Shown piece by piece: positions 1-64,000 of a DNA stretch of 64,000 nt (positions are counted from its first letter, which is position 1; each line of letters opens with the position of its first letter). A model generated the notes under the pieces. That model worked only from the letters and a program-made list of their open reading frames with translations. It did no database searches and was not told the origin of the DNA. The stretch comes from an uncultured Methanobrevibacter sp. (GTDB lineage Archaea; Methanobacteriota; Methanobacteria; Methanobacteriales; Methanobacteriaceae), in contig NZ_CADCJB010000009.1 of NCBI RefSeq assembly GCF_902801725.1, positions 1 through 64,000 of the forward strand, written 5' to 3'. Made by a program: the position numbers and the translations under genes.

Positions 1-1258
1 CTCCACACTCAACATCAATAACACCGAAACCAACTACGGAACAACCACCAACATCAACGTAACCTACGAAGGAGCAGAAGGAATAACCGCAAAACTAAAC
101 GATGAATTAATAATATTCAAAGGAAACACCATACCAATACCAATACTCAACGCAGGAACATACACCTTAACAGTAACAACAATACCAGACAAAAACCACA
201 ACAGCATAACAAAAACAGCCACAATCACAATAAACAAAGTGGATTCAACAATAAAAGCCAATAATATCACATACACATACGAATCAACAGGAACCACAAC
301 AGTAAACTACACCGGAGCCACAGGATTCACCGCAACAATAGAAAAAGGAAACCTGAAAATCGAAAACAACACAATAACAGTCTACAACCAAAAACCAGGA
401 ACATACAAACTAACCATAACAACAATACCAGATGTTAATCATAATACTGCTAGCACAAACATAATGGTCACAGTAAACAAGATTGAAACAAAAATAACCG
501 CACCAAACATAAAAACAACATACAACACCAACAAATACCTAACAATAACACTAAAAGACAACAAAAACAAACCAATAACAGGAGCAAAAATAAAAATAAA
601 CACACAAAAAACATACACCACCAACAAAAACGGCCAAATCAAAATAAACACCAAAAAATGGACACCAAAAACATACACACTAAAAATAACCTATACCGGA
701 AACGAAACACACAAAGCCACACAAAAAACAACAAAAATAATCATCAAAAAAGCAACACCAAAAATAAACGCAAAAAACAAAACATTCAAATCCAACAACA
801 AAAACAAAAAATACCAAGTCTCACTCAAAGACAACCAAAGAAAACCAATGAAAAAAGCCCAAATCCAACTAAAAATCGGAAAAACAACATACAAAACAAC
901 AACAAACAACAAAGGAACAGCAACATTCAAAATAAAACTAACAAAAACAACCAACGCACTCATAAAATACACAGGAAACAAAAACTACAACAAAATAACC
1001 AAAAAAATAAAACTGACAGTAAAAACAACATTCCAAACCATATCATACGGAAGCAAAAACCACCAAATGGTCAAAAAAATCCAAAAAGCACTTAAAAACA
1101 ACGGATACTACACCACAGCCTACGGACACTACCTAAAAATAGACGGAATATACCACATCTGGACACAACAAGCAGTCAAACAATACCAAAAAGACAAAAA
1201 ACTAAAAATAACCGGAAGAGTAGATGAAAAGACAGCTGTAAAACTTAAAATAGTATAA
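1..1258 (+). CDS. Adhesin-like surface protein, C-terminal part (5' truncated by window)
   Basis: The reading frame is open from base 2 to the TAA at 1256-1258, so this is the 3' end of a longer gene. The visible part starts with beta-sandwich repeats of about 80 residues ending in patterns such as 'GTYTLTVTTIPDKNHN' and 'GTYKLTITTIPDVNHN', followed by Lys/Thr/Asn-rich Ig-like repeats ('KPITGAKIKINTQ', 'KPMKKAQIQLKIG'). The last ~70 residues ('GSKNHQMVKKIQKALKNNGY' to 'TGRVDEKTAVKLKIV') look like a PG_binding_1 fold, which in a pseudomurein archaeon suggests cell-wall attachment (inference). The coding strand is extremely rich in A and C, unlike nearly all other genes here, with almost only AAC, ACA, ATA and AAA codons. 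A short patch near 430-485 returns to normal codons. The ligand is unknown. Confidence 0.85.
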   Translation, partial: STLNINNTETNYGTTTNINVTYEGAEGITAKLNDELIIFKGNTIPIPILNAGTYTLTVTTIPDKNHNSITKTATITINKVDSTIKANNITYTYESTGTTTVNYTGATGFTATIEKGNLKIENNTITVYNQKPGTYKLTITTIPDVNHNTASTNIMVTVNKIETKITAPNIKTTYNTNKYLTITLKDNKNKPITGAKIKINTQKTYTTNKNGQIKINTKKWTPKTYTLKITYTGNETHKATQKTTKIIIKKATPKINAKNKTFKSNNKNKKYQVSLKDNQRKPMKKAQIQLKIGKTTYKTTTNNKGTATFKIKLTKTTNALIKYTGNKNYNKITKKIKLTVKTTFQTISYGSKNHQMVKKIQKALKNNGYYTTAYGHYLKIDGIYHIWTQQAVKQYQKDKKLKITGRVDEKTAVKLKIV

Positions 1259-1259
1259 A

Positions 1260-1297
1260 GCAGGTGCCAGAGGGCATCTGCCAACCATTCTTTTTTT
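1260..1297 (+). terminator. Hairpin plus T-run after the first adhesin gene
   Basis: A 9-bp stem (1260-1268 with 1273-1281, one G-T pair, loop AGAG) starts two bases after the stop codon. It is followed by a run of seven T at 1291-1297. In archaea the T-run alone can stop transcription; the hairpin is extra support. Confidence 0.6.
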
Positions 1298-1551
1298 ACC
1301 AATTTCACAAAGCGAATCTGCAGCATGTATATCCTCCAATACATTTTGAAAGCAAAAGCGGGAAACGTCGATGTTAATGTCAAAACCGACGATGTAAATT
1401 ATAATCAAACCAAGTAAACCTCGGTTAAATCATAGCCATATTAAAAATAATGAAAGAAGATTGGAACCCCATCTGCATGAAATTCGAAAAGTTACATTTG
1501 AAACATTGCAGAATAATCGGGAAAAAATTTAAATCTTTAAAAAAAATCCTT
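1298..1551. other. Intergenic stretch with a possible coding remnant
   Basis: No complete gene is seen. On the plus strand the frame ending at the TAA at 1415-1417 reads like protein ('YILQYILKAKAGNVDVNVKT', then 'DDVNYNQTK') and has normal codon use, unlike the A/C-rich gene just upstream. It has no credible start and may be the tail of a lost gene. The rest is plain AT-rich DNA. Confidence 0.25.
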
Positions 1552-1587
1552 AAAAAAAAAAGAAATAAAAGGGAGTTGAAGACTCCC
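1552..1587 (-). terminator. Intrinsic-type terminator of the giant adhesin gene
   Basis: Read on the minus strand just after the stop codon at 1600: a 6-bp GGGAGT/ACTCCC hairpin (1571-1587) followed by T-rich sequence (the A-run at 1552-1561 on the plus strand). Confidence 0.65.
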
Positions 1588-1599
1588 CCGTGTTTAATT

Positions 1600-4500
1600 T
1601 TATTTGCGTCTTAATGGCATTAATCCCATAATACTTAAAATCACAAGCAGTATGTAAATCGGATTACCGGTTTCATGTTTAGCAATATTATGCGGAGCAA
1701 CTTTATTTTCCTTATAATCATCTGTTTCGTTTTTTATTGGTTTAGATCTGTTGTCTTTTACTACTTCCATGTTTGTGGAAGCATTACCGGAATAATAATA
1801 ATCATCACCACCGAATATTACTTTAATAGTATAATTACCTGCATTGAAGTCTTTTGGAATAGTCCAAGAGACAGTTCCAAAGCCGTCAGTAATTTTCACT
1901 TTTTTGACTGTTCCGTCAGGCAATACAACATCAACAATACCGTTGAATATTGAATCGTCTTTAGGAATGACCTTAACAGTAATCATTACAGTTTCTCCAG
2001 GTTTTGCTGAAGAAGGAACTTCTACAGATATGTCGACCGGAACTTTTAATACTGTGATTTTCATTGTATTGTTGGAAGGACTATAGATTCCATCACCAAG
2101 ATATGACAGGTACCCTTTGTAGATACCTGGCCCGGATAACACAACATTCTTGAAAACAGCTCTACCGTTTACAACTTTGGCTGTGTATTCACCGGCAGCA
2201 CTCTTGCTGATATCAGCAATCTTATCACTGACTTCCAAAATAGCTATACCGCTTAATACTGGGTTGCCGTTTTCATCCAATACGACAGCAACGATATCAA
2301 CAACATCACCCGGATAACCAACAATGTCAAGAGCTCTGATAGTGGTATCCAATTTGGATACAAGTACATCAATTGTAGTTTCTGACGGATTGCATAAATT
2401 ATCACCGGAGTAAGTTATTAATCCTGTATAATTTCCAGGACCTGGTAAAACAACACCTTTAAATGTTACAACACCATTCGAAACATCAGCGGTGTACTTG
2501 ACACCATTGAGGCTCAAAGTAGCAGTACCATCAGGAAGTGGTTTTCCAGTTTCATCAGTAATAACAGCAGTTATAGTTACCTTTTTGCCAGGACTTCCAC
2601 TGACAGGGCCAACAGTAATGTTTGAGTTGTGAATCACATCGGTTGAGTTGCTTGCAGTGACTGAATCCAATTTATCAGCAAATACGTTTACAGTATTATT
2701 TAATAATCCACCGACAGTTGATTTGAATTTGAATGTAAGCACAGCATTTTGACCTGCCTTAAAGAGGCCGTCGTATGTGAATACATCATTTCCTTGTGGG
2801 TCTTTGGATTGTTTCCATGATTCAGCGCCTTCAACAGACACCAATTCAAGACCTGCGGAATAAATTTCAACAACTGTAAGGTTTCTTATGTCAAAATCTC
2901 CTACGTTTGTGATATTGACTTTGAACAGTACATCTTCACCGATTTGGGTATTGTTGGTCAGGGTAATTTTCTCAACTGAAATCTTAGGGGTTTCATCAAA
3001 TACTTCAACGGCAGCTACAGCATTGCCCATAACGGTATCATTGTAACCGTATGTAGCGTTGTTGGTCATGAGACCAGTAGCAGTAGTGTTGAATATTAGG
3101 TGAACAGTAGTGAAATCACCTGCTTCCAATTTATCCAGGATGAATGTTTTTGTACTTGCATCATAAGTCCAAGGAACATCTGATCTTATTGAGTCGTAAA
3201 CTAAACCTTCAGAGAAGTTATCTTCACGGATGAATACGTTGTACAAATCAACGGTTCCAGTATTGACAATTCTGAATTCGAATCTTGCTTGGTTTCCAAT
3301 GATAACACCGTTTCTTTCTAATGAGATTTTAGTAGTGGTCATGTTAATGGTTTTATCCATTACAGTAACGTTTTTACTGGTTGCATTAGTAACAATGGTA
3401 CCGTTGAATCCAGCTGCGATTGAATTTGCAATGTTTCCTTCAGCAATAGCTCTAAAGTAAAGCAATACTGTGGATACGTCATCATCTGTCAATGAATAGT
3501 TCAATCTGAATGTATTTGAAGTTTCATTGTATATCCAGTCATCATCGGTAGTGTAGTGATCAAATACAAGGACATCTCCCCATTCTTTTTCAATGAAGAA
3601 AATGGAATCCAAATTAACGTTTCCTGTGTTTTTGATGACTACCTCATAAATGACTAGGTCTCCAACAAATGCCATGTCCTTAACCAACACTTTTGTAGCA
3701 GTTATGTTTGGTTCGTAAGGTAAAACCTCTTTTGCTGTGGCATTAACACTTGTTTTGTTTTTGCCTCCGTTCCAAGTTGCATTTACCGCATTGGTAATGG
3801 CACCAGGGCCGGTTACATTAAAGTACACATGCAGAGCCGCATAACCGCGCACACTGATTGAACGATTTAAGGTAAATGTCAATGTTGATTCATTGAAAAT
3901 CCAGGAACTGGCACTTTCCCAACCTGCATAAACAAGGTTTTCACAAGGCAATTCCTGAATGGATAACTCCATAGATTCAAGATGTTTGTCTCCGATATTG
4001 TGAACTCTGATTTCATAGAGCACTTTGTCTCCAACATAGACTCTGCCTTGAGTGAGCAGATATTTTTCAACTGTAATATTGGAATTGTCACCTTCCACAT
4101 CAGGAACGTGTTTGTGTGTAACGTTTATGTAGTCTGATGCATTGGCCAATTCAATATTATTGTCATATCCGCCAGTTACTGTATTGTTTTTGACACCCTC
4201 GCTTGTTGTATTGAATACAAGCAAAATGGTTGCCATATCATTAGGAAGCAAAGTTCTGCCATAAGTAAATTTGTACTTATTGTCGCTTATTTTGGATACT
4301 GTCCATGATACATTCTGGTCGGAATACAGGTATTCCAAACCGTCAGGAATGTTTTCGATGAAATAAACATTATCCAAAGCAATGTTTCCTTCGTTGATTA
4401 TTACAATACGGAATTTAGCAAGTTCACCGACAGTAATGATTCTATCGGTTTCATATTTAATCTTTTCAAGGTCAATTGCAACATTGCGAGGCAATACATT

Positions 4501-7500
4501 TACGCCGCATGTTGTATTTTCACAGTCCATATCGCCGTTGAATCCGGAAATTACAGTATTGTTCTTAAATCCTGCAGTAGTAGTGTTGAAGTACAGTGTT
4601 AAACCGAAATCTTCGCCAGGAGCCACTTTTTCGTTCAGGGTAAACTTGTACCTGATGCCGTCAAGTTTTTCCATGGTCCAATTGTCTACAGATTTTCTGA
4701 AGTGGTCAAATACCAAATCACCGTAGTCGTCTTCAATAAAGTAGATGTTGTCCAATACGACATCACCTGTATTTTCGAGAATAATGTGATAAGCTACCTG
4801 ATTGCCTGCATATACCAAATCACCGCTTACAAGTACCTTATGAATTTTCACATATGGATTATACGGCAATACTTCAACTTTTACAGAGCTGCTTGGTTTC
4901 ACATCTTCATCTTCACAACCGGCAATAGCCTTATTTGTAAAGTTGCCGGGTTTTGTAGCATTGTAGACAAGTTCGATTACATGATTTTCACCAATCGCAA
5001 GAGGATGTTTCAAACTGAATTTGACCATTCCTCCTGAATCTACAGCATCCCAGCAATCTTCATTATATATGAAATGGTCATAGACCAAACCGTCAATATC
5101 CTTATAGTCCACAAAGAATGCATTACTTAAATCAACATCTCCAGTATTGATAATTTCAATTTTGAAGATTACCTGATCGCCTTCATAGATTACACCCTTA
5201 TTCTCAAGATATTTGGATATTATCATGTCATATTTCGGTAAAACTTCCTTATCCGGAGTGGTATAGGAAGTTGTATTTCTGCCCACATTCCATGAGGCCT
5301 TTACGGTATTTGAAATGTTTGCGATTTTAGTAACGTTGAAATAAAGAATTACCTTAGCATAATCCCTTACCGGAAGGTCATTATTGTATTTCAATGTCAG
5401 CCTGTTACCTTGCTGAGTAAGAGTCCAATGCATAGCCTCGTCCCAATGACTGAATTTCAAATTAGGATAAGTTTCATCAACCAATTCCAAATCAGTAATT
5501 GTTGCATTACCAATATTGTGAACGACAATTTCATAGTGTACAGTATCACCCAAATGAATATCCCCATGGGTGAGTAGAGTTTTCACTACTGAAATATTGT
5601 GGTTACTTCCTTCAGGATAAGGTGAAACTGTTTCATTTACATAAACCCAATCACTGCTTGTATTTAAAAGTACCGGATTGTATAAATTGCTTGCATTGCT
5701 ATAATAAGCCACTACCTTATTGGTATGATTACCCAATTTAGTTGCATTGAATATCACATCAATCAAAGCGGTTTCACCCATTTCGAAAGTATGATTTAAT
5801 TCGAATGCTAATTTTCCATCAGAAGTAGTAAAAGCATTCCAGAATTTATCCCTGTCGGATTTGACGTAGACCAAACCGTTGGCGAACTCTTCAACGAAAT
5901 AGAAATTCCTCAAGTCAGTGTTACCTGTGTTGGTTACTTCAACAACAAATCTCACTAATGAATTTGGTAAAACTTCCCAATTGGAAAGCCTGTCCTTTTC
6001 GATTGAAACGCTAGGCCTGAACGGCAGAACTTCCACTCCACAGGTAGCATTAGCTAAATTCATGGTATTGTTATGACCTGCAACAACAGTATTGTTTTTG
6101 AATCCGGAACTTGTAAGATTGAAGTACAAGTATGCGGAATATCTCATTCCTATACCTGCTGATTGGTTTAATGTGAACTTATATCTTTTTGAGTCAAGTT
6201 TTGTTTGAATCCATGTACCTACATCATTTTTAAAGCTGTTATAAACCAAACCGTCTGTATATGCATCTTCAATGAAATAAACGCCGTCTAAAATTGCATT
6301 TCCAGTATTTTCAACGGAAATATGATAAACAATCTGATTGCCGACATATTTTGTTTCAGTAGTTCCAACATGCTTTGTAATTTTTAAATTAGGAAGATAT
6401 GGAATTACTTCAACATCTGCTGAATCAGTTACGTTGACTTCTGGATATTCACATAATGCTGAAGCATTGTTGGTAATGTGGCCTGCTTTGGTAGCATTAT
6501 AGTAAAGCTCAATGCTGGCGGTTTCGTTAATACCAAGTGTATTCTTCAATGAGAATTTAATTCTGCCGTCACCCATCCGAGTCATAGTCCAACCGTCGGA
6601 ATGGCGGTCGAATATCAATCCTGCGATGTTTTCATAATCAACTATGTAAGCACCTTTCAAAGCGATATCACCTGTATTTTTAACGGTAACCTTAAACATG
6701 ATTTGGGAAATATCGTAAATGGTTCCTTTAGTCTCTAAAGATTTGGCTACAGTCATGTTTGGACTTGGCAAGATTTCAAAATTGCATTCTGATGAATTTG
6801 ATAGCCTGTCAAAGTTTGCATACATCACTACCTTATTGGCGAAATTGCCTATCTTGGCCGCCTTAAACGGCAAGATCAAACTCACGCTTGAATTGGCCGG
6901 CAAAGGATTATCTGAAACCAACTTATCTCCGTCAAAATGCCATCCAGACAATTTAACACTTTTGTTGAATTCAATAGCTGACGGATAATCATCAACAGCA
7001 TATAACTTTGTAATTTCCTCATCAACATCATTATAGAAGGTAATATTGAAGTATATCACATCATCCAAATGAATGCCCTCAGTGTTAACAAGAACTTTTG
7101 TCACATGGAACTGGCGAGGCAAGACTGTCAAGGTTGCAGTTGTATTGCATATCTCATATTTGCCGTTCTCATTTGTGTAATTGGCAAACAGAGTGTATTT
7201 TCCAGACTTGAGATTCCTAAGTACTGAACTTTCAAATATTTTTGAAACACCCATACCGTTAGTGTGAGAGTTTCCAAGCAATGTGTAAACGCCGTCAACA
7301 ATCACATAATATTTTACTGTACTGGCATCGGCAATGAAAGTTAGATTTTCATCGAACAATCCTGAAATTAATTTTTGTTCCTTGAGGCTGCCTTCATACA
7401 TTGTATGATTGAGCAGATTAAGTCCAGGAGTTATATGAATGCCTGTAGTGTTGAAGATTCCAGTGTATTGCATGTCTTCGGGGTGATTTTCTGAAATAAT

Positions 7501-9384
7501 ATACCAGTAATCATCCTTGATACCATGAGGAACGCTAACCTTACCGTATATGTCAGTTACAGCCTCAACAATGCTTGTTGAATCAGTTGAACTGTCATAT
7601 ATGCTGAGTGTGACCTCTTGATTACGTTCACGGGCATCCTGATAAACAACAGTGCCCCCTTGACTTTTATCAGCACCATCGACTACAGCAACACCATCAA
7701 TCATGACATTTGAAGAAATGCAGTTATTGTGTATCGCATTCAATATGTTGTCTCCACCATATAATACCGCACCTACATGGGCAGTATTATAGACGATAGG
7801 CAATATGTATGAATAAGCCTGGTTATCACCAAATGTTACACTGTCGGCAGATAATTTAGAACCTCCGTCAAGATATATGGCACTTCCGTTAATAGCCTTA
7901 TTGCCGTCAAAGGATGAATCTGAAAGCATCATTTCAGATCCGGTGGAATAAATGGCACCACCATAATCAGCAACATTACCGGTAAAGTTTGCCTTGATAC
8001 GAATATCGGAAGATCCATTCAAATATACAGTACCAAGTGTAGCTGAATTGTCATTGAATACGGCATTTATCGTATTACCCTTAGAATTTTGACCCATTCG
8101 TATAGCAGAACCGTTTTTACCATTATTACTGATAAAATTACCTGTAATTATTGAATTTATCACATTTTTAGTCATTTCAATAGCTCCGCCACCAATACCA
8201 TCAGCGGTGTTATTGATGAAAGTACCGTTTATATGAATGTCATCTGCCGGACCCTGGAAATAGATAGCTCCGCCTTCAAAACATGCATAGTTATCTTTAA
8301 AGTATCCGTTAATATTCACACTCTTTGCAGTATCTTGAAAATGGATTGCACCTGAATATCTGGTTAAAGCCTTGTTTCCTATGAATGTACCCTCAATATT
8401 TACATTTTCAGGATACCTGAAATATAGAGCCCCTCCACTTCCAGGTTCACCATTTTGACCTGCAGTGTTATTTATAAAAGTACCTGTAATGTTAACATTC
8501 ACGGCTTTTTGATCTAAATATACGCCGGAACAATATTGAACAGCTTTATTTCCAATTAAATTAAGCTGGAATACTGAGTTTGTAACATCACCATAGAATT
8601 TTACCCCAGTAGCTTGTCTTGAAGTGTTGTTGATAAAAGTAAGATTAAAATTACACTTATCAAAAACAGTAGAAGTACCCGCATAAATAGTGGCTTGATT
8701 TCCTGCACGATTATCAATAAATTTAGCGAATATATTTGAATTTTTTACCGGTCGATTGAAATAAATAGCAGAACCATGGCCTTTAGAAGTACAATTTAAG
8801 AAAGTACAATTTTCAATAACCAAATAATTCAGATTACTTCCAAAGTATAACGCACCCCCATTACCATTAAAATTAGCATTCTTGAAAACTATGTTTTTCA
8901 ATATTAAGTTATTAACAGCAGCAGAGGTAGTGAATATTCTGCTCTTGCCGGATGCATCGATTGAAAATCCCTTACCGTCAATCGTGATACCCTTTCCTAT
9001 TGAAATTGCAGAACTACCTGCACTATTAATATAACTTTTATTCAATTCAAGAGTACCTCCAGCAGAAGTACTGTCAATTAAGCCTTTTAATTGACTGAAT
9101 GACCCTGAATCAGCAGCCAATATATCATTATTGGTGGCCTTAAGGACATGATTTGAATCAAGTTCTACAGTTGAATTATCAGCTTTTGCCAAACTAAGAG
9201 GTGAGTTAGTAACTTCATCAACATCACTGCTGCCCGATTGCATGCTGACAGTAGTATCGGCATCAGCAGATGAAAGTGAAATAGGATCTACAGCGTTATT
9301 TAAATCCGAAGCACAAACTGTAGGTATTAATAATAATATTATTAGAAAAGCTAAAAATATTATTATGTTGTTTTGATTTTTCAT
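1600..9384 (-). CDS. Giant adhesin-like protein (beta-helix, 12 DUF11-like repeats, Ig-like repeats)
   Basis: The start is placed at 9384 (MKNQNN) and not at the upstream in-frame codon at 9423, because GGAGGTGAG (9392-9400) sits 7 nt before this ATG. The 2594-residue product begins with a signal peptide (hydrophobic 'IIIFLAFLIILLLIPTVCAS'). A right-handed beta-helix of roughly 500 residues follows, with repeated 'GGAIYF', 'GSAIYL' and 'INGTFINNTA' motifs (polymorphic-membrane-protein style). Then come 12 DUF11-like beta-sandwich repeats of about 130 residues ('V.NTG...L....F.E') and three Ig-like repeats. It ends in a hydrophobic segment with a basic tail ('YILLVILSIMGLMPLRRK'), a probable membrane anchor. 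Such proteins are thought to mediate attachment of rumen methanogens to partner cells; no binding partner can be read from the sequence. Repeats 2-5 and 6-9 form a duplicated block. Confidence 0.93.
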   Translation of the reverse strand: MKNQNNIIIFLAFLIILLLIPTVCASDLNNAVDPISLSSADADTTVSMQSGSSDVDEVTNSPLSLAKADNSTVELDSNHVLKATNNDILAADSGSFSQLKGLIDSTSAGGTLELNKSYINSAGSSAISIGKGITIDGKGFSIDASGKSRIFTTSAAVNNLILKNIVFKNANFNGNGGALYFGSNLNYLVIENCTFLNCTSKGHGSAIYFNRPVKNSNIFAKFIDNRAGNQATIYAGTSTVFDKCNFNLTFINNTSRQATGVKFYGDVTNSVFQLNLIGNKAVQYCSGVYLDQKAVNVNITGTFINNTAGQNGEPGSGGALYFRYPENVNIEGTFIGNKALTRYSGAIHFQDTAKSVNINGYFKDNYACFEGGAIYFQGPADDIHINGTFINNTADGIGGGAIEMTKNVINSIITGNFISNNGKNGSAIRMGQNSKGNTINAVFNDNSATLGTVYLNGSSDIRIKANFTGNVADYGGAIYSTGSEMMLSDSSFDGNKAINGSAIYLDGGSKLSADSVTFGDNQAYSYILPIVYNTAHVGAVLYGGDNILNAIHNNCISSNVMIDGVAVVDGADKSQGGTVVYQDARERNQEVTLSIYDSSTDSTSIVEAVTDIYGKVSVPHGIKDDYWYIISENHPEDMQYTGIFNTTGIHITPGLNLLNHTMYEGSLKEQKLISGLFDENLTFIADASTVKYYVIVDGVYTLLGNSHTNGMGVSKIFESSVLRNLKSGKYTLFANYTNENGKYEICNTTATLTVLPRQFHVTKVLVNTEGIHLDDVIYFNITFYNDVDEEITKLYAVDDYPSAIEFNKSVKLSGWHFDGDKLVSDNPLPANSSVSLILPFKAAKIGNFANKVVMYANFDRLSNSSECNFEILPSPNMTVAKSLETKGTIYDISQIMFKVTVKNTGDIALKGAYIVDYENIAGLIFDRHSDGWTMTRMGDGRIKFSLKNTLGINETASIELYYNATKAGHITNNASALCEYPEVNVTDSADVEVIPYLPNLKITKHVGTTETKYVGNQIVYHISVENTGNAILDGVYFIEDAYTDGLVYNSFKNDVGTWIQTKLDSKRYKFTLNQSAGIGMRYSAYLYFNLTSSGFKNNTVVAGHNNTMNLANATCGVEVLPFRPSVSIEKDRLSNWEVLPNSLVRFVVEVTNTGNTDLRNFYFVEEFANGLVYVKSDRDKFWNAFTTSDGKLAFELNHTFEMGETALIDVIFNATKLGNHTNKVVAYYSNASNLYNPVLLNTSSDWVYVNETVSPYPEGSNHNISVVKTLLTHGDIHLGDTVHYEIVVHNIGNATITDLELVDETYPNLKFSHWDEAMHWTLTQQGNRLTLKYNNDLPVRDYAKVILYFNVTKIANISNTVKASWNVGRNTTSYTTPDKEVLPKYDMIISKYLENKGVIYEGDQVIFKIEIINTGDVDLSNAFFVDYKDIDGLVYDHFIYNEDCWDAVDSGGMVKFSLKHPLAIGENHVIELVYNATKPGNFTNKAIAGCEDEDVKPSSSVKVEVLPYNPYVKIHKVLVSGDLVYAGNQVAYHIILENTGDVVLDNIYFIEDDYGDLVFDHFRKSVDNWTMEKLDGIRYKFTLNEKVAPGEDFGLTLYFNTTTAGFKNNTVISGFNGDMDCENTTCGVNVLPRNVAIDLEKIKYETDRIITVGELAKFRIVIINEGNIALDNVYFIENIPDGLEYLYSDQNVSWTVSKISDNKYKFTYGRTLLPNDMATILLVFNTTSEGVKNNTVTGGYDNNIELANASDYINVTHKHVPDVEGDNSNITVEKYLLTQGRVYVGDKVLYEIRVHNIGDKHLESMELSIQELPCENLVYAGWESASSWIFNESTLTFTLNRSISVRGYAALHVYFNVTGPGAITNAVNATWNGGKNKTSVNATAKEVLPYEPNITATKVLVKDMAFVGDLVIYEVVIKNTGNVNLDSIFFIEKEWGDVLVFDHYTTDDDWIYNETSNTFRLNYSLTDDDVSTVLLYFRAIAEGNIANSIAAGFNGTIVTNATSKNVTVMDKTINMTTTKISLERNGVIIGNQARFEFRIVNTGTVDLYNVFIREDNFSEGLVYDSIRSDVPWTYDASTKTFILDKLEAGDFTTVHLIFNTTATGLMTNNATYGYNDTVMGNAVAAVEVFDETPKISVEKITLTNNTQIGEDVLFKVNITNVGDFDIRNLTVVEIYSAGLELVSVEGAESWKQSKDPQGNDVFTYDGLFKAGQNAVLTFKFKSTVGGLLNNTVNVFADKLDSVTASNSTDVIHNSNITVGPVSGSPGKKVTITAVITDETGKPLPDGTATLSLNGVKYTADVSNGVVTFKGVVLPGPGNYTGLITYSGDNLCNPSETTIDVLVSKLDTTIRALDIVGYPGDVVDIVAVVLDENGNPVLSGIAILEVSDKIADISKSAAGEYTAKVVNGRAVFKNVVLSGPGIYKGYLSYLGDGIYSPSNNTMKITVLKVPVDISVEVPSSAKPGETVMITVKVIPKDDSIFNGIVDVVLPDGTVKKVKITDGFGTVSWTIPKDFNAGNYTIKVIFGGDDYYYSGNASTNMEVVKDNRSKPIKNETDDYKENKVAPHNIAKHETGNPIYILLVILSIMGLMPLRRK

Positions 9385-9467
9385 TTCCTTTCTCACCTCC
9401 GTTAAGACCCTATTATAAAACAACGAAACAAATTAGGGAATAAATCATGATTAATTATCTTCCTCAT

Positions 9468-9478
9468 CTTATATAAAC
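9468..9478 (-). promoter_or_regulatory. TATA box for the giant adhesin gene
   Basis: On the minus strand GTTTATATAAG lies about 85 bp before the ATG at 9384. Transcription would start near 9445, giving a leader of about 60 nt that includes the strong Shine-Dalgarno sequence at 9392-9400. Confidence 0.45.
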
Positions 9479-9484
9479 ATATGA

Positions 9485-9821
9485 TATATTGGTGAAATTC
9501 GTATAATTTTTAGCTTATTTTATTAATCAATTGTATCAAAAGTAATGAATATTATACCAATTAGTAAAATAATATTATAAGAATATTATTGAACTTTAAA
9601 ATTAAAAATATTCTTATTGAATATATTATTAAAAAAAAATGAAATAAAAAAAAATAAAAGTATGTAAATGAACATTCTTTTCCCATCACATTACCTGAAA
9701 GTAAAAAATTTCATATATAATATGAATAAACTTATCCAGTTAAGTTCAAAAGTATGAAAAGCACACTCTCAGCTAAGAGATGCAGTGAAAAAATGCATAC
9801 TTCCCAAATCCCAAAACAATC
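9485..9821. other. AT-rich intergenic region
   Basis: About 340 bp between the adhesin promoter and the end of the MFS gene. It is AT-rich, with several A-runs (9630-9660). A small CTCT/AGAG stem near 9765-9780 lies just past the MFS stop. No gene or clear repeat is seen. Confidence 0.4.
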
Positions 9822-11183
9822 CTATGCATTTGACTTGAAGCCGACAAGGGATGCAAACACAGATGCAACGCAAAGCAGCATTGAAATCAAGCAGGTTATC
9901 TGACAGCTGGTTATCAAAAGAGGATAGTACTGTTCTATTATAGGCACATTTCCCATTACGAATGCAAATACCAATGTCAGTATTCCCATACTCATTGCCT
10001 GGCCAACTGTACGCATTGTTGCAACTGAAGCTGATGCGACTGAAGTGTCTTTTGGAGGCACAGATCCCATAATGACATTCGTATTCGGAGGCGAGAACAG
10101 TCCAAAGCCTATACCATAGGCTATCATAGATACAACCAGAAATCCCATTGAAGTGGTGCTGTCAAGAGATGAAAACAGGAAAAGTGACAGGGTACCTAAA
10201 GCCATTCCAATAGCTGCCAGGATTTGTGGTACAAACTTATCTGACAATCTTCCGGCAATTGGAGCTAGCACTACCTGACACAATGGTGCTACAAGCAATA
10301 TCATTCCTGCAGTCTGTGAATCAAAACCCTTGATGTATTGAAGGTGATAATTGAGTATTGTCATTACGGCATATGTAGCTAGGTATGCGCACAGAGATGC
10401 GAAGTTGGCAGACAGGAACTTGTTATTTTTGAAAAATCTGACATCAAATACGGGATATTTCTGTTTCAGCTCAATCAATGCGAATATTACCAGAATTATT
10501 ATACCCAAAACGACCAGCAATATTCCAAGCGGAGTGTTTAGAATAGTAAATCCGTACATGAACAGCACCATTCCTATTCCGTAGGCAAATGATCCTTTGA
10601 TGTCGAGAGGAATGTTTTCAAAGGAACTCCATTCTTCATCTATTCTAGTTAAAAGCAAAGCCAAAATAACAAACAGGAAGGGAACGCCAAAAAGCACTAC
10701 GGATTTCCATCCTAAGTTATAGTTCAGGATTCCGCCGATGACAGGAGACAGTGAAAGACCTACATAAACACCGGTAATGTTTATGCCCAATGCCTTTCCG
10801 CGCTCTTCGGCAGGAAAAGCGTTCACAATCATCGCCATTGAAGTGACATTAATAAAAGAAAGAGAAATTCCTAAAATCAGCCTGCATGCAAGGAACTGCT
10901 CCTGTGATGTGACAAGCACATTGACTATGGAAATTATGATAAATAGAACTATGCTTACACATGTGACTTTCTTAAGCCCATATTTTCCTGAAATCTGGCC
11001 TGCCGGAACTGAAAGAACCGCCACGACCAATAAAAAGATAATTGTAACCCAATTTTGAACGATATTGCTCATATGAAATTCTGCTGCAATGGATGGAACG
11101 ACTATAGTGACTGCATTGACAGCAAAAACAGTGAAAAATGACAATACCGTACAAATTATTAAGATTAAATTTTTATTCTCCAT
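9822..11183 (-). CDS. Major facilitator superfamily transporter, DHA2-like drug efflux
   Basis: The 453-residue protein is hydrophobic throughout, with about 14 membrane segments, the layout of the DHA2 (14-TMS) drug:H+ antiporters. 'SGKYGLKKV' after the second helix matches the loop 2-3 motif. 'GVYVGLSLSPVIGGIL' resembles antiporter motif C (GxxxGPxxGG). A second loop signature is 'AGRLSDKFV'. The gene begins 23 bp after the glycosylase gene in the same direction and has no clear ribosome-binding site. A TATAAAA sequence at 11200-11206 suggests its own nearly leaderless transcript. The substrate is unknown. Export of the NRPS product is possible but unsupported, as that gene is 31 kb away. 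Confidence 0.85.
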   Translation of the reverse strand: MENKNLILIICTVLSFFTVFAVNAVTIVVPSIAAEFHMSNIVQNWVTIIFLLVVAVLSVPAGQISGKYGLKKVTCVSIVLFIIISIVNVLVTSQEQFLACRLILGISLSFINVTSMAMIVNAFPAEERGKALGINITGVYVGLSLSPVIGGILNYNLGWKSVVLFGVPFLFVILALLLTRIDEEWSSFENIPLDIKGSFAYGIGMVLFMYGFTILNTPLGILLVVLGIIILVIFALIELKQKYPVFDVRFFKNNKFLSANFASLCAYLATYAVMTILNYHLQYIKGFDSQTAGMILLVAPLCQVVLAPIAGRLSDKFVPQILAAIGMALGTLSLFLFSSLDSTTSMGFLVVSMIAYGIGFGLFSPPNTNVIMGSVPPKDTSVASASVATMRTVGQAMSMGILTLVFAFVMGNVPIIEQYYPLLITSCQITCLISMLLCVASVFASLVGFKSNA

Positions 11184-11206
11184 TGAGATATTATTTAAAT
11201 TTTATA

Positions 11207-12121
11207 TTATTTGAGTTTATTCATCAGGCCGGATTTCCTTGCATAATGGAACAAATAAAGCTGGACATAACCTGCATTGTCGCCGAACTCCTCCATTCCA
11301 AAATCACGAACCCTGGCCACACTGATATCCTTTCCATCAAAATACAAATGGGAAACTATGCGCTTTATCCATACATCTGACGGGAAAGCCTCTCTAAAGT
11401 TAAATCCATAAAGCAATATGCAGTCAGCCACTTTCGGACCGACTCCCGGAACTTCAAGCACGGTTTCAAAGGCCTCTTCATAGCTCATATTGAATATTTC
11501 ACCAATACTGATTTCATCGGCAAATATTTCAGATGCCCTTCTCATGTATGGTGCCCTGTATCCCACTCCACAATCTTTAAGGTTATTTGTACACATTGAA
11601 ATATCCGAAACACCTGATAAATCGGATTCCTCTTCCTCATCCAGATATACACCTAATAAATCAGAGCTTTTGGGAAATATGGAGTAGTCGCCATGATGGT
11701 CCCCCCAGTTCCTCTTTATCTGAGAAATCGACTTTGTCCATCTTTTGATTGAATTGTTTGCAGAGCATATCGATGAGATTACGCATTCAAAGGGATCAGG
11801 CGCCAAAAACAGTCTTAAGCCATTGCAGAATTTAGACATTTCCGTCAGCTCGGCATGATTGCCCAGATATTTATAGAATTTATCCAAATCAAAATCCAAA
11901 TCGAAAATGTAATTTAACTTATCGCTGGCCTGCCTATACGAAACGTCACCGGAATAATTGAAATCTAAAAATTCGCCATATTGTTTGACATTGAAAATGA
12001 CCTTATTGCCACCAATATCAACAACATTAGAAAAAGTACCGTCAACTTCACGCCATGGAGGCTGTGAAGTCTGGCCGGACAGTTGAGTTAACTCCAAATC
12101 AATAGGGGATTCGATAATCAT
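11207..12121 (-). CDS. ogg: OGG1-like 8-oxoguanine DNA glycosylase/AP lyase
   Basis: This base-excision repair enzyme should remove 8-oxoguanine and nick the abasic site. The 304-residue protein has an OGG_N-like beta domain in its first ~110 residues. Next is '[19 protein letters not shown]', typical of OGG1, and a helix-hairpin-helix '[13 protein letters not shown]'. The catalytic Lys (K230 in GPKVADC) and Asp (D249 in FPSDVWIKR) of the HhH-GPD family are both present, so it should be a bifunctional glycosylase/lyase. Its ATG overlaps the hisF stop by 4 bp, implying co-translation. The layout is that of the eukaryotic-type OGG1 and not of the shorter archaeal AGOG or Ogg2 enzymes. Confidence 0.88.
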
Positions 12122-12942
12122 AAGCGAACAGCCACATTATTTTCTTTCAAGTATTGCTTTACTGTACCTATTGAATACTGGTTAAAATGAAATATGCTGG
12201 CCGCAAGAGCTGCTGAAACATCGGTCTTTTCAAAGACTTCAAGGATATGTTTCGGTTCTCCGACACCGCCACTTGCTATAACCGGAATGTCAACAGCATC
12301 ATTGATGGTTTTGTTCAAATCAATATCATATCCGTTCTGGGTTCCGTCCCCGTCCATACTTGTCAGCAGTATTTCGCCGGCTCCACGCTCTTCACATTCG
12401 ATTGCCCACTGTATTGCATCAATGCCTGTGAATTCACGTCCGCCGTAGATGCTTGTGTCAAACCAGCAGTATCCCTTATCGGTTTCAATAACTGTCTTGT
12501 CAGGCACATCGTCAGGGTGGTCGACATATCTTCTTTTTGCATCGATTCCGATGACTACTGCCTGGGATCCGACAACCTTTGAAGCTTCAGTCAACAATTC
12601 AGGATTTTTGATTGCAGCAGTATTTGTTGAGCATTTATCCGCTCCGGCCTTAAGCATTTTAATGTAATCGTCGACTTTCCTTATTCCTCCGCCGACACAA
12701 ATCGGCATGAAAACGTTTTCTGTCAGTCTGTCAATAACGTCAGCCATAGTGGCTCTTCTTTCATGGGAAGCAGTAATATCCAATACTACAACTTCATCGG
12801 CACCTTCCTCATAATAGCGTGTTGCAAGGTCAACAGGATTGCCTGCATACTTGATTTGCTTAAATTCAACGCCCTTTACAACTCTGCCTTCCGTAACCTG
12901 CAAATCACAGTCTAGACATGGAATAATTCTTTTAGTCAACAT
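12118..12942 (-). CDS. hisF: Imidazole glycerol phosphate synthase, cyclase subunit HisF
   Basis: HisF, the cyclase of histidine biosynthesis, uses ammonia from HisH to turn PRFAR into imidazole glycerol phosphate and AICAR. The 274-residue (beta/alpha)8 barrel opens with '[13 protein letters not shown]' carrying the catalytic Asp11. The second catalytic Asp lies in '[11 protein letters not shown]'. Phosphate-binding loops '[11 protein letters not shown]' and '[11 protein letters not shown]' are intact. It is about 20 residues longer than bacterial HisF because of an insert after 'DAKRRY' ('[20 protein letters not shown]'). hisH and the other his genes are not in the window. The gene sits between sec61-beta (49 bp upstream) and ogg (4-bp overlap) in a mixed housekeeping operon. 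Confidence 0.96.
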
Positions 12943-12991
12943 AGTATCAAATAAATAAAAAAAAGTAGAAATTTTTGTTTATTGGATATCC

Positions 12992-13153
12992 TTAAGCGGA
13001 ATATCTTAAAACAAAACAGAGTATCGCTACAATAACAGTAGCCACGAGAACATGCTCAGGAGAAAGTTTTGGGCCTACACTTTCTTCATCAAAATATCTT
13101 ACTAATCCTGCACCTGTTTGAGGCATGGAAATCTTATTATCTTTTTTTGCCAT
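12992..13153 (-). CDS. secG: Preprotein translocase Sec61-beta/SecG subunit
   Basis: A 53-codon gene on the minus strand reads 'MAKKDNKISMPQTGAGLVRY', then 'FDEESVGPKLSPEHVLVATV', then one membrane helix ('IVAILCFVLRYSA'). This is the archaeal Sec61-beta pattern: a short polar N-terminus, the conserved 'SAGL.RYF.EE...G.K..P..V' signature and a single C-terminal helix. It is the small tail-anchored subunit of the SecYE translocon. GGGAG lies 6 nt before the ATG, and a TATA box lies about 40 bp upstream at 13191-13200. It is on the same strand and in the same cluster as ffh, the SRP GTPase that delivers proteins to this translocon. Confidence 0.93.
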   Translation of the reverse strand: MAKKDNKISMPQTGAGLVRYFDEESVGPKLSPEHVLVATVIVAILCFVLRYSA

Positions 13154-13190
13154 AGTAATCTCCCTTTAAGTTAATTGATAAAAATAATTG

Positions 13191-13200
13191 TATATAAATA
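13191..13200 (-). promoter_or_regulatory. TATA box in front of sec61-beta
   Basis: On the minus strand TATTTATATA lies about 40 bp before the sec61-beta ATG, in the 69-bp gap after moaC. This suggests that sec61-beta, hisF and ogg can be transcribed separately from moaC. Confidence 0.5.
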
Positions 13201-13222
13201 TTTTTTTCATAGTATATAAAGT

Positions 13223-13690
13223 TTAAATTTTTTCCTTTTTGATGACTTTGATATCACTGATTCGGGTATCCGGATACTGTCCGTCCTCATCTTTTTCAAC
13301 TGCTTTTACCATATCCCATACAGTAAGCAAAGCAACACTTACACCAGTAATAGCTTCCATTTCAACACCAGTTTTGCCTAAAGTGTTGACGGCACAAATT
13401 GCCTTGATTTCATCTTCGCCAACTTCAAAATCCAGCTCTATTCCAGTCAATGCCAGCGGATGGCAAAGCGGAATTATTGAAGAGGTGTTCTTGACTGCCT
13501 GAATTCCTGCAATCTGGGCGGTTGTTAAAACGTTTCCCTTTTTGATTTCCTCATTTTGAATCAGATTGATTGTATGTTTATCCAGAAATATGCTGCCGCT
13601 TGCAACGGCCCTTCTTTTTTGATCGGGTTTACCCCCAACTTCAACCATATGTACTCCGCTGTCTGTCAAATGTGTAAATTCATCTGCCAT
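13223..13690 (-). CDS. moaC: Cyclic pyranopterin monophosphate synthase MoaC
   Basis: MoaC acts early in molybdopterin synthesis, converting the MoaA product (3',8-cyclo-GTP) to cyclic pyranopterin monophosphate. In methanogens the cofactor serves formylmethanofuran and formate dehydrogenases. The 155-residue length is normal. Family signatures are '[19 protein letters not shown]', '[12 protein letters not shown]' and '[19 protein letters not shown]', the last holding the active-site Lys-Thr/Glu-Met-Glu region. It starts 5 bp after the pus10 stop, so ffh, pus10 and moaC form a tight operon. Confidence 0.96.
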
Positions 13691-13695
13691 AATAT

Positions 13696-14904
13696 CTACT
13701 TCTCGCTTACTTCAATTACATCCAATTGTTCGCAAATAGCATTAACACCCAGGATTTCACTGATGTTAGGCTTGCTTCTTCCATCATCACCGGAAATCAG
13801 TTCCTTAATGTATAATCCCCCTTCGGTTTTAATGCGCATATTGAAGGAGGTGCCATCTATCATCTCATAAGACAAATCCAGAACATGCTTGATGCGCACT
13901 TTATCTGCACGACGCCTCAAAACCCTTTGAGGAGTCTGCTGGTGGATTTCATTCAAGTCTTTTATCTGTTCCAGCTTATCCATATCAATTTCGCCGTCAC
14001 ACTTTACAAGGGCATTATAGACCTTGTAGGTATCAGGAGATGATTGTTTGATTTCTGCTTTTCTTCTCCTTTCACAAACATGCAGATTATGATAGGAGGT
14101 TTTGCCTTCGTTAATGTGATTAATTTTCTCTTCTATCGAAGCCAGATCGATGTTTCTGATTTTTGGCTCCTTGATTTCCAAAACGAAAGGTCTTCCGGAA
14201 CCAAGCATCAGCACGTCAATGTCTTCACGGCCGGCACCGTGGAATTTTGCTTCACGTCCTTTAGTCAATTTCAGGAAATGCTCGGAAATCAGCTCTTCGA
14301 CTGATTCTGGATATTGCTTTCCTGTGTAGTTGCATTCCTCACAGCCCCTTCCCTTGCATTTTGTGCATGGCCATTTGGTTTGAGGAATTCCACGTTTCAG
14401 CTTGTTGTATTTTCCTTCAATATATAACGGATTAATCTGAATTCTGACTTTGGGCTCACCTGTAAGGTCAACGTTGAAAACTATATCCTGACTTTCGAAT
14501 TCCGCTTCCTTGTCATATCTTTCCCAAATTCCAAGGCCGATAAGTCTGTTGACCTCCTTTTTGATGGTTTCAACATCAAGATTGAACTTTTCGGAAAGTT
14601 CCTCATCCCTCTCCTGGATATCCTTGCTGATTTTGGAACCTACAAGAAAAGTTTCGAACTCGACACCCAGCCTATTTATCTTATTGTCTATTTTTTCATA
14701 AAGGCCTTCGTCGAGCTTATCGAATAGGTTATCACAAACCGCACAGTCCACATTATCCAAATCAATTCCCAACTCCTCAGCTGCCTTGTTAGCCCTTTCG
14801 ATATTGTTTGAGCCTTCGACGGTTTTGGACAGTTTGCGGCCAAGACAATTTTTACAGATTTTGCCGTCAGTTTCACTTATAATCTGTTTAGCTAATTCCC
14901 ACAT
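13696..14904 (-). CDS. pus10: tRNA pseudouridine synthase Pus10
   Basis: Archaeal Pus10 makes pseudouridine 54 and 55 in the T-loop of tRNAs. The 402-residue protein has the N-terminal zinc-binding/THUMP-like part with CxxC pairs ('[12 protein letters not shown]', '[13 protein letters not shown]') and the catalytic domain with '[20 protein letters not shown]', whose Asp in 'EDIDV' is the expected nucleophile. A third Cys cluster, '[20 protein letters not shown]', precedes the catalytic part. It begins one base after the ffh stop codon and ends 5 bp before moaC. Confidence 0.94.
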
Positions 14905-14905
14905 G

Positions 14906-16255
14906 TTATCTGTTCATGAATTGACCCATCATACGGTTCATTGCGCCGCCACCTAAACGGCCGCCACGTTTTCCTATTCCTTTCATTGTCTTTTTGGTGT
15001 TGTTGTAGTATTTCAAAAGCTCCTTGACTTCGCTTTCGTCTACTCCTGAACCTCTTGCAATCCTTCTTATACGTGACTGCTTGATGATTTTGGGATTCAA
15101 CATTTCCTCTTCGGTCATTGAAGACATCATGATTTTATAGAGGTCTATCTTGTCCTCTGTCATCTTGGATGCCTCTTTTGTAATCTTGTTTCCCATGCCG
15201 GGAATCATGTTGAGCACCTGCTGCATCGGACCCATCTTGTTCATCATTTCAAACTGGTTTTTCATGTCCATCAGTGTGAACTTACCTGTCAGCATGTTGT
15301 TCATGGTCTTTTCTGCAACATCCTCATCGATGTTCTCCTCAGCCTTTTCTATGAGGGACTTGATGTCTCCCATACCCAGCAGTCTTGAAATGAATCTTTC
15401 AGGGTCGAAGAGTTCGAAGTCGTCGATTCTCTCACCTGTACCGATGAACTTGATTGGAGCGCCTGTTTCTGCTACTGCGGACATTGCACCCCCACCTTTT
15501 GCTGAACCGTCCAATTTGGTAATGATGATTGAACCGATATCTGTTGCCTGTGAAAATGCTCTTGCCTGTTCACCGGCCTGCTGACCGATAGTACCGTCAA
15601 TAACAAGAATAGCTTCATTCGGATTGATGATATTGTCCAGCTCATTCATTTCAGCGATAAGGTCCTCTTCCTGCTTGTGCCTTCCTGCAGTATCGAAAAT
15701 GATGACTTTCCTGTTTTTGAATTCCTGCAGACCTTTGCGGGCAAGGTCAAGGGCATCCTTGTTGTTTGGATCTCCGTACAAAGGCACATCCATTTCTTCA
15801 GTCAGCTGCCTTAATTGTTCATAAGCTGCCGGCCTCCATGTGTCTGTACATACGACCGCAGGATTGAAACCCTTTTTCTGTAAATATCTGCACAGTTTAC
15901 CTATGGTTGTGGTTTTACCTGAACCCTGAAGCCCTAAAAACAGAATTTTATATGGCCTTTCATTGATGTCTAGACCTGCCGCTTCACTGCCAAGCAGGTT
16001 TACCATCTCTTCATAGATAATTGTTATAACATGTTCTCTTGGAGTGATACCTTTCGGAGGTTCCTCTTCAAGAGCTCTTGACTCGATTTTTTTTGATAAC
16101 TCTAAAACTAATTTAATATTTACGTCAGATTGAATTAAAGCACGTTGTATGTCTTTTACAACCTCTTTAATTGTTTTTTTATCGATTACTGACATCCCTA
16201 CTAATTTTTTCATCGTATTAGTAAGATTTTCTCCTAAACTTCCAAGCATTGCCAT
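14906..16255 (-). CDS. ffh: Signal recognition particle GTPase SRP54/Ffh
   Basis: SRP54 binds signal sequences as they leave the ribosome and, through its GTPase, hands the ribosome to the Sec translocon. The domains appear in order. The N helical bundle comes first. The G domain has the P-loop '[15 protein letters not shown]', '[11 protein letters not shown]', 'DTAGR' and 'TKLDG'. The Met-rich M domain follows ('[19 protein letters not shown]', then '[11 protein letters not shown]'). The open frame reaches a GTG at 16264, but the ATG at 16255 ([11 protein letters not shown]) starts at the usual family position and is 5 nt from a GTGAT-type binding site. It heads the ffh-pus10-moaC operon. 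Confidence 0.97.
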
Positions 16256-16290
16256 TGTAATCACTCTTATAAAAATTCATTTTCAGCAAA

Positions 16291-16327
16291 TTATATAATT
16301 ATATTAAGTTATACTTATATTTATAAT
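16291..16327. promoter_or_regulatory. Divergent promoter region between ffh and hpt
   Basis: ATTATATAA (16291-16299) fits a TATA box for ffh on the minus strand, about 40 bp before its ATG. TTTATAAT (16320-16327) fits one for hpt on the plus strand, about 30 bp before its ATG, so the hpt leader should be very short. Confidence 0.45.
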
Positions 16328-16355
16328 AAGTTTTTATAATTATTTTTGTGATAGC

Positions 16356-16925
16356 ATGTTAGAAGAAGTAATAAAATCATTGGAATCATCACCAATAGTA
16401 AAGAAAGGTGATTACAACTACTTTGTAAATCCAATAAGTGATGGAGTACCTGCAATGAATCCTCTAATGCTTAGGGAATTATCACTGGTTGTTCATAAGT
16501 ATGCCGATTTGAATGTTGATAAAATCGTAGCCGTTGAAGCAATGGGAATCCATTTGGCTACCGCATTATCCCTTGCAACAGACATCCCGTTTGTCGTAAT
16601 CCGTAAAAGGCAGTACGGTCTTCCTGGCGAAAAGGAAGTGTATCAGAAAACAGGTTACGGCTCATCAAACCTTTATGTAAACGATTTGCAAGAAGGCGAG
16701 AGGATACTTCTCATCGATGACGTGGTAAGTACTGGCGGGACACTTGTTGCGCTAATCAGAACATTGCAGGATATGGGTCTTGACCTCAAATCCGTAGTGG
16801 CCATAATCGACAAGGGCGACGGCAAGAAAATAGTCAAAAAGGAAACCGGCATAGACGTTCTATCAATCGTAAAGCTAGATGTTATTGATGGCAAGGTAGT
16901 TATCGAAAGCACAATTGAAGATTAA
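16356..16925 (+). CDS. hpt: Hypoxanthine/guanine phosphoribosyltransferase
   Basis: This purine-salvage enzyme joins hypoxanthine (or guanine) to PRPP to give IMP (GMP). The 189-residue protein has the type I phosphoribosyltransferase fold. The PRPP loop is '[15 protein letters not shown]' and the upstream loop is '[13 protein letters not shown]'. Length and N-terminus fit the archaeal HPRT group, which resembles adenine PRTases, so the exact base preference is inferred. It starts about 90 bp from the divergent ffh gene and ends 1 bp before dph2. Confidence 0.88.
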
Positions 16926-16926
16926 A

Positions 16927-17931
16927 ATGTCAATGTATAACATGGATTTGGATAGGGTAATCCGAAAAATCAACTCCAAGGATGCTGAAACCGTAGGCCT
17001 TCAGTTTCCCGAAGGACTCAAAATGCAGGCAACAAAAATTGCCCGCAGGATTGAAGAGGAAACAGATGCAACAGTGATAATATCCGGAGACCCCTGCTTT
17101 GGAGCCTGTGATGTAAGCGACTATAAGATGAAGGGATCCGTTGATTTGATTGTTCATTACGGACACACACCACTCCCACTAAAATATGAGGTTCCCACAA
17201 TATTCGTTGAGGCCTTTGCAGATATAGACATCAAGGAAAACCTGAAGCAGTGCCTTGATGCCCTTAAGGACTATTCCAGAATAGGCCTGGTAACCACAAC
17301 ACAGCACCTCCATCTGCTCAATGAAATCAGGGATTATCTGGAGGACAACGGCAAGGAAGTCGTTCTTGGCTCATCCAAATCAACCAGAAAGGGACAGGTT
17401 TTGGGATGCAACTTCTCATCAATCAAGAATCTTGATGCGGAAATATTCCTGTTTATAGGAAGCGGAAACTTCCACCCTTTAGGAATCAATCTCTTTTCAA
17501 ACACCCCCGTCCTGGCATTGGATCCATACAATAATGAACTCAGGAGAATGGATGAATATGCAGACAGGATCCTTAGAATAAGGTTTGCAAGAATAACAAA
17601 AGCCGGAAGTGCAAAAAAATGGGGAATACTTGTATCCTCCAAAGAGGGCCAGTACAGAATGAAGCTTGCAAAGCAAATCAAAAAGACCCTGCAGGATGCC
17701 GGCATGGAGGCATACATAATTCTGGTGGACAACGTTACTCCTGATGCGCTGCTGCCATATATGGAATTGGAAGCATTTGTGGTAAGTGCCTGTCCTAGAA
17801 TAGCTATTGACGACTCACAAATGTATAAAAAACCATTGCTAACTCCACAAGAACTTGAAATTGTTTTAAAGAAAAGAGAATGGGAAAATTATCAATTAGA
17901 TGAAATATTATTCCATGAAAGATACAAATAG
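16927..17931 (+). CDS. dph2: 2-(3-amino-3-carboxypropyl)histidine synthase Dph2
   Basis: Dph2 performs the first step of diphthamide synthesis on elongation factor 2, moving the 3-amino-3-carboxypropyl group of SAM to a histidine by [4Fe-4S] radical chemistry. The three spaced cluster-binding cysteines of archaeal Dph2 are present, in '[13 protein letters not shown]', '[10 protein letters not shown]' and '[12 protein letters not shown]'. A TTG at 16915 extends the frame into hpt, but the ATG at 16927, one base after the hpt stop, is the better start; a second ATG follows at 16933. The ~335-residue length is normal. It is probably co-transcribed with hpt. Confidence 0.94.
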
Positions 17932-18005
17932 TTTAAATACTAATATAAATAAACTTATTATATTAAATAAAAATTTTTATAAATCTTTATTTTGGTGATT
18001 TTAAT

Positions 18006-18572
18006 ATGAGTATGGAAGATGAGCAAATTGTAATGCCTGGAGATAAATTAGGAATAATAGAGCAATATCTACCGGGAGAAGGTACTTATGACGATAATGG
18101 AGAAATAAAGTCATCAGTACTTGGTAATGTTAAAATTAATCAAAAAATGAAGGTCATATCTGTTCAAAGTGATGCTAAACCTGCTTTATTGAAAGTCGGA
18201 GATATCGTTTATGGACAAATAACCGATATCAAACCTCAAAGAGCCAATGTAAAAATAGACTGCATTAAAGACAATGCAAGACCATTGGCATTGCCGTACA
18301 TGGGTGCAATCCACATATCACAGGCAAAAAAAGATTACCTCGAAAAATTATCCGATGCCTTTAGAATAGGAGACATTATTCAGGCTAAAGTAGTAAAAAT
18401 TACCGGAGATAATGTTGATTTAGGTACTGTAGATGATGACTGTGGAGTTTTAAGAGCAATGTGCACCCGCTGCAGAGACTTTATGCACACCACTAAAAAG
18501 CAAAATGAGCTTCAGTGCAATACTTGCAACAAAAAAGAAAGAAGAAAAGTTTCTAAAAACTACGTTAATTAA
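18006..18572 (+). CDS. csl4: Exosome RNA-binding subunit Csl4
   Basis: Csl4 is one of the two RNA-binding cap proteins of the archaeal RNA exosome. The 188-residue protein has the N-terminal domain ('VMPGDKLGIIEQYLPGEGTY'), a central S1 domain ('VGDIVYGQITDIKPQRANV' through 'FRIGDIIQAKVVKI') and a C-terminal zinc ribbon ('CTRCRDFMH', then 'LQCNTCNKKERRK'). GGTGA lies before the ATG. It is followed after 14 bp by rpo11, linking RNA decay and transcription genes as in other Methanobacteriales. Confidence 0.93.
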   Translation: MSMEDEQIVMPGDKLGIIEQYLPGEGTYDDNGEIKSSVLGNVKINQKMKVISVQSDAKPALLKVGDIVYGQITDIKPQRANVKIDCIKDNARPLALPYMGAIHISQAKKDYLEKLSDAFRIGDIIQAKVVKITGDNVDLGTVDDDCGVLRAMCTRCRDFMHTTKKQNELQCNTCNKKERRKVSKNYVN

Positions 18573-18586
18573 TTAAGGTTGATATA

Positions 18587-18868
18587 ATGGATGAAAATTT
18601 TAAAATCATAGAAGAAAAAACATTAGAATTAACTTTCAGTGCGGAAGATGAAAGCCATGGTGTCTTCAACGCCCTCAGGCACATCCTCATGCAAGACCCT
18701 GATGTTGAATACGCTGTTTATAATATTGATCACCCTCTTACCGGAAAACCTGAAATGACCATTAAAACCAAAAGAGGAAAAAGACCAAGAGTAGTATTGA
18801 AAAAAGCAGCCGAAGAACTTCAAAAAGAAAGTTCAGAATTTAAAAAACTTATTGACGAAGCTTTATAG
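18587..18868 (+). CDS. rpo11: RNA polymerase subunit Rpo11 (RpoL)
   Basis: Rpo11/L pairs with Rpo3/D to form the assembly platform of archaeal RNA polymerase (counterpart of eukaryotic Rpb11). The 93-residue length is typical. The family signature is 'DESHGVFNALRHILMQDPDV' followed by 'YNIDHPLTGKPEMTIKT'. The rest is a basic, helical C-terminus. It is 14 bp after csl4. Confidence 0.95.
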   Translation: MDENFKIIEEKTLELTFSAEDESHGVFNALRHILMQDPDVEYAVYNIDHPLTGKPEMTIKTKRGKRPRVVLKKAAEELQKESSEFKKLIDEAL

Positions 18869-18895
18869 CTTCACCATTATTTTTATTGTGATTTA

Positions 18896-19318
18896 ATGAG
18901 CAAATATAAAAAACCCTCAGTTACAGCAGACATATTCATTTTTGATGATGAATTTAACTTTATTTTAATCAAGAGAAAATTCGAACCGTATAAAGATTAC
19001 TGGGCGATACCTGGAGGATATGTTGAATACGGAGAATCTGTTGAAGATGCAGCCGTTAGAGAAGCAAAGGAAGAAACCAACATTGACATTGAGCTTAATG
19101 AATTGGTAAATATTTATTCAAAGCCGGGAAGAGACCCTAGAGGCCATACTGTAACGGCAGTCTATCTTGCTCGTGGAAATATGGAAAATATGAAAGCTGA
19201 CGACGACGCTAAGGAAATCGGAATTTTTCGTGAGGAAAATCTAGATGAAATCAATCTTGCTTTTGACCATGACAAAATAATTAAAGATTGTCTAGACAAG
19301 GCGAAAAGCAGTTTTTAA
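18896..19318 (+). CDS. Nudix hydrolase
   Basis: A 140-residue single-domain Nudix enzyme. The complete Nudix box (Gx5Ex7REUxEExGU) runs from 'GGYVEYGESVED' through 'AAVREAKEETNIDI', giving the metal-binding Glu residues. 'SKPGRDPRGHTVTAVYLA' follows, a pattern seen in ADP-ribose pyrophosphatases and related nucleotide-sugar hydrolases. The substrate cannot be fixed from sequence. It starts 27 bp after rpo11 and ends 75 bp before tfs, so it may share their transcript. Confidence 0.88.
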   Translation: MSKYKKPSVTADIFIFDDEFNFILIKRKFEPYKDYWAIPGGYVEYGESVEDAAVREAKEETNIDIELNELVNIYSKPGRDPRGHTVTAVYLARGNMENMKADDDAKEIGIFREENLDEINLAFDHDKIIKDCLDKAKSSF

Positions 19319-19393
19319 GGTATGCATTTAAATATCTTAAAGAAAATATTACATAAATGAGGAAGATTAATAAGTTTAACAAGGAGGAGTTAA

Positions 19394-19705
19394 ATGGAAT
19401 TTTGTCCTGAATGTGGCGCAATGTTACTTCCAAAAGATGGAATATTGAAATGTAACTCTTGCGGACATGAAAAAAATCTGGCGGATAACAATGACTATGA
19501 GGTATCCGAAGAAATCCAGGAAAGTGACAATGTCAAAATGCTTGGAGAAGATGTAGACGTTGGTCCAGTTACAAACGAAACCTGTCCCGAATGCGGACAT
19601 GATAAAGCTACTTACAAATTATTACAAACTCGTAGTGCTGATGAAGCACCTACACGTATTTTTACTTGTACCAAATGTAAACATACTTGGAGAGCATACG
19701 ACTGA
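19394..19705 (+). CDS. tfs: Transcription factor S (TFIIS-like RNA cleavage factor)
   Basis: TFS stimulates transcript cleavage by stalled archaeal RNA polymerase. The 103-residue protein has two zinc ribbons: 'FCPECGAMLLPKDGILKCNS' near the start, and 'CPECGHDKATYKLLQTRSAD' followed by 'FTCTKCKHTWR' at the end. The acidic catalytic pair Asp-Glu lies in 'RSADEAPT'. GGAGGAG is about 6 nt before the ATG, one of the strongest binding sites in this run. The next gene begins 9 bp downstream. Confidence 0.95.
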   Translation: MEFCPECGAMLLPKDGILKCNSCGHEKNLADNNDYEVSEEIQESDNVKMLGEDVDVGPVTNETCPECGHDKATYKLLQTRSADEAPTRIFTCTKCKHTWRAYD

Positions 19706-19714
19706 GGTTTTTAT

Positions 19715-20686
19715 ATGAAAGAGTCTAAAGAAAAAGAGCATAGAATTTCCAATCTAAAGGACATGATTGATACCGTCAAGGATGGAGAAGACGGCATTGA
19801 CTATGATGATATCGAAGAGGACACCGAATTGATTCAGTACCTCAACGATACAGGAAGTCTTGAAGATTTGGAAATTGATGATGAATTCATCTATCATCCA
19901 GACAACGATGATATCCATGCCATTAATTTAGATGAGAATCCTATTGATGAAGAATTTCTAATTAAAACACCGAAAAAAGTTGAGGAAGGTTTTAATGAAG
20001 AAAATCCAGAGGATGAAGATGAAGAATTGACCGGAGACATAAGCGATAGTTTCGACAATGTCCTGAATGCCAGAATCGGCAGGACCCCTGTTTTAGGTAT
20101 AGTAAGTACTATTTTAGGTTTGATTTTAATCGTAATAGGTGCAATGATTTTCAGTTCTCGCAGTGACAGAGTAATTGACAATGTTATTTCTGGAGAAAAC
20201 AGTTTCATTACCGTAATTTTCCTAATCATTGGAGTACTATTATTAATCTATGGAATTTACAAAGTTATCGGAATGAGGAATCCACTGCAAGGTATTTCCA
20301 ATAGTATAGATTCTATTGACCATGAAGAAATCGAAAATACCGAAAATATTCCGAAAGAAGATCAAAACATCATTCCAAAAAGCAACATTCCATTAGACAA
20401 GGAATCTTTCAAAATAGGCGAATTCAATTTCGGTGACTTAAAGAAAAGTCTTAAAAAATCAAAATCTAATTCTGAACCTAAAACCACACCATCAGAAAAT
20501 ATCGATGATATTCCTCCTGCACGTGAAAAGCCTGATGAAAAAAAAGGTCTCACCGCCGAGGAAATCGAAGAGATAGAATACGAAAAAGTAAAACTTGAAA
20601 ACGAGACTATTGACGATATTTTCGCTGAAGTTGAAGGCATTGAAGATATTCCTATTATTTCCTCTGATTCAAAAAAGGAAAAATAA
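19715..20686 (+). CDS. Acidic membrane protein of unknown function
   Basis: I do not recognise a family. The 323-residue protein has a strongly acidic N-terminal region of about 115 residues ('DYDDIEEDTELIQYLNDTG'). Two membrane helices follow near residues 125-147 ('VLGIVSTILGLILIVIGAMI') and 165-187 ('FITVIFLIIGVLLLIYGIYK'). The C-terminal ~130 residues are charged and probably disordered. Both large soluble parts would lie on the same side of the membrane. It begins 9 bp after tfs, so it is likely co-transcribed. T-runs at 20698-20712 could end the transcript. Confidence 0.75.
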   Translation: MKESKEKEHRISNLKDMIDTVKDGEDGIDYDDIEEDTELIQYLNDTGSLEDLEIDDEFIYHPDNDDIHAINLDENPIDEEFLIKTPKKVEEGFNEENPEDEDEELTGDISDSFDNVLNARIGRTPVLGIVSTILGLILIVIGAMIFSSRSDRVIDNVISGENSFITVIFLIIGVLLLIYGIYKVIGMRNPLQGISNSIDSIDHEEIENTENIPKEDQNIIPKSNIPLDKESFKIGEFNFGDLKKSLKKSKSNSEPKTTPSENIDDIPPAREKPDEKKGLTAEEIEEIEYEKVKLENETIDDIFAEVEGIEDIPIISSDSKKEK

Positions 20687-20720
20687 TAAGGAATACGTTT
20701 TTTTATTTTTTTATATATTA

Positions 20721-20794
20721 GGGCCTGTGGTCTAGTCAGGAATGACGCAGGACTTCGGATCCTGAGATCGGGGGTTCAAATCCCTCCAGGTCCG
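20721..20794 (+). tRNA. tRNA-Arg (anticodon TCG)
   Basis: The sequence folds as a full cloverleaf. The acceptor stem is GGGCCTG/CAGGTCC with one G-T pair, and the discriminator base is G. The D-arm is 'GTCTAGTCAGGAATGAC'. The anticodon stem CAGGA/TCCTG holds the loop CTTCGGA (anticodon TCG, arginine). The T-arm is GGGGG/CCCTC with loop TTCAAAT. No intron and no encoded CCA. The stop codon of the convergent helicase gene begins at the very next base. Confidence 0.96.
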
Positions 20795-22630
20795 TTAATT
20801 TTTAACTCTAACAACTGCTTCTTTGAAAAAGTCAGGTATCAATGACCTGTACATAGGACTTTTGAACAGCATGTTTATGTCGCTGTCTATGATATATGTG
20901 TAGCATGAATCGTCTTCTGCACGCATTCCACGTCCATATGCCTGCATAAGGGTCATTACTGTTTTATATGCATACCATTTTTTATCCCTTTTCATTCTCA
21001 TGTTGACCTGCTTGTCTCCCAGATATGGGAAAGGCACCTTATAGATTATCTGGAACCGGCACTTGTCATAAGGCAGGTCTACGCCCTCGCTCATGGAAGG
21101 TGAAACCAAAACCAACGGATTTTCATCCTTTTCAAAGAAATTAAGGATTTGCTCCCTGTTCTGTGACGAATGGGAAATCAAACGTGAATTGTTTAAATTT
21201 CGGGTAATGTACTGCTGGCATTTATAGCTGTGAGTGTGAATTAAACCCTTGTCCCCTTCATGCTTTTTCAAAATCTCCTGCAGAATAGGAATGGTTTTTG
21301 GAGCTGTCCTTTTGATTCTGTTGGCTGACATTTTTCCTGCCAGATTAAGAATTATTGGCCTTTTTTCCTTTGTAAACGGACTGTCGACCTTGATATGATA
21401 CACTTCAGCAGGATTCAGACCCAACCATTTTGAAAACATCTTGTGGGAGAGAATTGTAGCGCTCATGAAAATGACAACATCCCCGTATTTCAGAAGGTTG
21501 TCCTTTGCATAGTGGTGAACCCTCAACGGCTTGAATGTGACTCCGAACTCATCAGTATCGATGACCCAATTCTTAGGTTCCCTTTCAAGGTTTTCTCTGA
21601 GAGTCTTTAGCCTGGCTATGGTTGAACGAATCCTATCCGCCTTGTTTTTGGTTACGTCCTTAAGCTCAATATCATCATAGCTTTCATAAATTGCTTCAAT
21701 TTCCATTTTCCAGTCTTCAAGTTCGCCGTCCTTCAATGTCTCTTTGGAAATGATTTTGTTAATGTCCTTTTCAAGAGTCCTGTTGTACAGTGTGACCTCC
21801 ATAGTTGACATCAGCTTGTTTTCAATGTTGTGGGCCTCATCCAAAATCAAAAGGGATCTTTTTCCGAAATGCTTTACGTAATTCAACTCGACAATGGCAT
21901 AGTCATAGTTCATCAGAGTAATCGGAGAGTTGATTGCATTAGCTTTCTGATTCCAGTAATGGCAATGGCTTCCAGACTGGTAAAAGACTGCACCTCCAAA
22001 TGAATCTTCAAAAGCCAGTTCCGCATCCAATGTAGGATTTTTGGCAACCCCGTATTGGCAAAAGAATTTGCTTGAGGTAGGTATTGTCTTGCATGTGCCC
22101 ATGTCGCATGTAACCTCAAGATTATCGTTGAGGCAGGCGAAATTTCCTCTTCCCTTTACGAGAGGAAATTCAAACTCATCTGAATACTGTGACTGGAGCT
22201 GCTTTGTCATTGTCAATATATAGGCTGACTCATACATTTTTGCAAGGGTTGTTGCGATTGCAGACTTTCCCGTACCTGTACCTGCTTCCAGAACAATATA
22301 CTTAAATCCCTTTTTGATTGCATCGTTGATATCCTGAATTATATCCAGCTGACCTAATCTAGGCTCTTCAAAAGGGAAGTTTTCAATTATTTCATCATCA
22401 ATGTGAGGGTACAGTTCTTTTAAATATGCTGATGTTCCTTCATCAAGCTTATGGTTATCAACAGAATAAACTTCCGGAATCTCATCATCCAAAATTGATG
22501 ATGTTCTTTTCTTTGTAAAACTGAATAAGGTTGTTGAACCTCCGGATTTCTTTTTGCCGGTAGTTCCACAGGTACAATTACTTTTAAGCATTCCGCAATT
22601 TGGACAAAACATAGGATTAGACATTAACAT
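20795..22630 (-). CDS. XPD/DinG-like superfamily 2 DNA helicase with Fe-S cysteines
   Basis: The 611-residue protein is an SF2 helicase of the Rad3/XPD/DinG group. It starts with a small zinc-ribbon-like segment ('PMFCPNCGMLKSNCTCG'). Walker A is 'LEAGTGTGKSAIATTLA', and the DEAH box is 'LLILDEAHNIENK'. Between them lies a Cys group ('NFACLND', 'VTCDMGTCK', 'FFCQYG') fitting the Fe-S cluster of this family. Later motifs are 'VIFMSATILSHKMF', 'LVSPSMSEGVDLPYD' and the arginine-finger 'QAYGRGMRAEDD'. A role in DNA repair or in unwinding damaged structures is likely. In-frame ATG codons at 22630 and 22624 are both usable. It is convergent with the tRNA and divergent from cbiL. Confidence 0.9.
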   Translation of the reverse strand: MLMSNPMFCPNCGMLKSNCTCGTTGKKKSGGSTTLFSFTKKRTSSILDDEIPEVYSVDNHKLDEGTSAYLKELYPHIDDEIIENFPFEEPRLGQLDIIQDINDAIKKGFKYIVLEAGTGTGKSAIATTLAKMYESAYILTMTKQLQSQYSDEFEFPLVKGRGNFACLNDNLEVTCDMGTCKTIPTSSKFFCQYGVAKNPTLDAELAFEDSFGGAVFYQSGSHCHYWNQKANAINSPITLMNYDYAIVELNYVKHFGKRSLLILDEAHNIENKLMSTMEVTLYNRTLEKDINKIISKETLKDGELEDWKMEIEAIYESYDDIELKDVTKNKADRIRSTIARLKTLRENLEREPKNWVIDTDEFGVTFKPLRVHHYAKDNLLKYGDVVIFMSATILSHKMFSKWLGLNPAEVYHIKVDSPFTKEKRPIILNLAGKMSANRIKRTAPKTIPILQEILKKHEGDKGLIHTHSYKCQQYITRNLNNSRLISHSSQNREQILNFFEKDENPLVLVSPSMSEGVDLPYDKCRFQIIYKVPFPYLGDKQVNMRMKRDKKWYAYKTVMTLMQAYGRGMRAEDDSCYTYIIDSDINMLFKSPMYRSLIPDFFKEAVVRVKN

Positions 22631-22719
22631 TATATTAGTTGGTATACTATAAATAAATTATAGGAAGAGCATTTGAAAAATAATTATCAAATCGAATAGC
22701 TATTAAATAAAGTGATTAT

Positions 22720-23424
22720 ATGACAAAAAAAGGAAAATTGATTGGAATTGGTGTTGGACCGGGAGATACTGAATTGCTTACTCTGAAAGCTGCAAAGGTT
22801 TTGGAGACCGTACCGGTAATCTTCTCACCAAAATCATCCAAGGAAAAGGAAAGCATTGCACTGTCAATTGTCAGGCCAATTATCAAGAAAAGAAAAGATT
22901 ACAAAAGACTAATGATTGTAGAACCAATATTTCCAATGATTGAAAATAAGGAAGAGCTTGAAAAGGTCTGGACAAGCGCATCTGAAATGATTGCCCAATA
23001 TCTAAACAGCGGCAGAGACGTTGCATTCATCACTCTGGGAGACAGCTCAATATTCAGCACATATTCATATGTGCAAAAGAAACTTAAAGGTCAATATGAA
23101 ATAGAAACAATTCCGGGAATTACATCATTTACCGCCTGTGCTGCAACACGTAACGAGGCACTGGTCGAGCAGAACGACATTTTAACAATTGTTCCAAAAA
23201 TCGATGAAAGGCTTGAAGAGGTATTGGAATACAGCAATTCCATTGTGCTTATGAAGGCTTCAAGAAACACATCAAAATTGGAAAGCACCATCGAGGAAAA
23301 TGACAGGCCTAAAGAAATTTACTCAGTGCAAAACTGCACACGCGAAAACGAAAAGATAATTGAAGGATTTTCCCACGAAAAGCCTTACCTTACCACAACA
23401 ATAATAAAATTCGAAAATGACTAG
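22720..23424 (+). CDS. cbiL: Cobalt-factor II C20-methyltransferase CbiL
   Basis: CbiL methylates C20 of the corrin ring in the anaerobic B12 pathway; methanogens need corrinoids for methyl transfer. The 234-residue protein begins with the tetrapyrrole methylase signature 'GIGVGPGDTELLTLKAAKVL', followed by 'PVIFSPKSSKEKESIA' typical of the C20 enzymes. Further conserved parts are 'VAFITLGDSSIFSTYSYVQK' and 'ETIPGITSFTACAA'. Its 3' end overlaps the convergent msvR-like gene by 4 bp. AATAGCTATT lies 16-25 bp before the ATG and also occurs twice near 29.65 kb. Confidence 0.92.
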   Translation: MTKKGKLIGIGVGPGDTELLTLKAAKVLETVPVIFSPKSSKEKESIALSIVRPIIKKRKDYKRLMIVEPIFPMIENKEELEKVWTSASEMIAQYLNSGRDVAFITLGDSSIFSTYSYVQKKLKGQYEIETIPGITSFTACAATRNEALVEQNDILTIVPKIDERLEEVLEYSNSIVLMKASRNTSKLESTIEENDRPKEIYSVQNCTRENEKIIEGFSHEKPYLTTTIIKFEND

Positions 23425-24191
23425 TAGTTACTAATCGGCAGAGGTTCAACCTCGAAAACACATCTACCATCACCCATCGTATAACATTGGATTTCAATTA
23501 CACTGACTGGCAATTTGAAGTATTGTGTAAATAATGCTTCAAAAATTCCAGTATCCAAAAAGCAGGCTGGTTTTCCGGTTCTCGGAAGCAGTTCACATTC
23601 GAAACAGTCATAGGATGTTATTTTAATAATCTGACCTACTTCAAATGAAACCCTGCCCAAGCCTTTGGTTTTCCAAAAATCAGCGATATTTTCAAGGAAA
23701 ATATCCAAATCCTCATCATACAATTTTTCAAAAAGAGAGTTGCCTATGCTGTTGCCTGTCTGCTGCAAAATAGGATCTATATTAATTCCTTCCTGAATAA
23801 GCATTGATTTCAGAGTGTGGAACAGCAATGTGGAAAATTCGGCATCATTTTCTATAAGATTTTCTATCAGATAATCTGCCTGAGTTTCCTTAATCTCATT
23901 AGGCTCAACAGCATTCACAGAACCAATATATTTGGAGTTTATATAGAAAATTTTCTTTCTGTTGTCTATAGGGTGATGTCTATAGGAAATAATTCCGCTT
24001 TCTCTCAAACCTTTAAGATGAACAGAAACAGTGGATTTTGACTTACCGACATTACTGACGATTTCTTCAAATTCCATATCACTATCCCTTAGCATTTCCA
24101 AAATAGTGAGTTTTACTGGACTTTTGATTACATTTACACCAACATTGTCTTCGGAGTTGGTGAAAATTTGTATTGGTTTTTGTTCTTTCAT
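23421..24191 (-). CDS. MsvR-type redox-sensing regulator (winged helix plus V4R domain)
   Basis: MsvR proteins are methanogen-specific transcription regulators that sense redox state through cysteines in a V4R domain. The 256-residue protein has an ArsR-like winged helix over residues ~18-90 ('VIKSPVKLTILEMLRDSDM', 'GKSKSTVSVHLKGLRESGII'). A linker and a C-terminal V4R domain follow, ending in 'CFECELLPRTGKPACFLDTG' and 'IQCYTMGDGRCVFEVEP'. These carry the clustered cysteines expected of a thiol switch. GGAGA lies 7 nt before the ATG. The upstream region holds TACGAA/TTCGTA inverted half-sites (24325-24364). The family match is confident; that it is the orthologue of the studied MsvR is inferred. 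Confidence 0.82.
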   Translation of the reverse strand: MKEQKPIQIFTNSEDNVGVNVIKSPVKLTILEMLRDSDMEFEEIVSNVGKSKSTVSVHLKGLRESGIISYRHHPIDNRKKIFYINSKYIGSVNAVEPNEIKETQADYLIENLIENDAEFSTLLFHTLKSMLIQEGINIDPILQQTGNSIGNSLFEKLYDEDLDIFLENIADFWKTKGLGRVSFEVGQIIKITSYDCFECELLPRTGKPACFLDTGIFEALFTQYFKLPVSVIEIQCYTMGDGRCVFEVEPLPISNY

Positions 24192-24324
24192 GTTAAATCT
24201 CCAAATTTATACACTTATATTTAAAATCTTTAATTAATAAATATAACTAAAATTAAATGATTATACTATTGTATAGAAATTTTAAAGAAATATTGAAGAT
24301 TGTAAAAAAAATTAAAACAAATTA

Positions 24325-24364
24325 ATACGAACTGTTCGTTTTAATCCAACAAAATAGTTCGTAT
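24325..24364. promoter_or_regulatory. Candidate MsvR operator: TACGAA/TTCGTA inverted half-sites
   Basis: ATACGAACT (24325-24333) and its exact reverse complement AGTTCGTAT (24356-24364) are separated by 22 bp. A third half-site TTCGT (24335-24339) makes the inner palindrome ACGAA-CTG-TTCGT. They lie about 135-170 bp before the msvR-like ATG. Nearer the gene, TATAC-TATT-GTATA (24262-24275) is another small inverted repeat. Confidence 0.45.
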
Positions 24365-24447
24365 ACCCAATAACCACAGGCCATAAAACCGCTAAGGCAG
24401 GCTTTGAAATCATCAAAAAATCAGTGTAAATTACATTAGACTATGAA

Positions 24448-25197
24448 TCATATCCCAAACAGATTCCCTGCATTGCGTGAAGTTATCTCAATTACTTCAC
24501 TTTCGCTCATGCCAAGTTCATCTGCAATTTTTCCAATTACATACTTCAGATTCAGGGAAGTATTCTGCTCTCCCCTCTTTTCTTCGGGAGCCATATATGG
24601 AGAATCAGTCTCTACAAGAACATGGTCAATGCCAATGTTTTTAAGCACTTTTCTTGTTTTCTTATTGTTTTTGTGAGTAACCGGTCCGCCGATTCCTATA
24701 TAAAATCCCAATTTGATAAAATCTCTGGCCATTTCAGCCGAACCCCCATAGGCATGAAGAGATCCGACAACATCATGCCTTTTAAGTATGTCATAAGTAT
24801 CCTGCATTGCCTTTCTGGAATGCACTATCACCGGAAGGTCATGCTTTTCAGCCAAATCAAGCATCCTATCAAACAGCCCGATTTGCATGTCCCTGTTGTC
24901 CTTTGTATGATAATAGTCTATGCCAATCTCGCCTACTGCAACCACCTTGTCATTGTCAAGCTGACTGTCCAGAAGCGAAATATGCTCATCAGTTATTTCA
25001 TCGGCAAAGGAGTAGAAATATCCTAAAGCAGCGTATACGTTTTCATGTCTGGCAGCTAGCTCCAAAACCTCCAGATTGCTTTGAGGGTCGGTTCCGTTCA
25101 CTATCATGACTATGTCATTTTCTGCAGCCTGCACTATAATCTCCTCGGCATTTTCCATTTCGCTTGCATAAACATGGCAATGCGTATCTATCATCAT
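24448..25197 (-). CDS. tatD: TatD-family metal-dependent hydrolase
   Basis: TatD-family enzymes are two-metal TIM-barrel phosphoesterases, several of them 3'-5' DNases linked to DNA repair. The 249-residue protein has the metal ligands in order: 'MIDTHCHVY' (HxH), 'VAVGEIGIDYYHT' (Glu), 'LPVIVHSRKAMQDT' (His), 'GSLHAYGGSAEM' (His) and 'VLVETDSPYMAPE' (Asp). The length is normal. The role in this organism (DNA degradation or proofreading of D-aminoacyl ends) is not decided by sequence. It reads toward the msvR-like gene with a 256-bp gap. Confidence 0.9.
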   Translation of the reverse strand: MMIDTHCHVYASEMENAEEIIVQAAENDIVMIVNGTDPQSNLEVLELAARHENVYAALGYFYSFADEITDEHISLLDSQLDNDKVVAVGEIGIDYYHTKDNRDMQIGLFDRMLDLAEKHDLPVIVHSRKAMQDTYDILKRHDVVGSLHAYGGSAEMARDFIKLGFYIGIGGPVTHKNNKKTRKVLKNIGIDHVLVETDSPYMAPEEKRGEQNTSLNLKYVIGKIADELGMSESEVIEITSRNAGNLFGI

Positions 25198-25289
25198 AAA
25201 TCATCACTTAAAAGATTTTTTGCATAAGTTTTTATTGTTTCGGCTTCAATTATTATATAATCAATTAGATTAAATTAAATTTTTGGTGA

Positions 25290-26006
25290 ATGGAAATGGA
25301 GGATAAGTTTTCAAGAACAGAAATGCTGATTGGAAATGACGGACTGAAGAAACTGAGCGAATCAAAAGTCGCTGTTTTTGGTCTTGGGGGCGTAGGCTCT
25401 TATGTCTGTGAAGGACTTGTCAGAGGAGGAATCGGCAATTTCGTTTTGATAGACTTCGACAAGGTAGATGAAAGCAACATCAACAGACAACTGATTGCAA
25501 CATCAAAGACTGTCGGCAGGCAAAAGGTCGACTTAATGAAAGAAAGGATTCTGGAAATCAATCCCGATGCCAATGTTGAAGTTTACAGGGAATTTTATAT
25601 GGCGGATTCGCAAAGCGACATCATTACCGAGGACTTGTCCTATGCCGTTGACTGCGTGGATACGATAATGGCAAAGATTGCAGTCATATGCAAATGTGAT
25701 GAGCTGAATATTCCGGTAATCTCCTCAATGGGGACCGGGAACAAACTGGATGCGACAATGTTTGAAGTGGATGACATCTATGAGACATCCGTATGTCCGC
25801 TTGCCAGAATAATGAAAAAAGACCTCAGAAAGAGAAATATAGAAAAGCTTAAGGTAGTCTATTCAAAGGAACATCCTATAAACACCAATGACTGTGAAAT
25901 AAATAAGGATAAAAAATTCAAGGTGAAGGGAAGCGTTTCCTTTGTTCCTTCTGTTGCAGGACTGATAATTGCAGGCGAAGTAATTAAAGACATTGCAGGC
26001 AAATAA
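25290..26006 (+). CDS. tcdA: ThiF/MoeB-family protein, TcdA-like tRNA t6A dehydratase
   Basis: TcdA (CsdL/YgdL) uses ATP to cyclise threonylcarbamoyladenosine 37 of tRNA to ct6A. The 238-residue E1-like protein has the nucleotide loop 'VAVFGLGGVGSYVCEGLVRG', the Asp/Arg pair in 'LIDFDKVDESNINRQLIATS', 'VGRQKVDLMKERI' and 'ISSMGTGNKLDATMFEV', the last typical of the TcdA branch more than of MoeB or ThiF. ATGs at 25290 and 25296 are both possible; the second has better spacing from GGTGA. It is divergent from tatD. Whether this archaeal version makes ct6A is inferred. Confidence 0.8.
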   Translation: MEMEDKFSRTEMLIGNDGLKKLSESKVAVFGLGGVGSYVCEGLVRGGIGNFVLIDFDKVDESNINRQLIATSKTVGRQKVDLMKERILEINPDANVEVYREFYMADSQSDIITEDLSYAVDCVDTIMAKIAVICKCDELNIPVISSMGTGNKLDATMFEVDDIYETSVCPLARIMKKDLRKRNIEKLKVVYSKEHPINTNDCEINKDKKFKVKGSVSFVPSVAGLIIAGEVIKDIAGK

Positions 26007-26055
26007 CGATTAGTTTAATTCAATTTAACGTATAATTATTAAGGAGACAATAGAA

Positions 26056-26532
26056 ATGGCAGATGAAAAATCCGCAAGTGACAATGCAAACCGAATGAGC
26101 AAAAACGAGTATTATCTTGCAATTGCCCTTGCAGTATCAAAAAGAAGCACATGCTTGAAAAGACGCTATGGAGCAGTAATAGTTAATAACGACGAGATAG
26201 TAAGTACAGGATACAATGGAAATCCAAGAGGAGAGGAAAACTGTTGTGACAGAGGAAACTGTCAAAGAATGAACCTTCCGTCCAATTCAGGCAACTACAA
26301 CGATTGCTTTTCCGTTCATGCAGAACAGAATGCAATGATAAGTGCAAGCAGGAACGAAATGCTTGGCTCAACCATTTTTCTTGCCGGAGAAAAGTATGAT
26401 GACGGCTCATGGGTAGAGATAGATGACGCAGAGCCTTGTCCGATATGCTTCAGAATGATAAAGAACTCCGGAATTGACAGGATAGTCAGCCAAAAAGGAA
26501 TCATGAATCTGAGTAAGGAATCTGAGATGTAA
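26056..26532 (+). CDS. Deoxycytidylate (dCMP) deaminase family protein
   Basis: This zinc-dependent deaminase should convert dCMP to dUMP for thymidylate synthesis. The 158-residue protein has the catalytic zinc site 'FSVHAEQNAMISA' (His and proton-shuttling Glu) and 'EPCPICFRMIKNSGIDRIV' (PCxxC). 'ERGNC'-type second zinc ligands may lie in 'EENCCDRGNCQRM', as in ComEB/dCMP deaminases. AAGGAGA is 8 nt before the ATG. The HEAT-repeat gene begins 11 bp downstream. Confidence 0.88.
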   Translation: MADEKSASDNANRMSKNEYYLAIALAVSKRSTCLKRRYGAVIVNNDEIVSTGYNGNPRGEENCCDRGNCQRMNLPSNSGNYNDCFSVHAEQNAMISASRNEMLGSTIFLAGEKYDDGSWVEIDDAEPCPICFRMIKNSGIDRIVSQKGIMNLSKESEM

Positions 26533-26543
26533 TATCCCCACAT

Positions 26544-27182
26544 ATGCTGAAGGCATTGAAAATGTCAGACGATACACTAAAAGAGCTGAGAGAGATAACA
26601 AAAAACAGGCAATGCTGGAAAGCAAGTCTTGATGATGTTGCAACCAAATTGAACAGTGATTATTCGGTTGCCGTGAAGGCGAAGGCATTATGGCTTCTTG
26701 GAGAGATGGGATTAAAACATCCTGCAGAAATAGCCTGTCATGTTGATGATATTGCAGGATTTATGAAAGATGATGATGCCAAACTTCGTGAAAGGTCAGC
26801 CAATGCAATGGGAAGAATAGGACGGGCAGACAAAAATCTTGTAATTCCCCATATGGACAGATTAATGGAAATGAGATATGACGAATCAGAAAATGTCCGT
26901 CATGCATTTGTCTGGGCCTGTGAAAATATAGCTTCGAATGCTCCCGAGCTGTTTTGTGAAAGACTGGAGATTTTCTATGAAATGATTTCAGATCCCGGAG
27001 AGAAAGTCAGGATAGAAGCTCCCGAAATGTTCAGGGTAGTTGGAAAAAGAAACCCCGATTGCGTAAAGCCTTATCTGAAGAGGTTGGAACTGATTGCAGA
27101 AAATGACGACAACCCCACAGTTCGAATACACAGCACCGGTGCAATCCGAATTACAAAAAAAACTCTGAATAAAGGTTTATGA
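26544..27182 (+). CDS. HEAT-repeat protein
   Basis: The 212-residue protein is a run of short alpha-helical HEAT/PBS-lyase-type repeats of about 35-40 residues: 'VAVKAKALWLLGEMGLKHP', 'AKLRERSANAMGRIGRAD', 'ENVRHAFVWACENIASNAP', 'EKVRIEAPEMFRVVGKRNP' and 'PTVRIHSTGAIRITKK'. Such solenoids are protein-binding scaffolds; no catalytic residues are seen. An inner ATG at 26562 (MSDDTLKEL) is an alternative start. It is 11 bp after the dCMP deaminase gene, and a 36-codon frame overlaps its stop. Confidence 0.8.
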   Translation: MLKALKMSDDTLKELREITKNRQCWKASLDDVATKLNSDYSVAVKAKALWLLGEMGLKHPAEIACHVDDIAGFMKDDDAKLRERSANAMGRIGRADKNLVIPHMDRLMEMRYDESENVRHAFVWACENIASNAPELFCERLEIFYEMISDPGEKVRIEAPEMFRVVGKRNPDCVKPYLKRLELIAENDDNPTVRIHSTGAIRITKKTLNKGL

Positions 27183-27289
27183 CATATGCAAATTTTGATG
27201 AAACACTTTGCAGAGATATAAAAAACATTGAAAAACTAATTTTTAAAACTTCTTGTATATGCCCAGTCAAAATTGGGATTGAAATTTGA
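27179..27289 (+). CDS. Short coupled ORF, 36 codons (possible truncated gene)
   Basis: The ATG overlaps the HEAT-gene stop codon as ATGA, the usual sign of translational coupling. The product reads 'MTYANFDETLCRDIKNIEKL' then 'IFKTSCICPVKIGIEI'. It has coding-like composition, including three Cys, but no family I recognise. It may be a small protein or the surviving 5' end of a decayed gene, since the next 190 bp to cstA hold no other frame. Confidence 0.35.
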   Translation: MTYANFDETLCRDIKNIEKLIFKTSCICPVKIGIEI

Positions 27290-27461
27290 AAACCTTGTCG
27301 TTAATGTGAATTGCATGTCATTAAATTAAAACTATAAAAATAACCATTGATTTTATTAAGCATATCTTGCAGGAAATTACTGGAAACTTTTTCGTCATTC
27401 TTACTTCATGGAATTCGGCATGAAAATTAAATGACTATCTTAATAACATCATGAAAAATTT

Positions 27462-27470
27462 TTTATAAAT
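27462..27470 (+). promoter_or_regulatory. TATA box of cstA, implying a leaderless transcript
   Basis: TTTATAAAT lies 20-28 bp before the cstA ATG at 27490, and there is no Shine-Dalgarno sequence. A start about 25 bp downstream of the TATA box would put the mRNA 5' end at or next to the ATG. Confidence 0.45.
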
Positions 27471-27489
27471 TTATTACTTAAATATAATT

Positions 27490-28902
27490 ATGTATAGTTT
27501 CATTATTTGTGTTATAGCATTAATCGCATCGTACTTTACTTATGCAAAACTGGTTGAAAGGTCAGTCGGCGTTGATGAAACACGCGAAACTCCAGCATAC
27601 AGACTGCAGGATGGGGTTGACTACGTACCGATGCCTCTAGTAAAGAATTTTTTAGTGCATTTTTTAAACATTGCCGGTCTGGGCCCAATTTTTGGAGCCA
27701 TACAAGGTGCATTATTTGGTCCAGCGGCATTTATATGGATTACATTAGGTACAATCTTAATTGGAGGGGTTCATGACTACTTCACAGGATTCATGTCCGT
27801 GCGAAATGATGGATTGACCATGCCTGATATCGTTTCAAAGTATTTGGGAACCAGAATCAGAAAACTTGTTGCCGTTCTCATAATTATTACTGGAATTCTT
27901 GTTGCAACCACATTTGCAAAGGGAGCTGCAGATTTAATCAGCGCCCTAACTGGCATACCACTACTTATTTGTATAATAGTAATATTCATTTACTTCTTGA
28001 TTGCAACCGTATTTCCGGTAGATAAACTTATTGGAAGAATATACCCTATTTTTGGAGTATTGCTATTGCTTATGGCAGTGATAATGCTAGGTGGACTAAT
28101 CCTTAATCCATCATACTCCATTCCGGAGTTTACAACACAGGGATTGTATTTAACTGACAAAAACATTTTTCCATTTCTGTTTGTTACCGTTGCCTGCGGA
28201 GCAATTTCAGGTTTTCACGCATCCCAATCTCCAATAGTTGCACGATGTATTGAAAATGAAAAGGACTCCAGGCCGGTATTTTATGGTGCAATGGTTGTGG
28301 AAGGTTTGGTTGCTCTTTTCTGGGCAGCAATTGCAATGGCATTTTTCCACGGCCAGCCTCAACTTGCAGCAATCTACGGCGCACAGCCTGCAGTGGCAGT
28401 AAAGGAAATGGCAACAGTATTGGTAGGACCTGTCGGTTTGGTTTTAACCATCATAGGAGTTGTAATCTGTCCAATAACATCAGGGGACACTGCACTTAGA
28501 AGTTCAAGAATAACAATTTCAGATTCATTGAATATCAACAATGAGAAAATAATGACAAGGCTGAAAATAGGTATACCATTGTTTTTAGTATCATTCGGAT
28601 TGACATTTATTGATTTCAGTTTGGTTTGGAGATACTTTGCATGGTCCCAATTGATAGTAGCTACAATAGTTCTGTATGCAGCAGCAGCCTATCTGATGAA
28701 AAACAAACAGCATTACATCCTTGCATTAGCTCCAGCAATAGTTTGTACTTTAATTGCATTTGCATACATTCTGCAAGCTCCGGAAGGTTTAAGATTGCCT
28801 TCAATGATATCTAATGTAATTTCGGTCATTGCAACGGCAGTCACCACAGTACTATTCCTTAAACAATACAAACCAAAGTCGGAAACTCAAACTGACCAAT
28901 AA
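27490..28902 (+). CDS. cstA: CstA-family transporter (short form)
   Basis: CstA-family membrane proteins import peptides or pyruvate. The 470-residue protein matches the conserved CstA N-terminal domain: 'YAKLVERSVGVDETRETPAY', 'DGVDYVPMPLVKNFLVHFLN', 'IAGLGPIFGAIQGALFGPAA', 'GGVHDYFTGFMSVRNDG', then 'CGAISGFHASQSPIVARCIE' and 'CPITSGDTALRSSRITISDS'. About 12-13 hydrophobic helices are visible. It is shorter than E. coli CstA (~700 residues), as in many archaea and Firmicutes. The substrate is not certain. Confidence 0.88.
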   Translation: MYSFIICVIALIASYFTYAKLVERSVGVDETRETPAYRLQDGVDYVPMPLVKNFLVHFLNIAGLGPIFGAIQGALFGPAAFIWITLGTILIGGVHDYFTGFMSVRNDGLTMPDIVSKYLGTRIRKLVAVLIIITGILVATTFAKGAADLISALTGIPLLICIIVIFIYFLIATVFPVDKLIGRIYPIFGVLLLLMAVIMLGGLILNPSYSIPEFTTQGLYLTDKNIFPFLFVTVACGAISGFHASQSPIVARCIENEKDSRPVFYGAMVVEGLVALFWAAIAMAFFHGQPQLAAIYGAQPAVAVKEMATVLVGPVGLVLTIIGVVICPITSGDTALRSSRITISDSLNINNEKIMTRLKIGIPLFLVSFGLTFIDFSLVWRYFAWSQLIVATIVLYAAAAYLMKNKQHYILALAPAIVCTLIAFAYILQAPEGLRLPSMISNVISVIATAVTTVLFLKQYKPKSETQTDQ

Positions 28903-28905
28903 TTT

Positions 28906-28945
28906 AAAAACCTAAGCGGCTTTAATTAGTCGCTTAAACGTTTTT
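28906..28945 (+). terminator. Hairpin terminator after cstA
   Basis: TAAGCG (28913-28918) pairs with CGCTTA (28931-28936), extended by AAAAAC/GTTTTT on the outside with a small bulge. The right arm ends in a T-run. It starts a few bases after the stop at 28902. Confidence 0.55.
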
Positions 28946-29018
28946 AAATATATTCTTTTTTTAAAATATTTATTAAAATACAATTTTTATGATGTAAACA
29001 CGTGAGTACATTCGAAAA

Positions 29019-29550
29019 TTATTCTTCAGATAATCTTTGGCCCAAATCATAAGCTTTAGCACAGTCTTTAGGAAACTGCACTTCCTTGATCTGTTCCTTG
29101 TGTTCGGCATCGAACATGTTGTTTAGATATAAATCGTACTTTTTAAACTGCTTTGTGTCATAAGCATACAATGATTCACATTCACCAAAGATTGCTGTGA
29201 GATATCCCCTCATGATGGCCAGCTGGTCTTCACCGTTGAAATAATCCATTTCTTTAGGGACATTCATTGTGTATATCATTGCTGTTTTTATTTTCTTTTT
29301 GATTTTTGAAACCCTATTGCCGTCATCGTCTAAAACATAGGTATCGGCTGCAAAAAGCAATCTTTCAATTTTCTGAGTTTTTCTTCAGATGGCATGCAAA
29401 ACAGCTCATGCATCCCTTAAAATCATAAGTGTACAAATCAATGTATTTCACATTTGCACCGTTATCTTCAGCACCTTCAGCCACATTTTTGCAAAGCTCT
29501 GCAGTGTTTCCCTTTTTTCTAGGACTTGCATTAATAACTATCAAATTCAT
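29019..29550 (-). pseudogene. Broken iron-sulfur flavoprotein/FMN reductase gene
   Basis: Two minus-strand pieces belong to one NADPH-dependent FMN-reductase-like (Isf) gene. The 5' piece (29365-29550) has the flavodoxin-like start 'MNLIVINASPRKKGNTAELC' and the compact Cys motif 'GCMSCFACHLKK', then a TGA. The 3' piece, in another frame, resumes with 'KIERLLFAADTYVLDDDGNR' and runs to 29019. Intact relatives have roughly 40-50 residues between these parts (acidic region, 'SPIYF' flavin loop and the helix ending in 'ERLLF'); here they are missing. An internal deletion with a frame change is the simplest reading, so the protein should not bind flavin normally. Confidence 0.75.
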
Positions 29551-29853
29551 AATATAGACTTTGGGATTAATGGTAAAAAATATATTTACATTAATTGGTG
29601 AAAAAAAGTTAAAAATTCATTTAAATTAAAAATAGCTATTAAAGATATGGAGAAATTAACTTCAATAGCTATTGTAGACAGTGAAAGAAACCTATATTAT
29701 CTCACATATAAATTTCGTTTATTGTTAATTAATTCTATATCGATGGAGAAAATAATAACTAAAAATTGTTATGCTCTCAATTAATAGTTATTGGCTAATG
29801 ATGGATTTATCAACATAGAAATAATTAATTCGAAAAATAATCAAATATTCTCT
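29551..29853. other. Intergenic region with repeated AATAGCTATT palindromes and a hairpin
   Basis: AATAGCTATT occurs at 29631-29640 and 29664-29673 (33 bp apart, about three helical turns). It is a perfect 10-bp palindrome, also found at 22695-22704 before cbiL. At 29754-29792 an imperfect hairpin (13 of 15 positions paired) is built from AATAACTA and TAGTTATT arms. No coding frame is seen. Confidence 0.5.
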
Positions 29854-29945
29854 ATTCAACTATTTTTCTAACATTAGTAACGCATTACTAATCTTAGAAA
29901 GATAATTAGAAGGGAAGAATAGTTATTGAATAAATAACTATTCTA
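29854..29945. repeat. Multi-hairpin element, copy A
   Basis: A long imperfect palindrome (29861-29904; loop CGCA; one C-C mismatch conserved with copy B) is followed by a second hairpin with 11-bp arms (GAATAGTTATT at 29917-29927, AATAACTATTC at 29933-29943). It shares AACTAT-TTTCTAACATTA and TAATCTTAGAAAGA-AATT with copy B at 33.65 kb, in the same orientation. It lies about 30 bp past the flpD stop codon. Confidence 0.6.
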
Positions 29946-29976
29946 CATATGGCTAGATATTAACTATTTTCGATGA

Positions 29977-30378
29977 TTATAATTCTAATGGACCCAATTT
30001 GGTCAGAGTATCATGGAATTCTTCCATTGTCCTTTGGAATTTTTCACCTTCTGATGCTGATATCCATTCATGGCGGAATCTTTCTTTTTCGATTCCGAAT
30101 TCTTCTAGAATGTCTTCAACGATTTTTGATCTTCTGGACCATTTGTAGTTTCCTGCGTCATAGTGGCAGTCTCCAATATGGCATCCTCCTACAAATACTC
30201 CGTCTGCTCCTTCCTGGAATGCTTTGAAAATCATTGAAGGGTTGATTCTTCCAGAGCACATTACACGAATAATTCTGATGTTTGGTGAATATTGCATACG
30301 TGCTGTTCCTGCTGTATCTGCTCCACCGTAACAACACCAGTTACATAATAAACCTACTATTTTTAAATCGTCTGCCAT
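29977..30378 (-). CDS. flpD: MvhD/FlpD-like iron-sulfur electron-transfer subunit
   Basis: This 133-residue protein belongs to the MvhD family, the [2Fe-2S] subunit that passes electrons from hydrogenase or formate dehydrogenase to heterodisulfide reductase. The cysteine pattern is clear: '[15 protein letters not shown]', '[20 protein letters not shown]' and '[19 protein letters not shown]'. GAGGTGATT lies just before the ATG, overlapping the end of the FdhB-like gene. The paired FdhB-like and FdhA-fragment genes fit the flp (formate dehydrogenase-like) cluster of Methanothermobacter, so the name FlpD is inferred from context. Confidence 0.88.
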
Positions 30379-30387
30379 CTAATCACC

Positions 30388-31542
30388 TCATAATTCGGTT
30401 TTTTCTGGACTGTATAATGGAGGTTTAATATCATCTGAAACTCCAGCTACATAGCCAGTTCTATTGTAGTATTTTTTCTGCAATTTGTCAAAGATTAATG
30501 AAACAGGAATGTCCATTGGACATACGTCATCGCATTGTCCGCAATCCACACAGCTGAAACTCATGTGAGATAATCTTACTCCCTGGAACGCAATAGGGGT
30601 TGGCGGAACTGTTGTTTCATCTTTGAAGTATGGCTTATTTAGTTCACAGTTTTCAAAGCACCAACAGATTGGACAAACGTCACGGCATGCATAACAGCTA
30701 ATACAACGACTCCATTCATCCATTTCGCTAACTAACGGATAGCTTGCATCCTGAACCTTTTTAGCCATTTTAATCATTATGCCTTCGACTTTTTCTCTTC
30801 CATCAATTGCTCCTTGAGCAGGATTTTTTGTTTCGATAAGTCCTGCTTTTTTAGCGCCATCTATTAATTCCTGACCTTTTTCATCGTTGATTTCAATGAA
30901 TGTCCAGCCGTCTTCTGCTCCCCAGTTTCCACAGGCGATGTTTGCTTTTCTTGGGATTTTCACATCACATCTTTGGCAGTTGTTACGGCGACCATATCCT
31001 TCCTCTTCGAGGTCGTGGATTTTCACAGCTTCTTCTGAACCGTCTGCAAGTTCAATTATGAATTTACCTTTGTCGATTTCCTCGCTGACAACATCATCAG
31101 GGTCAGCCTCGTAGAAAAGGTCAATCATTTTCCTGCCGCTAACAGGAGATACAGTTCCTCCACAGTTTAATCCAATCAGATAAATATTGTCCTTATTAAT
31201 TTTATGTCTTGTTATCAGTTCCTCTACAGCCCTCATGTCACATGGTTTGACTGTGACTGCTACTTTTTTATCAAATAAGTATTTTTGAACAATGTCCCCA
31301 ATCATTGTTGGAGCGCAATGGTAAGATCCGGCTGTCTTTAATAAATCATCAGATTCTGTGATGAATGTTGGGGTTGCATCGTATACATCATTTTGAGGAC
31401 TTAATGCCAAAACTCCGTCAACTATTTCCTCATCTAGCAAATACTTTAGAATACTTGTTACAGCTCCCCCACATTCGCCAGCATTGTGAATATCATCATT
31501 TTGGGATTTTGCTAAAACGTAACTCATATAATCACTATCCAT
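30388..31542 (-). CDS. flpB: FdhB/FrhB-like F420-oxidoreductase subunit
   Basis: The 384-residue protein resembles formate dehydrogenase beta (FdhB) and F420 hydrogenase beta (FrhB), which bind FAD, Fe-S clusters and F420. The N-terminal part has '[20 protein letters not shown]' and '[20 protein letters not shown]'. Near residues 280-330 lie two four-cysteine clusters, '[20 protein letters not shown]' and '[17 protein letters not shown]', as in FdhB. It overlaps the FdhA-like gene by 8 bp. The ATG at 31527 (MSYVLAKS), preceded by TAGTGATTAT, may be the real start. F420 use is inferred from the family. Confidence 0.9.
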
Positions 31543-32569
31543 TTAATTTTTCAATTATCTCAATTTCACTTAAAACATCTGATTCGACTGCAGCGGCAAA
31601 CATTTGGGTTTCACCCATTGCATTTACAAATGACCCGTCCTTTTCAAGCCATGTTTTAATTGGAACGACAATGTCTGAAATTTCAGTTGTTTTGTTTGAA
31701 CATGGAGCGAAACTGATAATTTTTGATATCCTTGCGAAATCAAAGTCCAATTCAGCAGCAATATCATCATTGAAAACCAATAAGACCTTGGTGTTTTCCA
31801 ATAATTCAATCATTTCATCTGATGATTTGGCCTCCATGATTCCTAAAGTACCTTTAGAATTTGATTTGCTGAATACAGGCAGACATTTGCAGTTCAATGC
31901 TTCAATTTTATCCAAATCATCCTGTGAATCAACATAATTAAATACTATTACTGAAGAGTCGTCAATATTGCCCTTGTTATTGTCTAAAAATTCCTGAACT
32001 GAAGAATTTGATGTTTCATCAGCAATATTGAAAGTGACTGAGTTTTCGGTTTTCCCCAATGCATAAATTTTTGCACCGTTTTGCTTTGCATGGACTATCC
32101 TTCTTCCAATTAACGGATTTTCATATAGTAAATCTCCAATTACAAAGACTTTGTCCGCACCTGCAACTTCATCATATGAAGCAACATCAGCAAAATCCTT
32201 CAGGTTGTCTGCATAAAAAGCAATATTGTAATTTTTAGATTCACCGAATTCCTTTATAGCTTTAATTTCTTCAATATCATTGCTGCCTGAACAGATTAAA
32301 GTTACATCAGAACTATCGGCAGAGTTTAATTCTTTTGATACTTCTTCAATTGCTTTTTCAACATCTACTTCTGATTTTGACACAAATGCCTTCTCAAATT
32401 TGTTTTGATAACAGTCAATTGAGTTTCTTCCATTTAAACAATTTTTTCCAGCATTTACAGGATGTCTTTTATAGGGAAATGTTCCCACAATTTCTCCATT
32501 GTTTATAATAACATTAAGTCCGCAGCCTACACTACAAGACGGACATAATGTATGCTTAATCTCCAACAT
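31535..32569 (-). CDS. flpC: FdhA/FwdB-like short molybdopterin-oxidoreductase fragment protein (FlpC-like)
   Basis: The 344-residue protein starts with the four-cysteine cluster motif of formate dehydrogenase alpha and FwdB ('TLCPSCSVGCGLNV' with the fourth Cys in 'NAGKNCLNGRNS'). It goes on with the domain that binds one half of molybdopterin ('YDEVAGADKVFVIGDLLYEN', 'DIVVPIKTWLEKDGSFVNAM'). It is about half the length of FdhA and lacks the rest of the catalytic subunit, so it is probably an electron-transfer or assembly partner and not a formate dehydrogenase. This is the FlpC pattern. It is flanked by a small unknown ORF and the FdhB-like gene. Confidence 0.78.
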   Translation of the reverse strand: MLEIKHTLCPSCSVGCGLNVIINNGEIVGTFPYKRHPVNAGKNCLNGRNSIDCYQNKFEKAFVSKSEVDVEKAIEEVSKELNSADSSDVTLICSGSNDIEEIKAIKEFGESKNYNIAFYADNLKDFADVASYDEVAGADKVFVIGDLLYENPLIGRRIVHAKQNGAKIYALGKTENSVTFNIADETSNSSVQEFLDNNKGNIDDSSVIVFNYVDSQDDLDKIEALNCKCLPVFSKSNSKGTLGIMEAKSSDEMIELLENTKVLLVFNDDIAAELDFDFARISKIISFAPCSNKTTEISDIVVPIKTWLEKDGSFVNAMGETQMFAAAVESDVLSEIEIIEKLNG

Positions 32570-32601
32570 ATATACATCACCACAATTAGTTATAGAGAGT
32601 A

Positions 32602-32946
32602 TTAGAAGTGTTCACTGTCTAAATTTGAATATTCTTTCTTTGATAAAATATGAACGGATTCCCGTGTTATAGAAATCATATCCATCAGAACATTACATGC
32701 ATGATAAAAGACCATCTGAGAAACTTCATCGTGAATGAATTCCTCAAATAAATCTAATTTTATAATCCCCTCAACTTTAAAATTTAAATTAAAATTTCCA
32801 CATGACTTTAGAACTATGTTGAAATTTATCTTTTCTTGATCGGTGTTGGTGTATTCGACAAACCAATCAATATCCAAATTTAAATTCGTATTTTTAGGAT
32901 TTATATCATCTCTAATCAATCCAATTTTTTGCATGCAAATTTCCAT
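32602..32946 (-). CDS. Small protein at the head of the flp-like operon (FlpE position)
   Basis: I do not recognise a firm family. The 114-residue product has alternating beta-type segments ('DIDWFVEYTNTDQEKINFNI', 'GNFNLNFKVEGIIKLDLFEE') followed by a helix ('SQMVFYHACNVLMDMISITR'). This recalls the SecB-like chaperone fold, an inference from pattern only. It occupies the position of flpE in the Methanothermobacter flpECBDA cluster, 32 bp before the FdhA-like gene. GGGAG lies about 4 nt before the ATG. Confidence 0.6.
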   Translation of the reverse strand: MEICMQKIGLIRDDINPKNTNLNLDIDWFVEYTNTDQEKINFNIVLKSCGNFNLNFKVEGIIKLDLFEEFIHDEVSQMVFYHACNVLMDMISITRESVHILSKKEYSNLDSEHF

Positions 32947-32990
32947 TATACTCCCAACCAGTTAATAACAATTATAAAATTAGGCATCTA

Positions 32991-33000
32991 ATTATATAAT
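32991..33000 (-). promoter_or_regulatory. TATA box of the flp-like operon
   Basis: ATTATATAAT lies about 45-55 bp before the first ATG (32946) on the minus strand. Transcription would start near 32968, giving a leader of ~20 nt that includes the GGGAG binding site. Confidence 0.4.
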
Positions 33001-33379
33001 CTAATTTTTCTTGGGAGTAATAACAATATAAATGTTTTTAAAGTATTAACTTTAATATTTAAAGTTTAATATAAAAAATAAGCATTCATAAAAGTTTAAT
33101 TTTTAATTGAATGAATTTAATTATCGTAAATTAAATTTAATAATCTCATTTTCAGTTTTATAAATTAATTATTACTTTTTAAAAAAATATGAATTTCGAT
33201 AATTAACGTTTAAATTAACAATAAAAACATCTAAACCAATTTAATTAAAAAAAATACGATAATTATGATAGTATAGGAGGTAAAAATATTTAAAAAAACG
33301 GATTGAATGACATGAAAATTTTAACATTAAAATCTGATAGTAATACTTTATCTAAAATTATTACTACTCAAAGACATAA
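33001..33379. other. AT-rich gap upstream of the flp operon
   Basis: No intact gene. Two GTAATAC-type motifs begin in this gap and its edge (33340-33346 and, reversed, 33394-33400). A strong AGGAGGT at 33276-33282 has no start codon at a usable distance, as if it were an orphan ribosome-binding site. A 25-codon frame from 33312 ('MKILTLKSDSNTLSKIITTQ') ends at 33389. Confidence 0.35.
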
Positions 33380-33625
33380 AAAATTATAATAAAGTATTAC
33401 AAATTCCATGAGATATTACAAGATACTTACATATAAATAATTTATACCGCAGCAGATAAGTATTTATCCAAAAATACATCGTCTCAACAAGTTGACAAGA
33501 TCGTGATAAAAAAAGAGAATATCATCACATCAGATCAAATATTCCCTTAAATCATCACCAAAAAAACAAGTAGTTCAAAATTATCCAAACTAATGGATTA
33601 CTTTGATAGGTTTGATACAAAATGA
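33380..33625 (+). pseudogene. Possible gene relic with two internal stops
   Basis: One plus-strand frame reads like protein across 82 codons: 'KIIIKYYKFHEILQDTYI', a stop at 33434, 'IIYTAADKYLSKNTSSQQVD' and 'KIVIKKENIITSDQIFP', a stop at 33548, then 'IITKKTSSSKLSKLMDYFDR' to the TGA at 33623. In DNA this rich in TAA such openness is unexpected. Family unknown. A chance reading is still possible. Confidence 0.3.
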
Positions 33626-33649
33626 CTCAAGATAATTAAAAAATGCTTT

Positions 33650-33779
33650 TAACTATCTTTCTAACATTATTATTTTCACAATAATCTTAGAAAGACAATT
33701 TAAAGATAGAGTAGTAAATAGCCTCCTACAGCTATTTACCAGAGTATATGATATTTCAAAATCGAGGTTTTTATCATAT
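33650..33779. repeat. Multi-hairpin element, copy B
   Basis: Hairpin 1 pairs TCTTTCTAA-C-ATTATT (33656-33671) with AATAAT-C-TTAGAAAGA (33680-33695), the C-C mismatch being the same as in copy A. Hairpin 2 is GTAAATAGC/GCTATTTAC (33714-33722, 33731-33739). Hairpin 3 is ATATGATA/TATCATAT (33746-33753, 33772-33779). CTATCTTT (33653-33660) can pair instead with AAAGATAG (33702-33709). The core is shared with copy A at 29.86 kb. Confidence 0.6.
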
Positions 33780-33920
33780 TAATTATCAATAATCATGATA
33801 ATCTAATAAATAATCACTAGTAATAACATATATAAAGCTTACTAAAGTAATACTTTATAATTTACTTAAAAACAATTCATAATTTGATAAATTTAAAAAA
33901 TATTGTATTTTAGAAAATTT

Positions 33921-34067
33921 ATGAATAATCAAAGTCAATATTATCCGTATGAATAAAATCAAGAAGACATGTATGACCGTTAATAATTTAAATCAGATAT
34001 TGAATAATTAAATAAAATTCAAATAATTGAAAATTTAAGAAACCAAGATAGTAAAAAAATTCTATAA
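33921..34067 (+). pseudogene. Possible gene relic with several TAA stops
   Basis: A frame from ATG 33921 reads 'MNNQSQYYPYE', stop, 'NQEDMYDR', two stops, 'FKSDIE', stop, 'LNKIQIIENLRNQDSKKIL', stop at 34065. The pieces have acidic, Tyr- and Gln-rich coding-like composition. The stops are all TAA, one base away from GAA or AAA. A 'NIRCPLCP' string in another frame at ~34180-34210 could be the zinc-ribbon part of the same lost gene. Low certainty in such AT-rich DNA. Confidence 0.3.
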
Positions 34068-34407
34068 ATAAAAAATAAAAGAATTAAAAATGGATAATTT
34101 AGAAAATAAACTATCAAAATCAAATAATTTAAAAATAAAGCAAGTAAATATATATTTTATATAAAAATAATAAACAAGACCAAAATATCAGATGCCCCTT
34201 ATGTCCTTGAAAATAAAATAAAATAAATACATTATTTATTTAGGTAAAAAAACGAATAAAATTTCAGTTTATTAAAAACAAGAACAAATGAACACCAAAT
34301 AAATCCAATGAATAAAAAGTCAATTAAGTAATACTTTTTTTAAAAATAATACTATTTAAATTAATAAAAAATAAAAAATAATTATTACTAAAAAGGAAAA
34401 TGACAAA
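34068..34407. other. AT-rich gap downstream of hcgG
   Basis: No intact gene is seen. It holds one GTAATAC motif (34328-34334) and T-rich minus-strand sequence next to the hcgG stop at 34413, which could end that transcript. Confidence 0.35.
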
Positions 34408-34412
34408 ATGCC

Positions 34413-35909
34413 TTATACAATAGTCAAGGCATCAGGCACTTTTTTAAGTACGTTTTCCTTAACAGGAATCATTGTTGATGATGCAATAGAAAAGTCTGCA
34501 TTTTCAGCTGCAATTTTATCATCTTTCTGCGGAATGACTGTTGCATTCAATGCATCCTGCAGATTATCAACGGTATTTTTCAATACCCATTCGTCAACAT
34601 CAGAAATGATAATCTCATCCACATATCTATCAAGCTCATTAGCGATTACCCATGATATGAATCTTCCGCCATGTAGCGCGATAGTATTCCCTTCAGCCAA
34701 ATTAACAATATCCTCCAAAGTGTGCTTCAATTCTATATTTTGATACATTCTGGAGTTGATTAAAGTTGCCCAATGTGCATCTCCAACATGGTACGCACCT
34801 ATTTTTCTTGGATATACATAATCCGGTCCAGCTATCTTAACGGCAGTAGCTAATGAAAGCAAATCGTGTTTTTGAACTGGAAGTCCTCTATTAGGAAATT
34901 CTTCATTGATGATTTGAATGATTCGAGGGAGTCCGAATTTACCTCTTCTTGCAGTTCCAGGCTCAAATCCGCACATATAACCATGATGATTTTTTGGAAA
35001 ACCTGTAATAACCATATTCAAACCGGAACGCAATCCCACACGGACTTCATGCTCATAGGCACCATTTGTTGCCACCACTTTTCCGGGAGACAATATCCTT
35101 GCAGCAGCAATTGTTTTTGCAAAGCTTTCAGTTGTGTTTTCACATCTGTTGAAAGGACCTCCTTCAACAACTATAACATCAGCACCGATTTCAATGGACT
35201 TTTCAAATCCAGTAATCACTTCATCGTAACCGTCGCCGACAAACATGATTGATTCCAAACCCCTGCCATATTTTTTGGCCAGCTGTGCAATGTCTTCGGC
35301 TTCTCTTAAAGGTGCCGCATGTCCGTCACCGGTTTGTTCGCAAGTAACATTGACCGCAACAGATGATGATAATTTAACCCATTCCTCCTTATCATCCTTT
35401 TGCTCCAATTCTTTATCAATCAGACGCTCATGGATTCTTCCTCGAGGACACTCAGTAAATGCAGGACCCTTATTATAGCATTCACCACCACACCCGCTGA
35501 TATTTTTTGGAAGTCTCATAGCACCGTTTTCCCCGAAATGATCCAAATCCAGAGGAACATCAACAACTTCATGGACTTTTCTCATTACTTCAAGCCCACT
35601 CATTCCAAATTTTTCGCCTATATCTGAAAATGCATAAGCGCAAATATGGATTGGAGCACCAATCATATCCGACAATCGGCAATTGCCCAACAAATCCATT
35701 AATTCTAAATCAGATGCGCATGTTCCAGCAACAACCTCAGTCAAATCACAACCTAAGGGAAATCTTTTAAATTGCATCCCAAGTTTCATTGCTTCATCCA
35801 TTGAGAGTTCTGAAATTGCATCAACAACAGACCCCACATCCTTGTCCATTTTTGAAATTTCAATTGCCGCCTCATCATCATGAACAGCTTTTTTTATTAA
35901 ATCATACAT
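34413..35909 (-). CDS. hcgG: FeGP-cofactor biosynthesis protein HcgG
   Basis: HcgG is one of seven proteins that co-occur with [Fe]-hydrogenase and build its iron-guanylylpyridinol cofactor; it has been linked to late steps that supply the iron-bound ligands. The 498-residue length fits. Recognisable parts are 'LKLGMQFKRFPLGCDLTEVV'-like text near residue 45, 'NISGCGGECYNKGPAFTECP' with clustered cysteines, 'VTCEQTGDGHAAPLREAEDI' and 'HYMCGFEPGTARRGKFGLP'-like 'GYMCGFEPGTARRGKFGLPR'. GGAGAA is 6 nt before the ATG. It is divergent from hmd across a 378-bp regulatory region, and apart from hcgA-F. Confidence 0.88.
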   Translation of the reverse strand: MYDLIKKAVHDDEAAIEISKMDKDVGSVVDAISELSMDEAMKLGMQFKRFPLGCDLTEVVAGTCASDLELMDLLGNCRLSDMIGAPIHICAYAFSDIGEKFGMSGLEVMRKVHEVVDVPLDLDHFGENGAMRLPKNISGCGGECYNKGPAFTECPRGRIHERLIDKELEQKDDKEEWVKLSSSVAVNVTCEQTGDGHAAPLREAEDIAQLAKKYGRGLESIMFVGDGYDEVITGFEKSIEIGADVIVVEGGPFNRCENTTESFAKTIAAARILSPGKVVATNGAYEHEVRVGLRSGLNMVITGFPKNHHGYMCGFEPGTARRGKFGLPRIIQIINEEFPNRGLPVQKHDLLSLATAVKIAGPDYVYPRKIGAYHVGDAHWATLINSRMYQNIELKHTLEDIVNLAEGNTIALHGGRFISWVIANELDRYVDEIIISDVDEWVLKNTVDNLQDALNATVIPQKDDKIAAENADFSIASSTMIPVKENVLKKVPDALTIV

Positions 35910-36161
35910 GAAAAATTCTCCAAAATTAAGTTTAACTAATATATTTTTCAGTGAAATCTTGAATAAATATGTTTCGATTTAGGTTTACCTAAAATAGATT
36001 TAAAATAGTAATATAACAAAATAAAAAGTATTACTAAATCTAATCATAACAAAAAATTAGTAATAACAGTATTACAAAAAATAAAAAAATGCTACAATAA
36101 ATAATACTAAAAAAAGGGTAATAACAAATTTTAAATAGTACTATTTTTTAAATATAATTTA

Positions 36162-36231
36162 TTACTGCATGGAATAAAACTACCATAATTTTTAATACTT
36201 AATGGGTCTTCTCATTAAGTCCATGCAGTAA
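36162..36231. promoter_or_regulatory. Large stem-loop upstream of hmd
   Basis: TTACTGCATGGA (36162-36173) is the exact reverse complement of TCCATGCAGTAA (36220-36231), a 12-bp stem. Inside it ACTTAATGGG (36197-36206) pairs with CTCATTAAGT (36211-36220), loop TCTT, stacked directly on the outer 3' arm. This could be a structured leader RNA for hmd, or an operator in the divergent hcgG/hmd region. Confidence 0.6.
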
Positions 36232-36243
36232 CATTCGAATAGT

Positions 36244-36265
36244 ATGAACTTTTATAAAAGTTCAT
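36244..36265. promoter_or_regulatory. 22-bp perfect palindrome with TATA core before hmd
   Basis: ATGAACTTTTATAAAAGTTC plus AT is its own reverse complement over 22 bp. It ends 22 bp before the first hmd ATG. Its centre TTTTATAAAA could act as a TATA box (transcription from ~36278), or the whole could be a repressor site or an RNA hairpin. Confidence 0.55.
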
Positions 36266-36287
36266 TTTAAAATAAGGAGACAAAAAA

Positions 36288-37358
36288 ATGGTTCTTTCTA
36301 AATTAAAAGAAAGATTCAGTAACGATAAAAAAGGAGATAAAAAAATGAAAGTAGCAATTTTAGGTGCCGGATGTTACAGGACACACGCTGCAAGTGGAAT
36401 TACCAACTTCTCAAGAGCTTGTGAAGTTGCAGAAGCAACTGGAAAAGAAAACATTTCTATGACCCACTCAACCATTGAAATGGGTGCAGAATTATTAGAA
36501 TTAGCAGGTGTAGACGAAGTAGTCGTATCAGATCCAGTATTTGATGGAGATTTCGTTGTAGTAGATGATTTTGATTACGCAGAAGTAATTGCAGCACACA
36601 AAGCAGGAAACCCAGAAGATGTAATGCCTGCTATCAGAGCAAAAGTAAATGAATTAGCAGAAACCGTACCAAAACCAGCTAAAGGTGCTATTCACTTTAC
36701 TCACCCAGAAGACTTAGGTATGAAATGTATTAACGATGATTCTGAAGCTGTAGCTGACGCTGACTGGGTAATGACCTGGTTACCAGAAGGAGGTATGCAA
36801 CCTGACATCATCAAAAACTTCGCTGATGACATTAAAGAAGGCGCAATTGTAACCCACGCATGTACTATCCCAACTACTGGATTAAACAAAATCTTCGAAG
36901 ACTTAGGAACCAACGTAAACGTAGCTTCCTACCACCCAGGTGCTGTACCAGAAATGAAAGGACAAGTATACATTGCTGAAGGTTTCGCAGACCAAGCTTC
37001 CATTGACACTTTAATGGACTTAGGTCAAAAAGCTAGAGGATCTGCTTTCACATTACCTGCAAACATGGTTGGTCCTGTATGTGACATGTGTTCCGCAGTA
37101 ACTGCTATTACCTATGCAGGTATTTTAGCTTACAGAGACACTGTTACCCAAATTTTAGGTGCTCCAGCAGGATTTGCACAAATGATGGCAAACGAAGCTT
37201 TAACCCAAGTAACCGCATTAATGCAAGATGAAGGTATCGACAAAATGGACGATGCTTTAAATCCAGCTGCATTATTAGGTACTGCTGACTCCATGAACTT
37301 CGGTTCCTTAGCAGAAATCGTACCTACAGTATTAGATTACTTAGGTAAAGACAAATAA
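36288..37358 (+). CDS. hmd: 5,10-methenyltetrahydromethanopterin hydrogenase Hmd ([Fe]-hydrogenase)
   Basis: Hmd reduces methenyl-H4MPT+ with H2 to methylene-H4MPT in methanogenesis from CO2, without nickel or Fe-S clusters; it matters most when nickel is scarce. The core begins 'MKVAILGAGCYRTHAASGIT', and the iron-binding Cys lies in 'GAIVTHACTIPTTGLNKIF'. The C-terminal H4MPT-binding part includes 'GPVCDMCSAVTAITYAG'. The annotated start at 36288 adds 19 residues ('MVLSKLKERFSNDKKGDKK') absent from the usual N-terminus. A second ATG at 36345 starts at the normal place. Both have near-identical ribosome-binding sites (AAGGAGA, 8 nt). Codons are the highly expressed kind (GCT, GGT, ACC). A strong terminator follows. 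Confidence 0.97.
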   Translation: MVLSKLKERFSNDKKGDKKMKVAILGAGCYRTHAASGITNFSRACEVAEATGKENISMTHSTIEMGAELLELAGVDEVVVSDPVFDGDFVVVDDFDYAEVIAAHKAGNPEDVMPAIRAKVNELAETVPKPAKGAIHFTHPEDLGMKCINDDSEAVADADWVMTWLPEGGMQPDIIKNFADDIKEGAIVTHACTIPTTGLNKIFEDLGTNVNVASYHPGAVPEMKGQVYIAEGFADQASIDTLMDLGQKARGSAFTLPANMVGPVCDMCSAVTAITYAGILAYRDTVTQILGAPAGFAQMMANEALTQVTALMQDEGIDKMDDALNPAALLGTADSMNFGSLAEIVPTVLDYLGKDK

Positions 37359-37370
37359 ACACGATAAGTT

Positions 37371-37412
37371 AAATTGTTGATTTTTATCAACAATTTTTAA
37401 CTTATTTTTTAA
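37371..37412 (+). terminator. Terminator of hmd
   Basis: AAATTGTTGAT (37371-37381) pairs perfectly with ATCAACAATTT (37386-37396), loop TTTT, followed by T-rich sequence to 37412. It begins 13 bp after the hmd stop and separates highly expressed hmd from the hcg genes. Confidence 0.7.
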
Positions 37413-37486
37413 TTGTTACCCGTTAGCCATTAAAAAATAAGTTAATTTTATATTAAAGATAAAAAAAATTAAAGCCTGGTGTTAAC

Positions 37487-38485
37487 TTGATTGATGAAAT
37501 TTTAAATAGAGCAAAACAAGGACAAGAATTAAGCGATGAGGAATTTTTAGAATTGTTGAATATCGATAATGATGAAGATTTGGAAAAATTGTTCAAGACA
37601 GCTTGCGATATAAGAGATAATCAATCAAAAGTAATCAAATTAACATCAACAGTCCACCTTACAAACAAATGCCAAATCCAACCTAGATGTGAATATTGCG
37701 GATTTGCAGAAGAAACATCTGAAAAAGGATATTATAATGCATTTTATAAATCAAATGAAGAAATATTGAATGCAGTAAAATCCATTCAAGAGGCTCACAT
37801 TCCCCGCGTGAGCTGTTCTGGAGGGTATGGATACAAAGGAAAACAGGCAGTAAATGCCTGCAGAATTGTAAAGGGACATTCCGATTTGGAAATTCTTGTA
37901 AATGTTGGTGGAGATTTAACCGAAAAATCCGTGCAGGAGTTAGGCGAACTGGGCGCAGATACAATTTGCTGCAACTTGGAAACTATAAATGAAGACGTGT
38001 TCTATCAAAGAAAACCTGGAGACTCACTGGATCAAAGAATACTAACTTGCAAAAGAGTGAGCGATGCGGGAATCGGTCTCTCATCAGGACTGCTTTTAGG
38101 CCTTGGTGAAACCAAGGAAGACAGGATAAAACACCTGCGTTACTTATCCAACTTCAGAACCCTGGAAGAAATTCCAATTATGGGATTTAATCCATATGAA
38201 GGCACTCCAATGGAAAATCATCCTGCATTTCCATTAAAAGAACAGCTGAAAATGGTTGCCATTACAAGAATAATGTATCCCGAAATCACAATCACAATGC
38301 CCACACCAACTGTAGGCCCTGAAAATGTGGAATTTTCATTGAAAGCGGGTGCAAACAACTTGGCTACAGTAATAGCTGACAATTATCCTCATGAGGTTAA
38401 AGGAGTAGGTTCTCCCGAATACGGAAATTATACAGAAGTCGTCAATGTCATTGAAAAATTGGATTTGATACCTCAAACTATTTAA
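37487..38485 (+). CDS. hcgA: Radical SAM protein HcgA
   Basis: HcgA is a BioB-like radical SAM enzyme thought to help form the pyridinol ring of the FeGP cofactor. The 332-residue protein has the unusual CX5CX2C cluster motif of HcgA in 'CQIQPRCEYCGFAEETSEKG', not CX3CX2C. TIM-barrel parts follow: 'SCSGGYGYKGKQAVNACRIV', 'GADTICCNLETINEDVF' and 'LSSGLLLGLGETKEDRIKHL'. The start is a TTG (37487) with GGTG 6 nt upstream; no better start lies nearby. It opens the hcgA-hcgF operon, downstream of the hmd terminator. Confidence 0.93.
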   Translation: MIDEILNRAKQGQELSDEEFLELLNIDNDEDLEKLFKTACDIRDNQSKVIKLTSTVHLTNKCQIQPRCEYCGFAEETSEKGYYNAFYKSNEEILNAVKSIQEAHIPRVSCSGGYGYKGKQAVNACRIVKGHSDLEILVNVGGDLTEKSVQELGELGADTICCNLETINEDVFYQRKPGDSLDQRILTCKRVSDAGIGLSSGLLLGLGETKEDRIKHLRYLSNFRTLEEIPIMGFNPYEGTPMENHPAFPLKEQLKMVAITRIMYPEITITMPTPTVGPENVEFSLKAGANNLATVIADNYPHEVKGVGSPEYGNYTEVVNVIEKLDLIPQTI

Positions 38486-38509
38486 TCACTTTTTTTAATA
38501 TATGATAAT

Positions 38510-38992
38510 ATGGCATTTGAAAAGATGATAAGAAATGCATTTGAAGAATCCGAAAACGACTGCAGATTTGGAGATACTCTAGAGGAAATTGCAGAAATTC
38601 AGGATTACATAAAAAATGCTGAAAAGATATGCATACCCAATAAAAATGGAATTAAAGTTGAAGTATTGAATAGGGTTTTAAATGAATACGAACTGCCTCA
38701 AGCTGAAATACTTCAAATCAACACAAATACCGCAGATACCAGCAGAATTCCAGCACTGTCAAAGGCATATATGGCACTTGACCAAAGCGATGCAGATTTG
38801 ATAATAGCCAGAGGACGTTTAGGAATTCCGGGTTCCGGATCACTGCTTATTTTTATAGACAGCAAGGGAAGAATACTTACTGCAGGAACTTCCCCCTCAC
38901 ATGCAATTCACAAAAAGACAATTGAAGAAGCAGTTTATGAAGAAGCATGTGAAGCCCTTGAAAAGATTGGTTTTAAAAAAATTGAAGGTTAA
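38510..38992 (+). CDS. hcgB: FeGP cofactor guanylyltransferase HcgB
   Basis: HcgB joins GTP-derived GMP to the pyridinol to give guanylylpyridinol, a precursor of the Hmd cofactor. The 160-residue protein matches the HcgB family with 'ALSKAYMALDQSDADLIIAR', 'GRLGIPGSGSLLIFID' and 'ILTAGTSPSHAIHKKTIEEA'. Length is normal. It lies 24 bp after hcgA and 3 bp before hcgC. Confidence 0.93.
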   Translation: MAFEKMIRNAFEESENDCRFGDTLEEIAEIQDYIKNAEKICIPNKNGIKVEVLNRVLNEYELPQAEILQINTNTADTSRIPALSKAYMALDQSDADLIIARGRLGIPGSGSLLIFIDSKGRILTAGTSPSHAIHKKTIEEAVYEEACEALEKIGFKKIEG

Positions 38993-38995
38993 AAC

Positions 38996-39781
38996 ATGGA
39001 TATCGATACTGGAATAACATCTGAAGTACTTACAATTAAATCTGAAACCAAACTAATTGATATATTTAATGAAATTATTTCAAAAAAGTCAGAAGCTGTT
39101 TTCAACTACATTGAAAGTTTAAATTTTTCCTTAGATGCCAAAATAATTGTTATCGGAACATATTTTACAGGAGTAGGAATTGTTAAAAAATTAAGCAAAA
39201 AATATGAAAACATATTATTGATTGATATCTATCCTCATTTGGAAGGCTTGCTTTATACAGATGTTGGAGGTGAGCTAAAAAACAATGTTGATTTTTCATC
39301 CGACCTCGATTTAATCTATTCCGGAGATGTTGTAATTGACACAACAGGTTTTGGTGGCATCAATGTTGAGCAGTCCTCAAAATTTGATGTTGATGCATTC
39401 ATAATAGAAGATCCGATTGCTGAAGACAATGATATCCTTTTGAAGGATAAAAACAACATTGACGAAAGATTAAGTGCAGTCAAATCCCCAAATAAGGCAA
39501 TAATAAAAACCGAAGGTATAAATACGAAAACATCCGGAACAATGACATTGACAATAGGCCTTTTGACAAAAGTTTTGAACAGATGCCTTGAAAAGGAAGG
39601 TACTCTATATAGCGCATGTGAAATGGGCTTTTTTGAAGAGGTCATTTTTAAAGAAAAAGATATTGATAAATTTATTGAACTTGCAAATGCAAATGCCCTG
39701 AAGGTGTCCACAATCAGACCGTTCAATTGCGATGACATCATCAGTGAAGAGCTGAATAAAATTACCTCAAGAATGATTTAA
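38996..39781 (+). CDS. hcgC: SAM-dependent pyridinol C3-methyltransferase HcgC
   Basis: HcgC methylates C3 of the pyridinol ring during FeGP synthesis. The 261-residue protein has a Rossmann-like part: 'AKIIVIGTYFTGVGIVKKLS' for SAM binding, 'LLIDIYPHLEGLLYT' and 'VVIDTTGFGGINVEQSS'. A C-terminal region with 'TKTSGTMTLTIGLLTKVLNR' follows. The stop codon directly abuts the ATG of hcgD, implying coupled translation. Confidence 0.92.
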   Translation: MDIDTGITSEVLTIKSETKLIDIFNEIISKKSEAVFNYIESLNFSLDAKIIVIGTYFTGVGIVKKLSKKYENILLIDIYPHLEGLLYTDVGGELKNNVDFSSDLDLIYSGDVVIDTTGFGGINVEQSSKFDVDAFIIEDPIAEDNDILLKDKNNIDERLSAVKSPNKAIIKTEGINTKTSGTMTLTIGLLTKVLNRCLEKEGTLYSACEMGFFEEVIFKEKDIDKFIELANANALKVSTIRPFNCDDIISEELNKITSRMI

Positions 39782-40480
39782 ATGAAACTTAAAGAAATAA
39801 TTGACTTTTTGGAAGAGAAAATTCCTAAATCCTTGGCTTTGGAAAATGATGAAATCGGATTTAAAAAAGATTATGATTTATCACTGAATATTGAATTAAT
39901 TAAGCTCTATATGGATTTACTGCCCGAAGATGATGATAACAGCGAAAATACTTTGATAATAACCCATCATTCACCATTATTCATTCCAAAAACACCGACT
40001 TACACAATACATTCAAATTGGGATATAACAGATGGCGGTGCAAATGATGCATTGGCAAAAGCACTAGATTTGGAGGTTATTAGTTATTTTGATGACAATA
40101 CAAATATCGGAAGAATCTGTAAAACAAATCAGAAGTTCATTGAACTGCAAAATAATATTTTAAACAATTTCAACCATGTGCGAATCGTAAATAGCTTAGA
40201 TGATGAAAAGACAATAGGAAAAGTTGGAATCGTATCCGGTTTTGGTTTAAAAAACCCAGATTATATAAAATTAGCCAAAGCAAAAAATTTAGATATTTTA
40301 ATATCAGGAGACATGACGCAGGAAACTGCAATTCTTGCCAAAAATTTAAAAATTACATTGATTGACCTAACCCACCATGAAAGCGAAGTTCCGGGATTGT
40401 ATGCTCTTGAAGACCTCTTAAAAGAACTTGATATTAATACTGAAGTTATCGACAAAAACCCTATAGAAGTGATAAAATGA
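39782..40480 (+). CDS. hcgD: NIF3-like protein HcgD (iron handling for FeGP cofactor)
   Basis: HcgD is a NIF3-family di-iron protein proposed to deliver iron to the cofactor. The 232-residue protein has the NIF3 metal motifs 'LIITHHSPLFIPKTPTYTIH' (His pair), 'IHSNWDITDGGANDALAKAL' (the H..D.....N.L signature) and 'LIDLTHHESEVPGLYALEDL' near the C-terminus (His and Glu ligands). The start directly follows the hcgC stop, and the end overlaps hcgE by 4 bp. Confidence 0.92.
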   Translation: MKLKEIIDFLEEKIPKSLALENDEIGFKKDYDLSLNIELIKLYMDLLPEDDDNSENTLIITHHSPLFIPKTPTYTIHSNWDITDGGANDALAKALDLEVISYFDDNTNIGRICKTNQKFIELQNNILNNFNHVRIVNSLDDEKTIGKVGIVSGFGLKNPDYIKLAKAKNLDILISGDMTQETAILAKNLKITLIDLTHHESEVPGLYALEDLLKELDINTEVIDKNPIEVIK

Positions 40481-41127
40481 CAAATGACGAAATCAAAAAA
40501 ATGGAAGACAGACAAGTCCCTCACGGCAGGATTGACTTAATTGGATGCGGAAGATTAGGTTTGAGAATTGGAATAAACCTAATGCAGGTTCACAGAGGTG
40601 GGCCAAGAACAATAGGTGCTTTTGACGGTCAGAAAGTAGATGGAGGAGATGTAATTTTTACACTTCTTGGAGCTGAAATAGGTCAAAACAAACCTGATTT
40701 CATTAAACAGCTATGCACCCACAAAAAAGAATTCAGAGAAGTTTTAAGCTATCCGGAATATATTACAGAGGAAAATACAGATTTGATTGAGGGAGATGTT
40801 GTAATCATTGTCATCGCTGGCGGAAATACCATACCTACCGCAGCCAAAATAATAAAGCATGCACATGAAAGAGGGGCGAAGACCATTGGAACAGCAGGAA
40901 TATTCGGATATGGAAATGAAAATATTGAAATCAAAGACATTTCAGAATATGATGACACCAATCCCGCTGTTGAAGAGTTAAGAAAACAGGGAATAACAGA
41001 AAATCATTTGCTTTTAACAACAAACAAATTCATAAGAGATGGAGAACCTATAACACCATATACTTTAGATGAAGTTGCAAATACCATTACAATGAATGCA
41101 TTGAAGTTATTGGATGATAAACTATGA
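40477..41127 (+). CDS. hcgE: ThiF/E1-like adenylyltransferase HcgE
   Basis: HcgE adenylates the carboxyl group of guanylylpyridinol so that HcgF can take it over as a thioester. The 216-residue protein has the E1-like nucleotide fold ('GRIDLIGCGRLGLRIGINLM', 'IGAFDGQKVDGGDVIFTLLG', 'DVVIIVIAGGNTIPTAAKII'). It overlaps hcgD by 4 bp and hcgF by 4 bp (ATGA junctions). Confidence 0.92.
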   Translation: MTNDEIKKMEDRQVPHGRIDLIGCGRLGLRIGINLMQVHRGGPRTIGAFDGQKVDGGDVIFTLLGAEIGQNKPDFIKQLCTHKKEFREVLSYPEYITEENTDLIEGDVVIIVIAGGNTIPTAAKIIKHAHERGAKTIGTAGIFGYGNENIEIKDISEYDDTNPAVEELRKQGITENHLLLTTNKFIRDGEPITPYTLDEVANTITMNALKLLDDKL

Positions 41128-41699
41128 TCAAAATAGCAACAGCAGAATGTTTTACACAAGGCAAAATTGGAAGGGAACTGCATGCACTGGCTCAAAGTTA
41201 TGAAGGAATCTTTGGATTAGAATACATTGAAAACATAGAAGAATATGGTGATTTCGATTATAATGACCTTAGCGTAACCTGCAGCTTATTTATTCCAACA
41301 ATTGAAGCCATGGAAAAGGTATTGAATGTTGAAAATCCCCCAAAACCAGATAAGCTAATCAAAGGCATAAAGGTTTATGATGAAGCAGGAGATAAGGCCG
41401 TGAGTAAAATTATGGCAAAAGCTGTAAAGGAATTGAGCGGTTGTGACATAGCCATTGGAACAACAGCAGGCATTGGACATGGTGGAATATCAATAATAAC
41501 AGACAACTACGAAATTACGACAACAACAGATATTTATGCAGATTTATGTGAAAAGGACAGCGAAAAATTATTTCAGCGTAGCGAAAATGGAATTGAAAAA
41601 ACATTAGAAATACTATTGCTGCTTCTAAATAACAAGTTTAACCAGATAAAATCTTTTAAAAATGTAGAAATAAAAAAATTAGAAAAATTTAATATTTAG
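41124..41699 (+). CDS. hcgF: HcgF, thioester-forming enzyme of FeGP synthesis
   Basis: HcgF binds guanylylpyridinol covalently as a thioester. The critical Cys9 of the family is present in 'MIKIATAECFTQGKIGREL'. Other conserved parts are 'VTCSLFIPTIEAMEKVL', 'DIAIGTTAGIGHGGISIITD' and 'YEITTTTDIYADL'. The 191-residue length is close to normal, with an extra Lys/Asn-rich tail. It is the last gene of the hcgA-F operon. Confidence 0.92.
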   Translation: MIKIATAECFTQGKIGRELHALAQSYEGIFGLEYIENIEEYGDFDYNDLSVTCSLFIPTIEAMEKVLNVENPPKPDKLIKGIKVYDEAGDKAVSKIMAKAVKELSGCDIAIGTTAGIGHGGISIITDNYEITTTTDIYADLCEKDSEKLFQRSENGIEKTLEILLLLLNNKFNQIKSFKNVEIKKLEKFNI

Positions 41700-41766
41700 G
41701 GATTTGAACTGAATATTTCAGCAGATAAATATTCTAAACAGAAAAAAATAAAAAAATGGTAAAACT

Positions 41767-42216
41767 CTATACCATTACCTGACCGATAATATCTTCACTA
41801 ACAGCAGTAATTTTAACTATTTTACCGTCCTGCAAGTATTCAAACTTATATTTGTTCTTACCATCATCCATATCCTTAATCAGGAATCCATCTTTGCCGG
41901 CGATATTTTTCTTATCACCGCCAGGATTGATTGAATCAATTTTCTGATTGTTTTTTGAACCTACCTGAATTTCCAATTCATCGCCAGCGGCATTACTATA
42001 TTCGGAAGTTTTTTCACTATCAACAGCTGTGCCGTCAATATCTTCTACATCATTAGAATCACTTACATCTGTTTCTTTTTCAATAGAACTGTATCCATCA
42101 GGAATTTTGAATTTAATGCCTTCTAAAGTTAATTCTTCAGTTGCACTAATGGCAGCCACTGTAGAAACAACTACGACCAAGAACAATGCAAGAACTAATA
42201 CTTTTTTCTTATCCAA
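41767..42216 (-). CDS. Small secreted protein of unknown function
   Basis: The product has a signal peptide ('KKVLVLALFLVVVVSTVAAI' then 'SATEE') and a mature part of about 120 residues with an acidic Ser/Asp/Glu-rich middle and a 'GFLIKDMDDGKNKYKFEYLQ' end. I do not recognise a family beyond small exported proteins of this genus. The frame reaches a GTG at 42225, but GGGGGTGA (42222-42229) is the ribosome-binding site and is best spaced (5 nt) for the TTG at 42216, taken as the start. It is divergent from the NRPS gene, with about 300 bp between. Confidence 0.7.
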   Translation of the reverse strand: MDKKKVLVLALFLVVVVSTVAAISATEELTLEGIKFKIPDGYSSIEKETDVSDSNDVEDIDGTAVDSEKTSEYSNAAGDELEIQVGSKNNQKIDSINPGGDKKNIAGKDGFLIKDMDDGKNKYKFEYLQDGKIVKITAVSEDIIGQVMV

Positions 42217-42225
42217 AATTTTCAC

Positions 42226-42513
42226 CCCCTTGCATTTATATTAATATATAACCTGAAAATTATATTTATAATTATTTAATTTTCAAAAAAATATATAGTT
42301 TTATCTATTTTTTTATTTTTATATAGCAATAATTTTGTATTTTAACTGAATATTTTTTATCATTTCCACAACTTTGGATAAAACGTATAATGCTTATTTC
42401 AATTTCCAACATTAAATTAATTTTATTTTCGATTTTTAATTAAAATAAATGAAATAGCATACCATTTATTTAACTCAAAAGACACATATTCTTTAAATGA
42501 TGAAAGGGATAAT
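42226..42513. promoter_or_regulatory. Divergent region between the secreted protein and the NRPS gene
   Basis: AT-rich, no gene. TTTATTTA at 42465-42472 is a weak TATA candidate for the NRPS gene, about 45 bp before its ATG. AAAGGGAT at 42503-42510 is a modest ribosome-binding site. The region shows no trace of the missing first half of the starter condensation domain. Confidence 0.35.
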
Positions 42514-45500
42514 ATGGTCGACAGAAATATAAATTATAACAGATATTTTTTAAGGCAAATCAATGATTTTGACGAATCTACAATGCTTAATCCCGATTTA
42601 ACAGGTAATGAAAAAATTAAATTAAATAAAAATGAATTAAAAATAAAAAATAATAAAATTAAAGAATTTTGCAAAGAAAATTCAATTAGCGAAAATATAC
42701 TTTTTTTAGCAAGCACATTAACAACTTTGAATAAATTTAATTTCTCCAATAAAAATCTAATTTTCCATGAAAACAATATAATCTTTACAACAAAATTTGA
42801 AAACAGGAAAATAACAATTAGAGACTACCTAATTCAAATCCAAAACGATTATCTGGAAAATTTAAAATATTGCGAATTTTCAACTGATAAAATAATTGAT
42901 GAATATGACTTAAAGACCGAATTCTATTATGCCTTCAATAAAGACCTAAATCTCAATTCATTCAAACGCGAATATAATTTTTACCTGAACATTCAAAAAA
43001 CAGCCGAAGAGTTCGTATTATCCTCCCATTACAATGACCAGTTATACTCCAATGAATACATCAATCTCTTCTTGAAAAGCATCGCCACAATCATAAACCA
43101 AATTCTGTCAATCGACACTTCAAAATCAACCTTATCAGACATCACACTTATTAAAAAAGAAGAAAGCAAGGAATTTAAGGAAGTGGAAATTCCATTCATC
43201 CACAAGCGCTTTGAAAAGCAAGTTGAAGCAAATCCTGACCACACAGCACTCATATCAAACGGCGAAAGATTAACCTACAGCGAAATTAATAAAAAATCCA
43301 ACAAAATCGCCAATGCACTTATCAAAAAGGGTGTAAAACCTAAAAGCAATGTTTTGGTAATGCTTCCAAGAAACAGCAATTTGATTGCATCAATTATGGG
43401 TATTCTAAAAGCAGGTTGCACCTACATTCCGATTGATCCGTCATATCCAAAAGAAAGAATAGAATACATTTACAAAAACAGCAAAGCGGATTACATAATT
43501 ACCGACCGTGATTTAGAAGATTCAATCAATATCAGTGAATTACTCAAAGAAGAAAACAGCGAAAACCCTGACGTTAACATCAAACCTGACGATTTAGCTT
43601 ATGTCATTTATACATCAGGTTCTACTGGAAATCCTAAAGGAGTGATGGGAAGCCATAAAAATATCACAAGTGTGTTTTCAAAAGATGAAAACAATGAAAT
43701 CTATAATGAATACGTGAAAATGAACAGGAATCTTGGAATTTCTACAGTATCATTTGTTGCATTTTTAGTCGATTTCATGAGCCTTACATTTGGAACCACA
43801 TTAATACTTGCCAATGACAATGAAATAGAAAACATAGAATCATTGACCCGACTGATAGAAAGTGAAAAACCTGATGCCATTACTTTTACAACTCCCTCAC
43901 GTCTTAAACAATCTCTGGAGTATGAATCATTCACAAAAGAGCTTTCATCAATAAACTACATCACCATTGGTGGAGAAATGGTGACAATGGATGTCCTATC
44001 CAAATTACCATGTGATAAAACAAATGTTTATATTGGTTATGGGTCTACAGAAACCACAGGATTTGCAACATTGGAAAAAATAACCAATCCAAACAATGAT
44101 TTGACTATTGGAAAATCCGTTCATAATGCAATATCCGATGTTAGAGACATTGACGGGAAAATAGTGCCTCAGGGAGTGATGGGTGAACTCTATATCGGGG
44201 GAAACGGAATTGCAAAAGGATATTATAACTTAGATGACGAGTCAAATGAATCATTCCTAACCATAAACAGAATACCATACTATAAAACCGGAGATTATGC
44301 AATAGAAACCCCCGACGGCAAAATTGAATTAAAAGGAAGAATAGACAATCAAATCAAACTCAGGGGATTGAGAATAGAAATCAGAGAAGTAGAATCAAAC
44401 ATTTCAAAATATCCAAATATAAATGAAAACATCGTTGTGATTAAAAAAATCAACAACGAAGACCATCTGTGCACATACTTCACCTCCGAAAAGAAGATCA
44501 ACTCCAATGAACTAAAAGAATTCTTAAAAGAAAGATTAACAAAATATATGATTCCAACTGTGTTTATGCAACTGGACGAACTGCCAAAAACACCAAATGG
44601 AAAAATAAGCATCAGAGAACTTCCAAAACCAAAACTTAATTTGGAATTGGTTCCGCCGCAGAGTGAAACGGAAAAAACATTATTCAAAATAGCTTCATCC
44701 ATTTCAGAAATCACCGAATTCGGTGTAACTGACGATTTATATGCAATCGGATTTACCTCATTAACATTCATGAAACTTAATGCCGCAATCTATAATGAAA
44801 CAGGCATTAATTTAAACATTTCAAAATTAATCGACAATCCAACAATCAAAAACATTGCAAATCAAATTGAAAATACAAAATCCGGCGATTTAGATAAGAT
44901 TATGGAGGATGCTAAAAACGCAATGTATATTCCATTGACCGCAAATCAATTGGGAGTATACTACGAATGCGCTCAAAAACCCGACGAACCGCAGTACAAC
45001 CTTCCAAGTCTAATCAAATTTGACAAAACTGTTGATGGTGAAATATTAAGAGAGGCAATCATCAAAACTATCGATGCCTACCCTTACCTTAAAACCAGAA
45101 TCGTCATGCATGGTGACCAGCTAATGCATAAGCGTGATGATTCAATAGCAATCGATGACATACCGATTGTTGAAGTGCCATCCATCAGCGATGAGGAAAT
45201 TCAAAAACTCAATACCGAAAGATTCGACCTGTTAGGAGGCCAACTGTTCAGAGCAAAAATTTATGTAACTGATGATGAAATCATATTGTTCTTTGACATT
45301 CATCACCTGATAACAGACGGTGAATCCATCGACAGACTATTCAGAAACTTTGCTTATGCTTATGAAGGCAAAGAGATTGAAAGTGAAATTTTTGACGGAT
45401 ATGTCAATGCATTGCTTGAAGCGGAAAATGAAAACAGTGCGGAATACATAGCTTCTGAAAGATATTTCCATGAGCTACTGACACAGGAAGTTGACTCAAC

Positions 45501-48500
45501 AGTTCTGACACCTGATTTAAATGGAAATGAAGAAGAGGGTGAATTGGTGTCAATATCCAAAAATATCAATCCAAAGCTGATTAGAGAATTCTGTGCCAAT
45601 GAAAGAATAAGTCCTAACGTATTATTCATGGCAAGTACCGTATTGAACCTGAACAAGTACACATTTTCAGACAAATCCTTAATAACAACCATATTCAATG
45701 GCAGATCAAGCCCAAATTACTTCAATACACAGGGCTTTTTAGTCAAAACATTGCCTTTGCTGTCCATCAATGAAGATAGAGACATTACCGTTAAGCAGTT
45801 TTTAACTCAAATTGATGGAATATGGAAAGAAACAATACAGCATGCAGATTATCCGTATATTAAAATTGCCGAAGAGTTTCAACTAAAACCTGAATTCATG
45901 TACACCTACAATAATCGTGATGAGCAGGTTATCACCGTAAACGGTAATGAATATCCGTATATTCATTTAGAAACCCAACAGACAGATTATAAAGTCACTT
46001 TTGACATTAATGAAAGTAAAGACAATATTGAATTATCCATACTGTACAACAATCAGCTATACAGTGAAAAATACATTAAAGTATTCCTGAACAGTGTTTT
46101 GAGCATTATAACTCAGTTCATTAATGACGATACCGGAAATTTAAGTATCAGTGAAATTGAACTGAACAGGAATTATGAAATACCTGAATTCACTCCTGTG
46201 GAAAATCCGTTTATCCACAAGCGCTTTGAAAAGCAAGTTGAATCAAATCCTAAAGGAATTGCACTTGTTGCAGAAGATGCCACATTAACCAATGAGGAAC
46301 TTAATCAAAAGGCAAACAAAATTGCAAACGCATTAATCAAAAAAGGAGTCAAGCCAAAAAGCAATGTCCTTGTAATGCTTCACAGAAACAGCGATTTAAT
46401 AGCATCAATATTAGGTATACTGAAAGCAGGAAGCACATACATTCCAATAGACCTTGAATATCCTCAGGACAGAATCAATTATATTTATGAAAACAGTCAG
46501 GCGGACTACATCATTTCCGAAGAGGATAAAGAAAACGCCTTAAATATCAAGGAACTTCTCAAGGAAACAAATACCAAAACTCCTGATGTTGAAATCACGC
46601 CGGATGACTTGGCCTATATGATTTACACCTCAGGTTCAACCGGAAATCCGAAAGGAGTAATGATTTCACATGAAAACATCTGTAATGAAGTGGAAAACCC
46701 AAAATCACAATATGAAAGCTTACTATGTATTGCAACAATTTCTTTCGATGTGGCAATGGATGATATTTTCGTAGCGCTTGCAAACGGAATAAAACTCATA
46801 TTTGCAAACGATTCACAAATCAAAATCATTCCTGAATTGACTAAACTAATAAATGAACATAAACCGGAAGTTGCTGAGTTCACACCATCCAGACTGGCAT
46901 CACATCTTGAAGTGGATGAATTCTGTGAAGCAATACGCTGCCTTAAATGTTTATTCCTTGGAGGAGAGCAGTTTTCAACCAAAGTATACGAGAACTTCAG
47001 AAAACACTCTGATGCAATCGTATACAACAGTTACGGACCAACAGAAACCACAATTACATCAAACAACAAGGAAGTCACAGATGTCAACGACATAACAGTC
47101 GGATATCCACTATACAACTACGTCACAGACGTGCGTGATATCGATGGAAAACTCCTGCCTTACGGAGTAATGGGAGAGCTATACATTGGAGGCGTTGGTG
47201 TAGGTAAAGGATACTACAACATGCCGGATAAAACCGAAGAAGTGTTCCTGACCATCAATAACATCCCATACTACAGAAGCGGAGACTATGCAATCTCAAG
47301 GCCGGACGGTGAAATAGAACTCCTTGGAAGAATCGACAATCAAATCAAATTAAGGGGATTGAGGATAGAAATTGGAGAAATCGAGTCCAACATTAACAGA
47401 TTCCCTTCTGTAAAACAGGCTGTTGTCGTAATCAGGGAAATCAACAATAACGATCATTTATGTGCATATTATACTGCTGACGATGAAATTGATACATTCG
47501 AATTAAAAGACTTCCTTAAAGACAAGTTAACCAAGTATATGATACCTACTGCATATATGCAGCTTGATGAAATGCCACAAACACCAAACGGAAAGACAGA
47601 CATAAAAGCATTGCCTAAACCGAAATTGGACCTGGAATATGTGGAAGCTGAAAACGAAACCGAACAAATACTCTTCAAAATCGCATCAGAGCTTGTAAAT
47701 ACTAATAAGTTCGGTGTAACAGATGACTTATATGCAATCGGATTTACATCACTGATATTGATGAAATTCAACTCATTAATCTATACAGAAACAGGAGTTA
47801 ATATAGACATTTCACAATTATTCGACGATCCAACCATCAGAAAGCTCGCATTGCAAATAAAAGAGGGCTACGACAGGCTAGATTTAGAAGAATTTACCAA
47901 ATTAGCAGACAAACTGGAATACTTCCCATTAACTGACAATCAGTTGGGAGTATACTATGAATGCATGCAAAGTCCAGATGAAATAAAATACACGATGCCA
48001 ACAGTCTTAAGACTTGACAGTACAGTAGATGCAGAAAAATTGAAAAAATCCATAATCAAAGCCGTGGAAGCCCACCCATACATCAAAACCAGAATCATAA
48101 CCACAGATGACGGTTCACTGAAACAATATAAAAACAATGAAGCCGACATAGACGAAATCGAAATCGTTAAAGTCGATTCAATAACAGACGATGAAATCAT
48201 CAAAAATGACGTGAAAGCGTTTAATTTTGGTGATGAACAATTATTCAGATTCAAGATATACGAAACAGCCTGTGAAACAGTACTGTTTAGTGACTTCCAC
48301 CACATTATAACAGACGGTGAGTCACAAATCAACTTCTTTACAGATGTTGCAAACGAATATGAAAACAAAGACATGTCAGAAGAGATTGTAGACGGCTATA
48401 TATACAGCCTCATTGAAGATGATGCTAAAAACAGTGAAATATACGAAAAATCCAAGGAATTCTTTGATGAAAAGCTCTCACAGGATATCGAATCAACAGT

Positions 48501-51500
48501 TCTCACACCAAACCTTAATGGAAACCCGGATGAGGGTGAACTGAAAACTGTCATCCAAAAAATCAATCCGAAAAACATTAAGGAGTTCTGTAATGATTAT
48601 TCATTGAGTCAAAATGCGTTGTTTCTGTCTGCACTCGCATTGACATTGAATAAGTTCACATTCAGCGATAAGACACTGATAACAACAATCTTCAATGGAA
48701 GGTCCAACCCATATTATTACAATACACAAGGATTTCTTGTTAAAACACTTCCATTAATATTCCGCAGCAAAAACAGAAAAGCTACTATAAAAGAATTCAT
48801 CAGAGGCATTGATGAAATATGGAAAGAAACAATAAAGCATAGTGGATACCCATATACTACCCTTGCTGAAGAATACCAATTAAAACCAGAATTTTTCTTC
48901 TCATATCAGGAATTCCTTAAATCGGAAGAAGTAACAATAAACGACAAGGCTTATGAAGGATATGAATTAAGTTCTGATGACATTTCAGCAACTGCATATA
49001 AAATTAATTTAGATATTTTCGCATATGAAGACAACATCAAATTCAAATTAGATTATAACGACCAGTTGTATAGTAAAGATTACATCCAAAAATTCCTTGA
49101 TTCACTTAAACTTGTCTTAAACCAATTCATTAAAAGTGACATTGACAAGTTAATGATTAATGAAATAGAACTGGAAAGTGAATCAGAATTAGTTGAATTT
49201 ACTCCTGTAAAAAACCCATTAATCCATAAACGCTTTGAAAAACAAGTTGAAAGCATACCTGACGAAATTGCACTGGTTTCAAATGAAGAAAAATACACTT
49301 ACAGAAAATTGAATGAATTAAGTAACAGGGTTGCCAACGCCTTGATTAAACGTGGAGTTGAGCCAAGAAATAATGTTTTAGTAATGCTTCCAAGAAACAG
49401 CGATATGATAGCAGCAATACTCGGTGTCTTAAAAGCAGGATGCGCATACATCCCAATAGATCTGGAATATCCTAAGGAAAGGATTGATTACATCTATGAA
49501 AACAGTCAGTCAGACTACATCATATCCAATGAAACTTATGACAACTCATTAGACATCAAAGAACTGCTTGAAGAGGAAAACATCAAAAATCCGGATGTTG
49601 AAATTACACCGAATGACTTAGCGTATATGATTTACACATCAGGATCAACCGGAAATCCAAAAGGAGTAATGATATCACACAAAAACATTTGTAACCAAGT
49701 TCAAAATCCAAAATCACAATACGAAAGCCTGCTCTGTCTTGCAACAGTATCATTCGATGTATCTGTAGACGACATGCTAACATCCCTTTCAAACGGACTG
49801 AAACTTATTCTTGCAAGTGACACTCAAATCAAAAACATTCCAAAATTAATAGAGCTAATCGAAAGCGAAAAACCGGAAGTATCCGAAATTACACCTTCAA
49901 GACTTGCATCATATCTGGAAGTGCCTGAATTTTGCGAAGTAATCGGCTGCTTAAAATGCCTATTCCTCGGAGGAGAGCAGTTCTCAACCAATGTATATGA
50001 AAACTTCAGAAAACACTCTGATGCAATCGTATACAACAGTTACGGACCAACAGAAACTACAATTACCTCAAATAATAAGGAAATCACCGATGTTAATGAT
50101 ATAACTGTAGGTTTGCCATTAGAGAACTATATAACTGATGTGCGCGATATTGACGGTAAACTCTTGCCGCAGGGAGTAATGGGAGAACTGTACATCGGAG
50201 GCGTCAGCGTAGGTAAAGGATATTACAACATGCCGGACAAAACCGAAGAGGTATTCATGACCATCAACAACATTCCGTACTACAGAAGCGGAGACTACGC
50301 AATAGAAAAACCGAACGCTGAAATCGACATCAAAGGAAGAATAGACAATCAAATCAAACTCAGAGGATTGAGAATAGAAATCGGAGAAATTGAAGCTAAC
50401 ATTACCCGATTCCCTAAAATTAAAAATACTGCTGTTGTAATCAAAAAAATCAACAACAGCGAACATCTATGCGCTTACTTTACTGGAGAGGAAGATATCG
50501 ACATTAATCTCCTTAAACGTTACCTGCAAAACAAGCTGACCAAATATATGGTTCCAACAGTTTTCATGCAGATTGATGAAATGCCTCAAACACCGAACGG
50601 TAAAACAGACATCAAGGCATTGCCTGAACCTTCATTGGCGCTTAATTTTGTTGAACCTGAGACAGAAACCGAGAAAAAGATATTCAAGCTCGTTTCATCA
50701 CTTACAAGTGCAGATGAATTCGGTATTACAGACGACTTGTACGCTTTAGGATTCACATCACTAACGCTGATGAAATTAAATTCAATGATTTACAACGTGA
50801 CTGACGTAAACATTGAGATAACAGATTTATTCAACAATCCGACAATCCAAAGCCTTGCAGATAAGGTTGACAACAACATAGACACCCAGATTGACATTCC
50901 AGAAATCATCAAGACTGCAGAAACAATGGATCTGTTCCCGCTGACATCCAACCAGTTAGGAATCTACTATGAATGTAAGCAAACCGAAGAAATCAAGTAC
51001 ACAATTCCTTCCTGCATACGCTTTGGCAGTGATATTGACGCATACAGACTTAAACAGGCAATAATAGATACTGTTGAAGCGCATCCATATCTTAAAACAA
51101 GAATAATTACCACCCCCAATGGTGAATTGAGACAGAAAAGATGTGACGATGCTGAAATTGATGAAATTGAAATCGTGGAAATTGACTCCATTTCAAATAA
51201 AGAGATGATGGATAAAGACGTCCAATTCATTCCGATTGAAGATAATCAGCTGTTCAGATTCAAGATTTACAAGACTCCAGATGAAACAGTGCTTTTCACA
51301 GATATTCACCACATCATAACTGATGGAGTATCACAGGACCTTCTTTTCAAAGACATGCTGCAGGCTTACAATCATGAAGAAATCGATAAAGAAACTGTAG
51401 ACGGATATGCTTATAGCCTAATTGAAGCTGAACTCGGCGAAAATGAAGTTTCAAAAGAGTATTACAAAAAGAGGTTTGCTCAAGGATTCGAATCCACCGT

Positions 51501-54500
51501 ACTTACTCCAAACATAAACGGAAATCCGGATGAAGGCAAAATCAAACTTATCGGCGACAGAATCGACTCCCACTTCGTAAGACACTTCTGTCAAGACCAT
51601 TCCATAAGTCCAAATGTTCTCTTCATGAGCGCTACAATCCTAGCACTTAACAAGTTTACATTCTCCGACAAGGCACTGATAACTACAATCTTCAACGGAA
51701 GATCCAACTCCAACTACTACAATACTCAGGGAATGCTTGTAAAAACACTCCCAATCATGGTAGGCAGCGAAAACAGGTCAATGATGGTTGAAGACTTCAT
51801 CAAAGTGGTCGACAAATCATGGAAAGATGCGCTGGTACACAGCAACTACCCCTACACCACACTTTCCGAGGAATATCAATTGAAACCGGAATTCTTCTAT
51901 GCATATCACGGAGCGTTTGAAACCGATAGTTTGGAAATGGGAGGAAATAAATACGCCATGGAAGAGCTTGACGGAACCGTGGCAACAGACTACAAGCTCA
52001 ATTTAGACATTTATGATGATGGAGACGACATTGGAATTTTAATTGAGTACAATGACCAAATCTATACTAAAGACTATGCCAAAGACTTTTTAAACGCAAT
52101 AAAATACATATTGGTTCAATTCTTCGTAAACGATATGGACAAATTAAGAATTGAAGATATTGAGCTTGCAACCAACATGATTCCAGTTGAATTTGAAGAA
52201 GTAATCAATCCATTCCTCCACAAGCGTTTCGAAGCGCAAGCGAAAGAAAAACCTGATGAAATCGCACTTGTTGCAACTGACAAAATACTGTCATATGATG
52301 AGCTCAACAAAAAGTCAAACCGCATAGCAAATGCGCTTATCAAAAAAGGTGTGAAACCTAGAAGCAACATATTGATAATGCTTCCCCGTAACAGTGACCT
52401 GATTGCTTCAATAATCGGTGTATTAAAAGCAGGTTGTGCCTTCATACCACTCGATTTAAAGTTCCCTAAAGAAAGGATTGACTACGATGGCCTTGACCTA
52501 AATTCACTATCCGTTAAAGAATTGCTTGAAGAGAACAATACAGACAACACAAATATTGAACTTGATCCTGATGATTTGGCATACATGATTTACACATCAG
52601 GTTCAACAGGAAATCCTAAAGGAGTGATGATTTCACACGAAAACATCTGTAACGAAGTGGAAAACCCAAAAGCACAATACAAAAGCATATTATGCATTAC
52701 AACAATTGCCTTTGACGTTGCTATGGAGGACATATTTACATCACTTACACATGGAATCAAACTGGTATTTGCAAACGATTCACAAATCAAAAACATACCT
52801 GAACTAACAGAACTAATCAAGGAACACAAACCAGAAGTAGCTGACTTTACACCATCCAGAATGGCTTCACACCTCGAAGCGGATGAATTCTGTGAAGCAA
52901 TAAGCTGCCTGAAATGCCTATTCCTTGGAGGAGAGCAGTTCTCAACCAAAGTATATGAAAACTTCAAAAAACACTCCGACGCTGTTGTATACAATGGTTA
53001 CGGACCAACAGAAACCACAATCACATCAAACATTAAAGAAGTCACAGATGTCAATGACATAACCGTCGGATACCCAATGTACAACTATATAACTGACGTG
53101 CGCGATATTGACGGGAAACTCCTGCCTTACGGAGTAATGGGAGAGCTATACATTGGAGGAGTCGGTGTAGGAAAAGGATACTACAATATGCCGGACAAAA
53201 CCGAAGAAGTATTCATGACCATTAATGATATCCCATACTACAGAAGCGGAGACTATGCAATCTCAAGACCGGACGGTGAAATAGAACTTTACGGAAGAAT
53301 CGACAATCAAATCAAACTCAGAGGACTGAGAATAGAAATCGGAGAAATCGAATCCAACATATCCAACTTCCCAAAAATAAAACAGGGCATTGTCGTAATC
53401 AAGAAAATCAGAAACAACGAGCATCTGTGCGCATACTTCACCTCAGAAGAGGAAATCGACAAGGATGCACTCAAGGAATACCTAAGCGAAAGACTTACAC
53501 AGTACATGGTTCCGACCGTTTTCATGCAGATTGAAGAGATGCCGCAAACTCCTAACGGAAAAACAGATGTAAAAGCATTGCCTGAACCTAAACTTGAACT
53601 TACATACGTCCCTCCTAAAAACAAGCTCGAGCAAACAATCTGTGCAATATACTCCTCCATCCTCGACATAGAAATCGTCGGTGCAGAGGATAACTTCTTT
53701 GAAATAGGAGGAACATCACTTATCGCATCAAAACTAATCATTGAATTACTTAAACAGGATTATGACGTGAAATATGACGATGTTTTCAGAAACCAAACTC
53801 CAAGAAAACTGGCAAGCTTCCTTTCAGGAGATGAAATCTCAGATGACCTGAACGTTGAAATCATTGAAAACTATGACTATACCAAAATCAACAAGCTTCT
53901 TGAGAAAAACACCTTTGAAAACTTTGCAAAAGGTACAAACCAAGAGTTGGGTAACGTACTGCTTACTGGAGTAACCGGTTTCCTAGGTATCCACGTATTA
54001 TATGAATACATCAAAAATGAAGAGGGAACAATCTACTGTATGCTAAGAAAAGACCAGTTCGATACCTGCGAAGAGCATTTAATAGATTTGATGAACCACT
54101 ACTTCGATGAGGACTTAACTGACCTTATCGGATCAAGGATAATCCTAAGCGAAGGAGACATAACAAATCTGGATGACTTCAAGAAGCTTGAAGACTATCC
54201 AATTGATACAATAATCAATTGTGCAGCCATAGTAAAACACTATACACACGATGACTACATTTTCAGAGTTAATGTCGATGGAGTAATCAACGGACTTGAA
54301 TTCGCTGATGTAAACGACATCACATATGTTCAGATATCCACAGTCAGCGTATTGAACGAATATACAGAAGATGCAGACATTAATGATGTGCACTGCGATG
54401 AAAAGACACTGTACTGGGGACAAGACCTGTCCAACAAATACCTGAAGAGTAAGTTTTTAGCAGAAAGAATGGTACTTGAAAAGGCATTAAACGGCCTTAA

Positions 54501-55065
54501 TGTAAAAATAATAAGGGTAGGAAACCTTATGGGGCGTCAAAGTGATGGAACATTCCAGAAAAACTTTGATACGAATGCATTCCTAAACACTATAAGAGCC
54601 ATTAAAAACATCAAGGCAACTATGCCTGCCTTATCTCAAGAAATTACTGAATTAAGCCCAATCGATTATGTGGCAAAGGCAACACTTGAACTTGCAAAAG
54701 CACCGAAAGAAAATACAGTATTCCATGCCTTCAGCGATAAGGCGATACCACTCAGAGACATAATTAATGTTCTCAACTCATTCGGATTCGGCATTGAAGA
54801 AGTCACACCTGAGGAGTTCAGAAAAATCTATGAAAAGAACATGGACGAAAACATTCAAGGAATGATTACTGCTGAGTTAAACATTGATGACTTTGCTGAA
54901 GACAATAAAGAAACAGAAGATGTTGAAAGTGATGTCTACGAAATTGTAATGAAGGAGCAAACATTGGAAATCCTTAAAACATTTGGATTCAGCTGGCCTG
55001 AATGCGACAAAGAGTATCTTACAAGAATAATCAGACATCTGGTTGAAGTGAATTATTTTGATTAG
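42514..55065 (+). CDS. Four-module non-ribosomal peptide synthetase with terminal reductase
   Basis: The 4183-residue enzyme should assemble a four-unit peptide-like product. Order: residues 1-222, only the second half of a condensation domain; A1 (~223-715), T1 (Ser749 in GFTSL); C2 (~804-1225, HHLITDG at 930), A2 (~1229-1710), T2 (Ser1746); C3 (HHIITDG at 1929), A3 (~2232-2710), T3 (Ser2749); C4 (HHIITDG at 2932), A4 (~3230-3700), T4 (Ser3735 in GGTSL); reductase from ~3812 ('LLTGVTGFLGIH', Tyr3976/Lys3980 in YLKSK). All A domains have YTSGSTGNPKGVM and a final PNGK lysine. A2 and A3 pockets look the same. A1 has Val where Asp235 (GrsA numbering) is expected. A4 lacks ~13 residues before its core A3 motif. 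Release should be reductive. M. ruminantium has a similar four-module/reductase NRPS; product unknown. Confidence 0.95.
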   Translation: MVDRNINYNRYFLRQINDFDESTMLNPDLTGNEKIKLNKNELKIKNNKIKEFCKENSISENILFLASTLTTLNKFNFSNKNLIFHENNIIFTTKFENRKITIRDYLIQIQNDYLENLKYCEFSTDKIIDEYDLKTEFYYAFNKDLNLNSFKREYNFYLNIQKTAEEFVLSSHYNDQLYSNEYINLFLKSIATIINQILSIDTSKSTLSDITLIKKEESKEFKEVEIPFIHKRFEKQVEANPDHTALISNGERLTYSEINKKSNKIANALIKKGVKPKSNVLVMLPRNSNLIASIMGILKAGCTYIPIDPSYPKERIEYIYKNSKADYIITDRDLEDSINISELLKEENSENPDVNIKPDDLAYVIYTSGSTGNPKGVMGSHKNITSVFSKDENNEIYNEYVKMNRNLGISTVSFVAFLVDFMSLTFGTTLILANDNEIENIESLTRLIESEKPDAITFTTPSRLKQSLEYESFTKELSSINYITIGGEMVTMDVLSKLPCDKTNVYIGYGSTETTGFATLEKITNPNNDLTIGKSVHNAISDVRDIDGKIVPQGVMGELYIGGNGIAKGYYNLDDESNESFLTINRIPYYKTGDYAIETPDGKIELKGRIDNQIKLRGLRIEIREVESNISKYPNINENIVVIKKINNEDHLCTYFTSEKKINSNELKEFLKERLTKYMIPTVFMQLDELPKTPNGKISIRELPKPKLNLELVPPQSETEKTLFKIASSISEITEFGVTDDLYAIGFTSLTFMKLNAAIYNETGINLNISKLIDNPTIKNIANQIENTKSGDLDKIMEDAKNAMYIPLTANQLGVYYECAQKPDEPQYNLPSLIKFDKTVDGEILREAIIKTIDAYPYLKTRIVMHGDQLMHKRDDSIAIDDIPIVEVPSISDEEIQKLNTERFDLLGGQLFRAKIYVTDDEIILFFDIHHLITDGESIDRLFRNFAYAYEGKEIESEIFDGYVNALLEAENENSAEYIASERYFHELLTQEVDSTVLTPDLNGNEEEGELVSISKNINPKLIREFCANERISPNVLFMASTVLNLNKYTFSDKSLITTIFNGRSSPNYFNTQGFLVKTLPLLSINEDRDITVKQFLTQIDGIWKETIQHADYPYIKIAEEFQLKPEFMYTYNNRDEQVITVNGNEYPYIHLETQQTDYKVTFDINESKDNIELSILYNNQLYSEKYIKVFLNSVLSIITQFINDDTGNLSISEIELNRNYEIPEFTPVENPFIHKRFEKQVESNPKGIALVAEDATLTNEELNQKANKIANALIKKGVKPKSNVLVMLHRNSDLIASILGILKAGSTYIPIDLEYPQDRINYIYENSQADYIISEEDKENALNIKELLKETNTKTPDVEITPDDLAYMIYTSGSTGNPKGVMISHENICNEVENPKSQYESLLCIATISFDVAMDDIFVALANGIKLIFANDSQIKIIPELTKLINEHKPEVAEFTPSRLASHLEVDEFCEAIRCLKCLFLGGEQFSTKVYENFRKHSDAIVYNSYGPTETTITSNNKEVTDVNDITVGYPLYNYVTDVRDIDGKLLPYGVMGELYIGGVGVGKGYYNMPDKTEEVFLTINNIPYYRSGDYAISRPDGEIELLGRIDNQIKLRGLRIEIGEIESNINRFPSVKQAVVVIREINNNDHLCAYYTADDEIDTFELKDFLKDKLTKYMIPTAYMQLDEMPQTPNGKTDIKALPKPKLDLEYVEAENETEQILFKIASELVNTNKFGVTDDLYAIGFTSLILMKFNSLIYTETGVNIDISQLFDDPTIRKLALQIKEGYDRLDLEEFTKLADKLEYFPLTDNQLGVYYECMQSPDEIKYTMPTVLRLDSTVDAEKLKKSIIKAVEAHPYIKTRIITTDDGSLKQYKNNEADIDEIEIVKVDSITDDEIIKNDVKAFNFGDEQLFRFKIYETACETVLFSDFHHIITDGESQINFFTDVANEYENKDMSEEIVDGYIYSLIEDDAKNSEIYEKSKEFFDEKLSQDIESTVLTPNLNGNPDEGELKTVIQKINPKNIKEFCNDYSLSQNALFLSALALTLNKFTFSDKTLITTIFNGRSNPYYYNTQGFLVKTLPLIFRSKNRKATIKEFIRGIDEIWKETIKHSGYPYTTLAEEYQLKPEFFFSYQEFLKSEEVTINDKAYEGYELSSDDISATAYKINLDIFAYEDNIKFKLDYNDQLYSKDYIQKFLDSLKLVLNQFIKSDIDKLMINEIELESESELVEFTPVKNPLIHKRFEKQVESIPDEIALVSNEEKYTYRKLNELSNRVANALIKRGVEPRNNVLVMLPRNSDMIAAILGVLKAGCAYIPIDLEYPKERIDYIYENSQSDYIISNETYDNSLDIKELLEEENIKNPDVEITPNDLAYMIYTSGSTGNPKGVMISHKNICNQVQNPKSQYESLLCLATVSFDVSVDDMLTSLSNGLKLILASDTQIKNIPKLIELIESEKPEVSEITPSRLASYLEVPEFCEVIGCLKCLFLGGEQFSTNVYENFRKHSDAIVYNSYGPTETTITSNNKEITDVNDITVGLPLENYITDVRDIDGKLLPQGVMGELYIGGVSVGKGYYNMPDKTEEVFMTINNIPYYRSGDYAIEKPNAEIDIKGRIDNQIKLRGLRIEIGEIEANITRFPKIKNTAVVIKKINNSEHLCAYFTGEEDIDINLLKRYLQNKLTKYMVPTVFMQIDEMPQTPNGKTDIKALPEPSLALNFVEPETETEKKIFKLVSSLTSADEFGITDDLYALGFTSLTLMKLNSMIYNVTDVNIEITDLFNNPTIQSLADKVDNNIDTQIDIPEIIKTAETMDLFPLTSNQLGIYYECKQTEEIKYTIPSCIRFGSDIDAYRLKQAIIDTVEAHPYLKTRIITTPNGELRQKRCDDAEIDEIEIVEIDSISNKEMMDKDVQFIPIEDNQLFRFKIYKTPDETVLFTDIHHIITDGVSQDLLFKDMLQAYNHEEIDKETVDGYAYSLIEAELGENEVSKEYYKKRFAQGFESTVLTPNINGNPDEGKIKLIGDRIDSHFVRHFCQDHSISPNVLFMSATILALNKFTFSDKALITTIFNGRSNSNYYNTQGMLVKTLPIMVGSENRSMMVEDFIKVVDKSWKDALVHSNYPYTTLSEEYQLKPEFFYAYHGAFETDSLEMGGNKYAMEELDGTVATDYKLNLDIYDDGDDIGILIEYNDQIYTKDYAKDFLNAIKYILVQFFVNDMDKLRIEDIELATNMIPVEFEEVINPFLHKRFEAQAKEKPDEIALVATDKILSYDELNKKSNRIANALIKKGVKPRSNILIMLPRNSDLIASIIGVLKAGCAFIPLDLKFPKERIDYDGLDLNSLSVKELLEENNTDNTNIELDPDDLAYMIYTSGSTGNPKGVMISHENICNEVENPKAQYKSILCITTIAFDVAMEDIFTSLTHGIKLVFANDSQIKNIPELTELIKEHKPEVADFTPSRMASHLEADEFCEAISCLKCLFLGGEQFSTKVYENFKKHSDAVVYNGYGPTETTITSNIKEVTDVNDITVGYPMYNYITDVRDIDGKLLPYGVMGELYIGGVGVGKGYYNMPDKTEEVFMTINDIPYYRSGDYAISRPDGEIELYGRIDNQIKLRGLRIEIGEIESNISNFPKIKQGIVVIKKIRNNEHLCAYFTSEEEIDKDALKEYLSERLTQYMVPTVFMQIEEMPQTPNGKTDVKALPEPKLELTYVPPKNKLEQTICAIYSSILDIEIVGAEDNFFEIGGTSLIASKLIIELLKQDYDVKYDDVFRNQTPRKLASFLSGDEISDDLNVEIIENYDYTKINKLLEKNTFENFAKGTNQELGNVLLTGVTGFLGIHVLYEYIKNEEGTIYCMLRKDQFDTCEEHLIDLMNHYFDEDLTDLIGSRIILSEGDITNLDDFKKLEDYPIDTIINCAAIVKHYTHDDYIFRVNVDGVINGLEFADVNDITYVQISTVSVLNEYTEDADINDVHCDEKTLYWGQDLSNKYLKSKFLAERMVLEKALNGLNVKIIRVGNLMGRQSDGTFQKNFDTNAFLNTIRAIKNIKATMPALSQEITELSPIDYVAKATLELAKAPKENTVFHAFSDKAIPLRDIINVLNSFGFGIEEVTPEEFRKIYEKNMDENIQGMITAELNIDDFAEDNKETEDVESDVYEIVMKEQTLEILKTFGFSWPECDKEYLTRIIRHLVEVNYFD

Positions 55066-55085
55066 AAAAAATCGTTGAAGTAATT

Positions 55086-55113
55086 TTGAACTCCCATCTA
55101 ATGGGAAGTTCAA
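55086..55113 (+). terminator. Hairpin after the NRPS gene
   Basis: TTGAACTCCCAT (55086-55097) pairs with ATGGGAAGTTCAA (55101-55113), one bulged base, loop CTA. It lies 20 bp after the NRPS stop, between two convergent genes, and could serve either transcript. No strong T-run follows. Confidence 0.45.
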
Positions 55114-55146
55114 ATAATACCTTCAGATTAACTCCGTTTAACAGTT

Positions 55147-55707
55147 TTAAACAGCGAAATCGTATTTTCCTCTTTGAACTCTTTCAAAGTAAGTCAAAGC
55201 AATTGTAACAGGAATAATAATGTATTTAAGGGCAATAAACCAAGGCATTCCCCCCATCATATTAAATATCAGTACAATAACACCGGAAATAAGAGATATT
55301 AAAATTGCAAAGTTAGCAACCTTATAGTTTACCCTATATTCATGAAGGAAAAAGATCATGCTGATTAGTGTTATCACTGTAAGCATGCCGACAGGATTTT
55401 TAAAATCAACCGTAGTGGCGAATATTCCAAATATAATCACGACAATATATAAAATTACTGCAGACAGGAAAAAAGCTTCCTGATTCCTTTTCGCATTAAA
55501 GCCATAAAATGAATAAACTAAAAGAGCAATACAAACCAAAAATGAAAGAATATTTGTTATATAACTGAGAGTAAATCCCATTCTTAATTCAAACATACCC
55601 CATATACTGATTATGGCTACACATATTACCAATATGCTTTGAAAAAGTAGACCGTAAGCCAATCTTGAAGAAATTCCAAAACGGGCCAACATTTCATCAT
55701 TATTCAT
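55147..55707 (-). CDS. Small integral membrane protein of unknown function
   Basis: The 186-residue protein has a short N-terminus ('MNNDEMLARFGISSRLAYGL') and about six hydrophobic helices, for example 'SILVICVAIISIWGMFELRM', 'VILYIVVIIFGIFATTVDF' and 'FAILISLISGVIVLIFNMMG'. It ends in a basic tail 'YFERVQRGKYDFAV'. No family is recognised. It is convergent with the NRPS gene, so a shared transcript is excluded; a role in export or immunity is possible but has no support beyond proximity. Confidence 0.7.
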   Translation of the reverse strand: MNNDEMLARFGISSRLAYGLLFQSILVICVAIISIWGMFELRMGFTLSYITNILSFLVCIALLVYSFYGFNAKRNQEAFFLSAVILYIVVIIFGIFATTVDFKNPVGMLTVITLISMIFFLHEYRVNYKVANFAILISLISGVIVLIFNMMGGMPWFIALKYIIIPVTIALTYFERVQRGKYDFAV

Positions 55708-55946
55708 AATACTGAACTCCTTTAATTGATATTAATATATATCTTTTTACTTTATATTAATTTTTTCTAAAATTTTGGATGTTTCAAATATTAATTGTAA
55801 CTATTCTGAACGAAATTTAAATGAAACTTTAAGCTTTTAACTCAAATTTTTTAATTTATAAGTATAAAATTATATAAAAATAAAACCATGTTTAAATCAA
55901 ACATTCAATGAATTGATAGTAAGATTAAATTATAGATGTGTGAAAA

Positions 55947-56834
55947 ATGTCAAAAAGATCAGAAATAATAGAAACTATTCTCGAGAAAAAACACCGCGAA
56001 TATATTGATGATGCCTCCAAGGCAGACGAATATATGCAAGAACGTTCCCTTGAAGAAGACGAAGAATACAAAATTCCAAAAATGATATATCATACAAAAG
56101 TTGAAAGCAAAGACATGTTCGGATGCCAAATGGTTACATTTAATGATGTTGAAAATACAGAGCGTCTGATCATATATCTTCACGGAGGAATATATGTAAA
56201 CGAAATCAGACAACCTCACATTTCCTTTTGCGACAAACTCGCAAAAAAGGTTAATGCATGCATATTTACTCCAATATACCCTCTTGCTCCAAACCACACC
56301 TATGAAGAAACATATGAAATTGTTGAAAAGTTATATGCCCATCTGCTAACAATCAAAAAGCCCATCACAATTATGGGAGATTCAGCCGGAGGCGGATTGA
56401 CTGCAGCATTCTGCGAATATTTGGGGAATAATAACCTGCCCCAGCCAAATAACATAATTCTAATATCACCATGGGTTGACGTATCAATGTCCGGAAATTA
56501 TGACGACGTTGAATATGATCCTATGCTTGGAGTGGACGGCGCCCGCGAAATGGGAAAATCATGGGCAGGAGACCTGGATCCGAAAGACTATAAGGTAAGT
56601 CCATTGTTTGGAGAAGTGAGCAAACTCCCAAAAACTACGATATTCATTGGAACTCATGAAATAATATATTCAGACGTTGTCAAATTTCATGACAAGCTAA
56701 AGGATAACGGCGTTGATGTTGAATTGAATGTCGGAGAAAAAATGAGCCACGTTTATCCGCTTTATCCAATGGTTCCAGAAGCAAAAGAAGCATTTAATCA
56801 CATTGTTGAAATACTTCTTGGCCAATCAAAGTAA
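55947..56834 (+). CDS. Alpha/beta-hydrolase, hormone-sensitive-lipase type esterase
   Basis: The 295-residue protein has the HSL-family oxyanion motif 'LIIYLHGGIYVNEIRQPH' (HGG) and nucleophile elbow 'ITIMGDSAGGGLTAAFCEYL' (Ser146). The acid is probably in 'TIFIGTHEIIYSDV' and the His in 'GEKMSHVYPLYPM'. It should hydrolyse short-chain esters; feruloyl-esterase activity is reported for relatives in M. ruminantium, but the substrate here is unknown. It follows the NRPS on the same strand, 880 bp away, with a separate promoter region and an intervening minus-strand gene. A tailoring role in the NRPS pathway is speculative. Confidence 0.85.
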   Translation: MSKRSEIIETILEKKHREYIDDASKADEYMQERSLEEDEEYKIPKMIYHTKVESKDMFGCQMVTFNDVENTERLIIYLHGGIYVNEIRQPHISFCDKLAKKVNACIFTPIYPLAPNHTYEETYEIVEKLYAHLLTIKKPITIMGDSAGGGLTAAFCEYLGNNNLPQPNNIILISPWVDVSMSGNYDDVEYDPMLGVDGAREMGKSWAGDLDPKDYKVSPLFGEVSKLPKTTIFIGTHEIIYSDVVKFHDKLKDNGVDVELNVGEKMSHVYPLYPMVPEAKEAFNHIVEILLGQSK

Positions 56835-57235
56835 CCTGCTTTTAGCTATTTAAAGTTCCCGAAAGTATTTGGAAAGTCACCAATTATGGAACCCATTATA
56901 TTTATGCATTGTTTAGATGAAAAAATTTTATATTAGATTTTTAAAGAGATAGTATCAATAATGAGCATTTTTACAATAGTGCAGATATTAAAGAAACATT
57001 AAAACAATATGAAAATTATTTTTTTATAATTGTGAATTCTATCTTTTTTATTAAACTTTTGAACTGCCTCAACTTGTAGAAGTTGAAGATTGATTATATC
57101 AGCATACCCCAACATAGCTGATTTATAGAAAATTACTTCCCTTTAACTTATTCCTCCAACATCTAAAACTATTAATTCCTTCAATGATAAATTATTAGAT
57201 ATAACTTATAATTAAAGAAATTGGAGGAATAAATC
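56835..57235. other. Intergenic region upstream of a C1A-peptidase adhesin
   Basis: AT-rich, no intact gene. A small CAACTT/AAGTTG hairpin lies at 57070-57085. A coding-like string without a start ('SADIKETLKQYENYFF', near 56980-57020) is too short to call. The following gene has GGAGG at 57223-57227. Confidence 0.35.
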
Positions 57236-60200
57236 TTGAAATTATATAAAATAACTATTATTATATTGTTCGTGTTTATTTTTTCAATAGGTGCCGTTTC
57301 AAGCCAGGATGCAAATCAAACTGCAGATTTGGATATTGGAACAGATGTAGAATTGGAATCAGGAAATCCTGATTTAGTTTCGACTTCAACAGGCACATTT
57401 ATTGATTTGAACGCAAGCATATCACAAAGCAGTGCGAAGATGGATATCGATCAGGATTATGCCTATGATATCAAAAAAGACAAAGCTCTCTCAAGCATTG
57501 AGATAACTAATAAAAATTTATCAATTAATGGTAATAACCATATCATAGACGGTAATGGCCTAACAAGAATTTTTACAGTCGATTCTTCAAACGTTGTAAT
57601 GAACAATCTGATTATTAAAAATGCAAATCGGTCAGCCATTTTCATTAAAAATTCAACATTAATAACAAACAATGTTACCTTTGAAAACAATCTTGCCGTA
57701 GGCGGCGGTGCAATTTGTGGAGTATCATCCATTTACAACAGCAGTGGTGATAGGTTTATCAATAATTATGCCAAATACGGCTCTTCAATTTACCTAGCAG
57801 ATAGAAGTGAATTATATCTTAACGATGGAACTTTTAAAAATGATGATTACTTCGATTGGAGTTTAATATATTTGAATTCTTGTACAGTTGATATACAGAA
57901 CTCTGCTTTTTATAATTTAACATCAAATTATTGCCCTGCACTGTATATTGGAGAGTGTGAAGGTAGAATTAAAAATTCCAAATTTGTTAATTTGCACGCG
58001 AATAAGACAGCGGGTGCTGTAGCTTTAAAAAAGATTTTCAAAGAATTTTCCATTGAGGATTGTGAATTTATAAATGCCACCAGCGAAAAGAATGGGGGTG
58101 CAATTTATGCCGACATAAATGGAGATGGAGACTTGCCACGGGGAAACCTGAATATTGTCAATTCCCGTTTTGAAGATTGCACTTCTGAATTTGGTGGTGC
58201 CGTTGTTCAATTAGGAGGACTTTTAAATATAAACAATACAAATTTCACTTCAAATATTGCTGATTATGATGGAGGAGCTGTTTATACTTCAAATTCTTAT
58301 GTTAGTATCGATAATTCCAGTTTTATTTCAAATAAAGGTTTAACAGATGGATTTTCAAATGGTGGTGCAATATTTAATGATAAAGGATCATTAGAATTAA
58401 TTGGCTGTACTCTTGAAAATAATGTGGCAAGCAATGCATCTTCAATTTACAGCTATGAATCAGAATTAACCCTGAATGAATGCCACTTTAACAACCCAAC
58501 TGTAAACAGCACCAGCATCTGCATGGTATTTGGCAATGGATATTCACAAAATGGAACCGATTTCAACAATGATGTCCTATCCTTAAACAACACATATTTT
58601 GAAACAAATGTAAAGAGTTCTCAAAAACCGTTTGTTATTATCAACAATACAATCCATTATGATAAACTGCCGGAAAGGTTTGATTTGAGGGATTACAATT
58701 GGGTATCCCCAGTTAAAAAACAAGGGGATATGGGTGCCTGTTGGGCATTCGGTAATGTTGCCGCATTAGAATCATCATTGATGCGATACCTGAATATCAC
58801 CTATGACTTTTCCGAGAACAATGTGCAAAATTCAATGCTGAAATATTCAAAATATGGCGTTTCCACTATTACAGAAGGGGGAGACTTATATACTGCAGTA
58901 GGATATCTGCTTAGTTGGCTTGGAATATCACCTACAGAATACGATAGCTATGATGAATTGGGCAAAATTTCACCGATTATATCTTCACCCAATGATGTCC
59001 ACATATTCGATGCGGTTTTTGTCCCTGCAAGAAATAATGTAACAGATAATTATTTAATCAAAAAGGCAATTATTGATTATGGCGCTTTAGCCGTTTCATG
59101 CTTTGCAGTTGAGGATGGAATCTATTTCAATACAAACACTTCTGCACAGTACATAAATGAATCCTCAACCGAAAATCATAAGGTTTGTGTGGTCGGTTGG
59201 GATGACAATTACTCCAAGGATAATTTTGCAATCACACCGCCAGGTGACGGCGCATGGATTATCAAAAACAGCTGGGGCAGCGAATGGGGAGACAAAGGCT
59301 ACTTCTACATATCCTATTATGATGGAAGTTTTGCATCCAAAAAAGAACTTACCGGTTATATTATTAAGAATGACATCAATTATGACATGATTTATCAGCA
59401 CGATATCGGCGGAGATTTAGTGTTGCTAGATGCGAATTATTATATGAACAAGTATATTGCAGAAGAAGATGCCCTAATTGCTGCTGTCGGAACTTATTTC
59501 GACAGTTCTAACTTAAACTACGAATTCTCAGTTTTCGTCAATGATGTTGAAGTATATACTCATAAAGGCGCAAGTGAATTCAGAGGATATTCTACAATAC
59601 CATTAAACAAATTCATAAAAATCAAAAAAGGAGATGCCTTTAAAGTCATATTTAAGAATAAGGCCCCTGCATTAACTGACGGCAGGACACCTATTGACAA
59701 GGACGTGACATTCCAAAGTGATGACGGAAAAACATGGGAGGATTTATCCAACACCCAACGCGTAGCGGTTTTAAAAGTTTACACAATTCCTGATTTGAAT
59801 ATCGCTGACGATCTGGTCAAATATTACGGTGATGATACTCCATATACTGCTAACGTTCAGCCTGGCGACAAAGTGATATTTGAAATCAACGGCATTACTG
59901 CAACAGTAACAGCGGATGAAAATGGAAGTGCAGAACTTGGCATTGATTTAAAACCCGGCACATACTATATAAAAGTGAATTACAATGGAACCAAGTATCC
60001 TTTCAATGTTATAATCAAAAGCACAATCTCATCTCAGGATGCAACCAGAGGCTATAACAGCAACTACAACCATAAAATCCAATTGCTTGATAAAAAAGGC
60101 AATGCCTTAAACAATACTGCAATTACTGTGACCGTCAATGGCAAAACTAGCAAATATACAACTGACAGCAACGGTTTTGTCACCATAAAATTTACTAAAT

Positions 60201-60799
60201 TAACAGCCAATCAGAAAATTAGCGTCGTTAATCCGTCCACCAGTGAAACAGGTGCAAATACAATCAAGGTAGTTTCAAGATTCAGCGGAAATTCAAACAT
60301 CAGAATGTATTACTTCGACGGATCACGCTATAACTTCAAGGTTTATGGCAATGACGGTAAATTGGTTGGAGCAAACAAAGTTGTTAGCGTTAAAATTAAC
60401 AAGAAGGCATATAAAGTTAAAACAAATAAAAACGGTGCTGCATCACTGGCAATACCAAATACCGTTAAACCAGGCACTTACACAATAACTGCAACTTATG
60501 CCGGCCAAACTGTTAAAAATGTTGTAAAAGTAAACCAGGTACTTAAAACAACAAAAAAGACAGTTAGAAAATCAGCTAAAAAATTAGTGCTTACAGCAAT
60601 GCTGAAAAACCATCTTAAAGGTAAAATCATTAAATTCAAATTTAATGGAAAAACCTATAAAGCAAAAACCAATAAAAAAGGAATCGCTCAGGTAACCCTT
60701 AAGAAGAATGTCATTAACAAACTCAAAAAAGGAAAAACATATGCCGTTGTTGTAATCTATTATAAAGACACAATAAAATCAACAGTAAAAATCAGATAA
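57236..60799 (+). CDS. Secreted beta-helix protein with papain-like (C1A) peptidase and Ig-like tail
   Basis: The start is the TTG at 57236, 8 nt after GGAGG. The 1187-residue product has a signal peptide ('IIILFVFIFSIGAVSSQD'). A right-handed beta-helix follows to ~residue 480 ('GGGAICGVSSIYNSSGDRFI', 'NGGAIYADINGD'). The C1A peptidase domain covers ~485-710: 'LPERFDLRDYNWVSPVKKQG', catalytic Cys502 in 'GACWAFGNVAALES', His648 in 'ENHKVCVVGWDD' and Asn678 in 'WIIKNSWGSEWGDKGY'. Next is a lectin-like beta domain ('LIAAVGTYFDSSNLNYEFSV'), then Ig-like repeats and a Lys-rich C-terminal repeat ('GKIIKFKFNGKTYKAKTNKK'). No membrane anchor is seen. Its target (host, partner or cell wall protein) is unknown. 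A paralogue is encoded convergently. Confidence 0.92.
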   Translation: MKLYKITIIILFVFIFSIGAVSSQDANQTADLDIGTDVELESGNPDLVSTSTGTFIDLNASISQSSAKMDIDQDYAYDIKKDKALSSIEITNKNLSINGNNHIIDGNGLTRIFTVDSSNVVMNNLIIKNANRSAIFIKNSTLITNNVTFENNLAVGGGAICGVSSIYNSSGDRFINNYAKYGSSIYLADRSELYLNDGTFKNDDYFDWSLIYLNSCTVDIQNSAFYNLTSNYCPALYIGECEGRIKNSKFVNLHANKTAGAVALKKIFKEFSIEDCEFINATSEKNGGAIYADINGDGDLPRGNLNIVNSRFEDCTSEFGGAVVQLGGLLNINNTNFTSNIADYDGGAVYTSNSYVSIDNSSFISNKGLTDGFSNGGAIFNDKGSLELIGCTLENNVASNASSIYSYESELTLNECHFNNPTVNSTSICMVFGNGYSQNGTDFNNDVLSLNNTYFETNVKSSQKPFVIINNTIHYDKLPERFDLRDYNWVSPVKKQGDMGACWAFGNVAALESSLMRYLNITYDFSENNVQNSMLKYSKYGVSTITEGGDLYTAVGYLLSWLGISPTEYDSYDELGKISPIISSPNDVHIFDAVFVPARNNVTDNYLIKKAIIDYGALAVSCFAVEDGIYFNTNTSAQYINESSTENHKVCVVGWDDNYSKDNFAITPPGDGAWIIKNSWGSEWGDKGYFYISYYDGSFASKKELTGYIIKNDINYDMIYQHDIGGDLVLLDANYYMNKYIAEEDALIAAVGTYFDSSNLNYEFSVFVNDVEVYTHKGASEFRGYSTIPLNKFIKIKKGDAFKVIFKNKAPALTDGRTPIDKDVTFQSDDGKTWEDLSNTQRVAVLKVYTIPDLNIADDLVKYYGDDTPYTANVQPGDKVIFEINGITATVTADENGSAELGIDLKPGTYYIKVNYNGTKYPFNVIIKSTISSQDATRGYNSNYNHKIQLLDKKGNALNNTAITVTVNGKTSKYTTDSNGFVTIKFTKLTANQKISVVNPSTSETGANTIKVVSRFSGNSNIRMYYFDGSRYNFKVYGNDGKLVGANKVVSVKINKKAYKVKTNKNGAASLAIPNTVKPGTYTITATYAGQTVKNVVKVNQVLKTTKKTVRKSAKKLVLTAMLKNHLKGKIIKFKFNGKTYKAKTNKKGIAQVTLKKNVINKLKKGKTYAVVVIYYKDTIKSTVKIR

Positions 60800-60838
60800 A
60801 TAAGGAAATAATTATTTTCCTTATTTTAATTTTTTTAT
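60798..60838 (+). terminator. Terminator of the first C1A-peptidase gene
   Basis: AAATAAGGAAA (60798-60808) pairs perfectly with TTTCCTTATTT (60816-60826), and T-runs follow at 60824-60836. The stop codon overlaps the base of the stem. Confidence 0.7.
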
Positions 60839-60887
60839 ATCACCATTTACCAAATTCCTATAAAATGTATGAGATAGATCGTTTTTT

Positions 60888-60920
60888 AAAAAAAAGAAGA
60901 GTAGATGCTGATGCACCTAC
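60888..60920 (-). terminator. Terminator of the CPBP protease gene
   Basis: On the minus strand after the stop at 60929: GTAGGTGC/GCATCTAC stem (one G-T pair, loop ATCA; 60901-60920) followed by TCTTC and a T-run (60888-60895). Confidence 0.6.
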
Positions 60921-60928
60921 TGAATATA

Positions 60929-61654
60929 TTAATGAACTCCCGCCTGAATTGCAGACATTATAAAGCCGGAAAAATCTATCATTAAATGAACAATATATGA
61001 TACAAATACGTTTTTTGTTTTCATATATGCATATAAATTAAATATAGAACCGAGTCCCTGAATTAATAGTATTTGAAAAATTCTTCCAGAATATGCAGAG
61101 TAATGAGCCATTCCAAAAATAAACAATGAACCAAAAATACCTATACATAGACTAATGTCACGATTTCCAGTTGATTTATATATTGCATACATTATAAGCA
61201 ATAGCAGGAATATTTTTAAGAACTCCTCACCCATAAGCTGTAGAAAAATTGTTACAATAAATGTAGGACTTAGTTGTTCGGCTATTGGAAGAATTCCATT
61301 ACCAGCAAGAGGATAATGCATTAATGCTAAAATTGGAGTAGCTATTAGCATAACATATAAAATATAGCCAAGAAAAGATAATATAATTGTTTTAATGTCT
61401 TTTAACCTTATCCTTTTAAAGAACAATCCATAATTTCTTTTACAGATGTACAATGCAGGAATTATTGTTACCAAAAATATCATTACAGATTTGAGTGCAG
61501 GATGCGAACTAAACAAAGAAATTGTAATTATGACCAAAATAACTGATATTAATACAATAGACCAATCAGCTGTGGATAGCTTCGGCACGTCATTGTAGAA
61601 AGGAAAATCAATCCCATCATCTAAAAATTTAAATTTGTCTTTTAAAGAGAACAT
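60929..61654 (-). CDS. CPBP-family (CAAX-like) intramembrane protease
   Basis: The 241-residue protein has about seven to eight membrane helices and the three motifs of the CPBP/Abi family: a Glu-Glu pair in 'LMGEEFLKIFLLLLIMYAI' (EExxxK here, where EExxxR is usual), 'LFIFGMAHYSAYSG' (FxxxH-type His) and 'YIVHLMIDFSGFI' (HxxxD). Family members cleave prenylated proteins or act in peptide processing, immunity and surface-protein handling. GGAGGTGA precedes the ATG. It lies 43 bp downstream of a C1A-peptidase adhesin gene on the same strand, so a role in handling those surface proteins is suggested by context only. Confidence 0.82.
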   Translation of the reverse strand: MFSLKDKFKFLDDGIDFPFYNDVPKLSTADWSIVLISVILVIITISLFSSHPALKSVMIFLVTIIPALYICKRNYGLFFKRIRLKDIKTIILSFLGYILYVMLIATPILALMHYPLAGNGILPIAEQLSPTFIVTIFLQLMGEEFLKIFLLLLIMYAIYKSTGNRDISLCIGIFGSLFIFGMAHYSAYSGRIFQILLIQGLGSIFNLYAYMKTKNVFVSYIVHLMIDFSGFIMSAIQAGVH

Positions 61655-61680
61655 GACAATTCACCTCCATAAATAAAAAA

Positions 61681-61701
61681 ATAGATGAATAATTCATCTA
61701 T
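61681..61701 (-). terminator. Perfect palindrome with T-run between C1A gene 2 and the CPBP gene
   Basis: ATAGATGAAT (61681-61690) and ATTCATCTAT (61692-61701) form a 10-bp palindrome that contains the stop codon of the upstream gene. On the minus strand T7 follows. The CPBP ribosome-binding site comes about 15 bp later, so this may act as a partial terminator or attenuator. Confidence 0.55.
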
Positions 61702-64000
61702 CTAACATTAACTGTTGTTTTAATAGTGTCTTTAAAGTAACTCACCTTAACTACGTATGTTTTACCCTTTTTAAGCTTTTTAATAACATTTTTATTCAAT
61801 GCTTTTTGTGCTATGCCTTTTGCATTGGTTTTTACTTTATATGTCTTGCCGTTGAATTTGAATGTTATTATTTTGCCTTTAACAAATTTGCCATTGATTT
61901 TAAGTGTTGCTTTTAATGTGAATTTTTTAGCAGTCTTTTTAACAGTGACTTTGCTTGCCTTAAGCACATGTTTTACAGTGATTTTGTTCTTGTAGGTTTT
62001 GCCATTGTATGTGGTTGTCATGGAATAAGTTTTTGGAAGCTGTGTTATCTTTATTTTAGCAATTCCACTGTTGTCAGTCCTGACTGTAGTTGATTGACCG
62101 TTAATTTTGAATTTAACACTTGCACCTACAACAACATGGCCGTCAGCTGTTGTAACTTTGACTGAAAAGTATTTGCCGCCGCCATAGTCGACTGCAATGT
62201 TTTTGTTGCCAACGATAGCAGTATCATCTTCTAACGTATATGCTTTAATACAGGCAACCTGTCCGTATTTCTGATACAAATCTTTCCAAGATCCATCATC
62301 AATATTAGTTAATGAAACACCCTTCTCATAGTGCATCCTTACTGGAATAGATATGCCTAATGCCGGGGATGTTACATAAATACTAAATTTATCACCTTTT
62401 TTAATTGGAATGTACTTGTTCAATTTAATGGTGTGGTATCCCCGATAAGGTGAAACGCCTTTTTGAGTATAGACCACAGCACCATTCACTGCAACTTTAA
62501 TTGTATAATCCATGCCGCTCTGATTAAAGTAGGTTCCAACAGCAGCTATCAAATCATCTTCGACACTGACAAAGTTATTCACATTTGTTATAGGAGTGCC
62601 GTATAATTCACTGGTTTCATCATACATCATAAATTCCCAAATACCTGTAAAATCATATTGATAATTCTTATTGTATGGCAAAGTATTTTCAAACACATAT
62701 GCGACCGCCTGTTCTGTTAGTTTGTCATCGGCGCATAATGTTCCATCATAATATGAAATGAACATGTATCCTCCATCACCACATTGGGCTCCCCAACTGT
62801 TTTTGATAATCCATGCCCCATCACCTTCAGGTGTGGTGGCGAAGTTTTCTTTTGAATAATTATCATCCCATCCAACAATAGCAACTGCATGATTTGGAGC
62901 ACCATTCAAATGATAAAAAGCACCCGAAGTATCGTTATAACCTTCTGGATCTTGAAAAGCATCAAAAAGTACAGCCAATGCACCATATTTAAGAATAGCT
63001 TTTTTAAGAGCAGGATTTCCTGGAATTGATACTTTTCCAGAATCAATTAAAACAAAATCCTGAAGGTGTATTGTTTGATTTGTGTGGATTGAAGGAGATA
63101 ATTTTCCAACTTCATCATATATGTCATAAACCTGCGGAAATGCTCCAATCCAAGATAAAAGATAACCTGCCGCAATCATTTCATTCGCACTTTCGACATT
63201 ACCGGATCCGTATCTGCTGAAAATAAGCATGGAATCCTGCATATTATTTTCTGAAATATCATATGATATCCCAGTATTTTTCAATAAAGCAGATTCAAAT
63301 GCTGCTATTCCACCAAATGCCCAACAAGAACCCATACTTCCTTGATCCCTAACTGGTGTAAGCCATCCGATTTCCCTCAAATCAAATCTGGTAGGAAGAA
63401 TACTAAGGTCAATGCTGTTTGTGGTTAAATTTAATTTCATTCCTTCGCCAGTAATCACACTTGGATAATATGTGTTATTCAAATCATCTTTAGAAATTGT
63501 ATCGTTCCCATATATTCGACCTATTGTTGATTCAACATCATCAAAATAAGTATAAACAGGATTATTGTTGTTGTTAAAGGTTATATTATCCAGATGATAT
63601 TCGGCATCATAAATTAATATTCCACCGGCCATTGAAGCGCTATTATTATTGAATTCTGAATCCGTAAGATTTAAAAGGCCGAAATCAAAATATAGTGCGC
63701 CTCCGGATGTTTGATAATTAGGCTGTGACACCACTTTATTTGAATTGAATTTACAATTGATTATTTCTGCAATTACATCTGAAAGATATGCTGCCCCTCC
63801 GGCATAAACTGCAAAACAGTCGGTGAAGCTTGAATCTTTAAGGGTTAAATTACCGGTTAGCTGAACAAAAGCCCCGCCAAAACCTGAGAAAATATTATTG
63901 AAAGTTGAATTTCGAATAGTTATTTCAATTGGTTCTGTAATTGGTTCGGTACCCTCTCCTTCGACATCGACAAATACTGCCCCTGCATTTTTAGTTGAAG
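61698..64000 (-). CDS. Second secreted C1A-peptidase/beta-helix protein (5' end beyond the window)
   Basis: The frame is open through the end of the window, so the start lies beyond 64000; the GTG at 63734 is internal. The visible 767 codons begin with beta-helix repeats ('GFGGAFVQLTGNLTLKDSSF', 'YAGGAAYLSDVIAE'). The papain-like domain follows: 'LPTRFDLREIGWLTPVRDQG', Cys in 'GSCWAFGGIAAFESALL', His in 'PNHAVAIVGWDD' and Asn in 'WIIKNSWGAQCGDGGY'. The lectin-like part is 'LIAAVGTYFNQSGMDYTIKV'. One Ig-like domain and the Lys-rich C-terminal repeat ('GKIITFKFNGKTYKVKTNAK') complete it. It is a clear paralogue of the 57236-60799 protein but with fewer Ig-like repeats. The stop is TAG. Confidence 0.92.
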   Translation of the reverse strand, partial: STKNAGAVFVDVEGEGTEPITEPIEITIRNSTFNNIFSGFGGAFVQLTGNLTLKDSSFTDCFAVYAGGAAYLSDVIAEIINCKFNSNKVVSQPNYQTSGGALYFDFGLLNLTDSEFNNNSASMAGGILIYDAEYHLDNITFNNNNNPVYTYFDDVESTIGRIYGNDTISKDDLNNTYYPSVITGEGMKLNLTTNSIDLSILPTRFDLREIGWLTPVRDQGSMGSCWAFGGIAAFESALLKNTGISYDISENNMQDSMLIFSRYGSGNVESANEMIAAGYLLSWIGAFPQVYDIYDEVGKLSPSIHTNQTIHLQDFVLIDSGKVSIPGNPALKKAILKYGALAVLFDAFQDPEGYNDTSGAFYHLNGAPNHAVAIVGWDDNYSKENFATTPEGDGAWIIKNSWGAQCGDGGYMFISYYDGTLCADDKLTEQAVAYVFENTLPYNKNYQYDFTGIWEFMMYDETSELYGTPITNVNNFVSVEDDLIAAVGTYFNQSGMDYTIKVAVNGAVVYTQKGVSPYRGYHTIKLNKYIPIKKGDKFSIYVTSPALGISIPVRMHYEKGVSLTNIDDGSWKDLYQKYGQVACIKAYTLEDDTAIVGNKNIAVDYGGGKYFSVKVTTADGHVVVGASVKFKINGQSTTVRTDNSGIAKIKITQLPKTYSMTTTYNGKTYKNKITVKHVLKASKVTVKKTAKKFTLKATLKINGKFVKGKIITFKFNGKTYKVKTNAKGIAQKALNKNVIKKLKKGKTYVVKVSYFKDTIKTTVNVR

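Follow-up and report, generated by a model that had tools for sequence, protein, structure and literature searches.

A described counterpart of the locus analysed here is mru_0351 of Methanobrevibacter ruminantium M1 (PMC2812497), a non-ribosomal peptide synthetase (NRPS) with a half-condensation domain (half-C), four modules and a terminal reductase (R). It is expressed in culture, at 10.17 log2 counts per million reads, and lauric acid raises its expression by 1.06 log2 (PMC5816558). A PCP-R structure from M. ruminantium M1 has been determined (6VTJ, PMC8097023), large NRPS genes have been noted in M. millerae (PMC4987999), and 687 NRPS clusters have been counted in 125 archaeal genomes (PMC8241843). 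A terminal reductase of the same type is present in the aureusimine synthetase AusA (NCBIfam NF047350, PDB 4f6c), and R domains in general perform two-electron release (PMC7586950). Methanogen NRPS genes are common in ruminant-gut Methanobrevibacter, yet no product of any of them is reported in the literature consulted, in line with what the first-pass annotation had said of the M. ruminantium-type enzyme.

The window, that is, the whole 64,000-nt stretch of DNA analysed, comes from a short-read draft genome of 2.16 Mb in 83 contigs. It contains a single forward-strand ORF with an ATG start (42514–55065) that spans a whole NRPS gene of 4183 aa, hereafter N1, whose four-module form is seen in this one assembly. 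Pfam searches match AMP-binding, Condensation, PP-binding, AMP-binding_C and a terminal NAD_binding_4, with E-values to 1e-295, and the domain order is half-C, A1-T1, C2-A2-T2, C3-A3-T3, C4-A4-T4, R, just as the first-pass annotation had described for a single protein of this length. The loading module is headed by the half-C (42538–43149, aa 9–212), a condensation C-terminal lobe without HHxxxDG, followed by the starter adenylation domain A1 (43174–44652) and the carrier T1 (44647–44871, motif IGFTSL). The three extension modules comprise C2 (44926–46173, HHLITDG), A2 (46189–47643) and T2 (47644–47883); C3 (47920–49176, HHIITDG), A3 (49198–50652) and T3 (50653–50880); and C4 (50935–52173, HHIITDG), A4 (52195–53610) and T4 (53611–53817, IGGTSL), with carrier motifs likewise in T2 and T3. 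The thioester reductase R (53884–55062) closes the protein.

There are exactly three HHxxxDG motifs (aa 930, 1929 and 2932) and four carrier serine motifs (aa 745, 1742, 2745 and 3731), and the reductase holds TGVTGFLG (aa 3818; TGxTGFLG type) and YLKSK (aa 3976; YxxxK type), so that none of these motifs is degraded and the earlier description of them as intact is borne out. Each of the four A domains has the core motifs A3, A7, A8 and A10; A2–A4 also have a canonical A5 motif, which in A1 reads GYGSTE. N1 thus combines, across repeated modules, the condensation, adenylation and carrier signatures of a modular NRPS, and the genome encodes one ACPS-family PPTase match (PF01648, G000:C4:26810-27040). 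The best explanation, to which we assign a probability of roughly 60%, is that N1 is a complete NRPS derived from longer assembly lines, which would join a starter lacking an alpha-amino group to three basic residues and release the chain as an aldehyde.

Purifying selection is evident in each domain of N1 that was compared, with dN/dS of 0.12–0.16 in the half-C and 0.05–0.11 in the other domains. The half-C, which matches the C-terminal part of N1's own C domains, is conserved in the family (42–77% identity across 13 relatives). Its predicted structure (pLDDT 78, pTM 0.81) matches condensation domains in the PDB, including TycC5-6 PCP-C and SrfA-C, with a TM-score of about 0.6–0.74 on the query.

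Two features were absent from the first-pass annotation: A1 lacks Asp235, and A4 lacks 13 residues, 'IYENSQADYIINV', that every homologous terminal A domain examined contains. The corresponding 39-nt gap starts directly after a 99-nt exact repeat (52387–52485, forward strand) that is common to N1 and a paralog, N3 (C16:3692); across about 134 kb of this genome that were compared, no exact same-strand repeat is longer than 99 nt. A frameshift and a duplication in N3 also lie at the ends of 99-nt exact repeats (L011 18809 and L013 3790; window 52485 in N1). Because the gap and the N3 defects all fall at such ends, we read the gap as a limit of the assembler, probably an error that has cost N1 about 13 codons, and we set a real deletion aside. 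Were the deletion real, it would disable A4, and N1 would be a decaying copy that has lost its exporter and makes no tetrapeptide. Such decay is compatible with the conservation of the missing residues in relatives, with the lack of any MATE exporter or MATE remnant in the window, and with a real remnant in the neighbouring paralog family of another genome; it is made unlikely by the placement of the gap exactly at the end of a 99-nt repeat, a kind of position where the N3 defects also fall, and by the low dN/dS everywhere in N1. The remnant in question, in genome G004, is a 294-aa stub of a half-C NRPS (L071 9874-10758), apparently left over from a lost synthetase.

To read the adenylation codes, all A domains were aligned to what we take to be the GrsA core sequence, and the alignment reproduced the published code DAWTIAAICK. 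The code of A1 is VAVTTGGGFK, without the Asp235 that binds the alpha-amino group (PMC11355689), as is characteristic of domains for substrates that have no such group. In relatives (N2-type and two-module enzymes excluded), 11 of 24 first modules are without Asp235, as against 0 of 87 extension modules; 73 of these 87 carry an acidic residue at both 239 and 278, which makes their pockets of the type that takes basic residues. These observations suggest that A1 takes a starter without an alpha-amino group; that this might be a deamino aromatic acid is a guess, prompted by the likeness between the sister starter code, DALTAGIVIK, and the tyrosine code of TycC, DALTTGEVVK.

A2 and A3 share the code DVDEFGSITK, which over its first eight positions (DVDEFGSI) agrees at six with the ornithine code DVGEIGSI. 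The code of A4, DVEDFGGITK (DVEDFGGI), is farther from ornithine, and we found no close published match to it; in the terminal modules of relatives the code is DTEEVGSIAK, and the recurrent DTEEVGSI is nearest to lysine and ornithine codes. With the codes of these archaeal domains read against bacterial ones, and with no distinction drawn between Lys, Orn, Arg and Dab, A2–A4 are suggested to take three basic, ornithine- or lysine-like residues. The earlier prediction of a four-unit product accordingly stands as to the four modules and needs qualifying as to the units, the first of which is probably no alpha-amino acid, while the other three look basic.

The R domain of N1 has 6VTJ, reportedly the M. 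ruminantium M1 R domain structure of Deshpande et al. (2021), as its best PDB match, followed by AusA and, behind it, MxaA. Outside archaea, it scores 138 bits to AusA and 69 bits to the alcohol-forming MxaA. Because of this ranking, release as an aldehyde appears likelier than release as an alcohol; of the aldehyde or alcohol originally proposed, the aldehyde-type reductase is retained and the alcohol becomes the less likely outcome. N1 as a whole differs from AusA in having four modules rather than two, and its score of 1902.6 bits to the AusA equivalog model NF047350 lies below the curated cut-off of 2500.

An alternative for the chemistry would be a tetrapeptide that begins with an ordinary alpha-amino acid and leaves the enzyme as a primary alcohol, given that some R domains are known to carry out a four-electron reduction and that exceptions to the Asp235 rule exist; the restriction of Asp235 loss to first modules and the far closer relationship of R to AusA than to MxaA nevertheless make it improbable. 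Under the preferred reading of a non-alpha-amino starter and aldehyde release, A1 would load T1 with a carboxylic acid that has no alpha-amino group, tentatively a deamino acid related to an aromatic amino acid, and C2–C4 would add three ornithine- or lysine-like residues without epimerisation. With NAD(P)H, the AusA-like R domain would then free an N-capped tri-basic peptide aldehyde, whose side-chain amine may allow it to cyclise; that the product is secreted, or that it inhibits proteases or serves as a competitor or signal molecule, is a guess. A capped polybasic peptide aldehyde would be a sufficiently specific prediction for a defined mass-spectrometry search and for A-domain assays, and the product class could reveal how methanogens act on rumen neighbours or on proteases.

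In trees of both the half-C and the R domain, N1 groups with long synthetases from three genomes (G003, G008 and G016; 7–8 modules where complete), apart from the mru_0351 type, with support of 90 in the half-C tree and 95–99 in the R tree. Long Methanobrevibacter lines of 7212–8206 aa (G005, G008, G010 and G016) share with N1 the start M[VI]DxNxNY, the half-C, the R clade and basic extension codes; they differ in having 6–8 modules instead of four, another terminal A core, and a MATE gene next to the 3' end, where N1 has none.

Sliding-window identity to the module classes of relatives shows N1 to be a mosaic. Module 2 is of the module-2 type; C3 is of the module-3 type (0.75–0.83 vs 0.44–0.75 for the penultimate class); the A3 flanks are of the penultimate type, as are the C-terminal part of A3 and T3 (0.88–0.90); and module 4 is of the terminal type in C4 and T4, with an exchanged A4 core. 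The cores of A3 and A4 are closer to other modules than to their own class. Because the classes switch between C3 and A3 and again at the A3 and A4 cores, the simplest reading, inferred from one draft genome, is that N1 descends from long (6–8-module) Methanobrevibacter lines by internal module loss, with a crossover approximately in the C3–A3 linker (49177–49197), and by A-core exchange. N1 belongs to a kind of enzyme that these archaea were already known to have, but seems to be a shortened and re-spliced derivative of longer relatives. As in the A-core exchange described for bacterial NRPSs, in an account where archaea are unmentioned (PMC8097286), the core seems to have been replaced while the A-sub/T interface stayed native, whereas in N1 the module number has changed too, with a junction in a C–A linker; module loss with A-core exchange would thus extend a bacterial mode of NRPS evolution to archaea.

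N1 might instead be an assembly chimera, either of 5' and 3' parts of different synthetases, with the tails of N1 and N3 swapped at the 99-nt repeat, or through the collapse of middle modules; the sharing of that repeat in A4 and the short-read draft assembly speak for it. The head (half-C) and the tail (R) of N1 are, however, both most identical to the same genome, G003, the N3 tail branches elsewhere, and no exact repeat of at least 70 nt lies at the C3–A3 junction, all of which renders a chimera quite improbable. That N1 is an ordinary mru_0351 ortholog making the same product is rejected as highly implausible, despite an identical layout of half-C, four modules and R, nearly equal lengths (4183 vs 4187 aa) and a homologous R domain about 69% identical by eye in alignment to 6VTJ, since its half-C is only 42% identical to the mru_0351 type as against 75–77% to long-line members, both trees part the groups, the codes differ at modules 1 (the starter), 3 and 4, and the MATE gene adjoining mru_0351-type genes is absent. 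The likeness to the M. ruminantium enzyme that had been pointed out earlier consequently holds for architecture and fails for orthology. For this comparison, genome G085 was inferred to be M. ruminantium M1 because its 4187-aa NRPS has a MATE gene behind it and an R domain that scores very highly against 6VTJ.

A broader and more tentative proposal, which we hold as a possibility rather than an expectation, is that ruminant methanogens may carry a fast-recombining NRPS family whose products are polybasic peptide aldehydes of 4 to 8 units with varying caps. Module loss and A-core exchange would alter the cap, the length and the residues, and N1 would be a newly shortened member of the family.

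NRPS genes are common in this lineage. Condensation domains occur in 47 of 67 genus genomes, which, with the published archaeal cluster count, contradicts the initial remark that NRPSs are rare in archaea as far as this lineage is concerned. A scan of genome contigs for bacterial half-C relatives, with patterns specific enough that a bacterial donor might escape them, returned 21 loci, all in Methanobrevibacter or Methanosphaera records. The named records are MAGs of these two genera, several with ruminant labels (goat ileum, roe deer rectum, water buffalo reticulum). Almost all loci for which the 3' end was retrieved have a MATE gene after the NRPS. In the genome of N1, a second synthetase, N2, lies about 14 kb downstream on the same contig (C9:68839-81681, reverse strand; 4280 aa; half-C, four modules and R) with an adjoining MATE gene, and N3, split over contigs C31 and C16, is followed by two. 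These tandem MATE genes (L013 6354-8033 and 8088-9767) stand out from the single gene of most relatives, and one of them may serve N1, which has none of its own.

Upstream of N1 is an hmd/hcg FeGP-cofactor cluster (34413–41699; Hmd and genes for a fibrillarin-family protein, a radical SAM protein, HcgB, HcgC, a DUF34/NIF3 protein and HcgF), which is unrelated to the synthetase. Downstream are a 186-aa ORF without an assigned function and an alpha/beta hydrolase (55947–56834), rejected as a cluster enzyme; it looks generic, with homologs spread over 48 of the 67 genus genomes, some of which have no condensation domains. Farther downstream, a papain-family cysteine protease of 1187 aa that bears lectin-like and Ig-like domains (57236–60799, forward strand) lies near the predicted peptide-aldehyde synthetase, any link between the two being speculative. 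Elsewhere in the window, a 344-aa molybdopterin oxidoreductase ORF (31535–32569, reverse strand) sits beside an FrhB/FdhB-type subunit and seems short for the alpha subunit of a formate dehydrogenase, and a 2607-aa surface-protein-like ORF (1600–9423, reverse strand) carries DUF11, DUF7507 and Ig-like domains.
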